Assembly: GCA_964036195.1 (NCBI GenBank)
Contig: OZ038453.1
Coordinates: 18,203,206-18,267,205, forward strand
Reading direction: 5' to 3'
DNA length: 64,000 nucleotides
Origin: Sphaerolaimus hirsutus
Lineage: Eukaryota > Nematoda > Chromadorea > Monhysterida > Sphaerolaimidae
Numbering within the stretch: position 1 is the stretch's first letter; each line of letters starts with the position of its first letter. A model generated the notes under the pieces. The model was not told the origin of the DNA. It saw only the letters and a list, made by a program, of their open reading frames with translations, and did not search any database. The translations under genes and the position numbers were made by a program. Positions 1 through 64,000 of this stretch are shown here, one piece after another.

Positions 1-318
1 ATTGACCAATCTTATAACAGAATTGAGGCGTCTAATTCTAAAAGTCGACAAGTCCACAAAATGCGATTTTGAGTAAATCACATTTTAAGTTTCAGACCCA
101 ATTCTAGGTCCGTGGTGCGTGTCCATTTTGGCTCTCTCATGCTTACTATGTATTAAGTTCCATATGTTGACAACTAAGTGTCAAATTTTCTGCCCCTGCT
201 CTCAACCAAAATACCCACCATCCCAAAAAACCTCAAAACACCTACACCCATCCCAAATCAGCAAAAAAAAAACGATTCAAACAACCCCCCCCCCCCCAAA
301 AAAAAAAAAAGCACACAC

Positions 319-478
319 CTTAAACCCAATCTCAATCTCATTCGGCGTAGGTCCACAGGGACAATACGGTATATGCCCAGTGACACAAGCTTTAGCGACT
401 TGATGCATTACCGCAGCGGCAGCGAGGGCGTATACGTAGGCCTGTTCTCGGGTGCCCTTTGTGAGGTCGGGCCGCAGT
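319..478 (-). CDS. WNT11: WNT11-like exon 4
   Basis: The acceptor is CCGCCCCAG|A. The exon encodes LRPDLTKGTREQAYVYALA, a block ending HQVAKACVTG, and then CPCGPTPNE. The donor is TTTAAG|GTGTGT. This is the conserved first helix block of Wnt proteins. Confidence 0.88.
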
Positions 479-3400
479 CTGGGGCGGGGGGTAATTGGGG
501 TTGGGGGGGTTGAGGGGTTTGGGGGTGTTTTGAGTGACTGCTAAGTTTGAAGGTTGATAATAGTCTATGTATGCGCGGAGATACTATTTTGTTCCAATTT
601 GGTACAAATATTTATATATCTGAAATACAAAATATAATGTCTGAAATTTGAATTTGACTGCGTTGGTTGCAGTCGTTGCACAGCTTTTTTTCATTTCAAC
701 CATTTTATGCGAAAATAAACCGAGAGATCGTTTGGCTCGGTGCCAAAGTTTGACGCTTTAGTGAAAGTAAGTATTTATCTGCTGGCACTTTATCAACTAA
801 GACATAACTAATTTTGGACGCATACTATGCGATCAGTCGAGTAGGTATTTAAATCTGAACCCAGTCCCATCCCAACCTGGGAGCATCCAACACACTACTG
901 CAATTCCACCTTCTCCCAGCAAATTGAGCCATGCAAACATAAGCTGTCCCCCTGCCAGCCCTCATTATAACCGGCATTATATCGGCCATTCGACGGCAAA
1001 ATCGCACTTGATAGCCCACCAGGGGGCAGTCCCAGACCCTGTAAAAAGCCCTGTAAAATGTCAAATGTCAAGCAAAGTGTCAAAAGTCATGGAAAATGCC
1101 CTGCAAAATGGCAACTCGGTTGCCATTTTGCAGGGCATTTTCACATGACTTTTGACACTTTGCATGACATTTTACATTTTACAGGGCTTTTTACAGGGTC
1201 TGGGATTGGCACCAGGCCGTATTTTTTGCGCTCCAATTTGCTGGTTGGACAGTGGCCGGTTGTGTTCCAGGCGTAGGTGGAGGGGATTTGATTAAGGCCC
1301 CTGGGGGGGATTATTTGAGGTGGTGAGATGTTTAGTTGGGTTTTTGGGGTTTGAGGTGTGTTTTTCTTTTAGGCGAGGCAGAGCGATGGCTAACAAAAAT
1401 TCTAAAGACAATACCCCCGGGGGTGATTGTTTCAGAGTGAGAAATTTGAGGGGGTCAATCCAGGGGTGTATTTCGAGGGTTAAGGGGCTAATAAATTCAT
1501 AGTGGACATTTTTATGGGGGAGGGTATTCCGAGGGTAGGTATTTCGAGGGTAGGTGTTTCGAGTACGGTACCCGAATAAATCAAGATAGCGGGTAGCCAC
1601 CAAAATGTTGGGTCAATAAAATTCCGGTAATGTGGCCACACAAGCTGGTTTTCAATGTTCCTTTTTGAAAACTCTTCTGGGTGACGCGTCGCTGTACGCT
1701 TTTCAAATGTGTGCAATTTGCACTTTTATTTTTCAAAAAAGTGAAAATTAATTGAAAATTGGTTTCGGTAAGTCACAAAGTTCACATTTGGAGAACATTT
1801 TTGAAAACCGTACAGCGACGCGTCGCCCTGTAGCGGCGACGCGTCGCCAATGTCGCTATACGTGTCACCTAGTTTGTAACGTATGCAGACGTAGAAAAAT
1901 GCAACAGTAGTCAAACAAATAATAAAAATAATAGTTTAGAGACTTATATAAGTATGTAGATGGTGTAAAATGTTTAAAATATTTCAACAAATGTGTAAAC
2001 ATTTTTGAAAAATGAAGATGGACGGCGACGTAAAGCGACGTCGCCCTACGTCGCTGTACGTGCCAGTTTTCAAAACCATTTACACATTTGAAAGATGCGT
2101 CGCTGTACACACATAATGTACAGAAATCGTCGCCGAGCGTCGCTAGTTTTCAGAATTTCGCCAGACTACTCCAAAATCCTACAAAAACCACTGGGTGGAT
2201 GGTTTCATGTAAAATTCACACAGTATATGCAGTATTTTATGCTGCATCAAATGGTATGCTGCGTGAAAACTTGGAATGTCTGTAAAATGAACTAAATTTT
2301 TTTTTAAATTATGCCATTTCGGCGACGTTCAGGCGACGTCACTAGTTTCCATAACTTAATACCAATTTTGAAAAGTATGGTTGGGCTGAAAAATCCCTGG
2401 GCAGTGGTCGCCATTCGCGCTAGGGGTAAGCTACGGTCATAAAATTTTGACACGTTAACATATCAGGTGTTTTGAGTCTTCACCCAAAATTTCACCCCTC
2501 TAGCTTCACCCACTGCGTTACTGTGGGGGTTACAATTTCAGTAATTTTGTACTGATGTACAAATGGTGCTCTAGCTCGACGCTGCTTTAAGTTGTGATCA
2601 TGAAGCTTTGGCTAGAGTAAGCCACCAGTGTTGGCAATGTGCTGATAGTATTCAACACTTTCATCAACATCATTGCTAATATGGCAAATTAATATGCAGA
2701 TCAGGGTGATGTGCAAGAAACATGGTAACTGTGATGGATCTTTTTGGTGATCATCTGAGATCATGTTGTATTGCAGTGATTTTAATGTTGTTTTGAAATG
2801 TGCAGTAAATAATGGTGTCAATTAAATTTCATTTGTGTTTCATTACTAATCTGTAGTGGACACATTACCTGTGTTCAACAGCAGTTTGCATGCAAAATGC
2901 ATCCTGTATTAACCTGTATTGACCAACCGTACAAACAGAATGATGAATTTGTGTGTGAGAATAGTGACAGAATTGGTAATATGGACTAGGTGTATGATAT
3001 CATAGCTAATGTTGTTTAGTGCTGGCACATTACCAACACTGGTTGCTTACACTAGCCAAAGTTTCATGATCACAACTTAAATGAGTTTTCACAAATGTTC
3101 ACATTTGTGTTAAATTTCATGACAGATTTTAATAGGAAATGAAAACATTTCTGAAAACAATACAATAAAATTGTTTTTATTTTTTTGTGCTAGTGTATTG
3201 AATGTGAAATCGTCACAGTCAGTGTTCACTTGTAGTTCATTTTTTTGGCTTTCATTTACATACAAAATCAGCTGTTTGAATTGCACTTGTGATTTTTAAA
3301 AAAATTATATTGTTGATTGTATAAAAATACCATTTTTTGTTTTGCGGAAATGTTATTGAATTCAGGTTTTTTTTGTTTGAAGTGCAAAAATAAGGGCTTT

Positions 3401-4226
3401 TTACTGTGACAATGCTATAATTACAGATACTAGGATGTAATTTAAAAACATTATTTAATGTTTTGAGCATCACAACAATTTCTCCACCATCTTTGAACTT
3501 CTATCGCGAAACATGGTATCAAATGAAAGAGAAAAAAAAACTGGACATACATATGAGACGGATATCATCCACAATTTAAAACAGAAATTTTAAAAATATT
3601 TATAGTTAGAAAATGAATTAATTTAAAAAAAAATGTATCACAGCGCTAAAAATATACAATACAGTCCTAAAAATCAAGCATAATTTTCTGCATCACATGC
3701 CACTTACAGCTTGTCCTACAAATGCGTACTTATTTCACAAAAAAATATTTTGTCTGCAGCATTTTACCATAGTTTTCAAATATGTGTTCTACCGGCGGAA
3801 AAAAACAAAGATGGCAGCCGTTTTGCTGATTACACAGACTGTTTAAATGCATTTGAAAACAAAATAATGGGTTTTCACAGAGGGAACCTTGAAAACCAGC
3901 TTGTGTGGGGCCAATATTACAATATTCTAAATCGCGCATGTTGCCTGCTTGTTTATGTAATTAGTGAGGTCAATGTAACGAAACCATTCAGCCTTCAAGG
4001 GTTTATTTGTCTCATGCAAAGTTTCTTTTATCTGCGGCGACACTAATGGCCCTACACACACTAGTTTTCACCGTGACTGATGTGAAAACTAGTGTGTGTG
4101 GGGCCAATCTAACAAGAAAATATTAACCAGAATAAATAACAAAACTTACAACCACTTGATGCCAGCCGCCAAATCGACGAACACCATAATAGTCAACCCA
4201 AATGCGATTATCCTCAATCCTGCCAT
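319..4226 (-). CDS. WNT11: Wnt family secreted ligand, WNT11-like, exons 1-4 (3' part beyond window)
   Basis: Encodes a secreted, lipid-modified Wnt ligand that signals through Frizzled receptors. I place four exons: 4150-4226, 1213-1300, 1019-877 and 478-319. Exon 1 starts at the ATG at 4226, is a signal peptide of about 21 residues followed by GIKW, and ends at a strong TT|GTAAGT donor. Across the exon 1-2 join the protein reads GIKWLGL, a WNT11 hallmark. Exon 2 has NTTGHC. Exon 3 has QVRFC and the family signature RRWNCSS. Exon 4 has LTKGTREQAYVYAL, followed by AKAC and CPCGPTP, and ends at AAG|GTGTGT. Phases match at every join. Intron 2 is a complete TIR element, and its 3' edge is CTG rather than CAG, so the exact acceptor is uncertain. 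The C-terminal half (palmitoleate serine, cysteine knot) lies beyond base 1. The assignment to Wnt is firm. WNT11 as the subfamily is probable, from recalled family similarity rather than an alignment. Confidence 0.88.
877..1019 (-). CDS. WNT11: WNT11-like exon 3 (RRWNCSS motif)
   Basis: Encodes VGYQVRFCRRMADIM and then CMAQFAGRRWNCSSVLDAP. These are the conserved Wnt cysteines and the RWNCS signature. The donor is AG|GTTGGG. The 5' edge abuts the intron-2 element as CCCCCTG|GTG. No AG lies exactly at that edge, so the acceptor is either non-canonical or displaced. Confidence 0.85.
1020..1212 (-). mobile_element. Palindromic TIR element forming Wnt intron 2 (introner-like)
   Basis: An almost perfect inverted repeat about 193 bp long. 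One end reads GTGCCAATCCCAGACCCTG and the other, in reverse complement, GGGGCAGTCCCAGACCCTG. The arms run to a centre near CAACTCGGTTG. CTG flanks it on both sides, a 3-bp target duplication. Removing the element plus one CTG restores an uninterrupted Wnt frame (KKYGL followed by VGYQV). It is the same family as ASM intron 10. Confidence 0.85.
1213..1300 (-). CDS. WNT11: WNT11-like exon 2
   Basis: The acceptor CCCCCCCAG is at 1301-1303. It encodes GLNQIPSTYAWNTTGHC and continues to KKYGL. It ends with CTG|GTGCCA, where GTGCCA is the first sequence of the palindromic element that forms intron 2. Confidence 0.82.
1660..2350. repeat. CGACGCGTCGC-rich dispersed repeat in Wnt intron 1
   Basis: Recurring blocks of GACGCGTCGCTGTACG and its complement (near 1683, 1812, 1832, 2020-2060, 2100, 2130 and 2320) in both orientations, separated by AT-rich DNA. 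It looks like a decayed foldback element. No coding frame is supported. Confidence 0.5.
2588..3082. mobile_element. Foldback element in Wnt intron 1
   Basis: The ends are inverted copies. The left has TTAAGTTGTGATCATGAAGC, TTTGGCTAGAGTAAGC and CCAGTGTTGG. The right end has the reverse complement (CCAACACTGG, GCTTACACTAGCCAAAG, ATGATCACAACTTAA). The interior is AT-rich and non-coding. Confidence 0.65.
4056..4106. repeat. Short palindrome with CACACACTAG ends
   Basis: GGCCCTACACACACTAGTTTTC faces its inverted copy GAAAACTAGTGTGTGTGGGGCC. It lies directly downstream (intronic side) of Wnt exon 1. Related ends occur near 27700, 39018-39270, 42850-43030, 58283-58506 and 60040, so this is a small dispersed TIR family. 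Confidence 0.55.
4150..4226 (-). CDS. WNT11: WNT11-like exon 1 (signal peptide)
   Basis: This exon gives 25 codons plus two bases. MAGLRIIAFGLTIMVFV is a hydrophobic signal peptide, followed by DLAAGIKW. The donor is TGGTT|GTAAGT. The split codon TT+G gives Leu when joined to exon 2 (acceptor CCCCCCCAG|G at 1300), forming GIKWLGL. The intron between them (1301-4149) is filled with repeats. Confidence 0.82.
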
Positions 4227-5806
4227 AATTTTCCAATCCAATTGTCAACTCGACTTTCGTTCACCCACAATCGATATTTTTCTCCACTTGTGTCGATAAT
4301 TTCATTCTGAACCACCCGGTAAATTTGGGGGGTGAAATTTGCTCCTCAATTAGTTTACGCGGGTAAAATAGAAATGAATGTTATTCGAATAGCTCGTTTA
4401 AACGATGGAAAAATGTTCGTTTTCAATCTCAAGGATCGAAAATGTCGACTCGGCGAATTTTTACGACACAATTATGTTTTGAAGGGAAATGTTTTACGAC
4501 CGGCTATATAGTGGTTTTGGTCCCGTTTTGTCGTTGGATTGAACCCTGCGAAATGTGGACGCACATCATTTGTTACCTGGTGCTGATTTTGATTGACGGA
4601 AAATTGTGATTTTTGATGGCGCTTATTATACTGCGGAAATTTGTTGGATGAAGCGCCAGACTTGCCCGGGATTTTTACCGTAATTTGATGAATAAAGCCA
4701 TGTGATAAGTGATATGAAAGCTCGGCGCTGCTTGTGGCAAAATGTAACGGCAGCCTCCGATAGAACGGCAGGTAAAAAAGTTGACGAAAAAATAGAACGG
4801 CGCTCTTCTACTAGAAGAAATACGGTAGTGTAAATTATTTAATATCAACGAAGCCGCACACTTATCAAACTACTCATTTCAAACCCACATAAATCCGCAC
4901 TTTGTGAAATAATGAATTTCTGACAAAGTTTCAAATCTCCAGCATAAATTTTCGTAGAACGTCTGAATACTTTATCAAGGGGATCGGCACCATTGAGTGC
5001 AATTGAAAATCTTATTTTACTTTCTGCTGGCAATCATAAAGTTTGTCCTTTTTTAAGTTGACATATGTAGGTACCTAGGTAAATCTGCTACCTGAATTCA
5101 GCATGCTGCCAAAATCGCGCATGTAACGTTCAATTTTCTCAGAGAAAAAAAACATTTATCCGTTAAGCAATGATTTACCTGGCGCAGTGCCAAATCACTG
5201 AAACCTGTGAAAAAACAACCGCCCAAAAATAGCGCCAAAACCACCAGTCAAATTTGCGACAAATCACGTTTGACTTTTCCACCAAAAATGTCCATCCAAT
5301 AAGCTACAAATAGCAGCCCCGCCCCATTATTAGGCCCATAAACTGTTCAAAGTTAATGGCCAATATAAAGTTGAAGCTAAACATGTTGGCGCGGCACAGA
5401 GACACCAGCACCAGGTGTTCCAACCATAAAATTCGATGGTTGGGCAGTTTAAAATTGAATCTACCGTATCCCGTCCGAATAAAACAAACTATTATATTAC
5501 TTGTTTGTTTTTTCTCGTCGCATAAGGTACTTTGCACCGACTATTTGTGGAGGTGGTATCAAAAACACAACTTTTCGCGATACTTTATTCGGACATTTAC
5601 GGTAACATTCATTGTATAGCTTACTACAGTATAACATTAGTACTGTTTTACCTTAATTATATTTGTCATTTTATTTTTTGTTGATAATATTGATTGAATC
5701 AAGGCCCTGGCTCAGTGATGCGAAAGTGATGTGAAGGCACTGCTCTGCACTATTTGCTTCTGGCGCTTTTAACATGATTGCCCTGGTTTTATATGGATTG
5801 TAAAGG
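4227..5806. other. Intergenic region upstream of the Wnt gene
   Basis: About 1.6 kb upstream of the Wnt start codon. No exon-like reading frame is recognisable. It should contain the Wnt promoter, but I can name no motif with confidence. Confidence 0.4.
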
Positions 5807-7267
5807 GTTTCAACTAGTGATGGAATGGCGCCATGGCGCTGGCGCCCTTTAATGGCGACAGCGCCATGGCGCCATTGGCGCTTGGCGCCCTTTTCTCTTG
5901 CGCCATCTGGCGCCTGGCGCCATTATTTCGAATGGCGCCATGGCGCCCGTGGCACTTGGCACCATTTTCGCTGGCGCCATTGTTTTGGATGGCGCCAGAA
6001 ATGGCGCCAAAATTCCGCGAATAAATGTGACCAAATAGGACATTTTTGGACATTTTATCGTCGACCGTTACACAAAGCAGTCAATTTATCACATTTCCTC
6101 GAAATACCCCCCCCCCCCTAATTCCCCCCCCCTCGAAATACCCCCAGGTATTTTCGAGCTGAGTAAAAAATAACACCCCCTCGAACTACCCCTGTCTGGA
6201 ATAAGGTATTTACATCATGTACACAATGTACATGATGAATTAATCGATGCCAATATGCATGCATCACAGCCACACACGAGACTAGTTTGTGTAGCCATCT
6301 CCGTTGATAAATCTAAATATATCCTGTTTTGTCACTTTTATTTTAGTCGGCAGACATGATATTATACAGGTTTGGTCCACTTATGTTTCCCTTCGCTGAG
6401 CGTCAATGAAATTCAACATCTTACTGAACAGTGAAGTGCGATACATCTTCAATACGGTAGAAAAACGGTGCACAGTGGGTCGTGAATATGTCAATATGTA
6501 TAGTCGACAGACATATCATTCTACAAAATTGGAAAGTTGTATTTTGTTCTTGTAGAGCGAACGAGAAAGGAATTTAGTAAAAAAAGAAAATATAAAGATA
6601 GTAAGAAGGAAAATAAAAATGTGCTGTTCTTTACGCGCTCGTTTACTCCAATTTTTGTGCCGATAGGTGCTGCAAATTTTTGATTATACGTTTACCTACG
6701 TTTAATCTAATTAATATTTAGAAAAGTTACACGCTATCGATTCATTTTGACGAAAACTTGTTACGTTCAAAATTTTGAATTCAGAAAACGTTCCCGCTTT
6801 GTATTTATTCAGATCCAGACGACGCTTGGATGGCATCATGCCAAAAAACTCAACTACACTTTGACGGGGGTTTGAATTGTGCGGGCACAATTGAATAGTT
6901 TCATTCCGTATATGCGTAAGCACGAGTCACCAAAACAGAGTTCTACGGGTTGGATACAGCGTGCATGATATGACATCATGCGACTCATTGTATAGTATCA
7001 TGTCTGCCGACTATTTTTACCAGTTTTGGGTAGGTAAAAGCCCATCTTTACTACAGTCTGTCTCGACAATTTCTGGCGAAAAGATACAACCACCCCTCGA
7101 ATAACCCCACCCCCCTCCAAATTTACACTCTGAAAAATAAACCACCTAATAAACCCAATTTGGGTATTTCGAGGAAATACGTATAGCTGCGATGTAAAAC
7201 CATTAAAAGAAAAGCCATTAAAACATCATGTTCATTGCAAACATGATGTACCTATGTACCTTATTAC

Positions 7268-8793
7268 CAGAGTTGTACAAATACAGGTATTTTTGGAAAA
7301 CGTAAACGTAAACGTAAATACCTTTTCCAAATCAAAAGTATAAATACTAAAACGTAAGGTATTTTTAAAATACCAGGGAAAACGTAAAATAAAACGTAAA
7401 CGTAAAAAGATTATTAAGTGGTTCCGCTATCAGAGAATACAAAAACACAAGTTTTTTACAACATTATGGATGTTCATATGGGGCAGGCGTATTACGCACA
7501 AATGCCCGTTATGCACATTTGCCCGTTTTTTTCACTTGACACCTTTTTAGGTGATTTTCAGATATGAGTGTAGTGAAAAAAGTTCACTAATGTCATTGCG
7601 CAACTTTTTTCACTTCACTCATACCGTATTTCCTCGAAATACCCCCCGGGGGGTGATTGTTTCATAGTGGTCCCGAGAGGGGGGGGGTTAAACGAGGGGG
7701 GGGGTATTTCGAGGGGGGGGGGTTAATGTTTCACAAGAAAATTTTTCAAAACCAAGTACGAAATTGTCGTCTGAAACGTACGCAGACGTCGAAAAATGCA
7801 ACAAAAACCGCCATTTATAAGGTTCTGTAGACTAATATTAGTATGTAGATGGTATGTACACTGTTCTAACGTGACACCGACATTGTTTTAACGTGTGTTC
7901 TGCAGTACACTGAACACAAACTACAGTTATTGTCATGTACGTTCCCTTTACACTCAATTTGGGGGGGGGTATTTCGAGGGGGGGGGGGTGATTGTTTCAT
8001 AGTGGTCTCGAGAGGGGGGGGGTCAAACGAGGGGGGGGGTATTTCAAGGGGGGGGGTATTTCGAGGAAATACGGTATCTGAAAATCACTTGCAAAAGTGT
8101 CAAGTGAAAAAATGGGCAAATGTGCGTAACAGGCAGATGTGCGTATTAGGCATGCCCGGTTCATATGATCACGACATTTTCTGCTTATCTGTATTTTATA
8201 TATATTTAGAATGATGGGATCGGGATATTGAATTGGGACTGGAGTTGATATTTTGTGCCATTGTCAACTAGTGGGTGTAAGGCCATAAGGTGCCAATTCC
8301 GTAACAGGAGAACTAAAAAAAGTTAATGTGTGAGAAGTAATGGCAAGTTGAATGGCAAGTAAAAATTGAAAGAAAAGTAAATTTAAAAGTGAAATGGCAA
8401 GTTAAAAAACAAATGGTAACACTAAAAATGGTATTGATCTCAGACTAAGAATGACTAAGAATGTTTTTATTTGCATTTCAGTTTACCCTCACAAAAATAC
8501 TTTCCTTCAACTTATTTACTTTTCACTTACCAATTGGTTTTTGAGTTCTCCAATTGCGGAATTATCACTCCTCAACATTAGAACATGTTGAACTCATCAT
8601 AATACACTACATTTGTCAAACAATACGGTTCCGTGTAGCATTTTTTTACGTTTTCTCCGGTACCCGGGTAATTATGCCAGGAAAACGTAACAAAGCGTAA
8701 CGGTATTTTTGGAAAGCGTAAATGTAAACGTAAGTATAAATACCCGAATAACCGGGTATTTCGGGTACACGTAAATACGTTTTCGCAACTCTG
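7268..8793. mobile_element. hAT-like element, CAGAGTTG family, 1.5 kb copy
   Basis: The ends CAGAGTTGTACAAATAC and GTTTTCGCAACTCTG are inverted and flanked by the 8-bp duplication CTTATTAC (7260-7267, 8794-8801). Its subterminal AACGTAAACGTAAACG arrays are shared with copies at 28617-29383, 31780-32593 and about 40407-40927. It is itself split by a TA-flanked MITE (7624-8074). It is non-coding. Confidence 0.82.
7624..8074. mobile_element. TA-flanked MITE, CCGTATTTCCTCG family
   Basis: The inverted ends CCGTATTTCCTCGAAATACC and its complement are flanked by TA on both sides. Internal runs of C and G form further inverted GGGGTATTTCGAGG repeats. The TA duplication suggests a Tc1/mariner-type target preference. 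No transposase is seen. Confidence 0.75.
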
Positions 8794-8936
8794 CTTATTA
8801 CAGATGGAGGTGTCGAGTGGGGGTTATTTTTTCCAACTCGCTCAGACCTGAGGTATTTCGAAGGGGAATTAGTTCAAAGGGTATTTAGAGCAAATACGGT
8901 GACATATTGCTCTTCTAAAAAAGCTTCAGTTATGAT

Positions 8937-10082
8937 CAGGGTTGGCAAAATCTCAGAAAAAAATAAAAATAAAATAAAAATAAAATGGAATATTCAAGAA
9001 TAAAATAAAATAAAATAAAATGGAAAATTTAAGAATAAAAATAAAAATTGTATAAAAATTAGAATTTTTGTAAAAATTTTGTAAAATTGTATAAAAATTT
9101 GTATTTTTGTAAAATTGTATAAAAATTCATTTTTTTTGTAAAATTTTATCTCGTTGCTTGAGTTTCTACCTGTTTATTCATGGATATGGGAGCAGTCCCA
9201 AGTGTAAAGTGTCAAATGTCATGTAAAATGTCATGCAAAGTGTCAATTGTCATGACAAATGTAAGGTAAAGTGTAAATTGTCATGACATGTAAAAAATGA
9301 AGTATCAAATGTCAAGCAAATTGTGTCCAAATCTTATGTTTGATATCTAAATCTTATGTTTTGTATCCAAATTATGTTGTTGTTGAATCCAAATCTTATG
9401 TGAACATTTGGATACAAAAACATAAGATTTGGATACAATACATACTATGGATACAAAAACACAAGATTTGGATACACAATTTACACTTTGCGTGACATTT
9501 GACATGACACTTGACATTTTGCATGACAATTGACACTTTACTTTGTCCCCCCCCCCCAAGATTTGGATACAAAAGATAAGCTTTGGATAGAAAATTTACA
9601 CAGCAAAGTCATGACGATTGTCACTTTGCTTGACATTTGATAAGACACTTGACATTTTGTGTGACAATTAACACTTCACTTTACATTTGTCATGACAATT
9701 GACAAATTGCATCACATTTTATAAATGTGCCCAGCACACTCCACTAGTCCTTCTACTGAAAATGCAAACCATTCTTATCAATAATTGTAACTTTACACTT
9801 GCAGCTAGCTAACAATACATACTGCATGCAACTTTTGAAAAGTAAGGGAAAAATTTGTCACAGGTTTTTCATGTATAGGTCTAATTATAACATTTTTCTG
9901 GCCTTGCATGCATGATTCTGATTTTTTGTAAAATTTTTGTAAAATTTTTGTAAAATTTTTGTAAAATGTGTCATTTTATTTTATTAATGACTTATGGGAA
10001 TAAAATAAATTAAAATAAAATAAAATTTTTATACATTTTTTATACAATTTTACTAAAATGAATTTTTATAAAACCAACCCTG
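8937..10082. mobile_element. hAT-like element, CAGGGTTGG family, 1.1 kb copy
   Basis: The ends CAGGGTTGGCAAAATCTC and AAAACCAACCCTG are inverted and flanked by GTTATGAT on both sides (8929-8936, 10083-10090). Subterminal AATAAAATAAAA tracts are shared with the 264-bp copy at 63125-63388. The interior holds a degraded CWG-family-like block (about 9186-9720) rich in TGTCATGACA-type words. Confidence 0.85.
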
Positions 10083-10327
10083 GTTATGATATACCTGCTA
10101 AAATAGTGTCTTTTATCGTTGGCGCCATTTTGGCGCCCGGCGCCATTTTTTCTGGCGCCCTTTGGCGCCCGGCGCCATATTTTCAGATGGCGCCGTAGCG
10201 CCATTGGCGCCTGGCGCCATTTTCTCTGGCGCCCTTTAGCGCCCGGCGCCATTATTTTGAATGGCGCCATGGCGCCATTGGCGTCTGGCGCCATTTTTCC
10301 TGGCGCTTTTCCATCGCTAGTTTCAAC

Positions 10328-11653
10328 TCGATTTCACCGGATACAAAGAAACACATTGTCAACGGGGCCGGTCAAAAGTTGAATTTTTTTACAGATTTTG
10401 CAAAACAATTACCACCGCCTTTGGAAAATACAGTGAAAAGGCCTGAAAGAAAGCAAAATTGCCAAAAATGACATAAAAATAAAAGCAATGTCAAACACCG
10501 CTTTTCCTTGAAATACCCTCCACCTCTTAAATTAACCCCCTCGAAATACCCCCAGGTCTCTCCTACTCAAAATTAGGCCGTTACGTTATTAAATAGGTAC
10601 AAGGAAGACATTCACTCAGTGACTGGCTAAAGCCAGTATTCGATGGACGCTGAAACTTGTAATTTTATGGTTTTTACTTTATAACGAGTTTTATTTTATT
10701 AATTATATTAGTTCACCTTAATTACCTATTGTTAAATTACAAATTGAGTGAATATGTTAGGTAATTTGATACACTAAAAATGGCTCGTGATTTTTATTGC
10801 TATAACATTAAACAACAAATCCTATTAATAATAAAAGCGAAAAGCCTATTAGGTAAAATAAACCGGGCAAAATAAAACACCATTCTACACCAAAACTACT
10901 CAATCTCACCTATAACAGTGACATGTAAACACGAAAAGTCATACATAAAATGCAAATTACAAACAGGTGAAAAGTGCCAAATCGCATGGGAAAACGTCGT
11001 AAACTAAGCCACGCCCACTCAAAGATGCACTCCGATATTGGACGCTGAATTATTTAATTTACGATCGACTTTGATTTGAGGGGAATACCGCGAGTGAACA
11101 AGTGACAACGAAAAGTGAGTTGAGTCAAAAGTTGAGTTCAAGTTGTAGGTCAAATGACAAGTATTGCAAATTCGCCTGTCAATTATAAGTTTACTTGTCA
11201 CGCTACACGCCGCAGATAATTTTCCTTCTATTTTTACAACTTTTTTTGTCACTTGTTTACTTGCGGGACTTGGAATTTCATTGGAAAACATACATATCGG
11301 TCCCACTTTACCTAATAGAAAGTGATTTACCTCTATCCCATTTAAGAAATTTTTTCTGAATTTTACTTTTCAAGGCGAAAATGAATACCTAGGTATCTCA
11401 GGAAGGTAAATTGATTCTACGCCCGCAAATTCGAACATATCAATACTATACAACAGGACAAATGGAAAATGGGTAAAATAGAAACGGCGACCCGTTCGCA
11501 TAATATAAAATGAGAAATCGAAAAACATCCCGGTGCGATTTTATTACCCCCTAATCTGCACCGTCCAAATGGGATTTTTATGGCTTTCGCTCATCTGCTT
11601 GGCAGTTGAGAGTGGCCCAAGGTACTTTCTTCAATCGTTCAGTAGTGATTACC
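10328..11653. other. Intergenic, no gene recognised
   Basis: AT-rich DNA with a short remnant of the TATTTCGAGG repeat near 10505. I see no exon with conserved motifs and usable splice sites. Confidence 0.35.
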
Positions 11654-11806
11654 TAGTGATGGAATGGCGCCATTGGAGGGCGCCAAAGGGCGCCGCGCCG
11701 TGGCGCCCTTCTTTGTGGCGCCAATAGCGGCCTGCGCAAACTTTCTGGTAGGTGCCATGGCGCCCTTGGCGCCTGTCGCCCTTTTTCTGGCGCTTTTCCA
11801 TCACTA
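11654..11806. mobile_element. Small GGCGCC-filled hAT-like MITE
   Basis: TAGTGATGGAATGGCGCC and its inverted end GGCGCTTTTCCATCACTA enclose about 150 bp of GGCGCC-type repeats. A second, truncated copy follows immediately (TAGTGATGCAATGGCGCC, to about 11870). The target duplication is not clear here. Confidence 0.65.
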
Positions 11807-12201
11807 GTAGTGATGCAATGGCGCCATGGCGCCGGCGTACTTTGAGGTTTGTTTCTGCCATGGCGCCTTGTCGAATTGGTACACACGCAAATCGTTGTTA
11901 TCATCGGTAAACCATTAATTGTGCTTTTTCCAAAATTTCAGATAGAAATTTTTGAAGAAATGTCCTTGGTTACACATTCTGTTCTGGAAAAAAACACCTA
12001 AATATATGCTGCAACAATCACGCGATAAAACAAAAGTATAATTGTTCAATTTACCCCGCCCCATGTATTTATGTCATCATGCACATTTCGAGGTAGATGC
12101 CAATAAAAAACGGCGCATTGCACTTGAAAAAGTACAAATATAAATACCGTTAACGCTAGATTAGTTTCCTTCTCTTCAATGGTTGAGTCAAGTGAGGAAA
12201 A

Positions 12202-13392
12202 TACACCCGTGTTCATTTGGGTTCGGACACGTGCACATTTTTTATAAAAAGCTTTTTTCTACCAGAACTATATCACTTTGAAAATTTTGGCTGGTACCCA
12301 AACAAAGCCCTAACATTTGTCTACAAAACCGATGGAACACCCCCCAGTATAACGCCATGTGGGCCGCGTAAGCGGCCCACACATTTTTATATACAAAATT
12401 TCATTGCTTACTTGGGTTCGGACGCGTTGTTTATACAGCTAATATTCTGTCTTTCAAGGCTGGATTTTGGCTTTGAAGACAGAAATAAACTCTGGCTAGT
12501 TGCCAGAGCCCAATTCCTTTAAAAATCAGATTAAGATAGACTTTTATTGCTTCATGGTTCTTGATACTGATTGGGTGAGTTGACAATCATTTTCTCCAGT
12601 TCCCTACAAATGTGCATCACTCAAGCAGTTGGCATGCAATTTTGGGCATTCAGCAGTGTGTAGGGCACTGGAAACCACCAGGCCAGCTAGAGAAGGTTGT
12701 GGGGTATCGTTTATACACACCCCCATTCAAGGAAACCTCCCAAACTCAAGACGCTCAAGTGCAAAAAAAATATTGTGTGTATCTTACCTTTTTACTACTA
12801 AATTTTCCATTTTTTTAATTTTGCATTTTTGCTCTTAAGCGACTCGAGTTTGGGAGGTTTCCTCGAATGGGGGTGTGTAAAAAAGATTCCCCACAACCTT
12901 CTCTAGCTGGCCTGGTTGTTTCCAGTGCCCTACACACTGCTGAATGCCCAAAATCGCATGCCAACTGTGCTTGAGTGATGCACATTTGTGGGGAACTGGG
13001 GAAAATGATTGTCTACTCACCCAGTCAGTATCAAAAGGCATGAAGTGATAAAAGTCTATCCTAATCTGATTTTTAAAGGCATTGGACTCTGGCAACTAGC
13101 CAGAGTTTATTTCTGGCTTCAAAGCCAAAATTCAGCCTTGAAAGACAGAATATTAGCTGTATAACCAACGCGTCCGAACCCAAGTAAGCAATGAAATTTT
13201 GTCTAAAAAAATGTGTGGGCCGCTTTCGCAGCCCACATGGCATTATACTGGGGGGTGTCCCATGGGTTTTGTAGACAAATGTTAGGGCTTTTTTGGGGTC
13301 CAGCAAAAATTTCCAAAGTGATATAGTTCCAGCAGAATAAAGCTTTTTATAAAAAATGTGCATGTGTCCGAACCCAAATGAACATGGGTGTA
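12202..13392. mobile_element. Long foldback element with about 0.6-kb inverted arms
   Basis: The left arm begins TACACCCGTGTTCATTTGGG. The right arm ends with its complement, CCCAAATGAACATGGGTGTA. The arms match for about 600 bp, including AGTTTGGGAGGTTTCC blocks, around a short centre near 12830. Open frames in the arms mirror one another, which is what inverted non-coding arms produce. No transposase is seen. Confidence 0.78.
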
Positions 13393-13859
13393 TCTCCCCT
13401 TGAATAGTTCCCCCAGAAAAATGTCTGTCGAATAATCCCCCGATCGAAATACTTAGTAATGGCGTAAAAAACGGCAGATACATATAAATAATTAATTATG
13501 TACACGAGTGCATCGCATAAATTGGCAATGTAACTGTGCATTTTGTCGGATAAAATTTAAAAAAATCATGGTTAAATGTTTGATTTTCTGTATGAAAAAA
13601 ATGAACAGACAACGATTTAAACAAATTTTCTTTGAGTCAACAATGAAGATTCAGAGAATTAAATAAAGAGAACAATCAAACAATACACAAGAGATTCCAA
13701 GATACAACAGTTTTGATGCAAATACAATAAAACCATTTCAATTCAACAGTCAATCACTCATTTACAGCGATAAGGAAAAGCATGGGAAATTCTAAAAAAT
13801 TCCCACGCAAATCCAGGCCCGTATACTAGTCAACGATGGCAAAAACACACATATTAAAT

Positions 13860-14455
13860 ACGGAAACTCAATGAGTTTCCGTGTTTTTGTTTAACACGGA
13901 AACACGGAAACTCAGCAATTTTGAAAAACACGGAAACTCAAATGAGTTTTTTTCCAGAGAACACGGAACCACGGAAACACAGAAAATACGGAAATGTTTT
14001 TTGAGTTTTTTTCAGGCACATGATTTGAACTGAACAATGTGAGTATGAACATACATAATGTATGTGTGTATAGTATTTTTATGACTTATATTTATTTTTA
14101 TATTTATTGACACATGAACAAATATGCAGATCCTCAATATGTGGAACATCTATATCAGCAAAACCTATAGCAAAACCTATATATGATAAGAAAACCCCTG
14201 TTTCCACATCAAAATGCTGTAAAATGCAACTTTTTGTAAGAAAACTTGAGTTTTTACCAAAAAAAATTTGAGTCTTTACTAAAAAACTTGAGTTGTTACA
14301 GGAAAACTTGAGTTTTTTCAAAAAACACTGAAATAAAACACGGAAACTCAAGTTTTTTTCACGAAAAAACTCAAAACACAGGTATTCATTTTTGAAAAAC
14401 TCAAAACACAGAAAGTGTTTTTTATTTGAGAACTTACCCATCGTTGATACTAGTA
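13860..14455. repeat. ACACGGAAACTCAA-type repeat with inverted halves
   Basis: Repeated CACGGAAACTCAA and its partners run from about 13856. The region ends near 14455 with CCATCGTTGATACTAGT, the inverted counterpart of ACTAGTCAACGATGG at 13826-13840. It looks like another foldback or hAT-like copy. Nothing coding is supported. Confidence 0.5.
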
Positions 14456-15329
14456 CAGTTGTTAAAGACGCATTACTTTTTGCAAAATAAAGGGTATTTT
14501 AAGGTAGAGTATTTTGAATTTATAGGCACATCGTTACAGACGAGGGGTATTTTGAGGGAGGGGGTATTTTTCCTCAGCTCGCTCAGCGCTGGGGGTATTT
14601 CGAGGGCGGTAGATCAAGGGGGTATTTCGAGGAAACACGGAGAATGCTTTTTGATCATAACTGAATGATAGATTTTTAATTGGATGATATATTTTTCAAA
14701 ATTTTACCCAGAGAAAAAACCTGAAATAAATTACCAGAGATCAGCGTAAAAAGAGCATACTTTTAGAGGTTACCCAAATACATAGTGAACCAGCATAAAA
14801 AATTACGTTTTCTGTACTCAGATAATTTAAAACGTAAAAACGAGTCCCAGTACTTTTTGGGAGGAAATTAAAATCTACGCGGTACTCAAGGTTGAGAGTC
14901 GGGTATTTATACTTACTTTTCGAATAAAGGTATATACATTTTTGGTAATCCCATCATGGCTATAAAAAAAAAATAAATGCGCTATAAATCGACAATCAGA
15001 AAAATAGTGGGCGGCGCCATTGCAATTGACTTTGATTGAAATGAAATTACACGTGCGCAAGCGATCATGTCACTTTCAAGGGATGCCGCGTACGCATTTT
15101 CTCCTTATGACACATCCTGGAGGGTTGGGGCGAAAGTTTTTTAGCCCGAGATTTTTCGTCGGGCAAACGGATGCAGTATATTTGGATAAATTACACACTG
15201 TTCATTCGGTGTTCATCTGGTATAAATTCCGCAAAAGTGCAAGTGACAAGAAGTTGCCAAGTGATAAGTCAAATCAAGTGAAACTTCTGAAAAAAACTTT
15301 AGAATAACTCAAAATACTTGTCACATTTA

Positions 15330-15781
15330 CCGTATTTCCTCGAAATACCCCCCCCCCTTGAAATACCCCCCCCCTCGTTTGACCCCCCCCCCTCTCGAGA
15401 CCACTATGAAACAATCACCCCCCCTCTAAATACCCCCCCCCCCAGATTGAGTGTACAGAGAACGTACATGACAAATACTGCAGTTTGTGTTCTGCGTAGT
15501 GCAGAACACACGTTAAAACAATGTTGGAATCACTTTAGAACAGTGTTTATACCATCTACGTACTAATATTAGTATACAGGAGTTGATACATGTCAGTTAT
15601 TGATGCATTTTTCTACCCCAGCGCACATCACAAACCACGATTTTGTACTAGGATTACAAAAAAATTTCCTGTGAAATTACCCCCCCCCCACTCGAAATAC
15701 CCCCCCTCGTTTAACCCCCCCCCCCCCTCTCGGGAGCACTATGAAACAATCACCCCCGGGGGGTATTTCGAGGAAATACGG
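15330..15781. mobile_element. TA-flanked MITE, CCGTATTTCCTCG family
   Basis: The inverted ends CCGTATTTCCTCGAAATACC and GGGGTATTTCGAGGAAATACG are flanked by TA. The interior contains an AACGTACATGAC...GCAGAACACACG block shared with 7860-7950 and 32240-32310, so these copies are related through their centres as well as their ends. Confidence 0.75.
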
Positions 15782-16599
15782 TATTTGAGTTTACTCGCCG
15801 CTTGACCTCACACCCACCACTTTACAAATCACTTCAAACTTTACTTGTCACTTAAAATGTGCACTTAATGACAAGAACTGCAGAAACTAGCAACCAAACT
15901 GCAGAAAATCTAAGACTAAATCTACCCAGCAGTGATTTTTGCGCCAAATTTTTCTACCGCGTTGTTTTTTCAAACGGATGAATTATTAATTGCCTTACCT
16001 GTCCTTAAGAGGAAATTACCTATTCAAGGTTTCAGGGATTCAAGGATTTCAAATACAAAGTTTCGAACTACCCGAAAAAAACGCAATGGACTAATTGAAC
16101 TTAAATCCCCGATGACGTCATACTAAGCAATTTGAGTGCAAATCACGGTGATAAAATGCGAAAATTCGGAAAGTTTATGCGGATTAGGGGGCATACCAGT
16201 GAAGTGACGTCATTCATTTTATGTGTAGTATACGGAGGATAAATTGATCGCAGTTTTTTAAACACGGGAAAATTGGTAAAAAGTGAAATTCAATTATTCA
16301 TGCGAAAATCGTTTTTGAAAATGAAAGCAATTTCAATTGTTTATGTGAAAAATTATGACAACAATTTTTCAATTATGACTCCAATGGTACTTTTACAAAT
16401 AAATACAAAAGGATACCATAAGCAAAAGATACGATGAGCAAAAAAAGCCGGTAGAAATTTTAATATCTTTACATGGGTGAGTTTACACATGCAAAACCTA
16501 TGCGAAATCGTAACTACTGGAAAAAAGTTTCCTTTGCAAAAGCATACCTTTCTGGCCAAAAGTATACATTTCATTTATTTACGTGGCAAACAACGCCTG

Positions 16600-16749
16600 G
16601 TGCCAGTCCCGCACCCTTGAAGTGAAAAGTCAAGCGACAAATGTAAATTGGCATACATATTTGTCTATTGTCAAAAGTTCAGTAATATTTTTTATACATT
16701 TTACATGACATTTGACACTTGACTTCACACTTTAAAGGGTGGCGGGGGG
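16600..16749. mobile_element. CWG-target TIR element outside coding sequence (introner family)
   Basis: A 150-bp element beginning GTGCCAGTCCCGCACCC and ending in the inverted GGGTGGCGGGGGG. It is flanked by CTG on both sides (16597-16599, 16750-16752). Its ends match those of ASM intron 10 and Wnt intron 2. It lies about 160 bp beyond the ASM stop codon. Confidence 0.75.
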
Positions 16750-16911
16750 CTGCGTCTGACCCGATCAAATCCGGTCACGGTTACGATCATGCAAACTTGA
16801 TTTTGCACATGCAAATCCAATCTCCAATCTCAAGTCCACACAAAAACACAAACAAAAAAGTGTCAAGTTGCGGAAAAGCACTAATAATAGGCTACAAAAA
16901 TGGAAGAATTC

Positions 16912-16981
16912 TCACAAATCAGCGCAAAAGTCATTCTCAGCATTGGACCTTCCAGAGCGCATTTCGCACAGTAACTTTTTC
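16912..16981 (-). CDS. SMPD1: ASM last exon (cysteine-rich C-terminus)
   Basis: The acceptor TTGGACTTGCAG|G is followed by KKLLCEMRSGRSNAENDF and then CADL and TGA. The cysteine spacing and the acidic-to-leucine ending match the tail of acid sphingomyelinases. Confidence 0.75.
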
Positions 16982-19900
16982 CTGCAAGTCCAATTGCAGA
17001 ATGTAGAGTTGGGTTGACGTTTGTAGTGTCTGCGAGATTTTTGGGTAAGTGCTGTTTTGAAGGAAAATTGTTTTGTCTGTTTTTATTTGATTTTTTGGGT
17101 TTGAATTTTTGTGATATTTTTGTTGATTTTGTGGGGAAATGTCCATGGGAAAATTTCCAATTCTTCAGCATAAAAATCGATCGTACGGAATATGTTATTA
17201 ATTATCGAAAACTTTTTTATCGAATCTGGAATATTGAATACAATATGTGTGACATAGAGCATAAATGTAATTTAGAAAATTAATAGCAGTTTTGGCATGT
17301 ACATTCTCTGTACACGCAATTTTGGGGAGTATTTCGAGGGGGTGGGTAATTATTTCATAGTCGCCATTTTGAGGGGGGTATTTCGAGACGGGGGTATTTC
17401 GAGGGGGGGGGGGGTATTTCAAGGAAATACGGTATCAAAGTTTTGAACAATTGCTAAATCAAGATGGATACCATTGATTGAACGAAGTCTGTGTAAATAC
17501 CATATATTGACGAATAAAGTCTCATTACAAATCATGCACCAATTTCATGTGATAAAAATTCGTGTTGCCGTTTTTCTGGTAGCATATGGTAGATTTCATT
17601 GCAAAGTATGTGCATTCCAAGTTAACCCCCTCCAGGGGCTCGCGGGGGCAAAATATATACCCAGAGCCCCCCTCTTGGAGACCCCTGCAGTAAACTATTT
17701 CTAGCAGCGACAATTCATATAGTCCGCAGCAATTTTAAGCCAAATTCCCAAAAAAACTAAATCTTCTACTTTTCCCAACGCTACAGCGATATGATAAGGT
17801 GGTGCAGCGTGACTCACACACATTTTGCAACTTTTGCGCAAATGAATGAGCAACATCTAAAAAGCTGGGCTAAATTGTCATTTGCACACCTTTCTAGTTT
17901 CTCATATACCATATATAGGTATATTTTTACGCGCACAGAAGCCGCCTATCTGCTATTTTGCATTAGATGCGGCCCCCCGGATGCGGTGCGTGAATTACGC
18001 CGACTGCTCAGATTAGACTAGTGTTGGGAAAACCCGGCAGAACCGGGTATCGGGTCGGGTAAAGCGGAATGGAGCTGAAGTTTACTGACCGCATAATTTA
18101 CAATGAACTGTAGCGTGTGCGAGTCTCGAGCCCTGAAAAGTGTAAAGTCAAGTATCAAATGTCATGTAAAATGTCATAGAAACTTGTCAATTGTGCAAAT
18201 GCAAATCATGCAAAGTGACAGGCAAAGCGTAAGTTGTCAAGCAAAATTCAGCATAAACAGCTTCTTTTTGCTTTGATTGATATTTTACATGACATTTGAC
18301 ACTTGACTTAACACTTTACAGGGCTCGGGACTGGCTCAATGTGTCATCTGAATGAAAAAGTATTTTTCTTCATCACATTTCATTGCTGGGGACGCTTGGC
18401 GCCACTAATCTGGTGGGCTTTTAGGCATTTCTGCCACCATGCACGTGAAATCGGGTTAAATTTCTAGCATTAGATTAGACACAAACTTAACTTAACCAAA
18501 TTGAAAGACCAAATCTGCCTTATTTCGCAATTTCTATGACAAATTTCGCAAATCTGGATAAATGGAAATTACACAAGTTTTTGGCCCGCGGCTTTTCATA
18601 TTGGCTTTTCAATTTTGAATCCGCCCTGAAACAGGAAATGACTGCGTAGCGCGTAGAACCTCTTATACACATTTTTTGAACCTTTTTCTGTGTCAAATGA
18701 GAAAAAGAAATCAGAAATCGTAAATATTTTGTTTATTCCACCTGACAACGAAATCTACCGTATCCCGACTGATTAAATAGGCAAATTACTAACTCTTTCT
18801 TTTGGAATATGACACTGTTTCCACCATTGACGGGCAGTATATTGTGTAAAAATTCATCACACGAACCTATTCACGAAAATATGGTGTAAACATGCAGCGT
18901 AAAGCAGTGGTCCGCCCAGTTTACCCTACCGTAACTCACTGAATATATCTATCCATCAGCCACGGGGTATTGTGCATTCTGTCGATTAGTTGATCCCATC
19001 GTTTTGGTACGAGTGATTTCAGGCCATAGGCTGACTGTGGGGGAAAATGGAAATTTGTTTGAATAATTCAACAGAAACCATACACTGTGGAATGGAGATC
19101 CCAACTGCAAGTGTATTTCATGCATAAATATCCCGAAACGTAAATATGAAGAAAGCAAAAGTACCCGAAATCCTCGAATAAGACCCCAGGGGAGTTATTT
19201 TTTCGTCAGACGTTTTGGAGGCGGGAGTTATTCAAGGGGGGAGTTATTATTTCCTCAGGAAACTTGGACTTAATTCACTGTGTGGATGCAGTATGTTAAC
19301 TCGTGTAATTCAGGTATTTCACTGTCCAACAACAATAATACAATGTGTATACACTGCATACACATTATGTATCTACTGTCGCTGCCATAGGCTACTATTC
19401 TTTTGTAGTTATGTATCATATCCTTTTCATCAGAGGGAGGAGTTATCCAAGAGGGGGAGTTATTCAAGGGGGAGTTATTTTTTCCTCACCCCGCCAGCAG
19501 GGGGGGGGGCTAATTCAAGGGGGGAGTTATTCGAGGGGGTCTTATTCGAGGATTTGCGGTAATATGGAATCAAAGGTTCAAGCAATGCTGATATCCCTAA
19601 TTGAAACCAGGGGGGATTCCCAGACCCTGAAAAGTTTAAAGTAAAGTGTCACATGTCATGTAAAATGATCAAAAGTAAAAAATTGTTATTACTGACATTT
19701 GCATGACAATTGACACCTTGCACGACATTTTACACCTTACTTTACACTTTAGCGGGTCTGGGATTGGCGCCAGACTTATTTAATTATGTCCAAAAACTGA
19801 ATTTGCTTATATTTAAATGCGAGTATGATATAAAATATATATTTTACCTTTACAAACTTCGACAGAATTCTAAACAACTCTACACAACTGTGGAAACACA

Positions 19901-22900
19901 CCTTCGCTTTATATTCCAGCCTCCAAATGGGTTTATCCTGTCTGTTCGTTTCAGCCTCATCTAGCACGTGGGTTTCGTGGTCCAATACAGCCTGTATTTA
20001 AAATTGTAACTTGGGTAACTGTATTTGTAAAAAACAACAACAATGAATGTGACCAATTTGTTATCAAAACAGAGGAAAACAATTAAATAATTTTTAAGTA
20101 TCTTGTAAACATCAACAGAATTCTGGTAGCCACGCTTAGGTTATACAAAACAAATGAACGATATAAATATACCGTATTACATCCAATATAAGGTACCTAT
20201 ACCTCTAAAATAAGGTACCCTCTAATATAAGGTATACTAAAACGCTGACAAAAACTGACGAAATTAATATAAGCTATACCTTATATTAGAGGTAATACCG
20301 GATAAAGTAAATTTGACAATTTTGGAAACAATGTTTCAATTACGAATCAATGAAACCAAACCAAACTGTATAACGACAATTTAAAATGTAAATTTTCACG
20401 CTACCATTCATAAATATAAACCTGAAAAAAAAACAGCCTAGAATAGAGAACAGCGCAACCCCGTTCCCCAAACTTATCTGTCCAGAAGACTTTTAAACCC
20501 GTCACTTTTATGTTTCAAAAAAGCTCTGTATATTCCGCCAATCACACTGTCCGGAAGATATACGAACAAGTTGACATAAAAATGATTTATTTTTAGTGGG
20601 GAAGATTTCTATTTTCCCTAGAATGTGGTTGGTGATCTATGGTCTTAGTGTTAATCTGTTTTATCCCCTTTGCTGTATAACTCGGCGGACATGACGCTTA
20701 GTGTGGAAACCTACCAAAACCCATCCGAATAATGAACCGAACATCATACTGTTTGATATTTCGTTGTTGTTTTTTCTACAAAATAGTTGAATACGAAATG
20801 TTTTTTCTTTGTCTATATTATGTGGTGAGTAAAAAAAAATATTTATATTTACATATACTTTTGAAAAAAGTCCAGTAGGTAATTCTAACAACTCTGGATC
20901 ACTGTATGAATTAAATTAAAAATTCAATTAAAAATGATAATAATAATTAAAAAACTCAATTGAATAAACTTTTTCAACTATCATTGTTCCTTTTCTGTTC
21001 CCACTTTTAACCAAGACACCTTTGAACCCGTAACTTTTATGTTTCAGCAGTACATAAGATTTTGACTATTTTACTATTCAACATTGAATGTACTATTTTA
21101 CTATCCGACATTGGAATTACTATTCGACATTGCTTTGCAACCCGACAAACTGGGATGTTGCATCAATTAAAATGATGAACAAAATAACTTTTTGACCATC
21201 ATCTTTTTCAAAATGGAATAAGGATGACTTGTTCATTCTGTTTTATCTTTGCCAGAAATTTCCTTTGACGGTGCCGTGTCGTTATTTCATTTTCACCACA
21301 AATCAGAATTTGAAGCGTCGTATAGCTCGAACGCGATTAATGACTCAACTCAAATAAAAAAATCGGCTGTGACTTAAAGAATCGACATAAAATATCGCAA
21401 CCTGAGTTCATTTTCACTGACGCGACCAAAATTTAGGAAGCCATTAGTCAAACTGGAGTTTGAATACTGTATTACCTCGAATTATCCCTCCTTGAATTAA
21501 CCCCCCTCGAAATACCCCCAGTTCTGAGCGAGCTGTATTAATTGCGTATTAAATGTGAAGAGATAAGGTGTATTAATTATTTAGCTATGTATTTATGTAG
21601 GTATGTATTTCATCATTTGCATACAAGTCCGGTTCACACATGCAAATCGCATACTTATTGTTAACAAAAAAGCATGAACCCACCCAAAATCAAAAACATC
21701 ACCAAACCAACCCAAGTGCCCCCATCCCTTCCATCGATAGTATACACCCTATACGCAGGTACCACATTCACAAAGCTGGGGGCAGTCCCGAGCCCTGTAA
21801 AGTGTGAAGTGTCGTGCAAAGTGTCAATCGAAGCAAATAAATCCACTACTGAACTTTGCATGACAACTGGCATTTTGCCTGACAGTTTTCACGCGACAAT
21901 TGACAAATTTCTATGCTATTTGTCATGACATGACACTTGACACTTGACTTGACACTTAACAGGGCTCGGCAATGCCACCTGGTAACGCTGGGCGCTACAA
22001 ACTGCACGCCGAGGGGTCGCGAGCTATACGAATGATACCCATTTAGGGTGCTGTATTGGATCGAGAATGAATCGTAGTGTGTGTGGCCGAAAAATTGTCC
22101 TCGGATGGTCGATTCGAATCTGGGAAGGGGGGGTGCTATTCGAATCGGGGGAGGTCACATTTGGAGCCAATTCTGTTAGTGGTGATGCAAAATTTAGTGA
22201 TTTTGGGTGAAGGTTAGGGAAAAATCGCTTAAAGTTTGCTTCACTCAGATAGTAGATGTTGAGGGTTTTGGGGGCGGGGCTCAGGGGATAGTAAAGTAGC
22301 CTCGGGATAGATAGATAGCCCCCGCCTGAGCAGCCCCCGTCATAGGAACGAACGGGTCTACATGTCAAGCGGCTTACATGCCAAGCGGTTTACATGCCAA
22401 GCGGCTTACATGCCAAGCTGTTTACATGCCAAGGAAGCTTACAATTACAAATAGAAAATTACACTAAAAACTGTGTGTTCCACAACTCGCCCAAAATGTG
22501 GCCGTTTGAGTTGCAAACTTCAGAGTAGGTGTCCTATAGAGTCTACTCTATTGTGTTAAAATTTCACTGTGATAGCTCAACCGTAGCTCAAGCTATCGCG
22601 TTTTTCCAGCGGTAACTGAAGATGCCCACCCCTGTACTTAACCGCCTGGCCTGCGTGATACCAAGTCATGTAAACTTGTATTAGAAGTGAATAGGAATGA
22701 GTATTTATTATAATTGGTAGCACTTGACATTTGTAGCTTATACACTTTTTGTCACTTGACCAATTGAATTTGAATCGGCCCAAATTCACCATATAACTGA
22801 CCTCTGAACAATCCTGTAATAATTCCAGCTCCACGCATCCAAACATCCACTGTTCCCAGTTGGAATATGTCCAATTATGTGCACTTTTTCTCCGTGCCTC

Positions 22901-25900
22901 TCCGCATTGAGCAGTTCTCCGATCAGCCAAGATAATGTGTGATCGGGATCTGTGGCGTTAACGTACAGCCAGCTGGGAAGTTTTGAATTTTGGCATGTGA
23001 GAAAATTGTGGTGAATTGTCAAATTTTTGTGTGGAAAAGTATTGATGAAATAGTCAGCTGTACAAATATGACCATGAGCATTTTTTTTCCGGAAGAATTG
23101 TAAAAAAAATTATATGAAAAAATGGATATTTACCTTGCTGTTGAAAAATGGAAATTGAGACCAAAATGTTTTAGATTTCAATTATTTCAATCTCAGGTTC
23201 CAAAAAAACTTTTTGAATCTCCTTCAGAATAATCTTGCAAAACAATTTTATTAACAACGTGAATTTTCACATTTTTCACATATTTTCAACAAAAAAATAA
23301 AATAAAATAAAAGTGGACAACTAACAGATTAGTTTTGTAGCAATACTGTGTATTTATTGAGATTATCCTAAAGCCAGGCTTGACCAGCATGGAATAGCTG
23401 CCGCGTCTGAAACAGAATACCTTGTTTTATTGACAAAAATTCTTCTGCGCGCAAAATTCCGCAAATGGACAAAGTGATAAGTGATACTCAAGTAATTTTC
23501 TAAATGAGAAGAATTGTCGTTGAAAACATCACTTGTCACCTGTGGGCAGTTCCGAGCCCTGTAAAGTGTAAAGTACATTGTAAAATGTCATGTAAAATTT
23601 CAATCACAAAAAAAAAATTTACTTTGAACTATGAGCACCTGGACAAAGTACCATATATCCTCGAATAAGACCCCGGGGAGTTATTATTTAGTCAGAAGTT
23701 ATTGAGGGAAGTTATTCAAGGCTAAGTTAATTATTCGACGGGGCCATATTCGAGGATATACCGTAAAAACAAAAGAAAGCGACCTATTCACTCACTCCAA
23801 TACGCTTTTCTTAATCCACTCTGGGTCGCCGAGCCACTTTTTCCACTGCTTCCACAGAGCGCCGTACAGCCAGGAAGTTTTGAATTCTTCCGGAATGGGC
23901 GGAGTTAGATCGTTGGGCGGGAACTGGTCCACTGGTGGTGATTGGATGGTGGAATTTTTGTTCATTTTATAGGATCGAAATCAACTCCTGTGCAATGTCG
24001 TCTCCAAGCTTGAAAATCTTCCAAAAACTTGACATATTATAAATATTAAGAAACTGCATTCAAGCTAATTGAACTTGACATACTTGAACTTTTGGCTTAC
24101 TTTAATTATAAATACCGTATTACCTCGAATTATCCCCCCCTTGAATTAACCCCCCCCCCCTCGAATTAACCCCCCCTCAAAATGGGCTGGGGAAATAATA
24201 ACCCCCCCCCCTCGAATTACCCCCCCCCCCTCAAAATGGGCTGGGGAAATAATAACCCCCCCCCCCCTCGAAATACCCCCCCCCCTTCGGAATGATGTAC
24301 GTCATGTACATAATAAATATGTCATGTATGGAATGTACATGATGTATATTACTGCTAATTTGTATCGCAGCTACACATAGAGTAGTTTGTGTAGCTATCA
24401 ACGTTTTTATGTCCAAATATATCCTGTTTGGACACATTTATTACCTATTTTGGGTACGCAAATGCCTACTATTTACTACGATCCTTACGAAAATTTCTGA
24501 CGAAATAATAAAACCCCCCCTCGAATAACCCCCCCCCCCTTGAATTAACCCCCCCCATCAAATTTTGCTGGCGAAATAATTAACCCGCATGGGGGTATTT
24601 CGAGGTAATACGGTACAATATTTTCTCGAATAGTTTCTCTGGGGAAATAATTCAAGCGATAATAATTTTTTTGTCAAAAAAATTTCAAGCATGTTTCTAT
24701 ATTGACAAAACAACATGCCATTTTTGCCTTTTGTCTGGCATTTAAATTGCGAAGATAGATCGGGATTCCTGCAAAACTTTAACGCTGACCCACAGTGGGT
24801 CTTCCAAGGAGATATTATTCAAGCAGAGGCCTTTATTGAACAAATACGGTACAAAACCCCGCCAAATATTCACACAACCTGGTGCAGCCTCGTGATTGCC
24901 CACGGCGCTGTGAACGATCGTTTTCGGAAAATAATTCTGCCACAAGTCGGTCAAATTCGACAGCATATCCAGATTTCTAGAGCGGGAAACGTTCCAAACA
25001 TCGTGCGGCATTAGATCCCCGGTCCAGATTATGTAGTCAAACTGGGATAATTTTTTTTCAAAGAATTTACCTATGTTCCATTTTAAATACGTCATAGGTC
25101 ATTTGAAATACGGCCCCGTATCTAAATCTACGTAAATATTTACGTCGAATCACCCTGACTAATTTACTTTGCTTGCGGTTCTATTTCACGCTTTTATAGC
25201 CTACTTACCACGTAAATAAATACGCTACTATATAGCTGTGAAATACAGGCGAATATTTCAAAATACCGTATATCACCGAAAAAGTCCTCCCCCTCGAATA
25301 TTTCCCCTGTTAGCCCAGTGAGGAAAAAAGGACTCCTCCCCGGTCAAATACGTCTGACGAAAACACTGAGGCGTCTAATTCTAAAAGTCGACAAGTCCAC
25401 ACAATGCGATTTTGAGTAAATCGCAGTTTAAGTTTCAAACCCAATTCTAGGCCCGTGGTGCGTGTCAAATTTGGCTCTCTCATGCTTTCTATGAAGTTCC
25501 ATATGTTGACAATAAAGTGTAAATTTTTCATCCACTCATCTCAACCTATATGTGAAAAATGGGGTGTCCATAAAATTCCATTCGGTCAGAGCAAAACTGT
25601 TTTTGGGAGCGAAATCGACTTGCCGCCTGCACGCGAGAACATTTTTGTTCCAGCCTTATGGAAAATTTATGCACTTGTCGACTTTTAGAAATCGGTGCCC
25701 ATAGTGGACTTATCACATTTCTTGCGTTTTTCCCATAAAAAGGGATGCGGAGGATGGACTTGTCGACTTTTAGCCTAAAACTGAGTGGACTTCTGAGTGT
25801 CGACTTCTGCCCAAATTTTTTGCATTTTACCCAAAAATGTCAAATTTGGCACTATGCCATATTGGCATGTGAGGTCAAAAAATTTATAGAAAATTATGAA

Positions 25901-28900
25901 AAATGTGCGGAAGTAGCCCCAGATGACGTTTCCGGGCCTAACTCAAAATTTTCATATTTTGGACTTGTCGACTTTTAGAATTGGACGCCTCAATTACTTC
26001 CTGGGGACTTATTCGAGGTATATGGTAGGTAGACAAAAACTGGACCTTCTCGTGCTGCAGGTGCTTAAATAGCTCGCGCACGGTCCACATGGGAATGTCG
26101 CATTTACCCATCGAAATCCATTTTCCCGCTCCACCGCCTTTAAAAGAAATTTAAGTGTGGGTATAATAAAAAGTTGACGGAAAAATAGAACGGCGCTCTT
26201 CTATTAGAAGAAATACAATATCTAATCTAGCACCAAACCAATCCCCACGTGTCCAACCCAAACCACACAAAACCCCAAACCCCCCCCCCCCCCCACAACC
26301 CACCACCCCCATCACCCCTCCCAGTGGCCTCCCTCCTACAACACAAGGGCTGGTCGCAGTCCACGGGGGCACCCACGCTGTAGTAGGGGTCGAAGTGGAT
26401 GTCGGACAGGTGCAACACGCGCATATTGGATGGGGCTGTGTCCTGGGGGGGTGTATTTTGGGGTTTGGGGGTTGTTTGGGGGTGGGGGGGGGGGGGTTGT
26501 GGAATTGTCGATTGCCCAATTGTTGTTTTTTGTCGGCGGTTCGATTTTGGATTGTGTTTTTGAGGATTATTCATCAATGTTCTGCGTTTTTTGGATGTTT
26601 TCTTCGTGTACAGTGGCCCGATGTTATGCAAGAATATTCATATATCTAAATACCGTATTTCCTCGAAATACCCCCCCCCCCTCGAAATACCCCCGCAAAA
26701 TGGGCACTACGAATTTGTGGTCCGGGAAATGCATAATAGACGTTCAAAACACTTACTGCGTTACGTTAGAACATCGTTTATACCATCTACAACCTTCTAT
26801 AAGGCTGTAAAAACTTATAAATGGTGGTTATTGTTGCATTTTTCACGTTTTTCTCTCAAAATTTTCACTCTGAAAAAATAAACCCCCCGGGGGTAATTCG
26901 AGAAAATACGGTATGTCTATTTATTTCTCTACCGCATTTGCTTGAATTTCCCATAGGGAATTATTTCTCATCAGTCTTTTTTGAAGGGTCAACTATTCGA
27001 GGGGGAATGATTCACAAGGAGGAATTTTTTTTCGTCAAAGGTTTCAAGCATATTTCTGAAAACTCATTCCACAAAATATGATTTATAGATGCACTAACAT
27101 GTCAATTTTGAGCAAATTGGACATGAGGGGTATACAAAAGGGGAAATAGTTATTATTGGCACACTGCCAACTTGAACAACACACGCATCATGAAAAGCCA
27201 CAGGCGTAAATAACTAAAACAGAACAAACCGAAGGCAATTGGTCTTCATAATCGTCAACTTCCGGTTTATTGCCCGGTATTTTCAAAGTCCAGTTAGCAT
27301 TGAATGGATTGAAAACTGTGCCACAAGTTTCATTAGTGCCATTGTTGAATATGAAGCCGCAAATTTCATCCGGTTGGATTATAATACGTCCGGAAATGTA
27401 TACCACCATGTTCTGGGGTTGGGAGTGATTCTGTTATTTAAGTATTTGATGAATGTCTTACAGTAGGTAATGATGAATGTAAATATAATTGAGATGCTTA
27501 ATATATATGACCATACATAATACCAAGGTGTAAGCAAAAATTCGATGAAACTTCATCAGCATTTTCATTCGTGATTGAAAAGTGCCAAAACCTGCCTTTC
27601 TATTGGAAGAAATACAGTGACAGAATTATGGGATCTACCTAATATTTATACCGAGAAACATCCAACAACGCAAAATGCATAAGCACCGAAACGGCAAACC
27701 ACACACTAGTTGACACCCGTGTCAACTGGTCTGTGTCAACTCAGATTTCGGCTTCACGTGTCGGCCAGCGATCCCCAAATCCAATGCGTTTGCCGTAATA
27801 TTTATAAATCAACATTGTCGCAAGTGCCTCTGGAGATCGCTCTGCGACACGTGAAGCCGAAATCTCAGTTGACACAGAACAGTTGACACTAGGGTTGGCC
27901 GATGTTTTTTTTAAACGTTTTTTATTTAAAAAAAAACGTTTTTTTTAAAAAAAAACATGACGTCCGAAATGTTTTTTTTTTATTTAAAAAAACATCGACC
28001 GAAATTTTTAGTACTAAGCACTAGGTATTTTGCAAAATTTTTGCGCGCAAGCGCGCAATTTCACACACAAATTGACATTGGTGGTTGTTTTCATTGGTTT
28101 TGTGGCATTTTTAGTATCAAAGTATCCATTTATATATGCTACCATGGGTTAATAAGCAGTCATATGTCAGTGTAGTATATAATATTGAGGTAATGTGCTT
28201 CCATGTACCTCCACAGTGTGTAACTTCACTCCCACAGTAACAACCTCCTTTTATAACCTTGTTTCATCACTATTCCGTGCCAAACTTTACCTAAAGTCAC
28301 GAACATTCGACTATAAGGCGATATACAAACAATATGTTGACGAAAAATTGATATTTTTGACACAAATCACCACTTATAATGCTATCCCATGGCTCCACAG
28401 ACATTATATGGTCATATATAACATCACAGAGTATTGCCACTGTCTGATATACCTATATATGTTGACACAAGGTCATATCTGGGAGCTTTTAAAAAAAAAC
28501 GTTTTTTTTTTAAAAACATCGAGTTAAAAAAAACGTTTTTTTTCCAACCATAGTTGACACACGTGTCAACGAGTGTGTAAGTCGTTATCAATCAGCCACC
28601 CTTTATCTCAAAATACCAGAGTTGTTAAAATACCGGTATTTTCGGAAAGCGTAAGCGTAAGCGTAAATACACTTTCCAAATTTTGAGTATGGATACTGTA
28701 AGCGTAAGGTATTTTTCAAATACCTAGGAAAGCGTAAAAAAAGCGTAGGTAAGCGTAATTTTTTTGAGAATGCGCTTTTGCTATTGAGCATCGGAAAATA
28801 CCCTTGCTTTCACATTTAGATTGCTTTCAATGAATCACAGATTCTGTCCATTTTTGTTGAGTGAATACTTTCCCAAGCAAACTCTCAGCGACATTTTTCC

Positions 28901-30234
28901 CACTTGGTAGTCTGCCCTTTGATGCAGATAACAATTTATCGACTGCGACACTCAATTCGCCCTCATCTTGTAACTCGGGGTTGATGCTGTGACGGCGACA
29001 ACATCGTTGTCGGAATCCATTTGCACCCCCAAAATTCGTAATCTGAAGCCACGATATTGAAAGGCCATACAATTTTAACCAAACATTTCTATTTCGACAC
29101 AAATTGTAGATGTGCTGCTATTTTCTGTATGTTACTGCACACACGCGGTCATTTTTTTGTGGTACGCGTTGTCTTTCATTTTCGTTTTTGTAGTTTTACG
29201 TTTTTCAAAAGCGTAAGACTGGACCGTGGGAAATTTTTTTACGCTTTTGGTATCCGGGTAATTTGGCCGGGAAAGCGTAATAATACGTACGGGTATTTTG
29301 TGAAAGCGTAAGCGTAAGCGTAAGTATAAATACCCATTTACCCGGGTATTTCGGGTAAGCGTAAATACGCTTTCGCAACTCTGCAAAATACCCCCCCCCC
29401 CACCCGGAATTGTCTGCCAATTCCCTGGCAAACGTGTGGCAATCCAATATCCGTGAATGAACACAACTCATCGAATAAAGTCTCCACGAAAACGATGGTG
29501 CCCCGTTTCGCCCAGACATCGTGTAGAGAGTGCACGAGTACCTGTAAATACGTTGGGTTGTTTGAGTATTGGGTTGTGATGGAAAGGCACCGGTGCCCCG
29601 GTGCTGGGCACCAGCACCGGTGCTGGTGCGGTGCCATTTTTCGGGGGTGCCCTGCCGGTGCCGGTGCCATTTTTTCCAGTATAGCACCGGTGCCGGTGCG
29701 GTGCCATTTTTCCCGGTGCCTTTTCCATCACTAGTATTGGGTATGCAGGAGCTAATTGAAGAGCCTGCAATGTGTGTAAAACAGCCACGTACAATGCCCT
29801 GCAGAATGGCAGACGTACGTTATTTATTTTATATTACTCTTGACATTTTACAAGGTATGGGACATGGACAGTTCATAGACTGCCCCGGCTCAAAATTTTC
29901 GGAAATGGATTCAACAGCGTAATGGCGCTTGGCGCTGAAGTCATGGCGCTTTTTCCATCACTAATCCAGATCACTAGACCGTCAAAGATTTTTTGGTCGA
30001 AAAACCATAAAATTAAACTAAGATTCTGAGGTAGCAATATGAAGTCGAATTCACCTGGCAAACGTAGCAAAAACCTCCATTTTCATTCGCAGACCGCAAC
30101 AAATCCTCTCTGCTAACGCTCGCGTAGAATTCATCAAAATATGGCGATTCTCTAGCCGGAAAAGAATAAATTGCCGTCGGAAGTATCACCAGGATTAGAA
30201 GAAAAATTCGTGCCTTTTGTGAATTTTTATGCAT
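16912..30234 (-). CDS. SMPD1: Acid sphingomyelinase (sphingomyelin phosphodiesterase), 15 exons
   Basis: Hydrolyses sphingomyelin to ceramide and phosphocholine in lysosomes or outside the cell. Exons: 30234-30055, 29541-29404, 27430-27230, 26442-26316, 26137-26046, 25041-24879, 23931-23796, 23406-23326, 22972-22802, 22119-21979, 21775-21712, 19991-19902, 19034-18940, 17864-17802 (doubtful 3' end) and 16981-16912. The protein is about 603 residues, close to human SMPD1. It has a signal peptide, then a saposin-B domain with all six cysteines over exons 1-3. A calcineurin-like phosphoesterase domain follows, with the metal-ligand motifs LSDIHFD, WTGDLMPHDVW, AVGNHE, HIIGHIPTG and FFGHTHYD. The C-terminal cysteine-rich tail ends LLCEMRSGRSNAENDFCADL. 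All joins keep phase except the exon 14 donor, which is not GT. Intron 10 is exactly a TIR element. Confidence 0.93.
17802..17864 (-). CDS. SMPD1: ASM putative exon 14, no canonical donor
   Basis: After acceptor TTTAGCCCAG the frame set by exon 13 reads HFLDVAHSFAQKLQ and then NVCESRC. Joined to exon 15 after CESRC plus one residue, it gives C-x3-C-x5-C. That is the spacing of the conserved ASM tail. The bases after the needed boundary are CACCTT, not GT. Nearby GT donors (T|GTGAGT inside the CESRC codons, or AGC|GTTGGG) give the wrong phase or extra residues. Either a non-canonical splice site is used or this exon is misplaced. Confidence 0.5.
18111..18340. mobile_element. Diverged CWG-family TIR element in ASM intron 13
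   Basis: CTCGAGCCCTGAAAAGTG at the left and CACTTTACAGGGCTCGGGAC at the right are inverted. Between them are TGTCATGTAAAATGTCA-type words typical of this family. The edges have drifted and no clear duplication is visible. Confidence 0.55.
19170..19562. mobile_element. Repeat with CCTCGAATAAGACCCC ends in ASM intron 12
   Basis: The left end is ATCCTCGAATAAGACCCC and the right GGGGTCTTATTCGAGGAT, in inverted orientation. It is related in style to the TATTTCGAGG MITEs but has AGTTATTC-type internal words. Other copies are at about 23650-23765 and 33965-34030, with a similar one at 25265-26020. Confidence 0.6.
19611..19770. mobile_element. CWG-target TIR element in ASM intron 12
   Basis: A 160-bp element with ends GGGGGATTCCCAGACCCTG and CAGGGTCTGGGATTGGCGC, inverted, flanked by CAG (19608-19610, 19771-19773). 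It is the same family as ASM intron 10 but lies inside a larger intron rather than forming one. Confidence 0.78.
21712..22119 (-). CDS. SMPD1: ASM exons 10 and 11 around the element-derived intron
   Basis: Exon 10 (22119-21979) carries the metal-binding GQFFGHTHYDSF and ends VAPSVT plus AG. Exon 11 (21775-21712) starts with C, giving AGC across the join, and continues FVNVVPAYRVYTIDG. The family pattern APS-x-T-x-x-x-x-x-x-PGYRVYQIDG continues across the junction without gain or loss. So the 203 nt between them were added to an uninterrupted coding segment. Confidence 0.9.
21776..21978 (-). mobile_element. TIR element that is exactly ASM intron 10 (introner-like)
   Basis: In gene orientation the intron starts GTGGCATTGCCGAGCCCTG and ends CAGGGCTCGGGACTGCCCCCAG (its last bases at 21776). 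These ends are inverted copies. The exon bases CAG before the intron and the CAG that ends it form a 3-bp duplication. The element's first GT acts as donor and the duplicated CAG as acceptor. It is 203 nt long, and the interior has the family words TGTCATG and AAAGTGTCAA. Confidence 0.9.
22372..22434. repeat. 16-bp tandem repeat, about 4 units, in ASM intron 9
   Basis: The unit TTACATGCCAAGCGGC/T is repeated with small changes. A similar tandem with a 17-bp unit (TGACTGGCGGGTCTACA) lies at 34640-34708 inside FMO intron 7. Both units combine TACATG with GCGG. Confidence 0.7.
24115..24613. mobile_element. TA-flanked MITE in ASM intron 6
   Basis: CCGTATTACCTCGAATTATC and its inverted end CGAGGTAATACGG are flanked by TA. 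The interior has long C runs and CTCGAATTAACCCC repeats. Confidence 0.72.
25368..25991. mobile_element. Foldback element with GAGGCGTC ends in ASM intron 5
   Basis: GAGGCGTCTAATTCTAAAAG followed by TCGACAAGTCCA at the left, and TGGACTTGTCGACTTTTAG followed by AATTGGACGCCTC at the right, are inverted. The left 200 bp is repeated at bases 25-215 of the window. It sits inside a CCTCGAATA-type repeat (about 25265-26020). Confidence 0.7.
26653..26911. mobile_element. TA-flanked MITE in ASM intron 3
   Basis: CCGTATTTCCTCGAAATACC faces GAGAAAATACGG, flanked by TA. It lies between ASM exons 3 and 4 and has no coding role. Confidence 0.7.
27890..28552. mobile_element. 663-bp hAT-like element, TAGGGTTGG family, copy 1
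   Basis: The ends TAGGGTTGGCCGATG and CGTTTTTTTTCCAACCATA are flanked by GTTGACAC on both sides (27882-27889, 28553-28560). It lies in ASM intron 2. The copy at 60354-61015 is nearly the same length and in the opposite orientation. A 110-codon frame here is broken in the other copy, so I do not call it coding. Confidence 0.88.
28617..29383. mobile_element. hAT-like element, CAGAGTTG family, next to ASM exon 2
   Basis: CAGAGTTGTTAAAATACC and TTTCGCAACTCTG are inverted and flanked by CAAAATAC (28609-28616, 29384-29391). Subterminal GCGTAAGCGTAAGCG arrays vary the AACGTAAACG arrays of sister copies. Its edge is only about 20 nt from the ASM exon 2 donor. Confidence 0.85.
29574..29733. mobile_element. 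GGCACCGG-filled hAT-like MITE in ASM intron 1
   Basis: 160 bp with ends TTGTGATGGAAAGGCACC and GGTGCCTTTTCCATCACTA, flanked by GTATTGGG (29566-29573, 29734-29741). The interior is almost entirely GGTGCCGGTGC-type repeats. It shares its ends with the GGCGCC elements but has a different filler. Confidence 0.85.
30055..30234 (-). CDS. SMPD1: ASM exon 1 (signal peptide and start of saposin B)
   Basis: The ATG at 30234 opens MHKNSQKARIFLLILVILPT, a signal peptide. The exon ends GGFCYVCQ, which holds the first two saposin cysteines. The donor is CAG|GTGAAT, phase 0, and it joins VLVHSLHDVW in exon 2 (acceptor TATTTACAG). Confidence 0.9.
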
Positions 30235-30428
30235 TTTTTATGAGTTGCATTAAAAATCACGGGAGAAATGATATGTATGAAAATATTTGTTTAGAACGTT
30301 ATCATACAGTTTGTTTGTTTTTATTTGCGGAAGCGTGCACAACATATTTGCACTACAGTAAACCCTTAAATGGTAGGGCATTCATTTTTATACTTCCAAC
30401 TGACTTTTAGTTTTCACCTGTTTCAAAA

Positions 30429-30838
30429 ATAAACACCTTCCCGGTCACGTCCGGCACCCTATTTTTGATTTTACTTGTGACATCCTATCTCCAGTTCTAG
30501 GGCGCGCCAGAAGCTGAAACTTGGGGGAGATATTGGCGCAACCCCCCTCTACTTCGCATAAATTGGGGGCGTCACGGCGACCCCTTACAGGGTGCGTCGC
30601 GCTAAGTGCAAAATTTTTATTGGCTGTTTTGGTGTCCCACACAGGTCCGGTACCCACTTATTTCTGAGCTGTGGGAGGGGTTTAAATCTAAAATTTCGGG
30701 GATGTGTTACCAACAACCCTCCCCTACTATACACTATTCAATAATAAGTTTCAGCTTCTGGCGCGCCCTAGAACTGGAGATAGGATGTCACAAGTAAAAG
30801 CAAAAATCGGGTGCCGGACGTGACCGGGAAGGTGTTTA
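30429..30838. mobile_element. Foldback element just upstream of the ASM start codon
   Basis: TAAACACCTTCCCGGTCACG and its inverted copy CGTGACCGGGAAGGTGTTTA form arms of over 100 bp, including CAGTTCTAGGGCGCGCC. It starts about 195 bp upstream of the ASM ATG, in what should be the promoter or 5' UTR. Confidence 0.75.
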
Positions 30839-31779
30839 GGTATATTCTTTGAAGATGAGTAAATGTCTATTGACACTTTTTTGCCTGGCGGTTCTTGAAC
30901 CGGGATGATATACTGGACGGCTATACAATGAATGCTACCATATTTTGATGAACAAGATTACGTGAAAAATTGTGCGCCAAATTTACACTAAGTGGTTAAC
31001 AATGTGATCTGATGCATGATTATTCTTATGCATGATAATGTTCGTTTATTCAGATGGAATATGGTATTTAGATTTCATTGTAAGGTGTGCCATCAGTAGA
31101 CTAACTCTATTTATGCCCCTTCATTTCGATAAATACCGTATTTACTTACTTCAGTATTTACTTAAAGGTGGCATGATCAAACATTTTACGTGCTTATCAG
31201 TGACACACGAATGTCAGGTCATTTTCTGCTGCATTTTTTGTAGCTCCACGTCTACGCACTAGATTACTATGCACTCAAAACTAATAAGTACACTACAATA
31301 GCGATATAAACGCGCCATGGCGCCATTGTTTAACGGCGCCAGGAAAAAAGTGTCTAGCGCTGGCGCTTGGCGCCATTGGCGCCAGGGGTGGCGCCATTGG
31401 CGCCAGGGGTCAGAAAAGCGCCACGGCACTTTTGTAAATGTAAATTTAAACACAATTCATCTGCTCCTGTTCACCAAACAGCGGGAGAAAAAGGAAGAAT
31501 ATTATGAACACCTTTATTTATTATTTAAATCGAATTAAATCTCAGAAATCAACACAAAACATTTTAGCAACAACATAAGTAGAGCAATCTACAAGCGACA
31601 AAAACACTACATTCTTGAATAAACACCCGGAATTACTATTGAATGGTACAACTTCATTTGCACGCTGAAACTATTTGAGGGGGCAATCCACAGTTAACAA
31701 ACCTATTTATGGTGATGAAAAGGAACAATGTTGAGCATAAAATGACTAAAGGCACCGCACCACCGAAATGGACAATCAC
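30839..31779. other. Intergenic region between ASM and FMO, left part
   Basis: AT-rich with one GGCGCC block (about 31312-31435). No exon is supported. The two genes are transcribed in the same direction, so this lies downstream of FMO and upstream of ASM. Confidence 0.4.
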
Positions 31780-32593
31780 CAAAGTTGTTAAAAGGTACGT
31801 ACGTTTACTCGAAAAATACGCGTACGCGAGTACACGGTAAATACGTTTACATATACTTTTTAAAAAAGTAACGTATTCACGTGTACGCGTACGTTTTTGA
31901 AGCATACGCGTAAAGGAAACGTATTTCTGTGAATTCAATGTGGGACATATTTATAAGGTGACTACACTGCAATGTACTCTATTCCCTCGAAATACCCCTC
32001 GAAATTGTTTCATAGTGTTAATTTTGAGGTTAAACAAGGGCGGGTATTTCGAGGGGGGTTTATTACTTCGCCAGAATGTTTTGGAATTCTCAGTGCTTAT
32101 TCGTTGTTTGTCATGTACGCTGAGGTAGAAAAAATTTCACCATGTACAAGAGTAAACCTAATACCTATGTATTTATAGAGTTACCTATATAAGTATGTAT
32201 GTAAATATAGATGGTATATACTATAAACCCTGTTCTAACGTGACTCGGTCATTGTTTTAACGTGTGTTCTGCATTTCACAGAACACATACTGAAGGTTTT
32301 GTTATTTACGTTCTCTTTACACTCAATTTGGGGAGGGGGGTTCGACGGGGGTCTATTAGGTAATTCGCAGTGGCTGAGTGGGGTACTTCGAAAACGTACC
32401 CAGTTCTACATATTCTCTGAAGAAAAGTGCTCGCTTTTGCAATTTACAGGGAATAAATTTTGTACTCGCATTTACGCGTACATACGAGTAAAAAAAAAGT
32501 ATTTTACGTTTTCTATACTTTGTGATGAGTAAAATAAAAATACTTTACGTTTACATATACTTTTACAGAAGTTCAGTAATTCTAACAACTCTG
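31780..32593. mobile_element. hAT-like element, CAGAGTTG family
   Basis: CAAAGTTGTTAAAAGGTACG and TTCTAACAACTCTG, inverted, flanked by ACAATCAC (31772-31779, 32594-32601). Subterminal repeats here are ACGCGTACG / AAAGTA words. A TATTTCGAGG-type block (about 31975-32340) is nested inside. Confidence 0.82.
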
Positions 32594-33027
32594 ACAATCA
32601 CGCTTTATTTGGTGTGTTCAATGGATTACAAATTGATGTAATGACAAAATCAATATAATTTTCCCATTTTGGGAAAAATTAACAGAATTCGTTTTCAATC
32701 AAAGAAACCAAATCAAAACACCACAGAACGCATCAGATGTGTGAATATAAGGACCGGATCGCAGGGTCCGTATCATGGATGTTTGTCATGTTCACACATC
32801 ACAAAAACAGCCATTGGACTTACAATTGAATACCTAGATATGTCACACCTTGCGAACATTTAGAGGCGAATGTGGAACAGGTGAGGTCATGACCCGATGA
32901 CCTCACTTGTCCCTATTCACCCCCTATATGGCCGGAATGTCCACAAAAGTTGGACATAAGTTTTGGGAAATATCTAGGTATCCATCTCTAAATCCAAGGC
33001 TCTTGTATACCGCTCACAAAATCACAC

Positions 33028-36000
33028 TCAATCCAAGTGCCTAAATTCATTCTCATTCACCAATTCAAAAACGTCACTCTTATAATTCACCAAATCCATT
33101 TTCCGTTTCTGATGCACAGTTTCATAAAGTTTCTCGACCACCGGAGGGGCGGGTTGAAAATCGGCCATTTTTCCAAGTCGCTGAACGTAATCCCATTGCA
33201 GATGGCTTAGTAAATGGAGGCGGGATGAGCCCTCTGTAGTTTGGGGCATTTTGGAGGTTAGGGCAACTTAGGTGGTGTCTTGTGAAATGAGTGTTGATTT
33301 TGAGTGGATTTACTGCAGTGTGATGGAAAATCGCTAGAAATATGATTCCAGGTGCAAGCAGGGACGTATCCAGGATTTTTGAGCGGGGGGGGCTGTTTGT
33401 TTACGGAGCCCGGCGAACGGGGCGGGGCTCAGCCCCCCCCCCCAAATTTTACCTGTACAGTGGCGGAATGGTGCCATGGCGCTGGCGCCATTCGTAGACG
33501 CCACGCCATGGCGCCATTGGCGTTGGCGCTGGCGCCATGAGCTGCTGATATGTATGTAAATATACATACATATGGAGAGATGGGCACGGAATTCAACGTA
33601 TTTTACAGATATTTGAGGGTACAGGTGCCGATTTTCCAATAATCCCGTGGACGGTGGAAAAATGCGCGCTCACGCGCAAAATTTTTACATAGCACCTTGG
33701 AAATTAGTACCGAAAACGGCATTTTCCTCGATTTTTTCCGGTCTCACCCGGGAACGGGGGGGGGGGCTGCAGCCCCCCGCCCCCCCCCCCCCCTGGATAC
33801 GTCCTTGGGTGCAAGGTCAAATTGCGCCACTAGATTCGTAAAGTGCCAATTTTGCAGCCTGCCGTCGCAAAAAAAGAATTTCTTGGGTAATTAAGAACAA
33901 TGTTGTGGTGATAACTGAGAAATTTAAGTGAAAATCAGTTATAAGTGATGTTTTTGTCGCATATATCCTCGAATAAGGGGAGTTATTATTTGTCAGACTT
34001 TTGGGGAGTTATTCGAGGACTTATTTGAAGATATACGGTACTAGTTATATACACAAAATAAGAACCTGACGGCTGGTGATCTCACCACCATCGAACTTGC
34101 ACGTGCAAGATGTCTGAGCGTGCATAAGTAATTATCCAGGAAACTCACTGAAGTTATTCTCCTTGATTTCCTCATCTTGCTTCCTGGATGCGTGCATGAT
34201 CTCTTTGCTGGGAACTGCCATTGTGCCAGTCAAAAGTGCACATGCAAATCGAACCTGGGGCCAGTTTCACACCTCATCAAGTGATAGCTGAAGTGAGTTT
34301 GACAGCGATCACTGTAGTCATGTAAACCCGCTAGTCATGAAGACTCACCAGTCATGTGTTTTAGAGGGGATTATGACTCCACGGAAGTTAGCGTCAGCAG
34401 ATCAGTGTGGGCCGCAGTCGATGTGCACTCACAGTGTTTTTGTCGCTGGTTTGATGATACCGTCCCAAGAAAAATTTAAAAAACTCAAATTAGTTGTTAC
34501 ATTTTTTCCTATTTTTCTTTGAATAGTATCATTAGAACAGTGACAAATACGATGTGAGTGCTCACGCACTGCGGCCCGCGTTATGCGCTCGACTAATCAT
34601 GTAAACCATCAATGCCATGATAATCACCCAAAGAACATGACTGGCGGGTCTACATGACTGGCGGGTCTACATGACTGGCGGGTTTACATGACTAGTAGGC
34701 CTACATCGTAATTGTGTCATTCCATTCAAAATTTCCTCCCATCCCACTGGCTATAATTCGTATCCCTTATCTCCTTACTTATCACTTGACAAGATATGTA
34801 ATTGGCACCTGCGCATCGAACAGCGGGAACGGGCAGATCTTTTCACATAAGCCGATGAAAAACAACTCCTTGGGATAGTCGATGTGGGCCATGTGCATGA
34901 ATAAGGGCTTGACACTGTGTGGGGTTACTTCGATGCCTAACTCCCCCAGGGACGTGATTTAATTAGCCCGAGATATTGGTTTTCGGGCAGCCCGATTGAT
35001 TGCAATGGAAATTTCACTCGATACATGGGATATTTTTCAGTTAAGCATTTTTTTGCAAACGGATTCGATCAGCTATACCCGGCGGACCGCAAAGTATGCG
35101 CCCAAAATTACTGTGTCTTAGTCGATAAGGCGCCAGCGGTATGTTATGTGTGCACTTTTACCAAAAGAAAAAAATATATTTCAGAAAAAGGCGGAATCAA
35201 GTACAACCGTGTATGTTTGGTGCCTGAAATTGTTTTTCTTCTTTATACCAATACGCATTTTTGATGACTCCATGGAGTATTTCATTCTGAAAAATACATG
35301 CGGCCCGTTGAGTGCACCTAAAGTAAATTTCAGTTAAATTAAACCGGGCCACCCGAAACACCGCTAAAAACGGGCTAATCAAATCCGATCCCTGGTCCAA
35401 GAAAGGGAAAGTGTAATTGTATCCAGTGCAATAGACCACCGCGTCCAAACTCAAATGCTGCCCATCATTGGTGATCACCCCGTCCTCTGTGAACTTTGCG
35501 AAGCCGCGTCGCTGCAGCACGTTGGGCGGAAGCGAGCCAGTCAAGGGGGCGTCGTTGGAGCATAGGTACACCTGCGGGGGGGGGGCTGCATGTACCTAGG
35601 GCTGGGGCCAATAACGCTAGATGGTGCCAGTTCCGCAAATTGAGAAGTACGAAGTAAAATGGCAAATGCGAAGTGAAATGGCAGAAGCGAAGTGAATTGA
35701 GAAGTAAAATGGCAAATTTATTGTTATTTTTTGCCTTTTTACTTTTGCAAATTTATTGCCATTTCACTTCACTTTTAATTTGCCATTTTACTTCGCTTTT
35801 GCATTATACTTCCCACTTCTCAATTTGCGGAACTGGCACCAGATGTCAATCCTAGTGCCCTGTAAAAGAGCCTGTAAAATGATAAAAGAACCTGTAAAAT
35901 GTCATGTGTCATGTAAAAGACCTTGTGAAATGTCAAATTCCCTGCAAAATGCTATAAGTCATGTAAAGGACTCTGGAGATGGGACCCTGGAGTGAGGATT

Positions 36001-39000
36001 ACTCAAGACCACATTCAAAACATTTTCCCCACAAAAACGATCAAACACACCGTCCTATCGCTACAATCATTGGCCAACTCGATCGAAATATCAGTACCAG
36101 AGGGGCCGGCACCCAAACAGGCGATTTTTTGGCACTGTGCCAGGTCACTTGGCCGCCGGTAATTGTGACTGTGAAGTACGACGCCTTTGAAGCTGGCCGC
36201 GTTTTCGATTGTTGGCATTAATGGCTCGGAGTAATGCCTGCGGTGAGGGGGTTTCCAATAATTCAACGTTATTGCTACTCTCACAAGACGCACTCACACG
36301 GAAAAAAATTGGGGGGGGGGGTTGCGGAGGTTCGATATATAGGCTTTTTTGGTGTAGAAGGAAGAAAAATCGCTAAAAGTATGTGTAAAAAGGCTCAAAA
36401 GAGGCATACAGTGATGGAAAAGCGCCAGAAAAAATGGCGCCAGGCGCCAAGCGCGCCATGGCGCCATTCGGAAAGTGGGCGCCAAGCGCCAAGGGCGCCA
36501 CAGAAAAAGGGCGCCAGGCGCCAAGGGCGCCATGGCGCCATTCGGAAAGTGGGCGCCAGGCGCCAGGGGCGCCACGGAAAGAGGGCGCCAAGCGCCAAGG
36601 GCGCCATGGCGCCATTTGGAAAATAGGGCGCCAGGCGCCAAGGGCGCCAGGATAAAAAAGTGCCTACAACACCATGCGTGTGCTAAAAATGTTTATACAG
36701 CACCATTGTACGCGCATTCACTTCTTAATTCGCGTTCTCCAGGATGTAATGAACAAAAACAAGGCTAGCAACAAATTTTTTTTGAATAAAATCCACATGA
36801 CGAATTCAAACGCAGTGGAAATTGTCATTTGACAACAATCCATTCATTACAAATAGACCTTTCCAAACAATGTTTCCTATTTGCAACGATTTAAATCCGT
36901 TTATTTATGATTTTGCAAGTTAGACGGTCCCTCATTCTTGTCTTCTGATCCGTCAGACAGATCTGATGAACCGTTGGACGAATGATTTCCACCCACTCAC
37001 ACCACTCCGTCCATTTTTCTGGCGAATTTAGATCATCCACGGATGCGTTTTTCATTTTTTTTTCGTTTACACAGCACTCACTGTGAAACCCTGCTGGCGC
37101 CTTTTTGGCGCCCTTCTAAAGCAGGGCGCCAGGCGCCAAGGGCGCCACGGAAAAAGAGCGCCAAGCGCCAAGGGCGCCATGGCGCCTTTCAGAATGTGGG
37201 CGCCAGGCGCCAAGGGCGCCACAGAAAAAGGGCGCCAAGCGCCAATGGCGCCATGGCGCGGCGCCCTTTGGCGCCCTCAAATGGCGCCAGCGCCATGGCG
37301 CCATTCCATCACTAGAGGCATATGAGAACATATAAACTGGTGGACAATTTAAATGGAAAATTGACAACATAAATTTTTGAAATATTCTCATGTGCAAATG
37401 ATCAGCCCAATCTAGCTAAAATTTTGTGTGAATGTGGGGCCAACATTTCTTTACATTGTCCCCAAATGGCACCCCCCAGCACCCCCCTGGTTAGCCGTGA
37501 CAGCCTTCTATATATTTTTTCCGATTTTTTTCTGGCCAATATAATTGGAAAATTTTGGAATCCCACACAGAATATTGCTGCGGGAAAGCGCGCTGCCATT
37601 TTTGGCATGCTGCCAACACAAGCATTGGATACGCTTGTGCTGGCAGTTTTTTGATGGAAAAAAAATCACTAATGGCTCGCTCAGAGATGCACATAGGTTG
37701 CAGGGTGATTTTTACCCCCTGCTGTCCCCACACTGCTGCTGCCTCACAAAAATCCATCCTAAATTGCAGATATCAGCCACTTCATGACATTCAAACATAT
37801 TAAGAACTTTATAAGTGCAAACATTTTGATTATGATTGCAAAAACCACAAATTTACACTTTCTGGGCATGACCTCTTCATCTGTCTGGCCCATTTAAACA
37901 AAATACAGGACACATTTCCAGTTGTCCCCTGGTATATGTTTAACAGATAATTGTTGCCTGAATTCAATGGGCACTAGCATTTAATGATTTGCATGCAGAT
38001 GCTGCAGAGGCCGGTCACGCTTTTCCGGAAATGCTGTCTTTGAACAGTGGTATTTCCACTGATCGCCATAAATGCAATCTTCGTGCAACAATGTGGTGCA
38101 GGACCAGCCACATGTTGCTCATGACACTTAGGAAGCCAGTCCTGGCCACCATGTGCTGTATGATAAGCCTGGAGCTGCATAAGACACATTAGTTCCAATC
38201 AGGGGTCTCCTAGGGGGGGGCTGGGGGGGGCTGCCCCCCCCCCCCAAATCGGCCAGCTATCTATCTATCCCGGAGGCCGCTCAGCTATCTATCTATCCCG
38301 AGGCAAAATTTTTGGCTACTACCCCCAAAGACCCCCCCCAAATCGCTCAGCTATCTATCTATCTGGAGTGGTTTTTGAGAAATTTTGCCCCAATTTTCGC
38401 TCAAAATCACCAATTTTCGCACCTTTTTATAGTTTTTCACCTTCAAAATCGTGCTTTCCGGCTATATACATGGTTATATACCTATTTTTAGCCATTTTAT
38501 ACCTACTTTTGGCTACTTTTAACTGATTCTTAGCGATTTTTTCCCCTTTCTGCCTTCTTACCCTTGAAAAAGCCTATATATTGTGCCCCCGCCAGCCCCC
38601 CCCCCCAGAAAATTTTTTCAGCTATCTATCCCTCCGGAGGAGCGATTTACTATCTATCCAGCCCCCGCGAGGGCCAAAATCCTGGAGACCCCTGGTTCCA
38701 ATATATGTTTTGTTCAAAAAAATATTTCAGGTTTGATCTTCAGCAAAATTTTGGTGTAGGGATTGCGTCAGTTGTGAGGGGGTGGAATAGTTGCAGGAAG
38801 TTACCATCTCATATGTCCCAAAAAATCAGTGGCCAAAACCATCCCCAACCCATTTTATAAATAAATCAAATTCTGGCCTGAACAAAAATTTGTATGGATT
38901 TTCCATTTATATTTACCAGAAAAAAAGTGTAAAAAAAAATATTTTCAGCAACAAGGGTGGCCTGAGGGGGTGCCACTTTGGTTATATATAGTATATACTT

Positions 39001-42000
39001 TGGGGCACCCTCACACTAAGGCGCTCCACACGGTGGTTGACGCTACTTTTTAGAAGTCGATTGAGTCAACTCAGAGTCAACTGTTTTAAGTATAACTATT
39101 TTTAATTTTTTACCTGTGTTGATTAACAAATATTGAGAAGTCGATTGATGTAGAATGAAAGAAGGGGATTTTTTGGATACATATTGTAAATGGCTCAGAG
39201 TCAATTGAATTTTTGACCAGTTGACTCTGAGTTGACGCTAATTTTGGCGTCAACTAGCGTGTGTGGGACCTAAGTGACAGCCTGATGGCTTGCTTGTGTG
39301 ATTTTTAAAATGTTATTTTGTGAATTTTCCATTTATATTGTCCACCAGTTTAGTACTAAAAATAGCTGAAAGTAGACGATAAAAAACATGAACTAGTGAT
39401 TTTGGAGGTGAAACTCTATAAAACGTTATAAAAGATAACGAAAATTGGGGTATAGCTTCGCAAAAATCGCCCCAGATAGGTAGATAGCTGGCCGATTGGG
39501 GGGGGGTGGAGGTTAGGGGATAGTAGCACAAAATTTTGCCTCCGGGATAGATAGATAGCTGAGAGCCCTCCGTCCGGGATAGATAAATAGATTGATAGCT
39601 GGGCGATTTTGGAGGGGGGGGGGGTAACCCCCCCCTATCCTACCCATGTACTTCTCACTATCAATGTTAGCATCTAGGACTGTGTATACTAGGCATACCG
39701 CAAAGTAAATATGTGCAGACAGAATCCTACCATGTCGCCAAGCAGTGTATAATTATTGTATGCTATATTTATGTGTTCTAGTTTTCAAATTTTCAAACGT
39801 AAACGTTCATCAATTTAAATTCAAGCTTAAATCATTCAACCGAGTTCATCAATCAATTCAACTTAAATCATTCAACCGAGTTGATCATTTGAATAAAATT
39901 TCAGTTTTCATCAAATAATAAATACACTGTACTCATAAAAAAGGGTTTTTCGAAAACTGGGTTACTTTAGATGCAGTGGGGGTTGAAAATTTATCAGATT
40001 GTTGGCACTATACATAAAATTGTCCATATGCGAAGTGATAAAAAGTTGCAAAACGCCTCTTCCCACATCGGTCACGGTGAAAGTCACGGTGAAAACTTGT
40101 GTGCGTAGGCACAGTGAGTATTTTTCAACAATAATGGCTAAGAATCAAAACTCAGAATAAACAAACCCATTGCAAACGAAAACTGCGTCAAATCTGTTCT
40201 CGGCGCGCGGGGAATCGGGATGAATTTCACGGGAACGCACCGCCCACTTTCCGCTAGAGTTCCGTCTGACCGACTCCACACGTGTGTTGAACTGTATTAT
40301 GTAAATAATAAATACATGTTTTATAGTCATCTATGACACACTTTACGGTGGAGTAGATTATCTACCTTCAGAATAAAGTGCAAAAACTTCTTCACAGTAA
40401 AATAGCAGAGTTGTTAAAAATACTAAACTTTTTTCAAAGTATACGTAAACGTAAAGTATTTATTTTTACTCACCCCGAGTACAGAAAACGTAAAGTAAAT
40501 TTTTTCTACTTTTACTCATGAGTAAACGTGAGTAAACGTAACGTACTTCTCCCCCAGAAAACGTAAACGTGAGTACTTTTGAGAAATGTCGCCAAAAGTT
40601 TCGCTCACAATCACCCATTTTCGTAACTTTTTGCCTTTTAAAGCAATTTTTGGCTGTATATTATCTTATATATTCATTTTCGTCCAGTTTCCCCATTTTT
40701 AGCATATTTTCTCCCTTTTTCCCTTCTTCTCACCTTTTTTCCCTTCTACGCCTACATAAAAACCTAAAAAACCTACACAAAAACAAGTTTTCTGTATTCG
40801 AGTACTTCAAAAAAGTATACGTAAATGTGAGTACAGTATCTTTTTTCGGAGGAAACGTAAACGTATCTACTCTGTACTCGAGTATACGTATTTATCGAGT
40901 AAAAGTTAATACGTTTCAACAACTATGCACAGTACTCTACAATGCTTTCACTACCGGATTTTTTTTGCATAATTCATAAGGTCACTTTATGCACCAGAAC
41001 ATGGGAACATTGTCTGTTTACGTTTCCACAAAATTTAGCGCCAAAACCACATCAAAAGTTCCAGGGGTAAAATAATAGGAATCACATTTCCGATGCGAAC
41101 AACAAAGCGCCTATTTGTAGAAAATTGTCACCTGAATGAACTTTCCCAGCTTGAATGCAGCCGCATAAGATTCCAAATACCGGTGCACATCTCTATGGCT
41201 GACGAAAGATTCTTTCGGTCCATCGAATGGAAAATCGGGGAATCCCATGATTTCTTTGGGCAAATTGGTTCTGGAAAATGGAAAGTAAACGACAGAATAA
41301 TTTGGGCGCAAAATGTACCATATCGTTTCCTCGAAATGAGCCCAGGCTTGAGCGAGCTTATGAAAAAATAACCCCATCGAAATACACCCCACCGCCGGTT
41401 AACCCCCTCAAATTTTGCCCTCTGAAAAATAAACCTCCTGGGGCCAGATTTAATTCTCCCTACAGATTTGTAGGGTAGGGCGTACACCCGATAGATTTTT
41501 TAAAGTTCAGCCGCATCGACGCACATGCACCGAGAGCAAGGCGGTTTGTAAAATATACGAAACCATCCCTTAAGGTCGCCGATATTGCAATATGACGTAT
41601 ATCGCTTCGATTTTGTCCCGGAAATCATGATTTCGTCATTTCTTGGCCGTCTGCCAATTCGCTTTTTATTTTATTTTGTCGGGCGGGTTACTCGCATAAG
41701 TCGCGCTTTTGTACGCTCGCGCATGCATTTCTTTCATGGTTTCGGTTGCAGACAGTGAACACTAAAAAAGTGACCACCTGACCACACAAAAGCGCGACTT
41801 ATGCGAGTAACCCGCCCAACAAAATAAAATAAAAAACGAGTTGGCCGACGGCCAAGAAATGACGAAATCATGATTTCCGTGCCAAAATCGAAGCGATATA
41901 CGTCATATTGCAATATCGGCGACCTTAAGGGATGGTTTCGTGTATTTTACAAACCGCCTTGCTCTCGGTGCATGTGCGTCGATGCGGCTGAACTTTAAAA

Positions 42001-42801
42001 GATCTATCGGGCGTACGCCCTACCCTACAAATCTGTAGGGAGAATTAAATCTGGCCCGGGGCGAGGAAATACGATATATAGCAATTGCACCAAACACAAA
42101 CAGTACATCGCGAAGAAATGTAATTTTTTCGGAAAAATTTCACAAAAAAATCCCCCCCCCAACCTCATTTTCTCATACATACTAGAGTGGACAGGTAATC
42201 CAGTATCATTATCCACCCCCCTGGCCTCGCTGTACACCCAAGTACCCCCCACGCAACCCGACTGCTCGTAGACGACCAGACCGCTCGCTTCGCTCACCTG
42301 GGGGGGTTGAATTTTCCCGACAAGGGTACTTTGTCGGGTTGCCCGATTTTGATGGTGGAAAGGATGATGTGGGGTTGGTTGGGAATAATAGGATTTTTCA
42401 TGTTCACGATTTTTTTTTAAATAGTTGGGTTTGATGCTGCGACACAAAGAATAGCTGCCAAACATAAACGTATAAATTAGAGGAGCCCATGCGTGGACAG
42501 TGCACTTGAAATTTTTAATACCGTTGTGTAGATGGAAAAAAGCTTTCAAACGTTCTTTATAACAATTAAAACAGTTCTTTAAGAGCTCCCAAATATTGGG
42601 ATATTAAATTAGAAGATCACGGACAGTCCAAACGAATTCACTCAGCGTAAACAGGATACCAAAGATGCACCAGCACCCTCAAATACATGAATCGGGCAAC
42701 CCGACAAAAAAAATCGGGCAAATTATACGACGCACCAGGGGGGCCACATGGCGGGCGGCGCAAAGACCCGCGGCCCCGGCGCCGATCACAGCTACCCGCA
42801 T
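33028..42801 (-). CDS. FMO: Flavin-containing monooxygenase, 9 exons
   Basis: A class B flavoprotein monooxygenase that uses FAD, NADPH and O2 to oxidise soft nucleophiles (N, S). It usually acts at the ER membrane. Exons: 42801-42736, 42297-42164, 41270-41132, 40291-40167, 36237-36051, 35571-35362 (3' edge uncertain), 34940-34809, 34254-34149 and 33233-33028. The protein is about 434 residues. Residues 1-22 hold the FAD motif VAVIGAGAAGLCAA, followed by YEQSGCVGGTW. The FMO signature FKGVVLHSHNYRRP is in exon 5, next to the NADPH motif ACLGAGPSGTDI. Exon 6 has VVYCTGYNYTFPF. Exon 9 ends in the family tail LQWDYVQRLGKMADF...NEFRHLD and TAA/TAG-type stop at 33028-33030. I see no C-terminal membrane helix. 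Introns 1 and 7, and probably 6, are TIR elements. Confidence 0.93.
33359..33807. mobile_element. hAT-like element with CAGGGACGTATCC ends in FMO intron 8
   Basis: CAGGGACGTATCCAGG and CCTGGATACGTCCTTG are inverted and flanked by GGTGCAAG (33351-33358, 33808-33815). A GGCGCC block (33462-33545) is nested inside. A relative (CAAGGACGTAGCCAGG) is at about 58782-59030. Confidence 0.85.
34255..34808 (-). mobile_element. TIR element that is exactly FMO intron 7
   Basis: In gene orientation it starts GTGCCAATTACATATC followed by TTGTCAAGTGATAAG. It ends CTATCACTTGATGAG followed by GTGTGAAACTGGCCCCAG. The two ends are inverted. Exon 7 ends GCG CAG and the intron ends CAG: the same CAG duplication as ASM intron 10, in a longer (554 nt) element of a different family. 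The 17-bp tandem TGACTGGCGGGTCTACA lies inside. Confidence 0.85.
35362..35571 (-). CDS. FMO: FMO exon 6 with element-derived 3' end
   Basis: Encodes VYLCSNDAPLTGSLPP through VVYCTGYNYTFPFLDQ. By alignment to FMOs, exon 7 (LGIEVTPHSVKPLF) should follow FPFLDQ directly, at 35392. The sequence after it, GGATCGGATTTGATTAGC, is the inverted copy of the end of the same intron, so it belongs to the element. With a GT donor (GCG|GTGTTT at 35361) ten extra residues, GSDLISPFLA, are added. With a GG donor at 35391 none are. Confidence 0.7.
35624..35839. mobile_element. CWG-type TIR element in FMO intron 5
   Basis: GTGCCAGTTCCGCAAATTGA at one end and TCAATTTGCGGAACTGGCAC at the other, followed by CAG. 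It is 216 bp, with AAGTAAAATGGCAAAT-type internal words. The left duplication has drifted (ATG). It shares the GTGCCA ends with the intron-forming elements. Confidence 0.7.
36409..37314. mobile_element. 906-bp GGCGCC hAT-like element in FMO intron 4
   Basis: CAGTGATGGAAAAGCGCC and GGCGCCATTCCATCACTA are inverted and flanked by GAGGCATA (36401-36408, 37315-37322). Both arms (36420-36655, 37095-37300) are GGCGCC arrays of the form GGGCGCCAAGCGCCAAGG. The 430-bp centre has ordinary base composition and no transposase motif that I recognise. Confidence 0.85.
38200..38694. mobile_element. hAT-like element, CAGGGGTCTCC ends, in FMO intron 4
   Basis: CAGGGGTCTCCTAGG and CCTGGAGACCCCTG are inverted and flanked by GTTCCAAT (38192-38199, 38695-38702). 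CAGGGGT is a typical hAT terminus. The interior has AGCTATCTATCTATCCCGG words shared with 22255-22345, 39480-39640, 44450-44610 and 62582-63060. Confidence 0.88.
40407..40927. mobile_element. CAGAGTTG-family element in FMO intron 3
   Basis: CAGAGTTGTTAAAAATACT and GTTTCAACAACTATG are inverted, with AACGTAAACG subterminal words. The target duplication is not clear, so it may be older. Confidence 0.6.
41441..42057. mobile_element. 617-bp foldback element in FMO intron 2
   Basis: Arms of about 285 bp, starting GGGCCAGATTTAATTCTCCC at the left and ending with the inverted AATCTGGCCC at the right. It is inserted in a TATTTCGAGG repeat between CTG and CGG, which would be CTG/CTG with one change. 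The arms stay closely alike, so insertion looks recent. A GGGCCA start and CWG target are also seen in the intron-forming elements. Confidence 0.8.
42298..42735 (-). mobile_element. TIR element that is exactly FMO intron 1
   Basis: In gene orientation it starts GTGCGTCGTATAATTTGCCC and continues TTTTGTCGGGTTGCCCGATT. It ends AATCGGGCAACCCGACAAAG, then CAACCCCCCCAG. The two ends are inverted. CTG precedes and CAG ends it. Similar GTCGGGCAGCCC sequences occur at about 15120, 34960 and 57150. Confidence 0.72.
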
Positions 42802-44265
42802 TATTGGATCATATCGGACTGGCGCATGCGAATGTGTATTTAGGTATAATAGGTGCCACACACGCTGGATGTCAACTGAATTCGTGTCAACTCAATTTGT
42901 ATGAATTATGTGATTTCAACTTTCCTGTCTGATATATAGCATACATCATGAACCTTTAATTTTCATCGTTTCTAAAAAAATTTTTGTGTTATATAGTTGA
43001 CACGAATTTTCGAAGTGAACTCGCGTATTTGGCGCCAATAATTATTAAATTAAGTATGCGTGTTTAGTATTTATGCATGTTTAGATATACGTTTCTGTAG
43101 TAACGGTACCATTACCGCATCATGTAAAGTGCCCCGTCAAGTGACAAGCTATTATCCTACGTAAAAGCGACATGGCGCTGGCGCTAGCGCCATGGCAAAA
43201 GCGCCATGCCGTAAAAATAATTTGGCGCTGCAATCCTAGAAAGCGCCGTGGCGCTTTTGGAGCCAAAATTCATGATGCTCAAAGTTTTCATTTTCAAATT
43301 TCAGTTTTCATTCTCAAATTTGTGTAGATTGACTCGTGGATTGGTGTCGACAATTAGAAAAATCCATGGTGCTTTTGGCGCTAAATGTTGACGCTTTTTA
43401 CATCACCACTAACGGATATTGTGTCTGAAATTTGTCACTTCACCAGGCACTAGGCAAAGTGGGGGGGTTACAATATTTATTTACAATTCCAAAAATATGA
43501 ATTGATCTGTTCAAATGACAACAAAAAATGTAAATACATACCGTATTTCTTCAAAATACCCCCCACCCCACTGGAAATACCCCCAGGTCTGAGCAAGCTG
43601 AGGAAAAAATACAGTTCTGGGTATGTCGCAAAGCCCATTATTTACTACCACCTTCACGGAAATTTCTGGCGAAATAATACCCCCCCCGTAAATGTCCACT
43701 GTGAAAAAATAAACCCCCTGGGGGTATTTCGAGGAAATACGGTATTTATTGATACAAATTTGCATTTGTGCATAATAGAAATTGCATTTGTGCATAATAG
43801 AAAACGCAACGCATAAAAAATGTTGGAAAACAAAAGAGGAACGGGGAATGGGAAAAAAGGGAAAATATAAAGTGAAAAACCCGAGAATACAATCTCAACC
43901 AGGAATGACCTGAAATAATAAAAAAACACCAACAAAAACGACAAGAAAAACAAACAAAGAAACTGAGCGAACTTGATCAAAATCTAAAAAAAATGAACAT
44001 AATGCAACCGTACCAGGCACCTGAGGGAAGGCAACCAAAATAAATAAAAAACTTCAAATAAAGATTAAATCTCAATTTTCATAAAATCACAAGATGAAGT
44101 TTTAGATATGTTGTTAGCTATTATAGTTACCCTGATTTGACCTTTGCAACAAAATGGATCAAAGATGGCAAAAATTGAAAAATTGAAAAACAACAACTAG
44201 TAATCTGCATATAAACGTAAGTATTTATGTAAAGGCTCGAATAATCATACACGTTTAAATAAGCG
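42802..44265. other. FMO upstream region, repeats only
   Basis: Contains a TIR repeat of the CACACACT...GTCAACTGAATTCG type (42849-43030), a decayed GGCGCC block (about 43163-43400) and a TA-flanked MITE (43541-43742). No exon is recognised. The FMO promoter should be close to 42802. Confidence 0.45.
43541..43742. mobile_element. TA-flanked MITE, CCGTATTTC family
   Basis: CCGTATTTCTTCAAAATACC and GGGGTATTTCGAGGAAATACG are inverted and flanked by TA. It is 202 bp and lies about 740 bp upstream of the FMO start. Confidence 0.72.
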
Positions 44266-45022
44266 CAGGACCAGTGCACAAGTTGGCAGTGCACTATTCC
44301 GCATGTAAACCCATCCCGCATGTTGACCCGGAACACATTTTAATAATACCTGGCATGTTGAAAATAGGTAATAAAACACATGACCTAGTTATTTTGAAGG
44401 TGAAAATCTATAAGAAGTATGAAAATTAGGGAATTTTGGTGAAAATTAGGGTAAAATTGCTCAAAAGCGCTCCAGATAGCTAGATAGCTAGGCAATTTGC
44501 GGGTGGGGGATGTTCAGGGGAATGTAGCCATCAAAAATTGCGCCAGGAGTAGATGATAGTTGGGCGGTTTGGGGTGGGGTTACCCACCCCTCTTTCTTAC
44601 CCCTGCAGGCATAATGTGTCTATAATGGGTCTACATGCGGAATGGGCTTTGATGCGGAATGGGCCCTAGCCGCACAAGTTAACCCGGTGCACAAGTAACA
44701 ATGTCCGGTGCCAATGTAGACCTGGTGCTTAGGTACGGCCCGCATAATTGAGCACTGGGTCTTCATGGGCACTGTAGGGGTTCAGTATGGTGGGTTGGAG
44801 GGGGGTTGGGCTACCCCCCCCCCCCCAAACGCTCCAGCTATTTACATATGTATCTAGCGATTTTTCTCCCTTTTTTCCCTCTAAAGCTTGAAAACCCTCA
44901 TATATTGAACCTCTGTGCCCACCCAAATATTAAATATACACACGATTAGTGATGGAATGGCGCCATTTGTGGGCGCCAAAGTAAGCCGCACCATGGCGCC
45001 CTTCTACTACTTTTTCTACTTG

Positions 45023-45466
45023 TGTTGCAAACCCACAGTTTCCCAAATTCTGGAAGCAAAACACGAATTTGGCCTAGTGCCAAGAGACGCCGAGCTGCTG
45101 GCACGATGCCAATAGATGGAAAGCGCCGTTCTAGCGAGCCGCTAGCAACGGGAAGACACCCAAACGAGAAACTAACTCGAGCGGAAGTGAGCCATGACGG
45201 CGGCAAGCAGCGCGAAGCGCGAAGCACGGCAGAACGCCGGAAGTCTACTCAAAGCCAAAACAAACTTTCAAAACGGACCGGACTTTATTTTACCATTTAC
45301 ACAAGTGAACCCAAGAACGTGTTTTTTGTCCCTTTTATACGCAACTCGGCCGCCAGCCAAGTGGGCGGAGTCCCGCTGGCCAGCACGACTGATGATTCGC
45401 TAATTTGAATCACCCGCCACGCCAAGCCAGCCGACTCCGCCCATTTAGTAGTCAATAGTTACTACA
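45023..45466 (-). repeat. 3' LTR (444 bp)
   Basis: Copy of 54811-55249. The purine tract GGGGGGAGGAAA (minus strand, 45467-45478) lies immediately upstream in element orientation, as expected for plus-strand priming. Confidence 0.92.
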
Positions 45467-45478
45467 TTTCCTCCCCCC
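45467..45478 (-). promoter_or_regulatory. Polypurine tract
   Basis: GGGGGGAGGAAA on the minus strand directly abuts the 3' LTR (TGTAGTAACT...). Confidence 0.75.
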
Positions 45479-46083
45479 AAAAAAAGAACGAGGGTAAGGG
45501 GCCAGGCCGGCAGCCAAGGACGCGCTAAGGGGCAATCCGCACGCTCCCTAGAACTTTACCAAAAATCTGACATATGTCTGTACATAATGCACTGCGCGTT
45601 GACCACAAAAATACTGGTGAGGTTAAAATGAAATCAAAATACCTTCACATCAGAATCAAACGAAAAAACGAACCCGCCACACAGGGAAAACACCCACTTT
45701 CACATGACCTGTACATCTGGGGAGAAAAAGTGCGCGGCGCCCCGAAAGGCCCCGCCCCCACGCACAACTCCTAAAGGCAAGGGTAAAACAAACGTGCTAC
45801 GGTGCACACAAGCAAAACTTAGTAAGATTTCAGCGACAAAAAAAAACTGCGACAACAAAGGAAAAATTGAAACTACCGCTGTAAAACTGTACACACATGC
45901 TGGCCGGACTTGTTACAAAACATAAATCACGAGGGTCCGGTGCCAGGCTACCAATACGAACCGGGTGGGCCATTTAATATCTTTCAATTACATTGCAACT
46001 TTCTCAATATCAAAAATTTTCAAAATCGATGGCAATCAGTGTATTAAAACGTGAACCCGTGTGAGAAAAAAAATAGAACCCAG

Positions 46084-48048
46084 TTACTCGTCCGGCAAAT
46101 ACGCTTCCGCGCCCTCGACTTTGTCCTCGTGCTGCTCCCCGTCGTCGTCGGCCCCCGACTCCGCCACGCTCACGCTCCACCCTTCCATCGAACACTGCGA
46201 GACGGGGTACGATGGAAAACGGTCAACCTCACGCTCCACTCTGACTCCGCCCACACCGTTACTCACCGCATAGTGTCCATGATCGGCTAACACCGCTGCC
46301 TGCGCCCGCTCCAGGGCGACGCGGGGCTCCTCCTGCGGGGTCCACACCACAGCGCTGCTGGCGGAGGCGGCGTTGTCGGGCGGCGTATCCAGCGTCCAAT
46401 CGTTGTCGCTCAGCGGCGCCCGGTCGCCGACTGGCGTGCCGAGCTGGACCTCCAGGCTTTCCGAGTGGACCGCCGCGTGCGCCCGCTGCACGCACTCGGG
46501 CTCGATGACCACCGCCACGGCAGGGTCGCTGATGGGCACCATGTGCGTGGTGCACGCCTGCGGCAAAGGTGCATGTTGTGTCTTCGTGAACACTACAAAT
46601 GAACACGCCCACAAAACTCCAAATTCCAAGTTTCGAGTTACATTTTCAAATTTTGAGTTGAAACCTTTCAAAAAAATTTTTTTCGAAACCATTCAAAAAA
46701 ATTTGTCCATTCGTTTCACGTTATTTCGGGTAATTCCAGGTTGCTCTGGCCACTTCCCCCGAAAAAAAAACGTCGGCTATACGGCCGTGGCAACTCACCG
46801 CAAAGCAGTTGCTGTTTTGTTCGGGTGCGGCCTGCGGCGCGTCGATGCGCTCGTGTTCGAAATCCTGAAACAACGTGATTCTTAATTGTTGAGTTTCTGT
46901 TCAAAAACTGTGGCTGTTATCAGAAACGTCAATTAATAAAACTTTGCATCGTCAGACACTCACCAGAGTGTCCGGCAGGTCTTCGAAAGGAAAATCCAGG
47001 CGGCGGCGGACAGGTAGGCCGCTGGTGCCTGTGGCTTTAGCTGCCGCGAGGATGCGCTTCGAAATTTTGATGGTGGGCTCGGGCATCGCGAGGCTGGTGG
47101 GTCGCTCGACGGGTGCCGGTGCGGCTGGTTGCGGCGAACGGGAGGCCACCGGCGGGCGTTCGGCGCGCGGCGAGATGATGCGCAGCCGGCGCAGTTGTGG
47201 CTGCGCAGCGCAATAAAAAATTAAAAATGAATTTTCAATTTTTATTGGGCGGCGTGGGGATCAAGACGAACCTGTAGCATTTGCTCGTGAAAACGTTCCA
47301 CGCGACGCTGGTGGTCGCGGCGCACGGCGCTGGACTCACGGCGGCGGCGCTGGGGTGCGGCAGCGGTGCGGCGGTCGCGGCTGCGCCTGCGCTGACGGCG
47401 GCCGGCATCGCGACGGACGTTGCGGTGCTCCTGCCGCACACGCGCCCGGAACTGCAGTTTGAAGGCACGGTGCCGCGCATCGCGTTCGCTTTGCCCCGGG
47501 AGTTCGAGCAACCGTGGCTGTGGCCGGCCCAAATAGGGCTGCCTCAGGGCCCTCGCAAATATGGTGCCCTGGGATATCATGAAATATGAGATCTGGCCGC
47601 CCGAACTTCCGGGGTTAGCACGACAGGCATTGAAATGGGTGCAGGGGTTGTGAGCAAATGTGTTTTTCGGTTAGTGCATGACAAAAGAAATGATAAAATG
47701 CATAACAAAAGCTTAGCACTAGGGGCATATCTGCACTGGCACGCTAACTAAAATATAAAAATTAGTCGCATGGCACTGGTTAGCGGCCATCGGTAAACAG
47801 ACCGGTCTGGATAAAGGGCCTTCGAGGGGGGCCCGCTGAAAATTGGGGCGCCTGAAAGGGGTCGGCCCGTCGACGGCGTGGCCGAGCACCTGCGCGATGA
47901 TTTCGCTGTCGACAAACTGGAGGTCGAGGACGTCGGTCGGGAACCAGGTGTCGCTGAAGGTGACCGCCATGGTCATGACGTCATCGTCGGATGGTGGAAA
48001 AATGGCGCGGATCTGGCGCTTGTACTCGACGACATCGGGGTGAGTACG
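46084..48048 (-). CDS. Spliced accessory region of the retrotransposon (five in-phase exons)
   Basis: Five segments between pol and the 3' LTR behave as exons, all phase 0: A 48048-47803, B 47568-47272, C 47200-46964, D 46864-46799 and E 46557-46084 (stop). Each has an AG acceptor and GT donor (for example CTTCCAG|CGT, CAG|GTTCGT, CTG|GTGAGT, GCG|GTGAGT). Joined they give about 439 residues with no stop. B is arginine-rich (RRDAGRRQRRRSRDRR). C is basic and Pro/Ala-rich. E is acidic (ESGADDDGEQHEDKVEGAE). There is no membrane helix or signal peptide, so it is not an envelope gene. I recognise no family. No start codon is needed if it is spliced from pol at 48331. Confidence 0.6.
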
Positions 48049-48319
48049 CTGGAAGGTTAGAGATAGAACCGGTTCGTCTAATTGCTCTAATTAACTAACA
48101 CCAAATACCACGACAGTCAAATCACCAAAAGAAAGCAAAGAATAACAACACCAAAATTGAATAGACGAAACTAGGGTTAAGAAAATCTCGCGCAAACGCC
48201 TTCACCCAACTGCTCTCGTTAGAAAACAACAAAGAACAAAAAGAATATCGTTTTTTTGGTGTTTTTTTTCTCAAACATTTTCTGTACCTTTTCAACACAT
48301 TCGCCGGACCACGCTACAG

Positions 48320-51300
48320 CTATAAACTGACCCAATCGCCGAAGCGACTGATATCGTGGCCGCGCGCCCTGGCGATTTGCTCCATACGTTGGATGTAGAC
48401 GTCAAACAGGCCGTGTTTGCGTTCGACGCAGTTGGCCCACTTGTGGTCGCGCGAGCTGCAGTGCCAGCAGCGCGGGATCGGCGCGTACCGGAGCGCGTGG
48501 GCCTGCGGCTCGGCATTCACCAAACGCACAGGCGGCGGGCTGGCGGGCCTGTAACGCGAAACACAATCGATTGGAATTGTGCGCGGGCCGGCTTCGTCTT
48601 TGATCTGAACCACATTATTAAATACGGCAAGAACCGTATACGGGCCCCACCACACAGGCGCAATTTTTCGTTGCGCCATGTGTGGTGACGCAAAATTTTG
48701 CTTGACGAAAACTTTGTCTCCCACTTGTATGGCGATGTTATTGACAACTGGGGCCGGTTCGCCGATCTGTTCGCGCGCGAGCTCGCGCAGTTTATCAACC
48801 GTTTCCCCGCTGTGCGCGGCGTGAATTCGCTTGAAACTAGCACCGATTTTGACAATAAGGTCTGGCATATAGCCATGAAGAGCTTGGAAAGGTGCCAATC
48901 CTGTGGCGCGATTTACTGCGCAATTATACCGGAAACAAGCCAGCGCCATTTCTTCTACCCAATTTCTTTTCAAAATTTTTCCGTCAGAAGTAATTTTTCC
49001 AAGGTCGATAAACTGCGCGCGCAATATCTGCTGTAGCGTCCGGTGCGCGCGCTCCGCCATGCCGTTAGCCCTGGGATTGTGGGGGAGGGTGTAGTGTATT
49101 TTGTAATTGAACATGTCTGCCAGTTTTCGGAAAGCGGGGCCGACAAACTCCGCCCCCCGGTCACAAATTACCATTTCCGGGCAACCGTACTGAAAAACGA
49201 CGTGTCTCAGGAAAACTTCAGCGATTTTTTCCGAAGTTGTAGCCGTAATAGGGATGAAGGTAGCGAAATGGGTGCAGTAGTCAATGATCGTCATAATCGC
49301 GGTATATTTCCCAAAATTTGGCATGGACATTAAATCTACTCCAACTTTTCGAAATGGAACCACCTCTACGCGAGACGGCAGGGGCGTGAATTTGGTGCCA
49401 GGTCGGTGCTTAATTTTCCGGCAGACCTGGCATTGGTCCACAAATTTCTTTACATCGCCTAACATGCCAGGCCAAGACACAAACTGCCCCAGCAGCTGGT
49501 ACGTGCGCTGGACACCAGAGTGGGCGCCTAAATCCCCTTGATGGGCCGCCACAACCAAATCTGGGCGCAATCTGGCCGGGGGCCAAGCCCGGTACCCCCA
49601 CAAACCTTTGTGCATGAGCACTCCATTTTGCATTCGCGCGTGTGGATTCTCCTCGGCGGACAGCGTGGCCGCAATGTTGCTCAGCTGCGTGTCCCGGCTT
49701 TGTTCCCGGCGCCAGTCAATTTCCTGCGATTTTTTTGAAAAATTCTCAGACACTTGAGTTGCGCGATTACATTCCCCTAGTAATAACTTGGCACGGTCCA
49801 GGATATCGTTATCCGCGTCGGTATCGATTGGCAGCCGACTCAAACCGTCGGCAAAAGTGTTCTCAGATCCTTTTTTAAATTCCACGCGCACCCGCTGCGT
49901 CTTCATATAGACGCTCCAGCGCGTCAGTTTTGATTTTTCCTTTTTTTCTAATGTTTCGACTAGCGCTCGGCAGTCAGTGCGAACAACAATATCCTGGCCG
50001 TCCAGGATGTCCGAGAGGCGCATCATGCCAAAACACACGGCGAGGGCCTCTAACTGAGGGATCGACCACCCTGCCATGCCGACGGGCAATTTTTTGCTAA
50101 CATACGCTAATGGCCGATAAGTGCCATCATCCTGGTACTGAGCGCACATGATTCCTAGCCCAAACTCGCTGGCATCCGACTCCAAGTAAAAAGGTCGATC
50201 ATAGCGCAGCAAACACAACAGGGGCCTGGTGCACAAAATGCGCTTAATTTTGTCGGCATTTTGTAATTCGAGTTCCGAAAACACGACGGGGGTGCGGTCC
50301 CCCTTCGGCACCCTGCCTTTGAGATGCTCGTATAGCGGCGCGGACAAATCCAACCATTTTTTGATGAAATGAGAAAAATATTGAATTTGTCCCAGCCAGG
50401 TGCGCAATTCAGTTTTGGTGCGCGGCAACGGTTGCTCGAGGATCGCTTGAACCTTTGACAACTTGGGTCGGATGCCATCAGGTTGAATTTGAAAACCCAA
50501 GTAATCTAATCGAGTGCTCCAAAATTTGGTTTTTTTCGGATTTATCTTCAGATCAGCCCACCTCAAACGACATAAAACCCACTCTAAGTGTTGCAGATGC
50601 TGCCCGTGGTCGGTAGAGCTGATCAGCAGGTCGTCCAAGTAGCAGTGTACCCATGGGTAGCGCAGGTCCTCGTTCAGCTGCGACACCACCAGGTTCATGA
50701 GCCTCTGAAAAGTGGCGGGAGCGTTGCATAATCCGAAAGAAAGTCAATTGCACCGGAAAAGCCCCTTGGAACACACAAAAGCCACCATATCCTTTTCAGC
50801 TGACGACGCGATCTCCACATGGTGATACGCGTCGCGAATGTCAATTGAGCTAAAAATAGATTTTCCACCCAACTCTTTCACCAAATTGGCAATACGCGGT
50901 AGCGCGTACGCTGACTTCACCGTGACTTCATTCAAATATCTACTATCGATACACACTCTGGGCCGGCCATCTTCCCTTCTGGCCACTACCAGCGGCAGGC
51001 CCCATGGGCTTTCGCATTTTTCAATGACCCCCATTTTTTCCCATCTCTCAATAGTATCTCGAATTATTTCCCTTTTTGATGGCGATTCGTAGCGCGCTTT
51101 CATTTTTACCGGAACCGCTCCGGGCGCCAGTTGAATCGAGTGTTTTATGAGCGGTGTGCATCCGATTTCAGTGTCGGATAGCAAAAAAACATCGTGAAAT
51201 CGAGCCAGCAAAATTTTGAATTTTTCCAAAATGTCTGGAGCGACGTTGCCCCATTCCTCCTTAGGCAATGATTCCAAAATTTTCCCAGCCCGAGAAGCAT

Positions 51301-52000
51301 CGGGCGCGATTTCGAAAGTGGGATCGCCTTTCTCAGGGGGCTTCGGTAAATGAATCGCCGCATTGGAAACTTTCCACAACAAGGGGGCCGGACCTAGCTC
51401 CGCTAATTTTTGCCCCTTTTCGACGGTAACGTCGACGTCAGACTGGTTAGAGATGATAGCATTACACACGGTATCGGTGGAACCCCAATTCTCGATCACG
51501 GTGCCCATTACATGCACATCGCTGACAAAACACTCATCCTGGGCGCTCTGTTCAAAAGTGGGAGCGCTGTCCAGCAAAAAGGGACCCCCCAGCGAATTAA
51601 CGTGACCCCCGCGTACCTGCTGGGCATCCGCACGCTGCAACTGGACCACTCGGGCTGAGTGTGCGGGCAGTTGCCATTGGCGGGTGGCCAACATCGAAAT
51701 CGGCGCGTCGCTCGACCTGAGTGCGAAGGAAGCTTGGTTCACAACATTTCCAAACGGTGCCCTGGTGCATATACTGCGCGGATTTTTATTTTTTTGGAAA
51801 CGATCCACACAGGTGCTGGTCCAGTGATAATCCAGAATAAATTGCGCCAATCGATGGCATTGAAGGGGGGCCATTAAATCTGTCCCCAGTAAAAACTCAT
51901 TTCCGAACTTGGCGCCAGGCTTTTCATCATTTATGATCATCACCGGCGCGGTCACACGATAAGTTTCACCGTTGATGGGATTATTGTGCACCAACGTCAT
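48320..52000 (-). CDS. Retrotransposon Pol, interrupted by one stop codon
   Basis: Continues protease (LLGTDLM), then reverse transcriptase, RNase H and integrase. RT begins near 51150 and has VCIDSRYLNEVT and the catalytic YLDDLL. RNase H has LESDASEFG, EAL and VRTDCRAL. Integrase has its HHCC zinc site (AHQGDLGAHSG...CQVC), a catalytic D-D-E set (VDLM, ICDRGAEF, NGMAERAHR) and a GPY/F module (WWGPYTVL). After integrase comes CWHCSSRDHKWANC, a C-x2-C-x4-H-x4-C zinc knuckle usually found in Gag. One in-frame TGA (50744-50746) splits RT just before the conserved FGLCNAP block. The unspliced frame ends TAG at 48320. The donor TGG|GTCAGT at 48331 could join it in phase to the downstream exons. 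Confidence 0.9.
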
Positions 52001-54582
52001 AGAATAAAAAGCGATATCATCACTGTGAATGGCCCCCCCCCGACAGTGTTGAGTTTATCTCCACTCGGTGCCATGCAAAATTTTTTCATTTCTGTTTTCC
52101 GATCGAGCCCCGCCCGTTCCCAGAGCGACTGCAGCATTGAAGCGGGGCAAATCGTGCAACTAGACCCCGTGTCCAGCAATACCGGCGTGATCAAACCGAA
52201 AATCATCAAATTGGCCACGGGGAGCACACTTGGCAATTTTCCAGGGATCTTTTCCTCACCCTCAATTTCGATCGAACTGGGTTGAAAAGGGGGGCCGGCT
52301 GTTTTTTTAGACGGGCCCAGGCGCACAGCGGCTGAAATCTTTTCTGTGGAATTCGAACTTTTCACAATATCGGGATAGCTCAGGCGAGGGGCCAGATGGA
52401 ACATTGCCAAGTTACTCTCAAACTCATTTCTTTCAACGTAGTCACCCGAATCCCCAGCGTCCTGTTGCACGTCTTGCAATTCGGACCAAAATGACCCACC
52501 TGTGAACGTCTGACCTTCTTCTTCAGGAGTTGGACCGATGCCAAAAGGGTCCTCCGGGCCACCCGGCTGCGGATGGGCCTGATTGGCCGCGCGATACTGA
52601 GCGACCTTTCGCTGTTGGCCGCCCGCCAGCTGCTGGTTGAATTGGCTAGGTAGCATCCCCATGCGGCCAGTTGACTCCCCCGTGGGCGCGTTGCGTGTCA
52701 TCCGTTCGGCCATCTGAGGTCGATACGATCGCCCCTGCGGGTTGAAAAAACAATCATCAGGGCCATGGTAGACCACGCGACCATAATGCAATTTGTGTTT
52801 ACACAGCGGCACCCCATTTTTCTCGGGCGGCGTCTGCGAGCTCGTCATTTGACTCGAGCTGGCCAACGTCGGATTTTGAAATCTCGGCCCGCCCGTTGGC
52901 AGGCGAGCGTTCGGAACAAAACGAGAGTTCGGGCGGCGGATTTGATTCAAATTTGACGCCAAATTATCTCGCCTGTTTTTATGCTGCGCGGCGTCACGCG
53001 CCTGGTCTAGGATCCCAATTATGTGAATCAATGGCTTATCCGTAAAATCCAAATCATCCCAAATTTTTTCCATCACGTGCGAATCATAAGGCACGCGCCT
53101 GTTGAGAGAGTTCAGAATTTTCCTACCCAAAGTTAGTCGAACATCGCAATTTTCCGCCACAATAGCATCCGGCATGCACTCGCGTAGCCGATTGTGATAC
53201 TGTAGAACACTTTCGTCAGCTTTTTGAAATGAATTGAAAAATTCTGAGCTCTCCCGGGCCCTCTCGCGCCATCCGCGCACAAATTGAGTTAGTTGATCGA
53301 GAACCACCATCGGGTCACACCGATCGGCTGATCGCAATGAATGTAAAATGTCTTTGGCCTTTCCGGTCAACTTCGCGCCAAACAACAATCGCCAAAAAAC
53401 TGGCCTTTGTTCTACGGCCACTTGAATCTCTGCCGATCGAGCCTGCTCTTCCCAGGTATCCAGCTGCGCCAAACTGCCTTCCGCCGAGAACACTTCCACG
53501 CTGTCGATCAAATTGCTCATCTGCGCCTTCGAATAGCTGGGCGCCATTCCCCGCGGCAGGTCGTGATACTGCGTTTTTTTAATATTTGAATCATGAGGCT
53601 GCAGATACGCGGCATATTCCCGCGCCCGATGAGTCAAAATACCCGATTTTTCAGCGGTCGATAACTCGCGATTTGGATTGAGCCGTGGATATCTCGAATG
53701 TGGTTTTTGGTCAATAGTTGAACTTAAATTTTTGTAAGCCTCAGGATCCACGCCCCGTTCCCTGTGAGGCGGGATGGGCTGCGCCCCGGATAAAGCTTGG
53801 CTCGAAGCCAACTGGACCCTATCATTTTTGCCTAAACCCAAGTTTACTTCTGCCGGCGACTGGCGAAGTGACTGGCGAAATTGTACCGTTGGCCCCGAGA
53901 GAGTATTCTTTTCAATCTCCTTATTCAAGCGATCAATGTGTTTTTCCTGGCGCTCACACCTGTCTAGCAATCGTTCAACCAAACCCCTTAAATCGGCAAC
54001 CGGATCCACCTGCTGAGACTCATTCAAAACCCCACTCACAATTTTTCCGGCGCCTGGCCTTTGTCTATCGGCAACGACCTTGTCGTACTCCAACTGCTGG
54101 TCGTCGTTGTCGTCTACGTCGGCGTCGGTGGACACCTCGTCGGACACGACCCTGTTTGGGACCTGCGAGCTTGGCACGCCCACCCGGTGGGCAGCGATGC
54201 TACTGGCGCGCCGGGCCGACAAGCGGCGAGCCGCGTTATCAACAGGAATTTTGCGGCGCAAACGCGCATGATACTGCCTAAAATATGCCACCAGTTTCTT
54301 TACTCCCAATTCAGTCAGTTTTAAATCCGAATCCACAAATTTTCGCTCCTTAATCTGCTCGTAACTCATGAACAATCCACTTTCACGAAAACAGCGCAAA
54401 AGTTCGGCGTCAACTTTTTGTTCCACTTTAACTCGCCTAAAAAGCTCCTCCGATGCAGCGAGACGCCCCTCGGCGTCATTTTCTATGTCCCTACCTTTCC
54501 GACTTAAACCCGACTTCCGACTGTGGTCCATGATCGAACACGAAAACCGACAAATCAAAAATAAAAAAACTTGGACACCCAA
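51997..54582 (-). CDS. Retrotransposon Gag-protease polyprotein
   Basis: An open frame of 861 codons. The likely start is the second Met (54531, MDHSRKSGLS), since the first 17 residues are hydrophobic and unlike Gag. The N-terminal half is charged and helical, followed by capsid-like sequence (about residues 370-560). A zinc-binding Cys/His cluster, LCKHKLHYGR...DDC, follows. The C-terminus enters a retropepsin-type aspartic protease with the active site LLDTGSSCTIC. The frame stops within the protease at 51997, soon after a run of nine G (minus strand, about 52031-52040). Pol continues in the -1 frame, so either a programmed shift or a homopolymer error occurs there. Confidence 0.85.
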   Translation of the reverse strand: MGVQVFLFLICRFSCSIMDHSRKSGLSRKGRDIENDAEGRLAASEELFRRVKVEQKVDAELLRCFRESGLFMSYEQIKERKFVDSDLKLTELGVKKLVAYFRQYHARLRRKIPVDNAARRLSARRASSIAAHRVGVPSSQVPNRVVSDEVSTDADVDDNDDQQLEYDKVVADRQRPGAGKIVSGVLNESQQVDPVADLRGLVERLLDRCERQEKHIDRLNKEIEKNTLSGPTVQFRQSLRQSPAEVNLGLGKNDRVQLASSQALSGAQPIPPHRERGVDPEAYKNLSSTIDQKPHSRYPRLNPNRELSTAEKSGILTHRAREYAAYLQPHDSNIKKTQYHDLPRGMAPSYSKAQMSNLIDSVEVFSAEGSLAQLDTWEEQARSAEIQVAVEQRPVFWRLLFGAKLTGKAKDILHSLRSADRCDPMVVLDQLTQFVRGWRERARESSEFFNSFQKADESVLQYHNRLRECMPDAIVAENCDVRLTLGRKILNSLNRRVPYDSHVMEKIWDDLDFTDKPLIHIIGILDQARDAAQHKNRRDNLASNLNQIRRPNSRFVPNARLPTGGPRFQNPTLASSSQMTSSQTPPEKNGVPLCKHKLHYGRVVYHGPDDCFFNPQGRSYRPQMAERMTRNAPTGESTGRMGMLPSQFNQQLAGGQQRKVAQYRAANQAHPQPGGPEDPFGIGPTPEEEGQTFTGGSFWSELQDVQQDAGDSGDYVERNEFESNLAMFHLAPRLSYPDIVKSSNSTEKISAAVRLGPSKKTAGPPFQPSSIEIEGEEKIPGKLPSVLPVANLMIFGLITPVLLDTGSSCTICPASMLQSLWERAGLDRKTEMKKFCMAPSGDKLNTVGGGPFTVMISLFIL

Positions 54583-54786
54583 TTACCGAGGAGCGTTCGC
54601 GGCGAGCCGGCAGAACCGTAGCGGTGGCGGCGGCGAGCCGGCGGCGAAATCGTCTTGCTCCCGGCGTCGCTTGTCGTCTGGTTGCTGGCGGTTATCGTCG
54701 TCGCTGGACGACTCGTTGCGGGCACGTTCTGCGAATTAATTCAGAAAGTAGTTAGAAAACACGACAATAATCCTGACCCCAGATTG

Positions 54787-54805
54787 AATCTCGGTGGGAC
54801 CTCCA
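54787..54805 (-). promoter_or_regulatory. Primer-binding site complementary to tRNA-Gln
   Basis: Five bases past the 5' LTR the minus strand reads TGGAGGTCCCACCGAGATT. It is complementary to AATCTCGGTGGGACCTCCA, the 3' end of animal tRNA-Gln including CCA, over 19 nt. Confidence 0.85.
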
Positions 54806-54810
54806 AAAAC

Positions 54811-55249
54811 TGTTGCAAACCCAGTTTCCCAAATTCTGGAAGCAAAACACGAATTTGGCCTAGTGCCAAGAGACGCCGAGCTGCTGGCACGATGCCAATA
54901 GATGGAAAGCGCCGTTCTAGCGAGCCGCTAGCAACGGGAAGACACCCAAACGCGAAACTAACTCGAGCGGAAGTGAGCCATGACGGCGGCAAGCAGCGCG
55001 AAGCGCGAAGCACGGAACGCCGGAAGTCTACTCAAAGCCAAAACAAACTTTCAAAACGGACCGGACTTTATTTTACCATTTACACAAGTGAACCCGAGAA
55101 CGTGTTTTTTGTCCCTTTTATACGCAACTCGGCCGCCAGCCAAGTGGGCGGAGTCCCGCTGGCCAGCACGACTGATGATTCGCTAATTTGAATCACCCGC
55201 CACGCCAAGCCAGCCGACTCCGCCCATTTAGTAGTCAATAGTTACTACA
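54811..55249 (-). repeat. 5' LTR (439 bp)
   Basis: Matches 45023-45466 with two substitutions and two small indels (2 and 3 nt). It is the 5' LTR because the coding frames are on the minus strand and the primer-binding site adjoins it. Confidence 0.92.
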
Positions 55250-55847
55250 CTTGTGCATCGGGTTTACTTGTGCACCGACACCCCCCTGGTGAAATATAGC
55301 CACCTCCCTACATGGTTACGAATTACCAATGGCGATGTTGTAACGGGGGGTGTCGGTGCACAAGTAAACCCGGAACACAAGTAGCAAAAGTAGTAGAAGG
55401 GCGCCATGGTGCGACTTACGTTGGCACCCTCAAATGGCGCCATTCCATCACTAATCATGTGTATATTCAATGTTTTCGGAGGGGGGACGCAGGGGTTCAA
55501 TATATGGGGTTTTTTAAGCTTTAGGAGGAAAAACGGAGAAAAATCGCTAGATACATATGTAAATAGCTGGAGCGTTTGGGGGGTAACCCAACCCCCCTCC
55601 AACCCCCATACTGAACCCCTGTAGTGCTCATGAAGACCCAGTACTCAACTATGGGGGCCGTACCTAAGCACCAGGTCAACATTGGCACCGGACATTGTTA
55701 CTTGTGCAATGGTCCTGCGCCTATTGTAACATTGAGAATACACATTCCTGTCAAATAGTCAGCTGTCCAACCATCTCTACCAGAAATTAATACGCTTCTA
55801 ATAAGTTCGCGTATATTTCAGAGAGCAAAATACGGTAAACAGAAAAA

Positions 55848-58800
55848 TCAACAATTTTCCGTCGATTCATCCTGGAGCTGTGCGTCCACGTCGCCACCAG
55901 TTGCGGCGTGGACTTCAACCACATCAACGTTTTGTTGTAGGAAAAACCGCACCAAGCTGCGAGAATGATTTTTATAGTGAATTCATGGGGTTAATTCCGC
56001 ATGTGTGCGGAAGTAAAAAAAAACAAATATGAAGTGAGAAGTGAAAAGTTTTAAATCCAAAATAGTGTAACTCAAATTCACCCCAGTTTACTAAAGAGAA
56101 TGGTTTACACTATTTATTCTAATAGAAGGGCATACCTCCAATAGGACAGCACCCAAAATAGAACGGCAGGTCTTGGCACTTTTTCACCGACGAAAGAAAT
56201 AGAACGGCATCCTCCAATAGAACGGCAGGTAAACAAGTAAAAAATAGAACAGCGCTCTTCCTCTAAAAGAAATACGCTAACCCCCCAGACATCTAACTCA
56301 CAGCGTCAACGCCGCACAGACAACCAAAATGGCCGCAAACGCCACAAAGGGCGCGCCCGGCAGCGAGGTGTCTGTGGTGGCGGCGGCCAGGAAATTGAAC
56401 ACGGGGGAAGCTACCAGGACACCCGCGCCCTGCAGCAAACCGAGCAGACTGAAGGCACGGCCTGGGGGGGGGGGTTGTGATTGGATGCGATTGAAATAAA
56501 AATAGTGAGGAGACTAGGCGAGTATACGGTTCAAACGGAATCACGATCCCGAAACCCCAATCCCGATCCCGATCTCGTGACCCCAATCCGGAAATCTCAG
56601 AAAAGCAACCCCGATCCCGATCCCGAAAAGCCAATCCTGTTTGAACCCTAGGAGAGTATCATAAACTAGGTATACTCGGATGACATTACGCCGCACATTT
56701 TTCCGGAGGAAACACTCCATCGTGACGTGATCACTTTCGTCGCCATCATCATCTCTCGCCATCACGTCGTCTTCATGACGACTTCCTAAGTTTTCCGCCG
56801 GCCGTCTGCCAGCCGAAGACATAACTCCTATCTGTTTGTAGAGTATCGTGTCTGCCGAGTATAGCTGGTTCCACAAGTGGGAAATTAAAGAGTATAGTAA
56901 AAAGTAAAGTGAAGATTGAAGAGAAAAGTTTTCCTTTTTACTCTACCACTTGCGGAACTGGCCCCAGGGACGTCAATGAAAAACAGTTCAACATGATTTC
57001 ACGACAGAAAAAAAACAACATAAAAAACCTCTTTCAGTGGCCTCCACGAGCGAGCACAGGATCGACCGCATGCCGGTCATGATGAACCGATCGAAGGTGA
57101 ACAGCACCACCGCTACGAATAGTAAACAGTTACTTCGATTTAGTAATTAACCCGACACGACTTTGTCGGGCAGCCCAATTCATTGGATTGCGCTCTGTTG
57201 ACCGATTTGATGCGGTCACGGTAAGCTGTCAATACTGAAGTAAAGGCACCGGGCCACCGGTACCGCGGTGCTGGGCACCATCACCGGTGCAGGTGCGGTG
57301 CCATTTTTCCCGGTGCCATCACTACCGTCAACCATCAAAATCATCATACGTATCGGGCCGAACGAAAACTATCTAATCAAACTAGGTAGGTAATTAAACT
57401 TCACCACATAGGGCACTCACTAATTGATCCAATAGTTCCATTGGTTGCCAATGTTAACATTGTGTATCCCGTCGCTTTGGCGAATAATCCAAGTATCGCC
57501 AATGAGGAGTCTTCCATAAAAACACGTCGCAGAAATGGATAAAATAACATCACCTGGAAATGACGTTGGTTTGAAATGGACTATTTTTTATTTACCACAA
57601 TTTGTCGTGGAAAAATATCGAGGATTAAAATGCAAAAAATCTGTATGCATAGAATGCATTTTGTGCAAAAGCAACAGCTCCTGTATGAGACCAGAGGCAG
57701 AAAAATATGACAGTAGAAAAGTTCTAGAAAAATCTGCAAGCAGATCCATTTGGACAAGCGTAAGTTGCAGAGAACGGCACTTGAAATTAAAACGCAATTT
57801 GCGTTAAAAAGTCTTTTTTGGCCTTACCTAAACTTTTGGAAGCAGACGCCCCAAATCCACGTTTAAGCACCACAAGCGACCAAAAAACATCAACAGACAA
57901 ACCGCAATGGTAGTAAGCAAAAACCGGGATCCGCTAAAAAAGCCATATTCCTTCACTTTCCAGCCAAACTTTGTGTTCAGCACCAAAAAAGTGATGCTAG
58001 TCGACCCGCCGAAAACCACATCCTCCAGGGCGACTGCGCACAGAAGCGTGATCAAAGCGGCGCGTTTCCTGAAAAAAAGTTGGACAGGTTTTTATGTCAA
58101 ATCACAATATTTCGCGGGGGGCGTATTTCGAGGGGGGTATTTCGAGGGGGGATTATGAGAGGGGTATTTTGAGGGGGTATTATGAGGGGGGATTTCGAAA
58201 GGGGTATTTCGAGGGGGTATTATGAGGGGGATTTCGAGAGGGGTATTTCGAAAGGGGTATTTCGAGGGGGTATTATGGGCCCCCACACACTGGATGTCAA
58301 CTGAATTCGTGTCAACTAAATGTCAACTGAATTTAAGTGATACTGTGATTTCAACTTATCTATCTGATAGAGCATAGTTAATTTTACACCATGACACTTC
58401 ATTTTCATTGTTCCTGTTAAGTGTGATGCTTTTTACAAACTTCTTGTTTTATTCAATTGACACTGAGTTGACGCGAATTTGCGATGTTAACTAGTGTGTG
58501 TGGGCCCTATGAGGGGGATTTCGAGGGGGGATTTCAAGGGGGTATTATGAGGGGTTATTTCGAGGGGGTAGTAGGAGGGAATATTTCGAGAGGGGTATTT
58601 CGAGCGGGGTATTTCAAGGAGGGTATTTCGGAGAAATACAGTAGGTACTGCAGTTATGTGTATCGTCATGAGAGAAAATCAAACTTACCTATCGTGGTAG
58701 CAATTTAATGTGATGAGAAACGTGTAATTTTTTATGGATGGCGTTTGGCAGATTTCATTGTAAGTAGTTCGGCGTGGAATCAAGGACGTAGCCAGGGGGG

Positions 58801-60341
58801 GCGGGGGCGGCCCCCCCTTCCCGGGTCGGACTAAAAATATGCCAGAAATGCCACTTCCAGCAGTATTTGGCGCCAATGCCAACGCGAATGGCGCCATGGC
58901 GTGGCGACTACGAAGTGTTGGCGCCAAGGCGCCATTCCGTTACCACAGGGGTCAAATTTGGAGGGGGGGCCCCCGTTCGCCGGGCTCCGTATAGAATCCC
59001 CCCCGCTCAAAAATCCTGGCTACGTCCCTGATTGGAATAGATTCTAAATATGCGATACATCACTTCAATCCGTTCACCAAGCCTCACCTGCCCAATCTGG
59101 GTCGTACTACAGTTGCCCCGGCTTCACGAATTTGCCTGGATACAATTATTAGAATTATTAGAATTGAAAAATCAATACTGTGATGTGATATTGGAAATTG
59201 AAACGTTCGTTCTCGGTCGGCCCAAACAATATAAACTGTTGTTCGTTTGCATACTCATGGGCGCTCATACATCTTAAAAACCAATTTAACAAAAAAAAAC
59301 AGTTTTAATGTCACTTAAGGATCTTTAAGAAAACCCAAAACTGCCCAAGTTTACAATATTCTAATGTCAAAATTGAAAGATTCCTATACGCAATCGACAA
59401 AATATACCAGTACCGCATCGCGTAAAATGTCATGTAAAATGTAAAACGTCAAAATACGTTCATGGAAATTCGGAAGTATCACGTAAAATCTATAATGGGC
59501 AGTAAAAATGTGCACACTTTCATATTCTGGCAATTTTTTGCAAGGTTTGAAAAATTCTATCCAACTTTTTATAAATAGCTGCTTCCCCAACCCCCCCCCC
59601 CTCAAACCCACTTCACCAGGGCCACAATCCACAAACACGGCTGGCAACCCCCAACCCCATCTGCAACCCCCCTATCCGCGGGTATCTGCGTGTACACCCC
59701 CCTCTGCGAGTGCGCGAGCGTGCCGCAGCAGGGCACCCTGAACATGGTGTAGCCGAACGAGATTGAGTGGATGCAGATTAGCAACAGGAAGGTGTACGCG
59801 TAGCCCAGAAATCTGAGGTGGGAAATGATTTTCTTTTTTTGGGAAAGTTTTTTTGAATGTTAGACGGGGTTTTTTAAATGTTGTTAATATCCCATTTGAA
59901 ATACAAAACATCATCATAGTTGGGTGGTTGGTTGGGTGTCATATTTAGCATGTATCAGTGTGTGCCGGCTGTGAATACTTTCATGTGTATTATGGTAATA
60001 AGCCAATAAAGGATGAAAACAGAAGTTGTGAATGGCCCCACACACTAAATAGTGTACTACCGAAATTCGAAAATTTTCTTTGGAAAACTCATAAATCAGC
60101 TTTAAAACGCACTCAAGTTTACCAAAAAAAAGTTAACCGAAATAATAAGTGCCGCCAATAATCTCAAAACTCAACAAAAACCTTATTTCGTCTTAATCTG
60201 AAACACATTGGCTATAGAGTGGAAAAATAGTGGACTAACTGCAGCAAAATTCCGGACATAAAATATCCAATAGTCCCACCGGATGCAATAGCGGCTTCCA
60301 TTGCAGCCATGCGATAACTTCTCGCCCTGCGATCATAATAA
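55848..60341 (-). CDS. SLC46-like major facilitator transporter, 3' eight exons
   Basis: A membrane transporter of the SLC46 type (the proton-coupled folate transporter group). The substrate is unknown. Exons: 60341-60240, 59812-59696, 59135-59088, 58068-57903, 57553-57421, 57112-57029, 56461-56302 and 55956-55848. The partial protein is about 305 residues. It reads YYDRRARSYRMAAMEAA (before TM4-5), FLGYAYTFLLLICIH, the basic cytoplasmic loop VVRPRLGRKRAAL, and the second six-helix half (VMLFYPFLRRVF; GMRSILCSLVE; GRAFSLLGLLQG, the SLC46 GRxF motif; VAFAAILVVCAALTLL). It ends in a short acidic tail, DAQLQDESTENC, and TGA. Phases fit at all joins. The 59696 and 57903 donors are chosen by fit to the helices. 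No N-terminal exons were found up to 64000, so they may lie outside. Confidence 0.85.
56302..56461 (-). CDS. SLC46-like exon with GRAFSLLG motif
   Basis: The acceptor is CCCAG|GC. It encodes RAFSLLGLLQGAGVLVA, a helix pair, and GAPFVAFAAILVVCAALT. The donor is CT|GTGAGT. With the preceding exon it forms ATERGRAFSLLG, the conserved loop before the next helix. Confidence 0.85.
56525..56650. mobile_element. ATCCCG-array hAT-like MITE in an SLC46-like intron
   Basis: TACGGTTCAAACGGAAT and CCTGTTTGAACCCTA are inverted, flanked by GGCGAGTA and GGAGAGTA (7 of 8 match). The interior is ATCCCG hexamers. It is related to 63569-63821. Confidence 0.7.
57240..57330. repeat. GGCACCGG-filled repeat fragment
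   Basis: GGCACCGGGCCACCGGTACC, followed by CCGGTGCAGGTGCGGTGCC and a terminal GGTGCCATCACT. It is a truncated relative of the 29574-29733 element, in the intron between 57421 and 57112. Confidence 0.55.
58105..58640. repeat. TATTTCGAGG repeat block with a nested TIR element
   Basis: Many GGGGTATTTCGAGG and GGGGGTATTATGAG units run from 58105 to 58640. At 58283-58506 they are interrupted by an element with ends GGCCCCCACACACTGGATG and GTTAACTAGTGTGTGTGGGC, inverted. It lies in an SLC46-like intron. Confidence 0.65.
58782..59030. mobile_element. hAT-like element, CAAGGACGTAGCC ends, in an SLC46-like intron
   Basis: CAAGGACGTAGCCAGG and CCTGGCTACGTCCCTG are inverted, with imperfect flanks. It contains a GGCGCC block at 58868-58935, the same nested arrangement as at 33359-33807. 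Confidence 0.6.
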
Positions 60342-60353
60342 CTGTAGCCCGAC

Positions 60354-61015
60354 TAGGGTTGGAAAAAAAACGTTTTTTTTTAACTCGATGTTGTTGTTTT
60401 TAAAAACGTTGTTGTTTTTTTAAAAACGTTTTTTTTTAAAAGCTCCCAGATATGACCTAGTGTCAACATATATAGGTATATCAGACACTGGCAATACTCT
60501 GTGATGTTAAATATGACCATATAATGGCTGTGGAGCCATGGGATAGCATTATAAGTGGTGATTTGTGTCAAAAATATCCATTTTTCGTCGACATATCGTT
60601 CGTATATCGCCTTATAGTCGAATGTTTGTGACTTCAGGTAAAGTTTGGCACGGAATGGTGATCAAACAAGGTTATAAAAGGAGGTTGTTACTTTGGGAGT
60701 GAAGTTACACACTGTGGAGGTACATAGAAGCACATTACCTCAATATTCTATATTACAGCAACATATGTCGGCTTATTCACCCATGGTAGCACATAGAAAT
60801 GGATGTTTTGATACTAAAAATGCAACAAAACCAATGAAAACAACCACCAATGTCAATTTGTGTGTGAAATTGCGCGCTTGCGCGCAAAAATTTTGCAAAA
60901 TACCTAGTGCTTAGTACTAAAAATTTCGGCCGATGTTTTTTTTTTTTTAAAACATTTCGGACGTCATGTTTTTAAAAAAAAAAAAAGGTTTAAAAAAAAA
61001 CATCGGCCAACCCTA
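60354..61015. mobile_element. 662-bp hAT-like element, TAGGGTTGG family, copy 2
   Basis: TAGGGTTGGAAAAAAAACG and CATCGGCCAACCCTA are flanked by AGCCCGAC on both sides (60346-60353, 61016-61023). It is inverted relative to 27890-28552. Its inner edge is 12 nt from the SLC46-like exon at 60341, so the intron's 3' end is only GTCGGGCTACAG plus element sequence. Confidence 0.9.
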
Positions 61016-61023
61016 AGCCCGAC

Positions 61024-62581
61024 AAGTCTTTATGTAAAGGTACTGTTTAGAATCAGGGAATTTGAGAGTGAAAATGGGTAAAAACATAGCGATTCAATGA
61101 AGACTTTGGCACAAATTTCTCAGATTGGTTGGCATGTAATCGCAAAATTTGGGCGAGGGGGTGGTCTTGACAAAAAAATTACGCATTGTTGCAGCCTATG
61201 GCTATCTAGCACATATAGATAAATGGTGCCAACCCCAGACCCTGTAAAGAAAAGTGTCAAATGCCATGTATTAGGGTGTAAACTTTTAAAAAAAGTTTCA
61301 TATATTTTTTTGCGATATCATAGAAATGCACATTCCTGCGTCCCATTCTGTTGTACATTGGCCGATTTTGATGCCCTTCGAGTATGTTGGGGTTTGGGGT
61401 CTGCGCTATGCCGAATAGTTTTGGTTTGCTCGTATAATCCCCCAGTCCCGAGATAAGGGGGGTCTATAAAATGGTGGTCATTTTGCACAGATTATCTGTA
61501 CATTGAGTTTGAAGCTTAATAAGTTGGCCATTTCTGGGCCGATTTGGATCATTCAACAATTAAAATGATCGAAACAGCCTGAAGATCCCATTTTTGCGGT
61601 TGGATTAGTGATGTCTAAACTCCGTTTGCCGATTTGACCAAGAACAAAGCATGCAAATTCAAAACTCTATATCATGGCCATTTCTCTGCCGATTTTCACC
61701 TATGAATGCTTAAAATGATCATAATGGCGCTACGCACACTGAAGCCGAAATATTCGGCATACGCACGTTTTTGACAAATGCCGAATTAAATGCTGAATAG
61801 AAAAAAACTTGCTGAACTCAAATCGTCCGTACTCTTGAAAATTAGGCGGTTTGTCAATTCAGCATGTATTTCAGCATTCAAAAGATGCGTACACTTTTTC
61901 ATGCGGAAACATTCAGCAATAGGATAAAATCTCAAATGCTGAAATGCAAAGATAAACGAGGATTGGTTTTTGAGATCTCGGGATCGGATCGGGATTGACC
62001 TTTTGGTATCGGGATCGGGATTGGTTTTTGAGATTTCGGGATCGGGATTGACCTTTCGGGATCGGGATTGGCATTTTTTGGGATCGGTAATGGCATTTTT
62101 GAAAACATTCTAATATACACATTTTTTGCCAATGTTTTCACAAAACAGGCTCAAAAACACGTCTGGATGCCAGAAAAGAGGCATAAAGTGGACATTGGTT
62201 AAAATTTATTAATGCAAAAAGGGCATTTAATGAGGTTGACCAAATTTTCTGGGATCGGGATCGGGATTGTATAAATTTTTTCGGGATCGGGATTGTGATT
62301 TTGAAAGTTTCTGGATCGGGATCGGGATTGGCTTTTGAGATTTCGGGATCGGGATCAGGATTGAGGTTTCAGGATCGGGATCAGGACCACCAAATCCCGA
62401 AATGTTTTGGGATCGGGATCGGGATTCCGTTTCGACCCTAGTGCCAACCCTATCCAATATACATAATCACTATTGTCTATTGACCGAAGTTGATGCTGTA
62501 CAGAGAATGTAACTAATTATAACTTGTCATAAAGTTGACATCAAAAATTGTCATCAATTATATCTTGTCACACACACTAGT
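61024..62581. other. No exon found; repeats near 61220 and 61970-62440
   Basis: I looked for SLC46 N-terminal helices on the minus strand and found none. There is a partial CWG-family end (GGTGCCAACCCCAGACCCTG at 61225) and an ATCCCG/GGGATC hexamer region (61970-62440) ending in GTTTCGACCCTA. Confidence 0.45.
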
Positions 62582-63060
62582 CAGGGGTAGGAAAGGGGGG
62601 GTTCCCCCCCCAAATCGCCCAGCTATCTATCTATTCCAGAGGCCGCTCAGCTATCTATCTATCCCGGAGGCAAAATTTTGGGCTACTATCCCCTAAACCC
62701 CTCCCCCCAATCGGCCAGCTATCTACCTATCTGGAGCGATTTTTGGGAAACTATACCCTAATTTTCGCCCAAAATCGCTATTGTCATACCTATATATAGA
62801 TTTTCACCTCCAAAATCACTAGTTCGTGCATCTAACTGCCTATTTTGAGCTATTTTTAGTACTATATGTCCTTATATACCCATTTTTAGCCATTTTTCAC
62901 CTACTTTCAGCAATTTTTCTCCTTTTCCTCCCTTCTATGCCTATATATTGAGCCCCCGCGAACCCCCCCCCCCAGAAAAATTTTCAGCTATCTATCCCTC
63001 CGGAGGAGTGATTTGCTATCTATCCAACACCCAGGAGGGCCGAAAACTAGAATACCCCTG
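62582..63060. mobile_element. hAT-like element, CAGGGGT ends
   Basis: CAGGGGTAGGAAAGG and AGAATACCCCTG are inverted and flanked by ACACTAGT (62574-62581, 63061-63068). Internal AGCTATCTATCTAT words match 38200-38694. Confidence 0.88.
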
Positions 63061-63124
63061 ACACTAGTTGACATCAAAAATTGTGTCAACTAAATTTTGG
63101 ATAATTATTGGTTTTACTTGGCAG

Positions 63125-63388
63125 CAGGGTTGGCAAAATCTCAGAAGAAAAAAAATCAAATACAATTTTTATACAATTTTACTACAATTTTAGTAAAAAG
63201 AATTTCACAAAAACTAATCCTGGTCACAAAGAATAAAAAACAAAAATAAAATAATAATAAAATGGAAAATTGAAGAATAAAAAAATAAAAATAAAATGGA
63301 AAATTGAAGAAAAAATAAAAATAAAATATAATTTATTTACAATTTTACTGCAGTTTCAGTAAAAATAATTTTACTAAAACCAACCCTG
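63125..63388. mobile_element. 264-bp hAT-like element, CAGGGTTGG family
   Basis: CAGGGTTGGCAAAATCTCAG and AAAACCAACCCTG, inverted, flanked by CTTGGCAG (63117-63124, 63389-63396). It is a short version of 8937-10082. Confidence 0.88.
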
Positions 63389-63568
63389 CTTGGCAGACGC
63401 TACAGTGTATGCACAACTTCATGTGTGCAGTGGCAAAAAGGATGAAAATTGGGGTTAAGGGTGACTTCTAGTGAAAATTATGGTCATCGTTTTCAAAAAT
63501 ACTTACTTTTACATTTTCCCATGGAAATAAAAGTAAAAAATTCTACTATACGTTTTCTGCACTCAGGA

Positions 63569-63821
63569 TAGGGTTCAAACGGGATCCCGATCCCGATCCC
63601 GGATCCCGTGAAATTCCGGGATTTAGCAGTCCCGATCCCGATCCGGATCCCGAAACCCCAATCCCGATCCCGATCCCGATCCCGAAATCTCAAAATACCA
63701 ATCCCGATCCCGATCCCGATCCCGAAACCCCAATCCCGATCCCGATCCCGATCCCGAAATCTCAAAAAGTGAATCCCGATCCCAATCCCGATCCCGAAAA
63801 GTCAATCCCGTTTGAACCCTA
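63569..63821. mobile_element. ATCCCG-array hAT-like MITE
   Basis: TAGGGTTCAAACGGGAT and ATCCCGTTTGAACCCTA are inverted and flanked by ACTCAGGA (63561-63568, 63822-63829). The 250-bp interior is nearly pure ATCCCG repeats, broken by AAACCCCA and AAATCTCAAAA. Confidence 0.88.
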
Positions 63822-64000
63822 ACTCAGGAGTGACTAAAAATGAATATTTTACATTAACTTTGAAAACATTGATTACTTTCAACAATCTGGTTTGCAGGCA
63901 TGCTTAGGGTGACAAATTTCCGTTTTGGTTTTCTGCAGGCAAATTTTTTCCATTTTCCATTCCGTTTTCCGGTAATTGAATTAATTTTTCCGTTTTCCGT

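Follow-up and report, generated by a model that had tools for sequence, protein, structure and literature searches.

Gozashti et al. 2022 found introners in 175 of 3,325 genomes, and in the accessible part of that survey only two animal groups carry them among animals and land plants (PMC9860276). Some introner families are described there as bringing the 5' splice site and obtaining the 3' site through duplication of the target (PMC9860276). Intron formation by mobile DNA is known in certain algae and fungi and in few animals. We analysed one stretch of 64,000 nucleotides (the window, to which all coordinates refer) and consider it highly probable, from its sequence, that two modelled introns reflect introner-like intron creation, in which inverted-repeat elements inserted at CAG in coding sequence. 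The two are intron 10 of an acid sphingomyelinase gene (ASM10) and intron 7 of a flavin-containing monooxygenase gene (FMO7).

The locus resembles the Chrysochromulina introners in its GT supplied by the element, AG supplied by a direct repeat, restored frame and copies outside genes. The Chrysochromulina duplications are 4 bp long and, in the accessible text, come without evidence of terminal inverted repeats (TIRs), whereas here the repeat is the 3-bp CAG, the TIRs are clear and the host is an animal (PMC9860276). A further difference is that only one intron of the ASM family is known here. The introner elements of the dinoflagellate Amoebophrya likewise have inverted repeats at both intron ends, with hairpins joining the exon ends, and 3-5-nt direct repeats over the borders, comparable to the direct repeats at this locus; their splice sites are mostly non-canonical in the portion of that report available, while those found here are canonical GT-AG (PMC7789003). 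Among nematodes, 168 new Caenorhabditis introns are similar as gains with short direct repeats (an excess of 3-5 bp), but according to the available part of the study their source sequence was not found (PMC9169325), whereas here elements related to the intron can be seen. An introner-like intron suggested in a bdelloid rotifer desaturase is, as here, a single proposed animal case; it is based on splice motifs and was compared with RNA-propagated fungal elements, and inverted repeats are not described in the accessible sections (PMC10597677). The mechanism considered here is of a known kind, and what appears to be new is the probable host phylum, nematodes. The Micromonas and Aureococcus introners of Huff et al. 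2016 reportedly share TIRs, direct repeats and canonical splicing with the present introns, and are said to differ in their algal hosts and longer duplication (8 bp). No introners in nematodes were met in the literature searched, which left out most subscription papers and the species tables of the survey, so that their absence is unproven.

The exon/intron borders of ASM were set by eye from reading frame and homology, the least secure of them being where exon 3 ends. All 13 introns of this gene model could be placed as GT-AG. Residues 55-584 of the predicted protein match the solved mouse and human ASM in the PDB (E 3e-113 and 5.5e-113), and the protein contains the Pfam domains Metallophos and ASMase_C. 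The intron keeps number 10, given to it in the first-pass annotation, in the 14-exon model. Its donor is ACCAG/GTGGCATT at 21978 and its acceptor TGCCCCCAG/CTTTG at 21776 (the slash marks the border); it starts with GTGGCATTGCC and finishes with GGGACTGCCCCCAG. The acceptor CCCAG also occurs in ASM introns 5, 8 and 9. Left unspliced, ASM10 would carry the reading frame into a stop inside the element; with the intron removed, the frame runs, as had been proposed, seamlessly through VAPSVTS/FVNVVPAYR, and it meets no internal stop in the 592-aa model.

Table 1. Genes, introns and element copies in the window
Feature	Coordinates	Strand	Description
ASM (acid sphingomyelinase) gene	16912..30234	minus	14 coding exons encoding 592 aa; no stop within the frame
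ASM10 (ASM intron 10; element copy D)	21776..21978	minus	203 nt, phase 2
Parts of ASM10	element 21978-21779, second CAG 21778-21776	minus	from gene model and inverted ends
First CAG	21979..21981	minus	last bases of ASM exon 10
Copy A	1020..1215	plus	CAG, element 1023-1212 starting GG, CAG; near palindrome, nearly complete
Copy B	18117..18337	plus	nearly complete, in ASM intron 13, without matching flanks
Copy C	19608..19773	plus	CAG, element 19611-19770 starting GG, CAG; in ASM intron 12, nearly complete
Copy E	23543..23590	plus	single end, in ASM intron 7
Copy F	61226..61268	plus	single end, outside both gene models
Copy G	16600..16740	plus	one clear and one poor end, downstream of ASM stop codon
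Rearranged family relative	9187..9721		repeated internal motifs
FMO (flavin-containing monooxygenase) gene	34144..42801	minus	adjoins ASM; model of 8 exons lacking the 3' end; Pfam FMO-like, E 1e-44
FMO7 (FMO intron 7)	34255..34808	minus	554 nt; element 34808-34258, second CAG 34257-34255
FMO intron 1	42298..42735	minus	inverted repeat of 19 nt, perfect, located 27-29 nt in from each end

An introner is expected to coincide end to end with a repeated element, as ASM10 does. The first-pass annotation had described it as exactly one TIR element, and with one CAG added the coordinates are exact. When D was compared with exon flanks of 60 nt included, 20 of the 21 matches outside it were confined to the intron, and the other entered the exon by 5 nt (ACCAG). 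The CAG noted on both sides is seen in the sequence, the first staying in exon 10 and the second forming the acceptor. The ends had been called inverted copies of each other. They do match in inverted orientation at 37 of 46 positions, the match starting 2 nt in from the donor and 5 nt in from the acceptor (a symmetric 2 nt on each side when the final CAG is set aside), but they are not identical, the arms being about 80% alike. Such terminal inverted repeats are one of the marks of non-autonomous TIR DNA transposons (MITEs).

Relatives of the element occur outside coding sequence in the window, as was first noted: copies A, B, C, E, F and G and the rearranged relative. The ASM gene and the sequence immediately behind it hold five of the eight family members (B, C, D, E and G). 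Matches elsewhere in the window cover 201 of the 203 nt of ASM10, and short end stretches of D are up to 93% identical to relatives over 42 columns. The further suggestion that the family looks mobile goes too far, since the best full-length relative of D, copy B, is only 69% identical over 212 columns and the two arms of D agree at 80%; copy A, a palindrome at 91% over 199 columns, looks fresher. The copies therefore differ in age, and present mobility of the family is not supported by these comparisons.

FMO7 is, in our gene model, a second intron composed of one inverted-repeat element plus CAG, which the first reading had overlooked. Borders in the FMO model are uncertain in places (exon 1 and exon 6/7), and the FMO7 border was set after a scan for termini had pointed there; independent support comes from the protein alignment, in which the junction FPLFDAQ/VRFACALL is gap-free in both displayed alignments with solved FMOs (best E 2e-63). 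The intron coincides end to end with the element in the layout CAG/GTGCCAATTAC ... GAAACTGGCCC CAG/, or, with its exon flanks, GATGCGCAG/GTGCCAATTAC...GAAACTGGCCCCAG/GTTCGA. The inverted ends match at 21 of 27 positions, at offsets equal to those of ASM10. The interior is largely self-complementary and unrelated to D, and no further copy of it was found in the window, save one 39-nt match. Because FMO7 has the same plan as ASM10, it strengthens the reading of ASM10 as one whole TIR element.

Twenty introns were modelled (13 in ASM and 7 in FMO), and their termini were compared by an anchored test, an ungapped inverted-end score fixed at both intron ends. ASM10 scored 22 and FMO7 15, and the other 18 introns at most 4; a score of at least 15 was found in none of 380 mismatched donor-acceptor pairs. 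Among 100,000 random stretches of the window (150-600 nt), seven reached 15 and four reached 22, and real elements may be among them. The end-pairing energy was less sharp, being matched by 2 of 380 mismatched pairs for ASM10 and by 4 of 380 for FMO7; that of ASM10 was reached by 0.1% of 2000 random stretches. An unanchored local score was matched by no mismatched pair for ASM10 and by one of 380 for FMO7. With another scoring and longer ends, none of the 380 pairs reached ASM10 and 10 reached FMO7, so that what distinguishes FMO7 is where the match lies. The end similarity of ASM intron 8 and FMO intron 6 is weak, has unequal offsets and was equalled by 10 of 380 cross pairs each, and was taken as chance.

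FMO intron 1, with CTG on the exon side and CAG as acceptor, may be a third, more worn case. Its end score is equalled by one of 380 cross pairs and it fails the anchored test. Away from the borders of FMO intron 5 lies a TIR element (35624-35839) with ends GTGCCAGTTCC on both sides, and its flanks suggest an ATCT repeat.

A blind scan of both strands for CAG/G[TG]...CAG, 120-700 nt long, which sees elements starting with GT or GG and is blind to other starts, gave inverted ends (score at least 10) in 5 of 1563 stretches. Two of these start with GT, and they are exactly ASM10 and FMO7. The three GG-starting results are copy A (1023-1215), copy C (19611-19773) and an unrelated element (1827-1677); none coincides with a modelled intron border, C being located inside ASM intron 12 and the other two outside both gene models. 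The unrelated element is on the minus strand (1677-1827), is flanked by CAG and starts with GGCGACGCGTC. A wider scan, which took in GT...AG stretches 80-900 nt long bearing any direct repeat of 2-9 bp, covered 39,246 arrangements and gave five matches: ASM10, FMO7, both strands of a long palindrome (41569-41929) and a weak one in FMO intron 4.

One alternative is that the elements landed in pre-existing introns, the old sequence being later lost and the element ends becoming splice sites. Family copies B, C and E do sit in older ASM introns, but in two independent cases residual intron sequence is found on neither side, and exact loss on both sides would have been required twice; we regard this history as unlikely. 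It is still less probable that the insertions merely broke an allele and stay unspliced. Unspliced ASM10 would bring a stop within the element, yet the remaining ASM exons keep an open frame and are conserved, the elements of both genes are in GT-AG register, and the arms of D diverged by about 20% while ASM stayed open.

Insertion at CAG with subsequent splicing would proceed as follows. A short non-autonomous inverted-repeat DNA transposon would insert into a CAG within ASM coding sequence, a transposase acting on the element ends and the inserted copy duplicating the 3-bp target. The sense strand would then read CAG/GT-element-C/CAG, in which the upstream CAG and the terminal GT of the element could serve as donor and the duplicated target, the downstream CAG, as acceptor. 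Splicing out the element with one CAG would restore the ASM frame. FMO7 could have taken the same route, starting from an element whose outermost bases are similar and whose interior differs. The coincidence of element and intron extent, the open frames, the CAG on both sides and the related copies elsewhere are seen; from them we infer insertion as the cause, the CAG as its target duplication, and splicing. The first-pass annotation had proposed this introner mechanism (GT from the element, AG from the duplicated CAG, frame restored) for ASM10; it fits the sequence, and FMO7 appears to repeat the plan. That the frame stays intact after splicing, as introners require, is a prediction from the gene models and protein alignments. 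A point against this reading is that a single ASM-family intron is among the 20 modelled in the window, fewer than the threshold of at least four similar introns per family in one genome given in the accessible text of the survey (PMC9860276).

CAG is directly repeated at A, C, D and FMO7 and not at B; for A, C and D a 4-bp CCAG repeat would fit as well. The copies are so few that a CAG target duplication is indistinguishable from a fixed CAG target, an ambiguity that Gozashti et al. also report in the part of the survey available (PMC9860276). Fifteen termini were tabulated, including those of FMO7 and of the element in FMO intron 5 and excluding the poor end of G; CAG or CTG stands before 11 of them, and 8 start with GT. 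Taken alone, the terminal 11-mer is weakly specific, with 27 matches where 20 Markov sequences average 12.8 (range 5-20). If the intron had instead arrived through reverse splicing of a copy from another gene (intron transposition), the exact intron borders would be explained, but the TIRs, the direct CAG repeats and the family copies that are not introns would all be unexpected, which leaves such an origin very improbable. hAT-like ends were set aside, the 8-bp duplication not being seen by eye, as were other transposon superfamilies, considered by duplication length. Rfam at the gathering threshold and ARAGORN gave no matches. Exact TIR patterns had no match in viral_contigs, where a looser pattern found eight stretches, taken as chance, and the TIR pattern had none in genome_contigs (bacteria and archaea).

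D contains an upstream AG (CACTTTACAG) 19 nt before the true acceptor, and its use would shift the frame. In the predicted hairpin of ASM10 this upstream AG is buried (unpaired probability 0.00) and the A of the true acceptor is open (0.92). The predicted fold of FMO7 also buries the nearest upstream AG, but keeps the true acceptor largely paired (unpaired probability 0.07-0.22), while another AG, located 33 nt upstream, is open. Concealment of the wrong acceptor by the hairpin would describe ASM10 and not FMO7, and no general hairpin rule is claimed. The folds are relevant to the idea that the intron ends gained complementarity in place, for example to join the splice sites, and are not transposon ends. 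The ASM10 hairpin, which joins the ends and buries the competing AG, would agree with it; the same-family sequence elsewhere in the window, which covers nearly all of ASM10, and the mostly paired true acceptor of FMO7 speak against it, and we give it very little credence in comparison with an insertion origin.

The ASM10 junction was compared in 219 of 239 fetched homologues, those with an alignment spanning it by 8 residues on each side. It is gap-free in 211 and gapped in 8, and the latter include P0122, the closest row in the ASM tree, which has three extra residues at the junction. No close relative turned up in the protein collection; among the matches listed, those covering at least 90% of ASM reach 47-48% at best. 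In a tree of 43 proteins (the full window protein and 42 hand-picked from the 239 homologues), the window ASM groups with the four named nematodes included (Trichinella, Romanomermis, Plectus and Acrobeloides) and three metagenome rows (support 100/99). This nematode-containing clade is set apart from the 35 other rows, and the branch of the window ASM is long (1.08). An earlier tree of 76 rows, with a partial window protein and 75 homologues kept out of 120, placed the window protein with both named nematodes included in it (support 100/99). The host is therefore probably a nematode; a tunicate host, which the repeats had suggested ahead of the trees, was set aside. The ASM10 site would fall near residue 489 of human ASM. 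Human ASM intron 5 is preceded by 493-495 residues according to the available part of the source (PMC3338701). It seems to lie some codons downstream of the ASM10 site.

On balance, we favour the view that two or more families of inverted-repeat elements with a CAG target gave rise to introns in a nematode genome, though with less assurance than the insertion origin of the two introns. If so, one animal group would be added to the two of the survey, and new nematode introns would get a visible source. Should the genome have many such introns, intron birth by transposition would become countable, datable and testable by RNA in an animal. Insertion at CAG gives CAG/G...CAG, so that copies starting with GT are splice-ready on the strand with the target CAG. 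The CAG-target model predicts that GT-starting copies with CAG on the sense strand are spliced and others are not.

Several other repeats were observed in the window. Two long minus-strand ORFs (807 and 861 aa) flank a third of 436 aa in a stretch (48323-54582) that resembles an LTR retrotransposon by eye; one piece of it, tried as a marker of the host, had no relatives at E 0.001. Long palindromes lie at 12296-13299 (arms of 332 nt, 93% complementary) and 41441-42057 (272 nt, 97%). A dispersed repeat of the type TACCGTATTACCTCGAATTA with runs of C is present at 24120-24610 and elsewhere.
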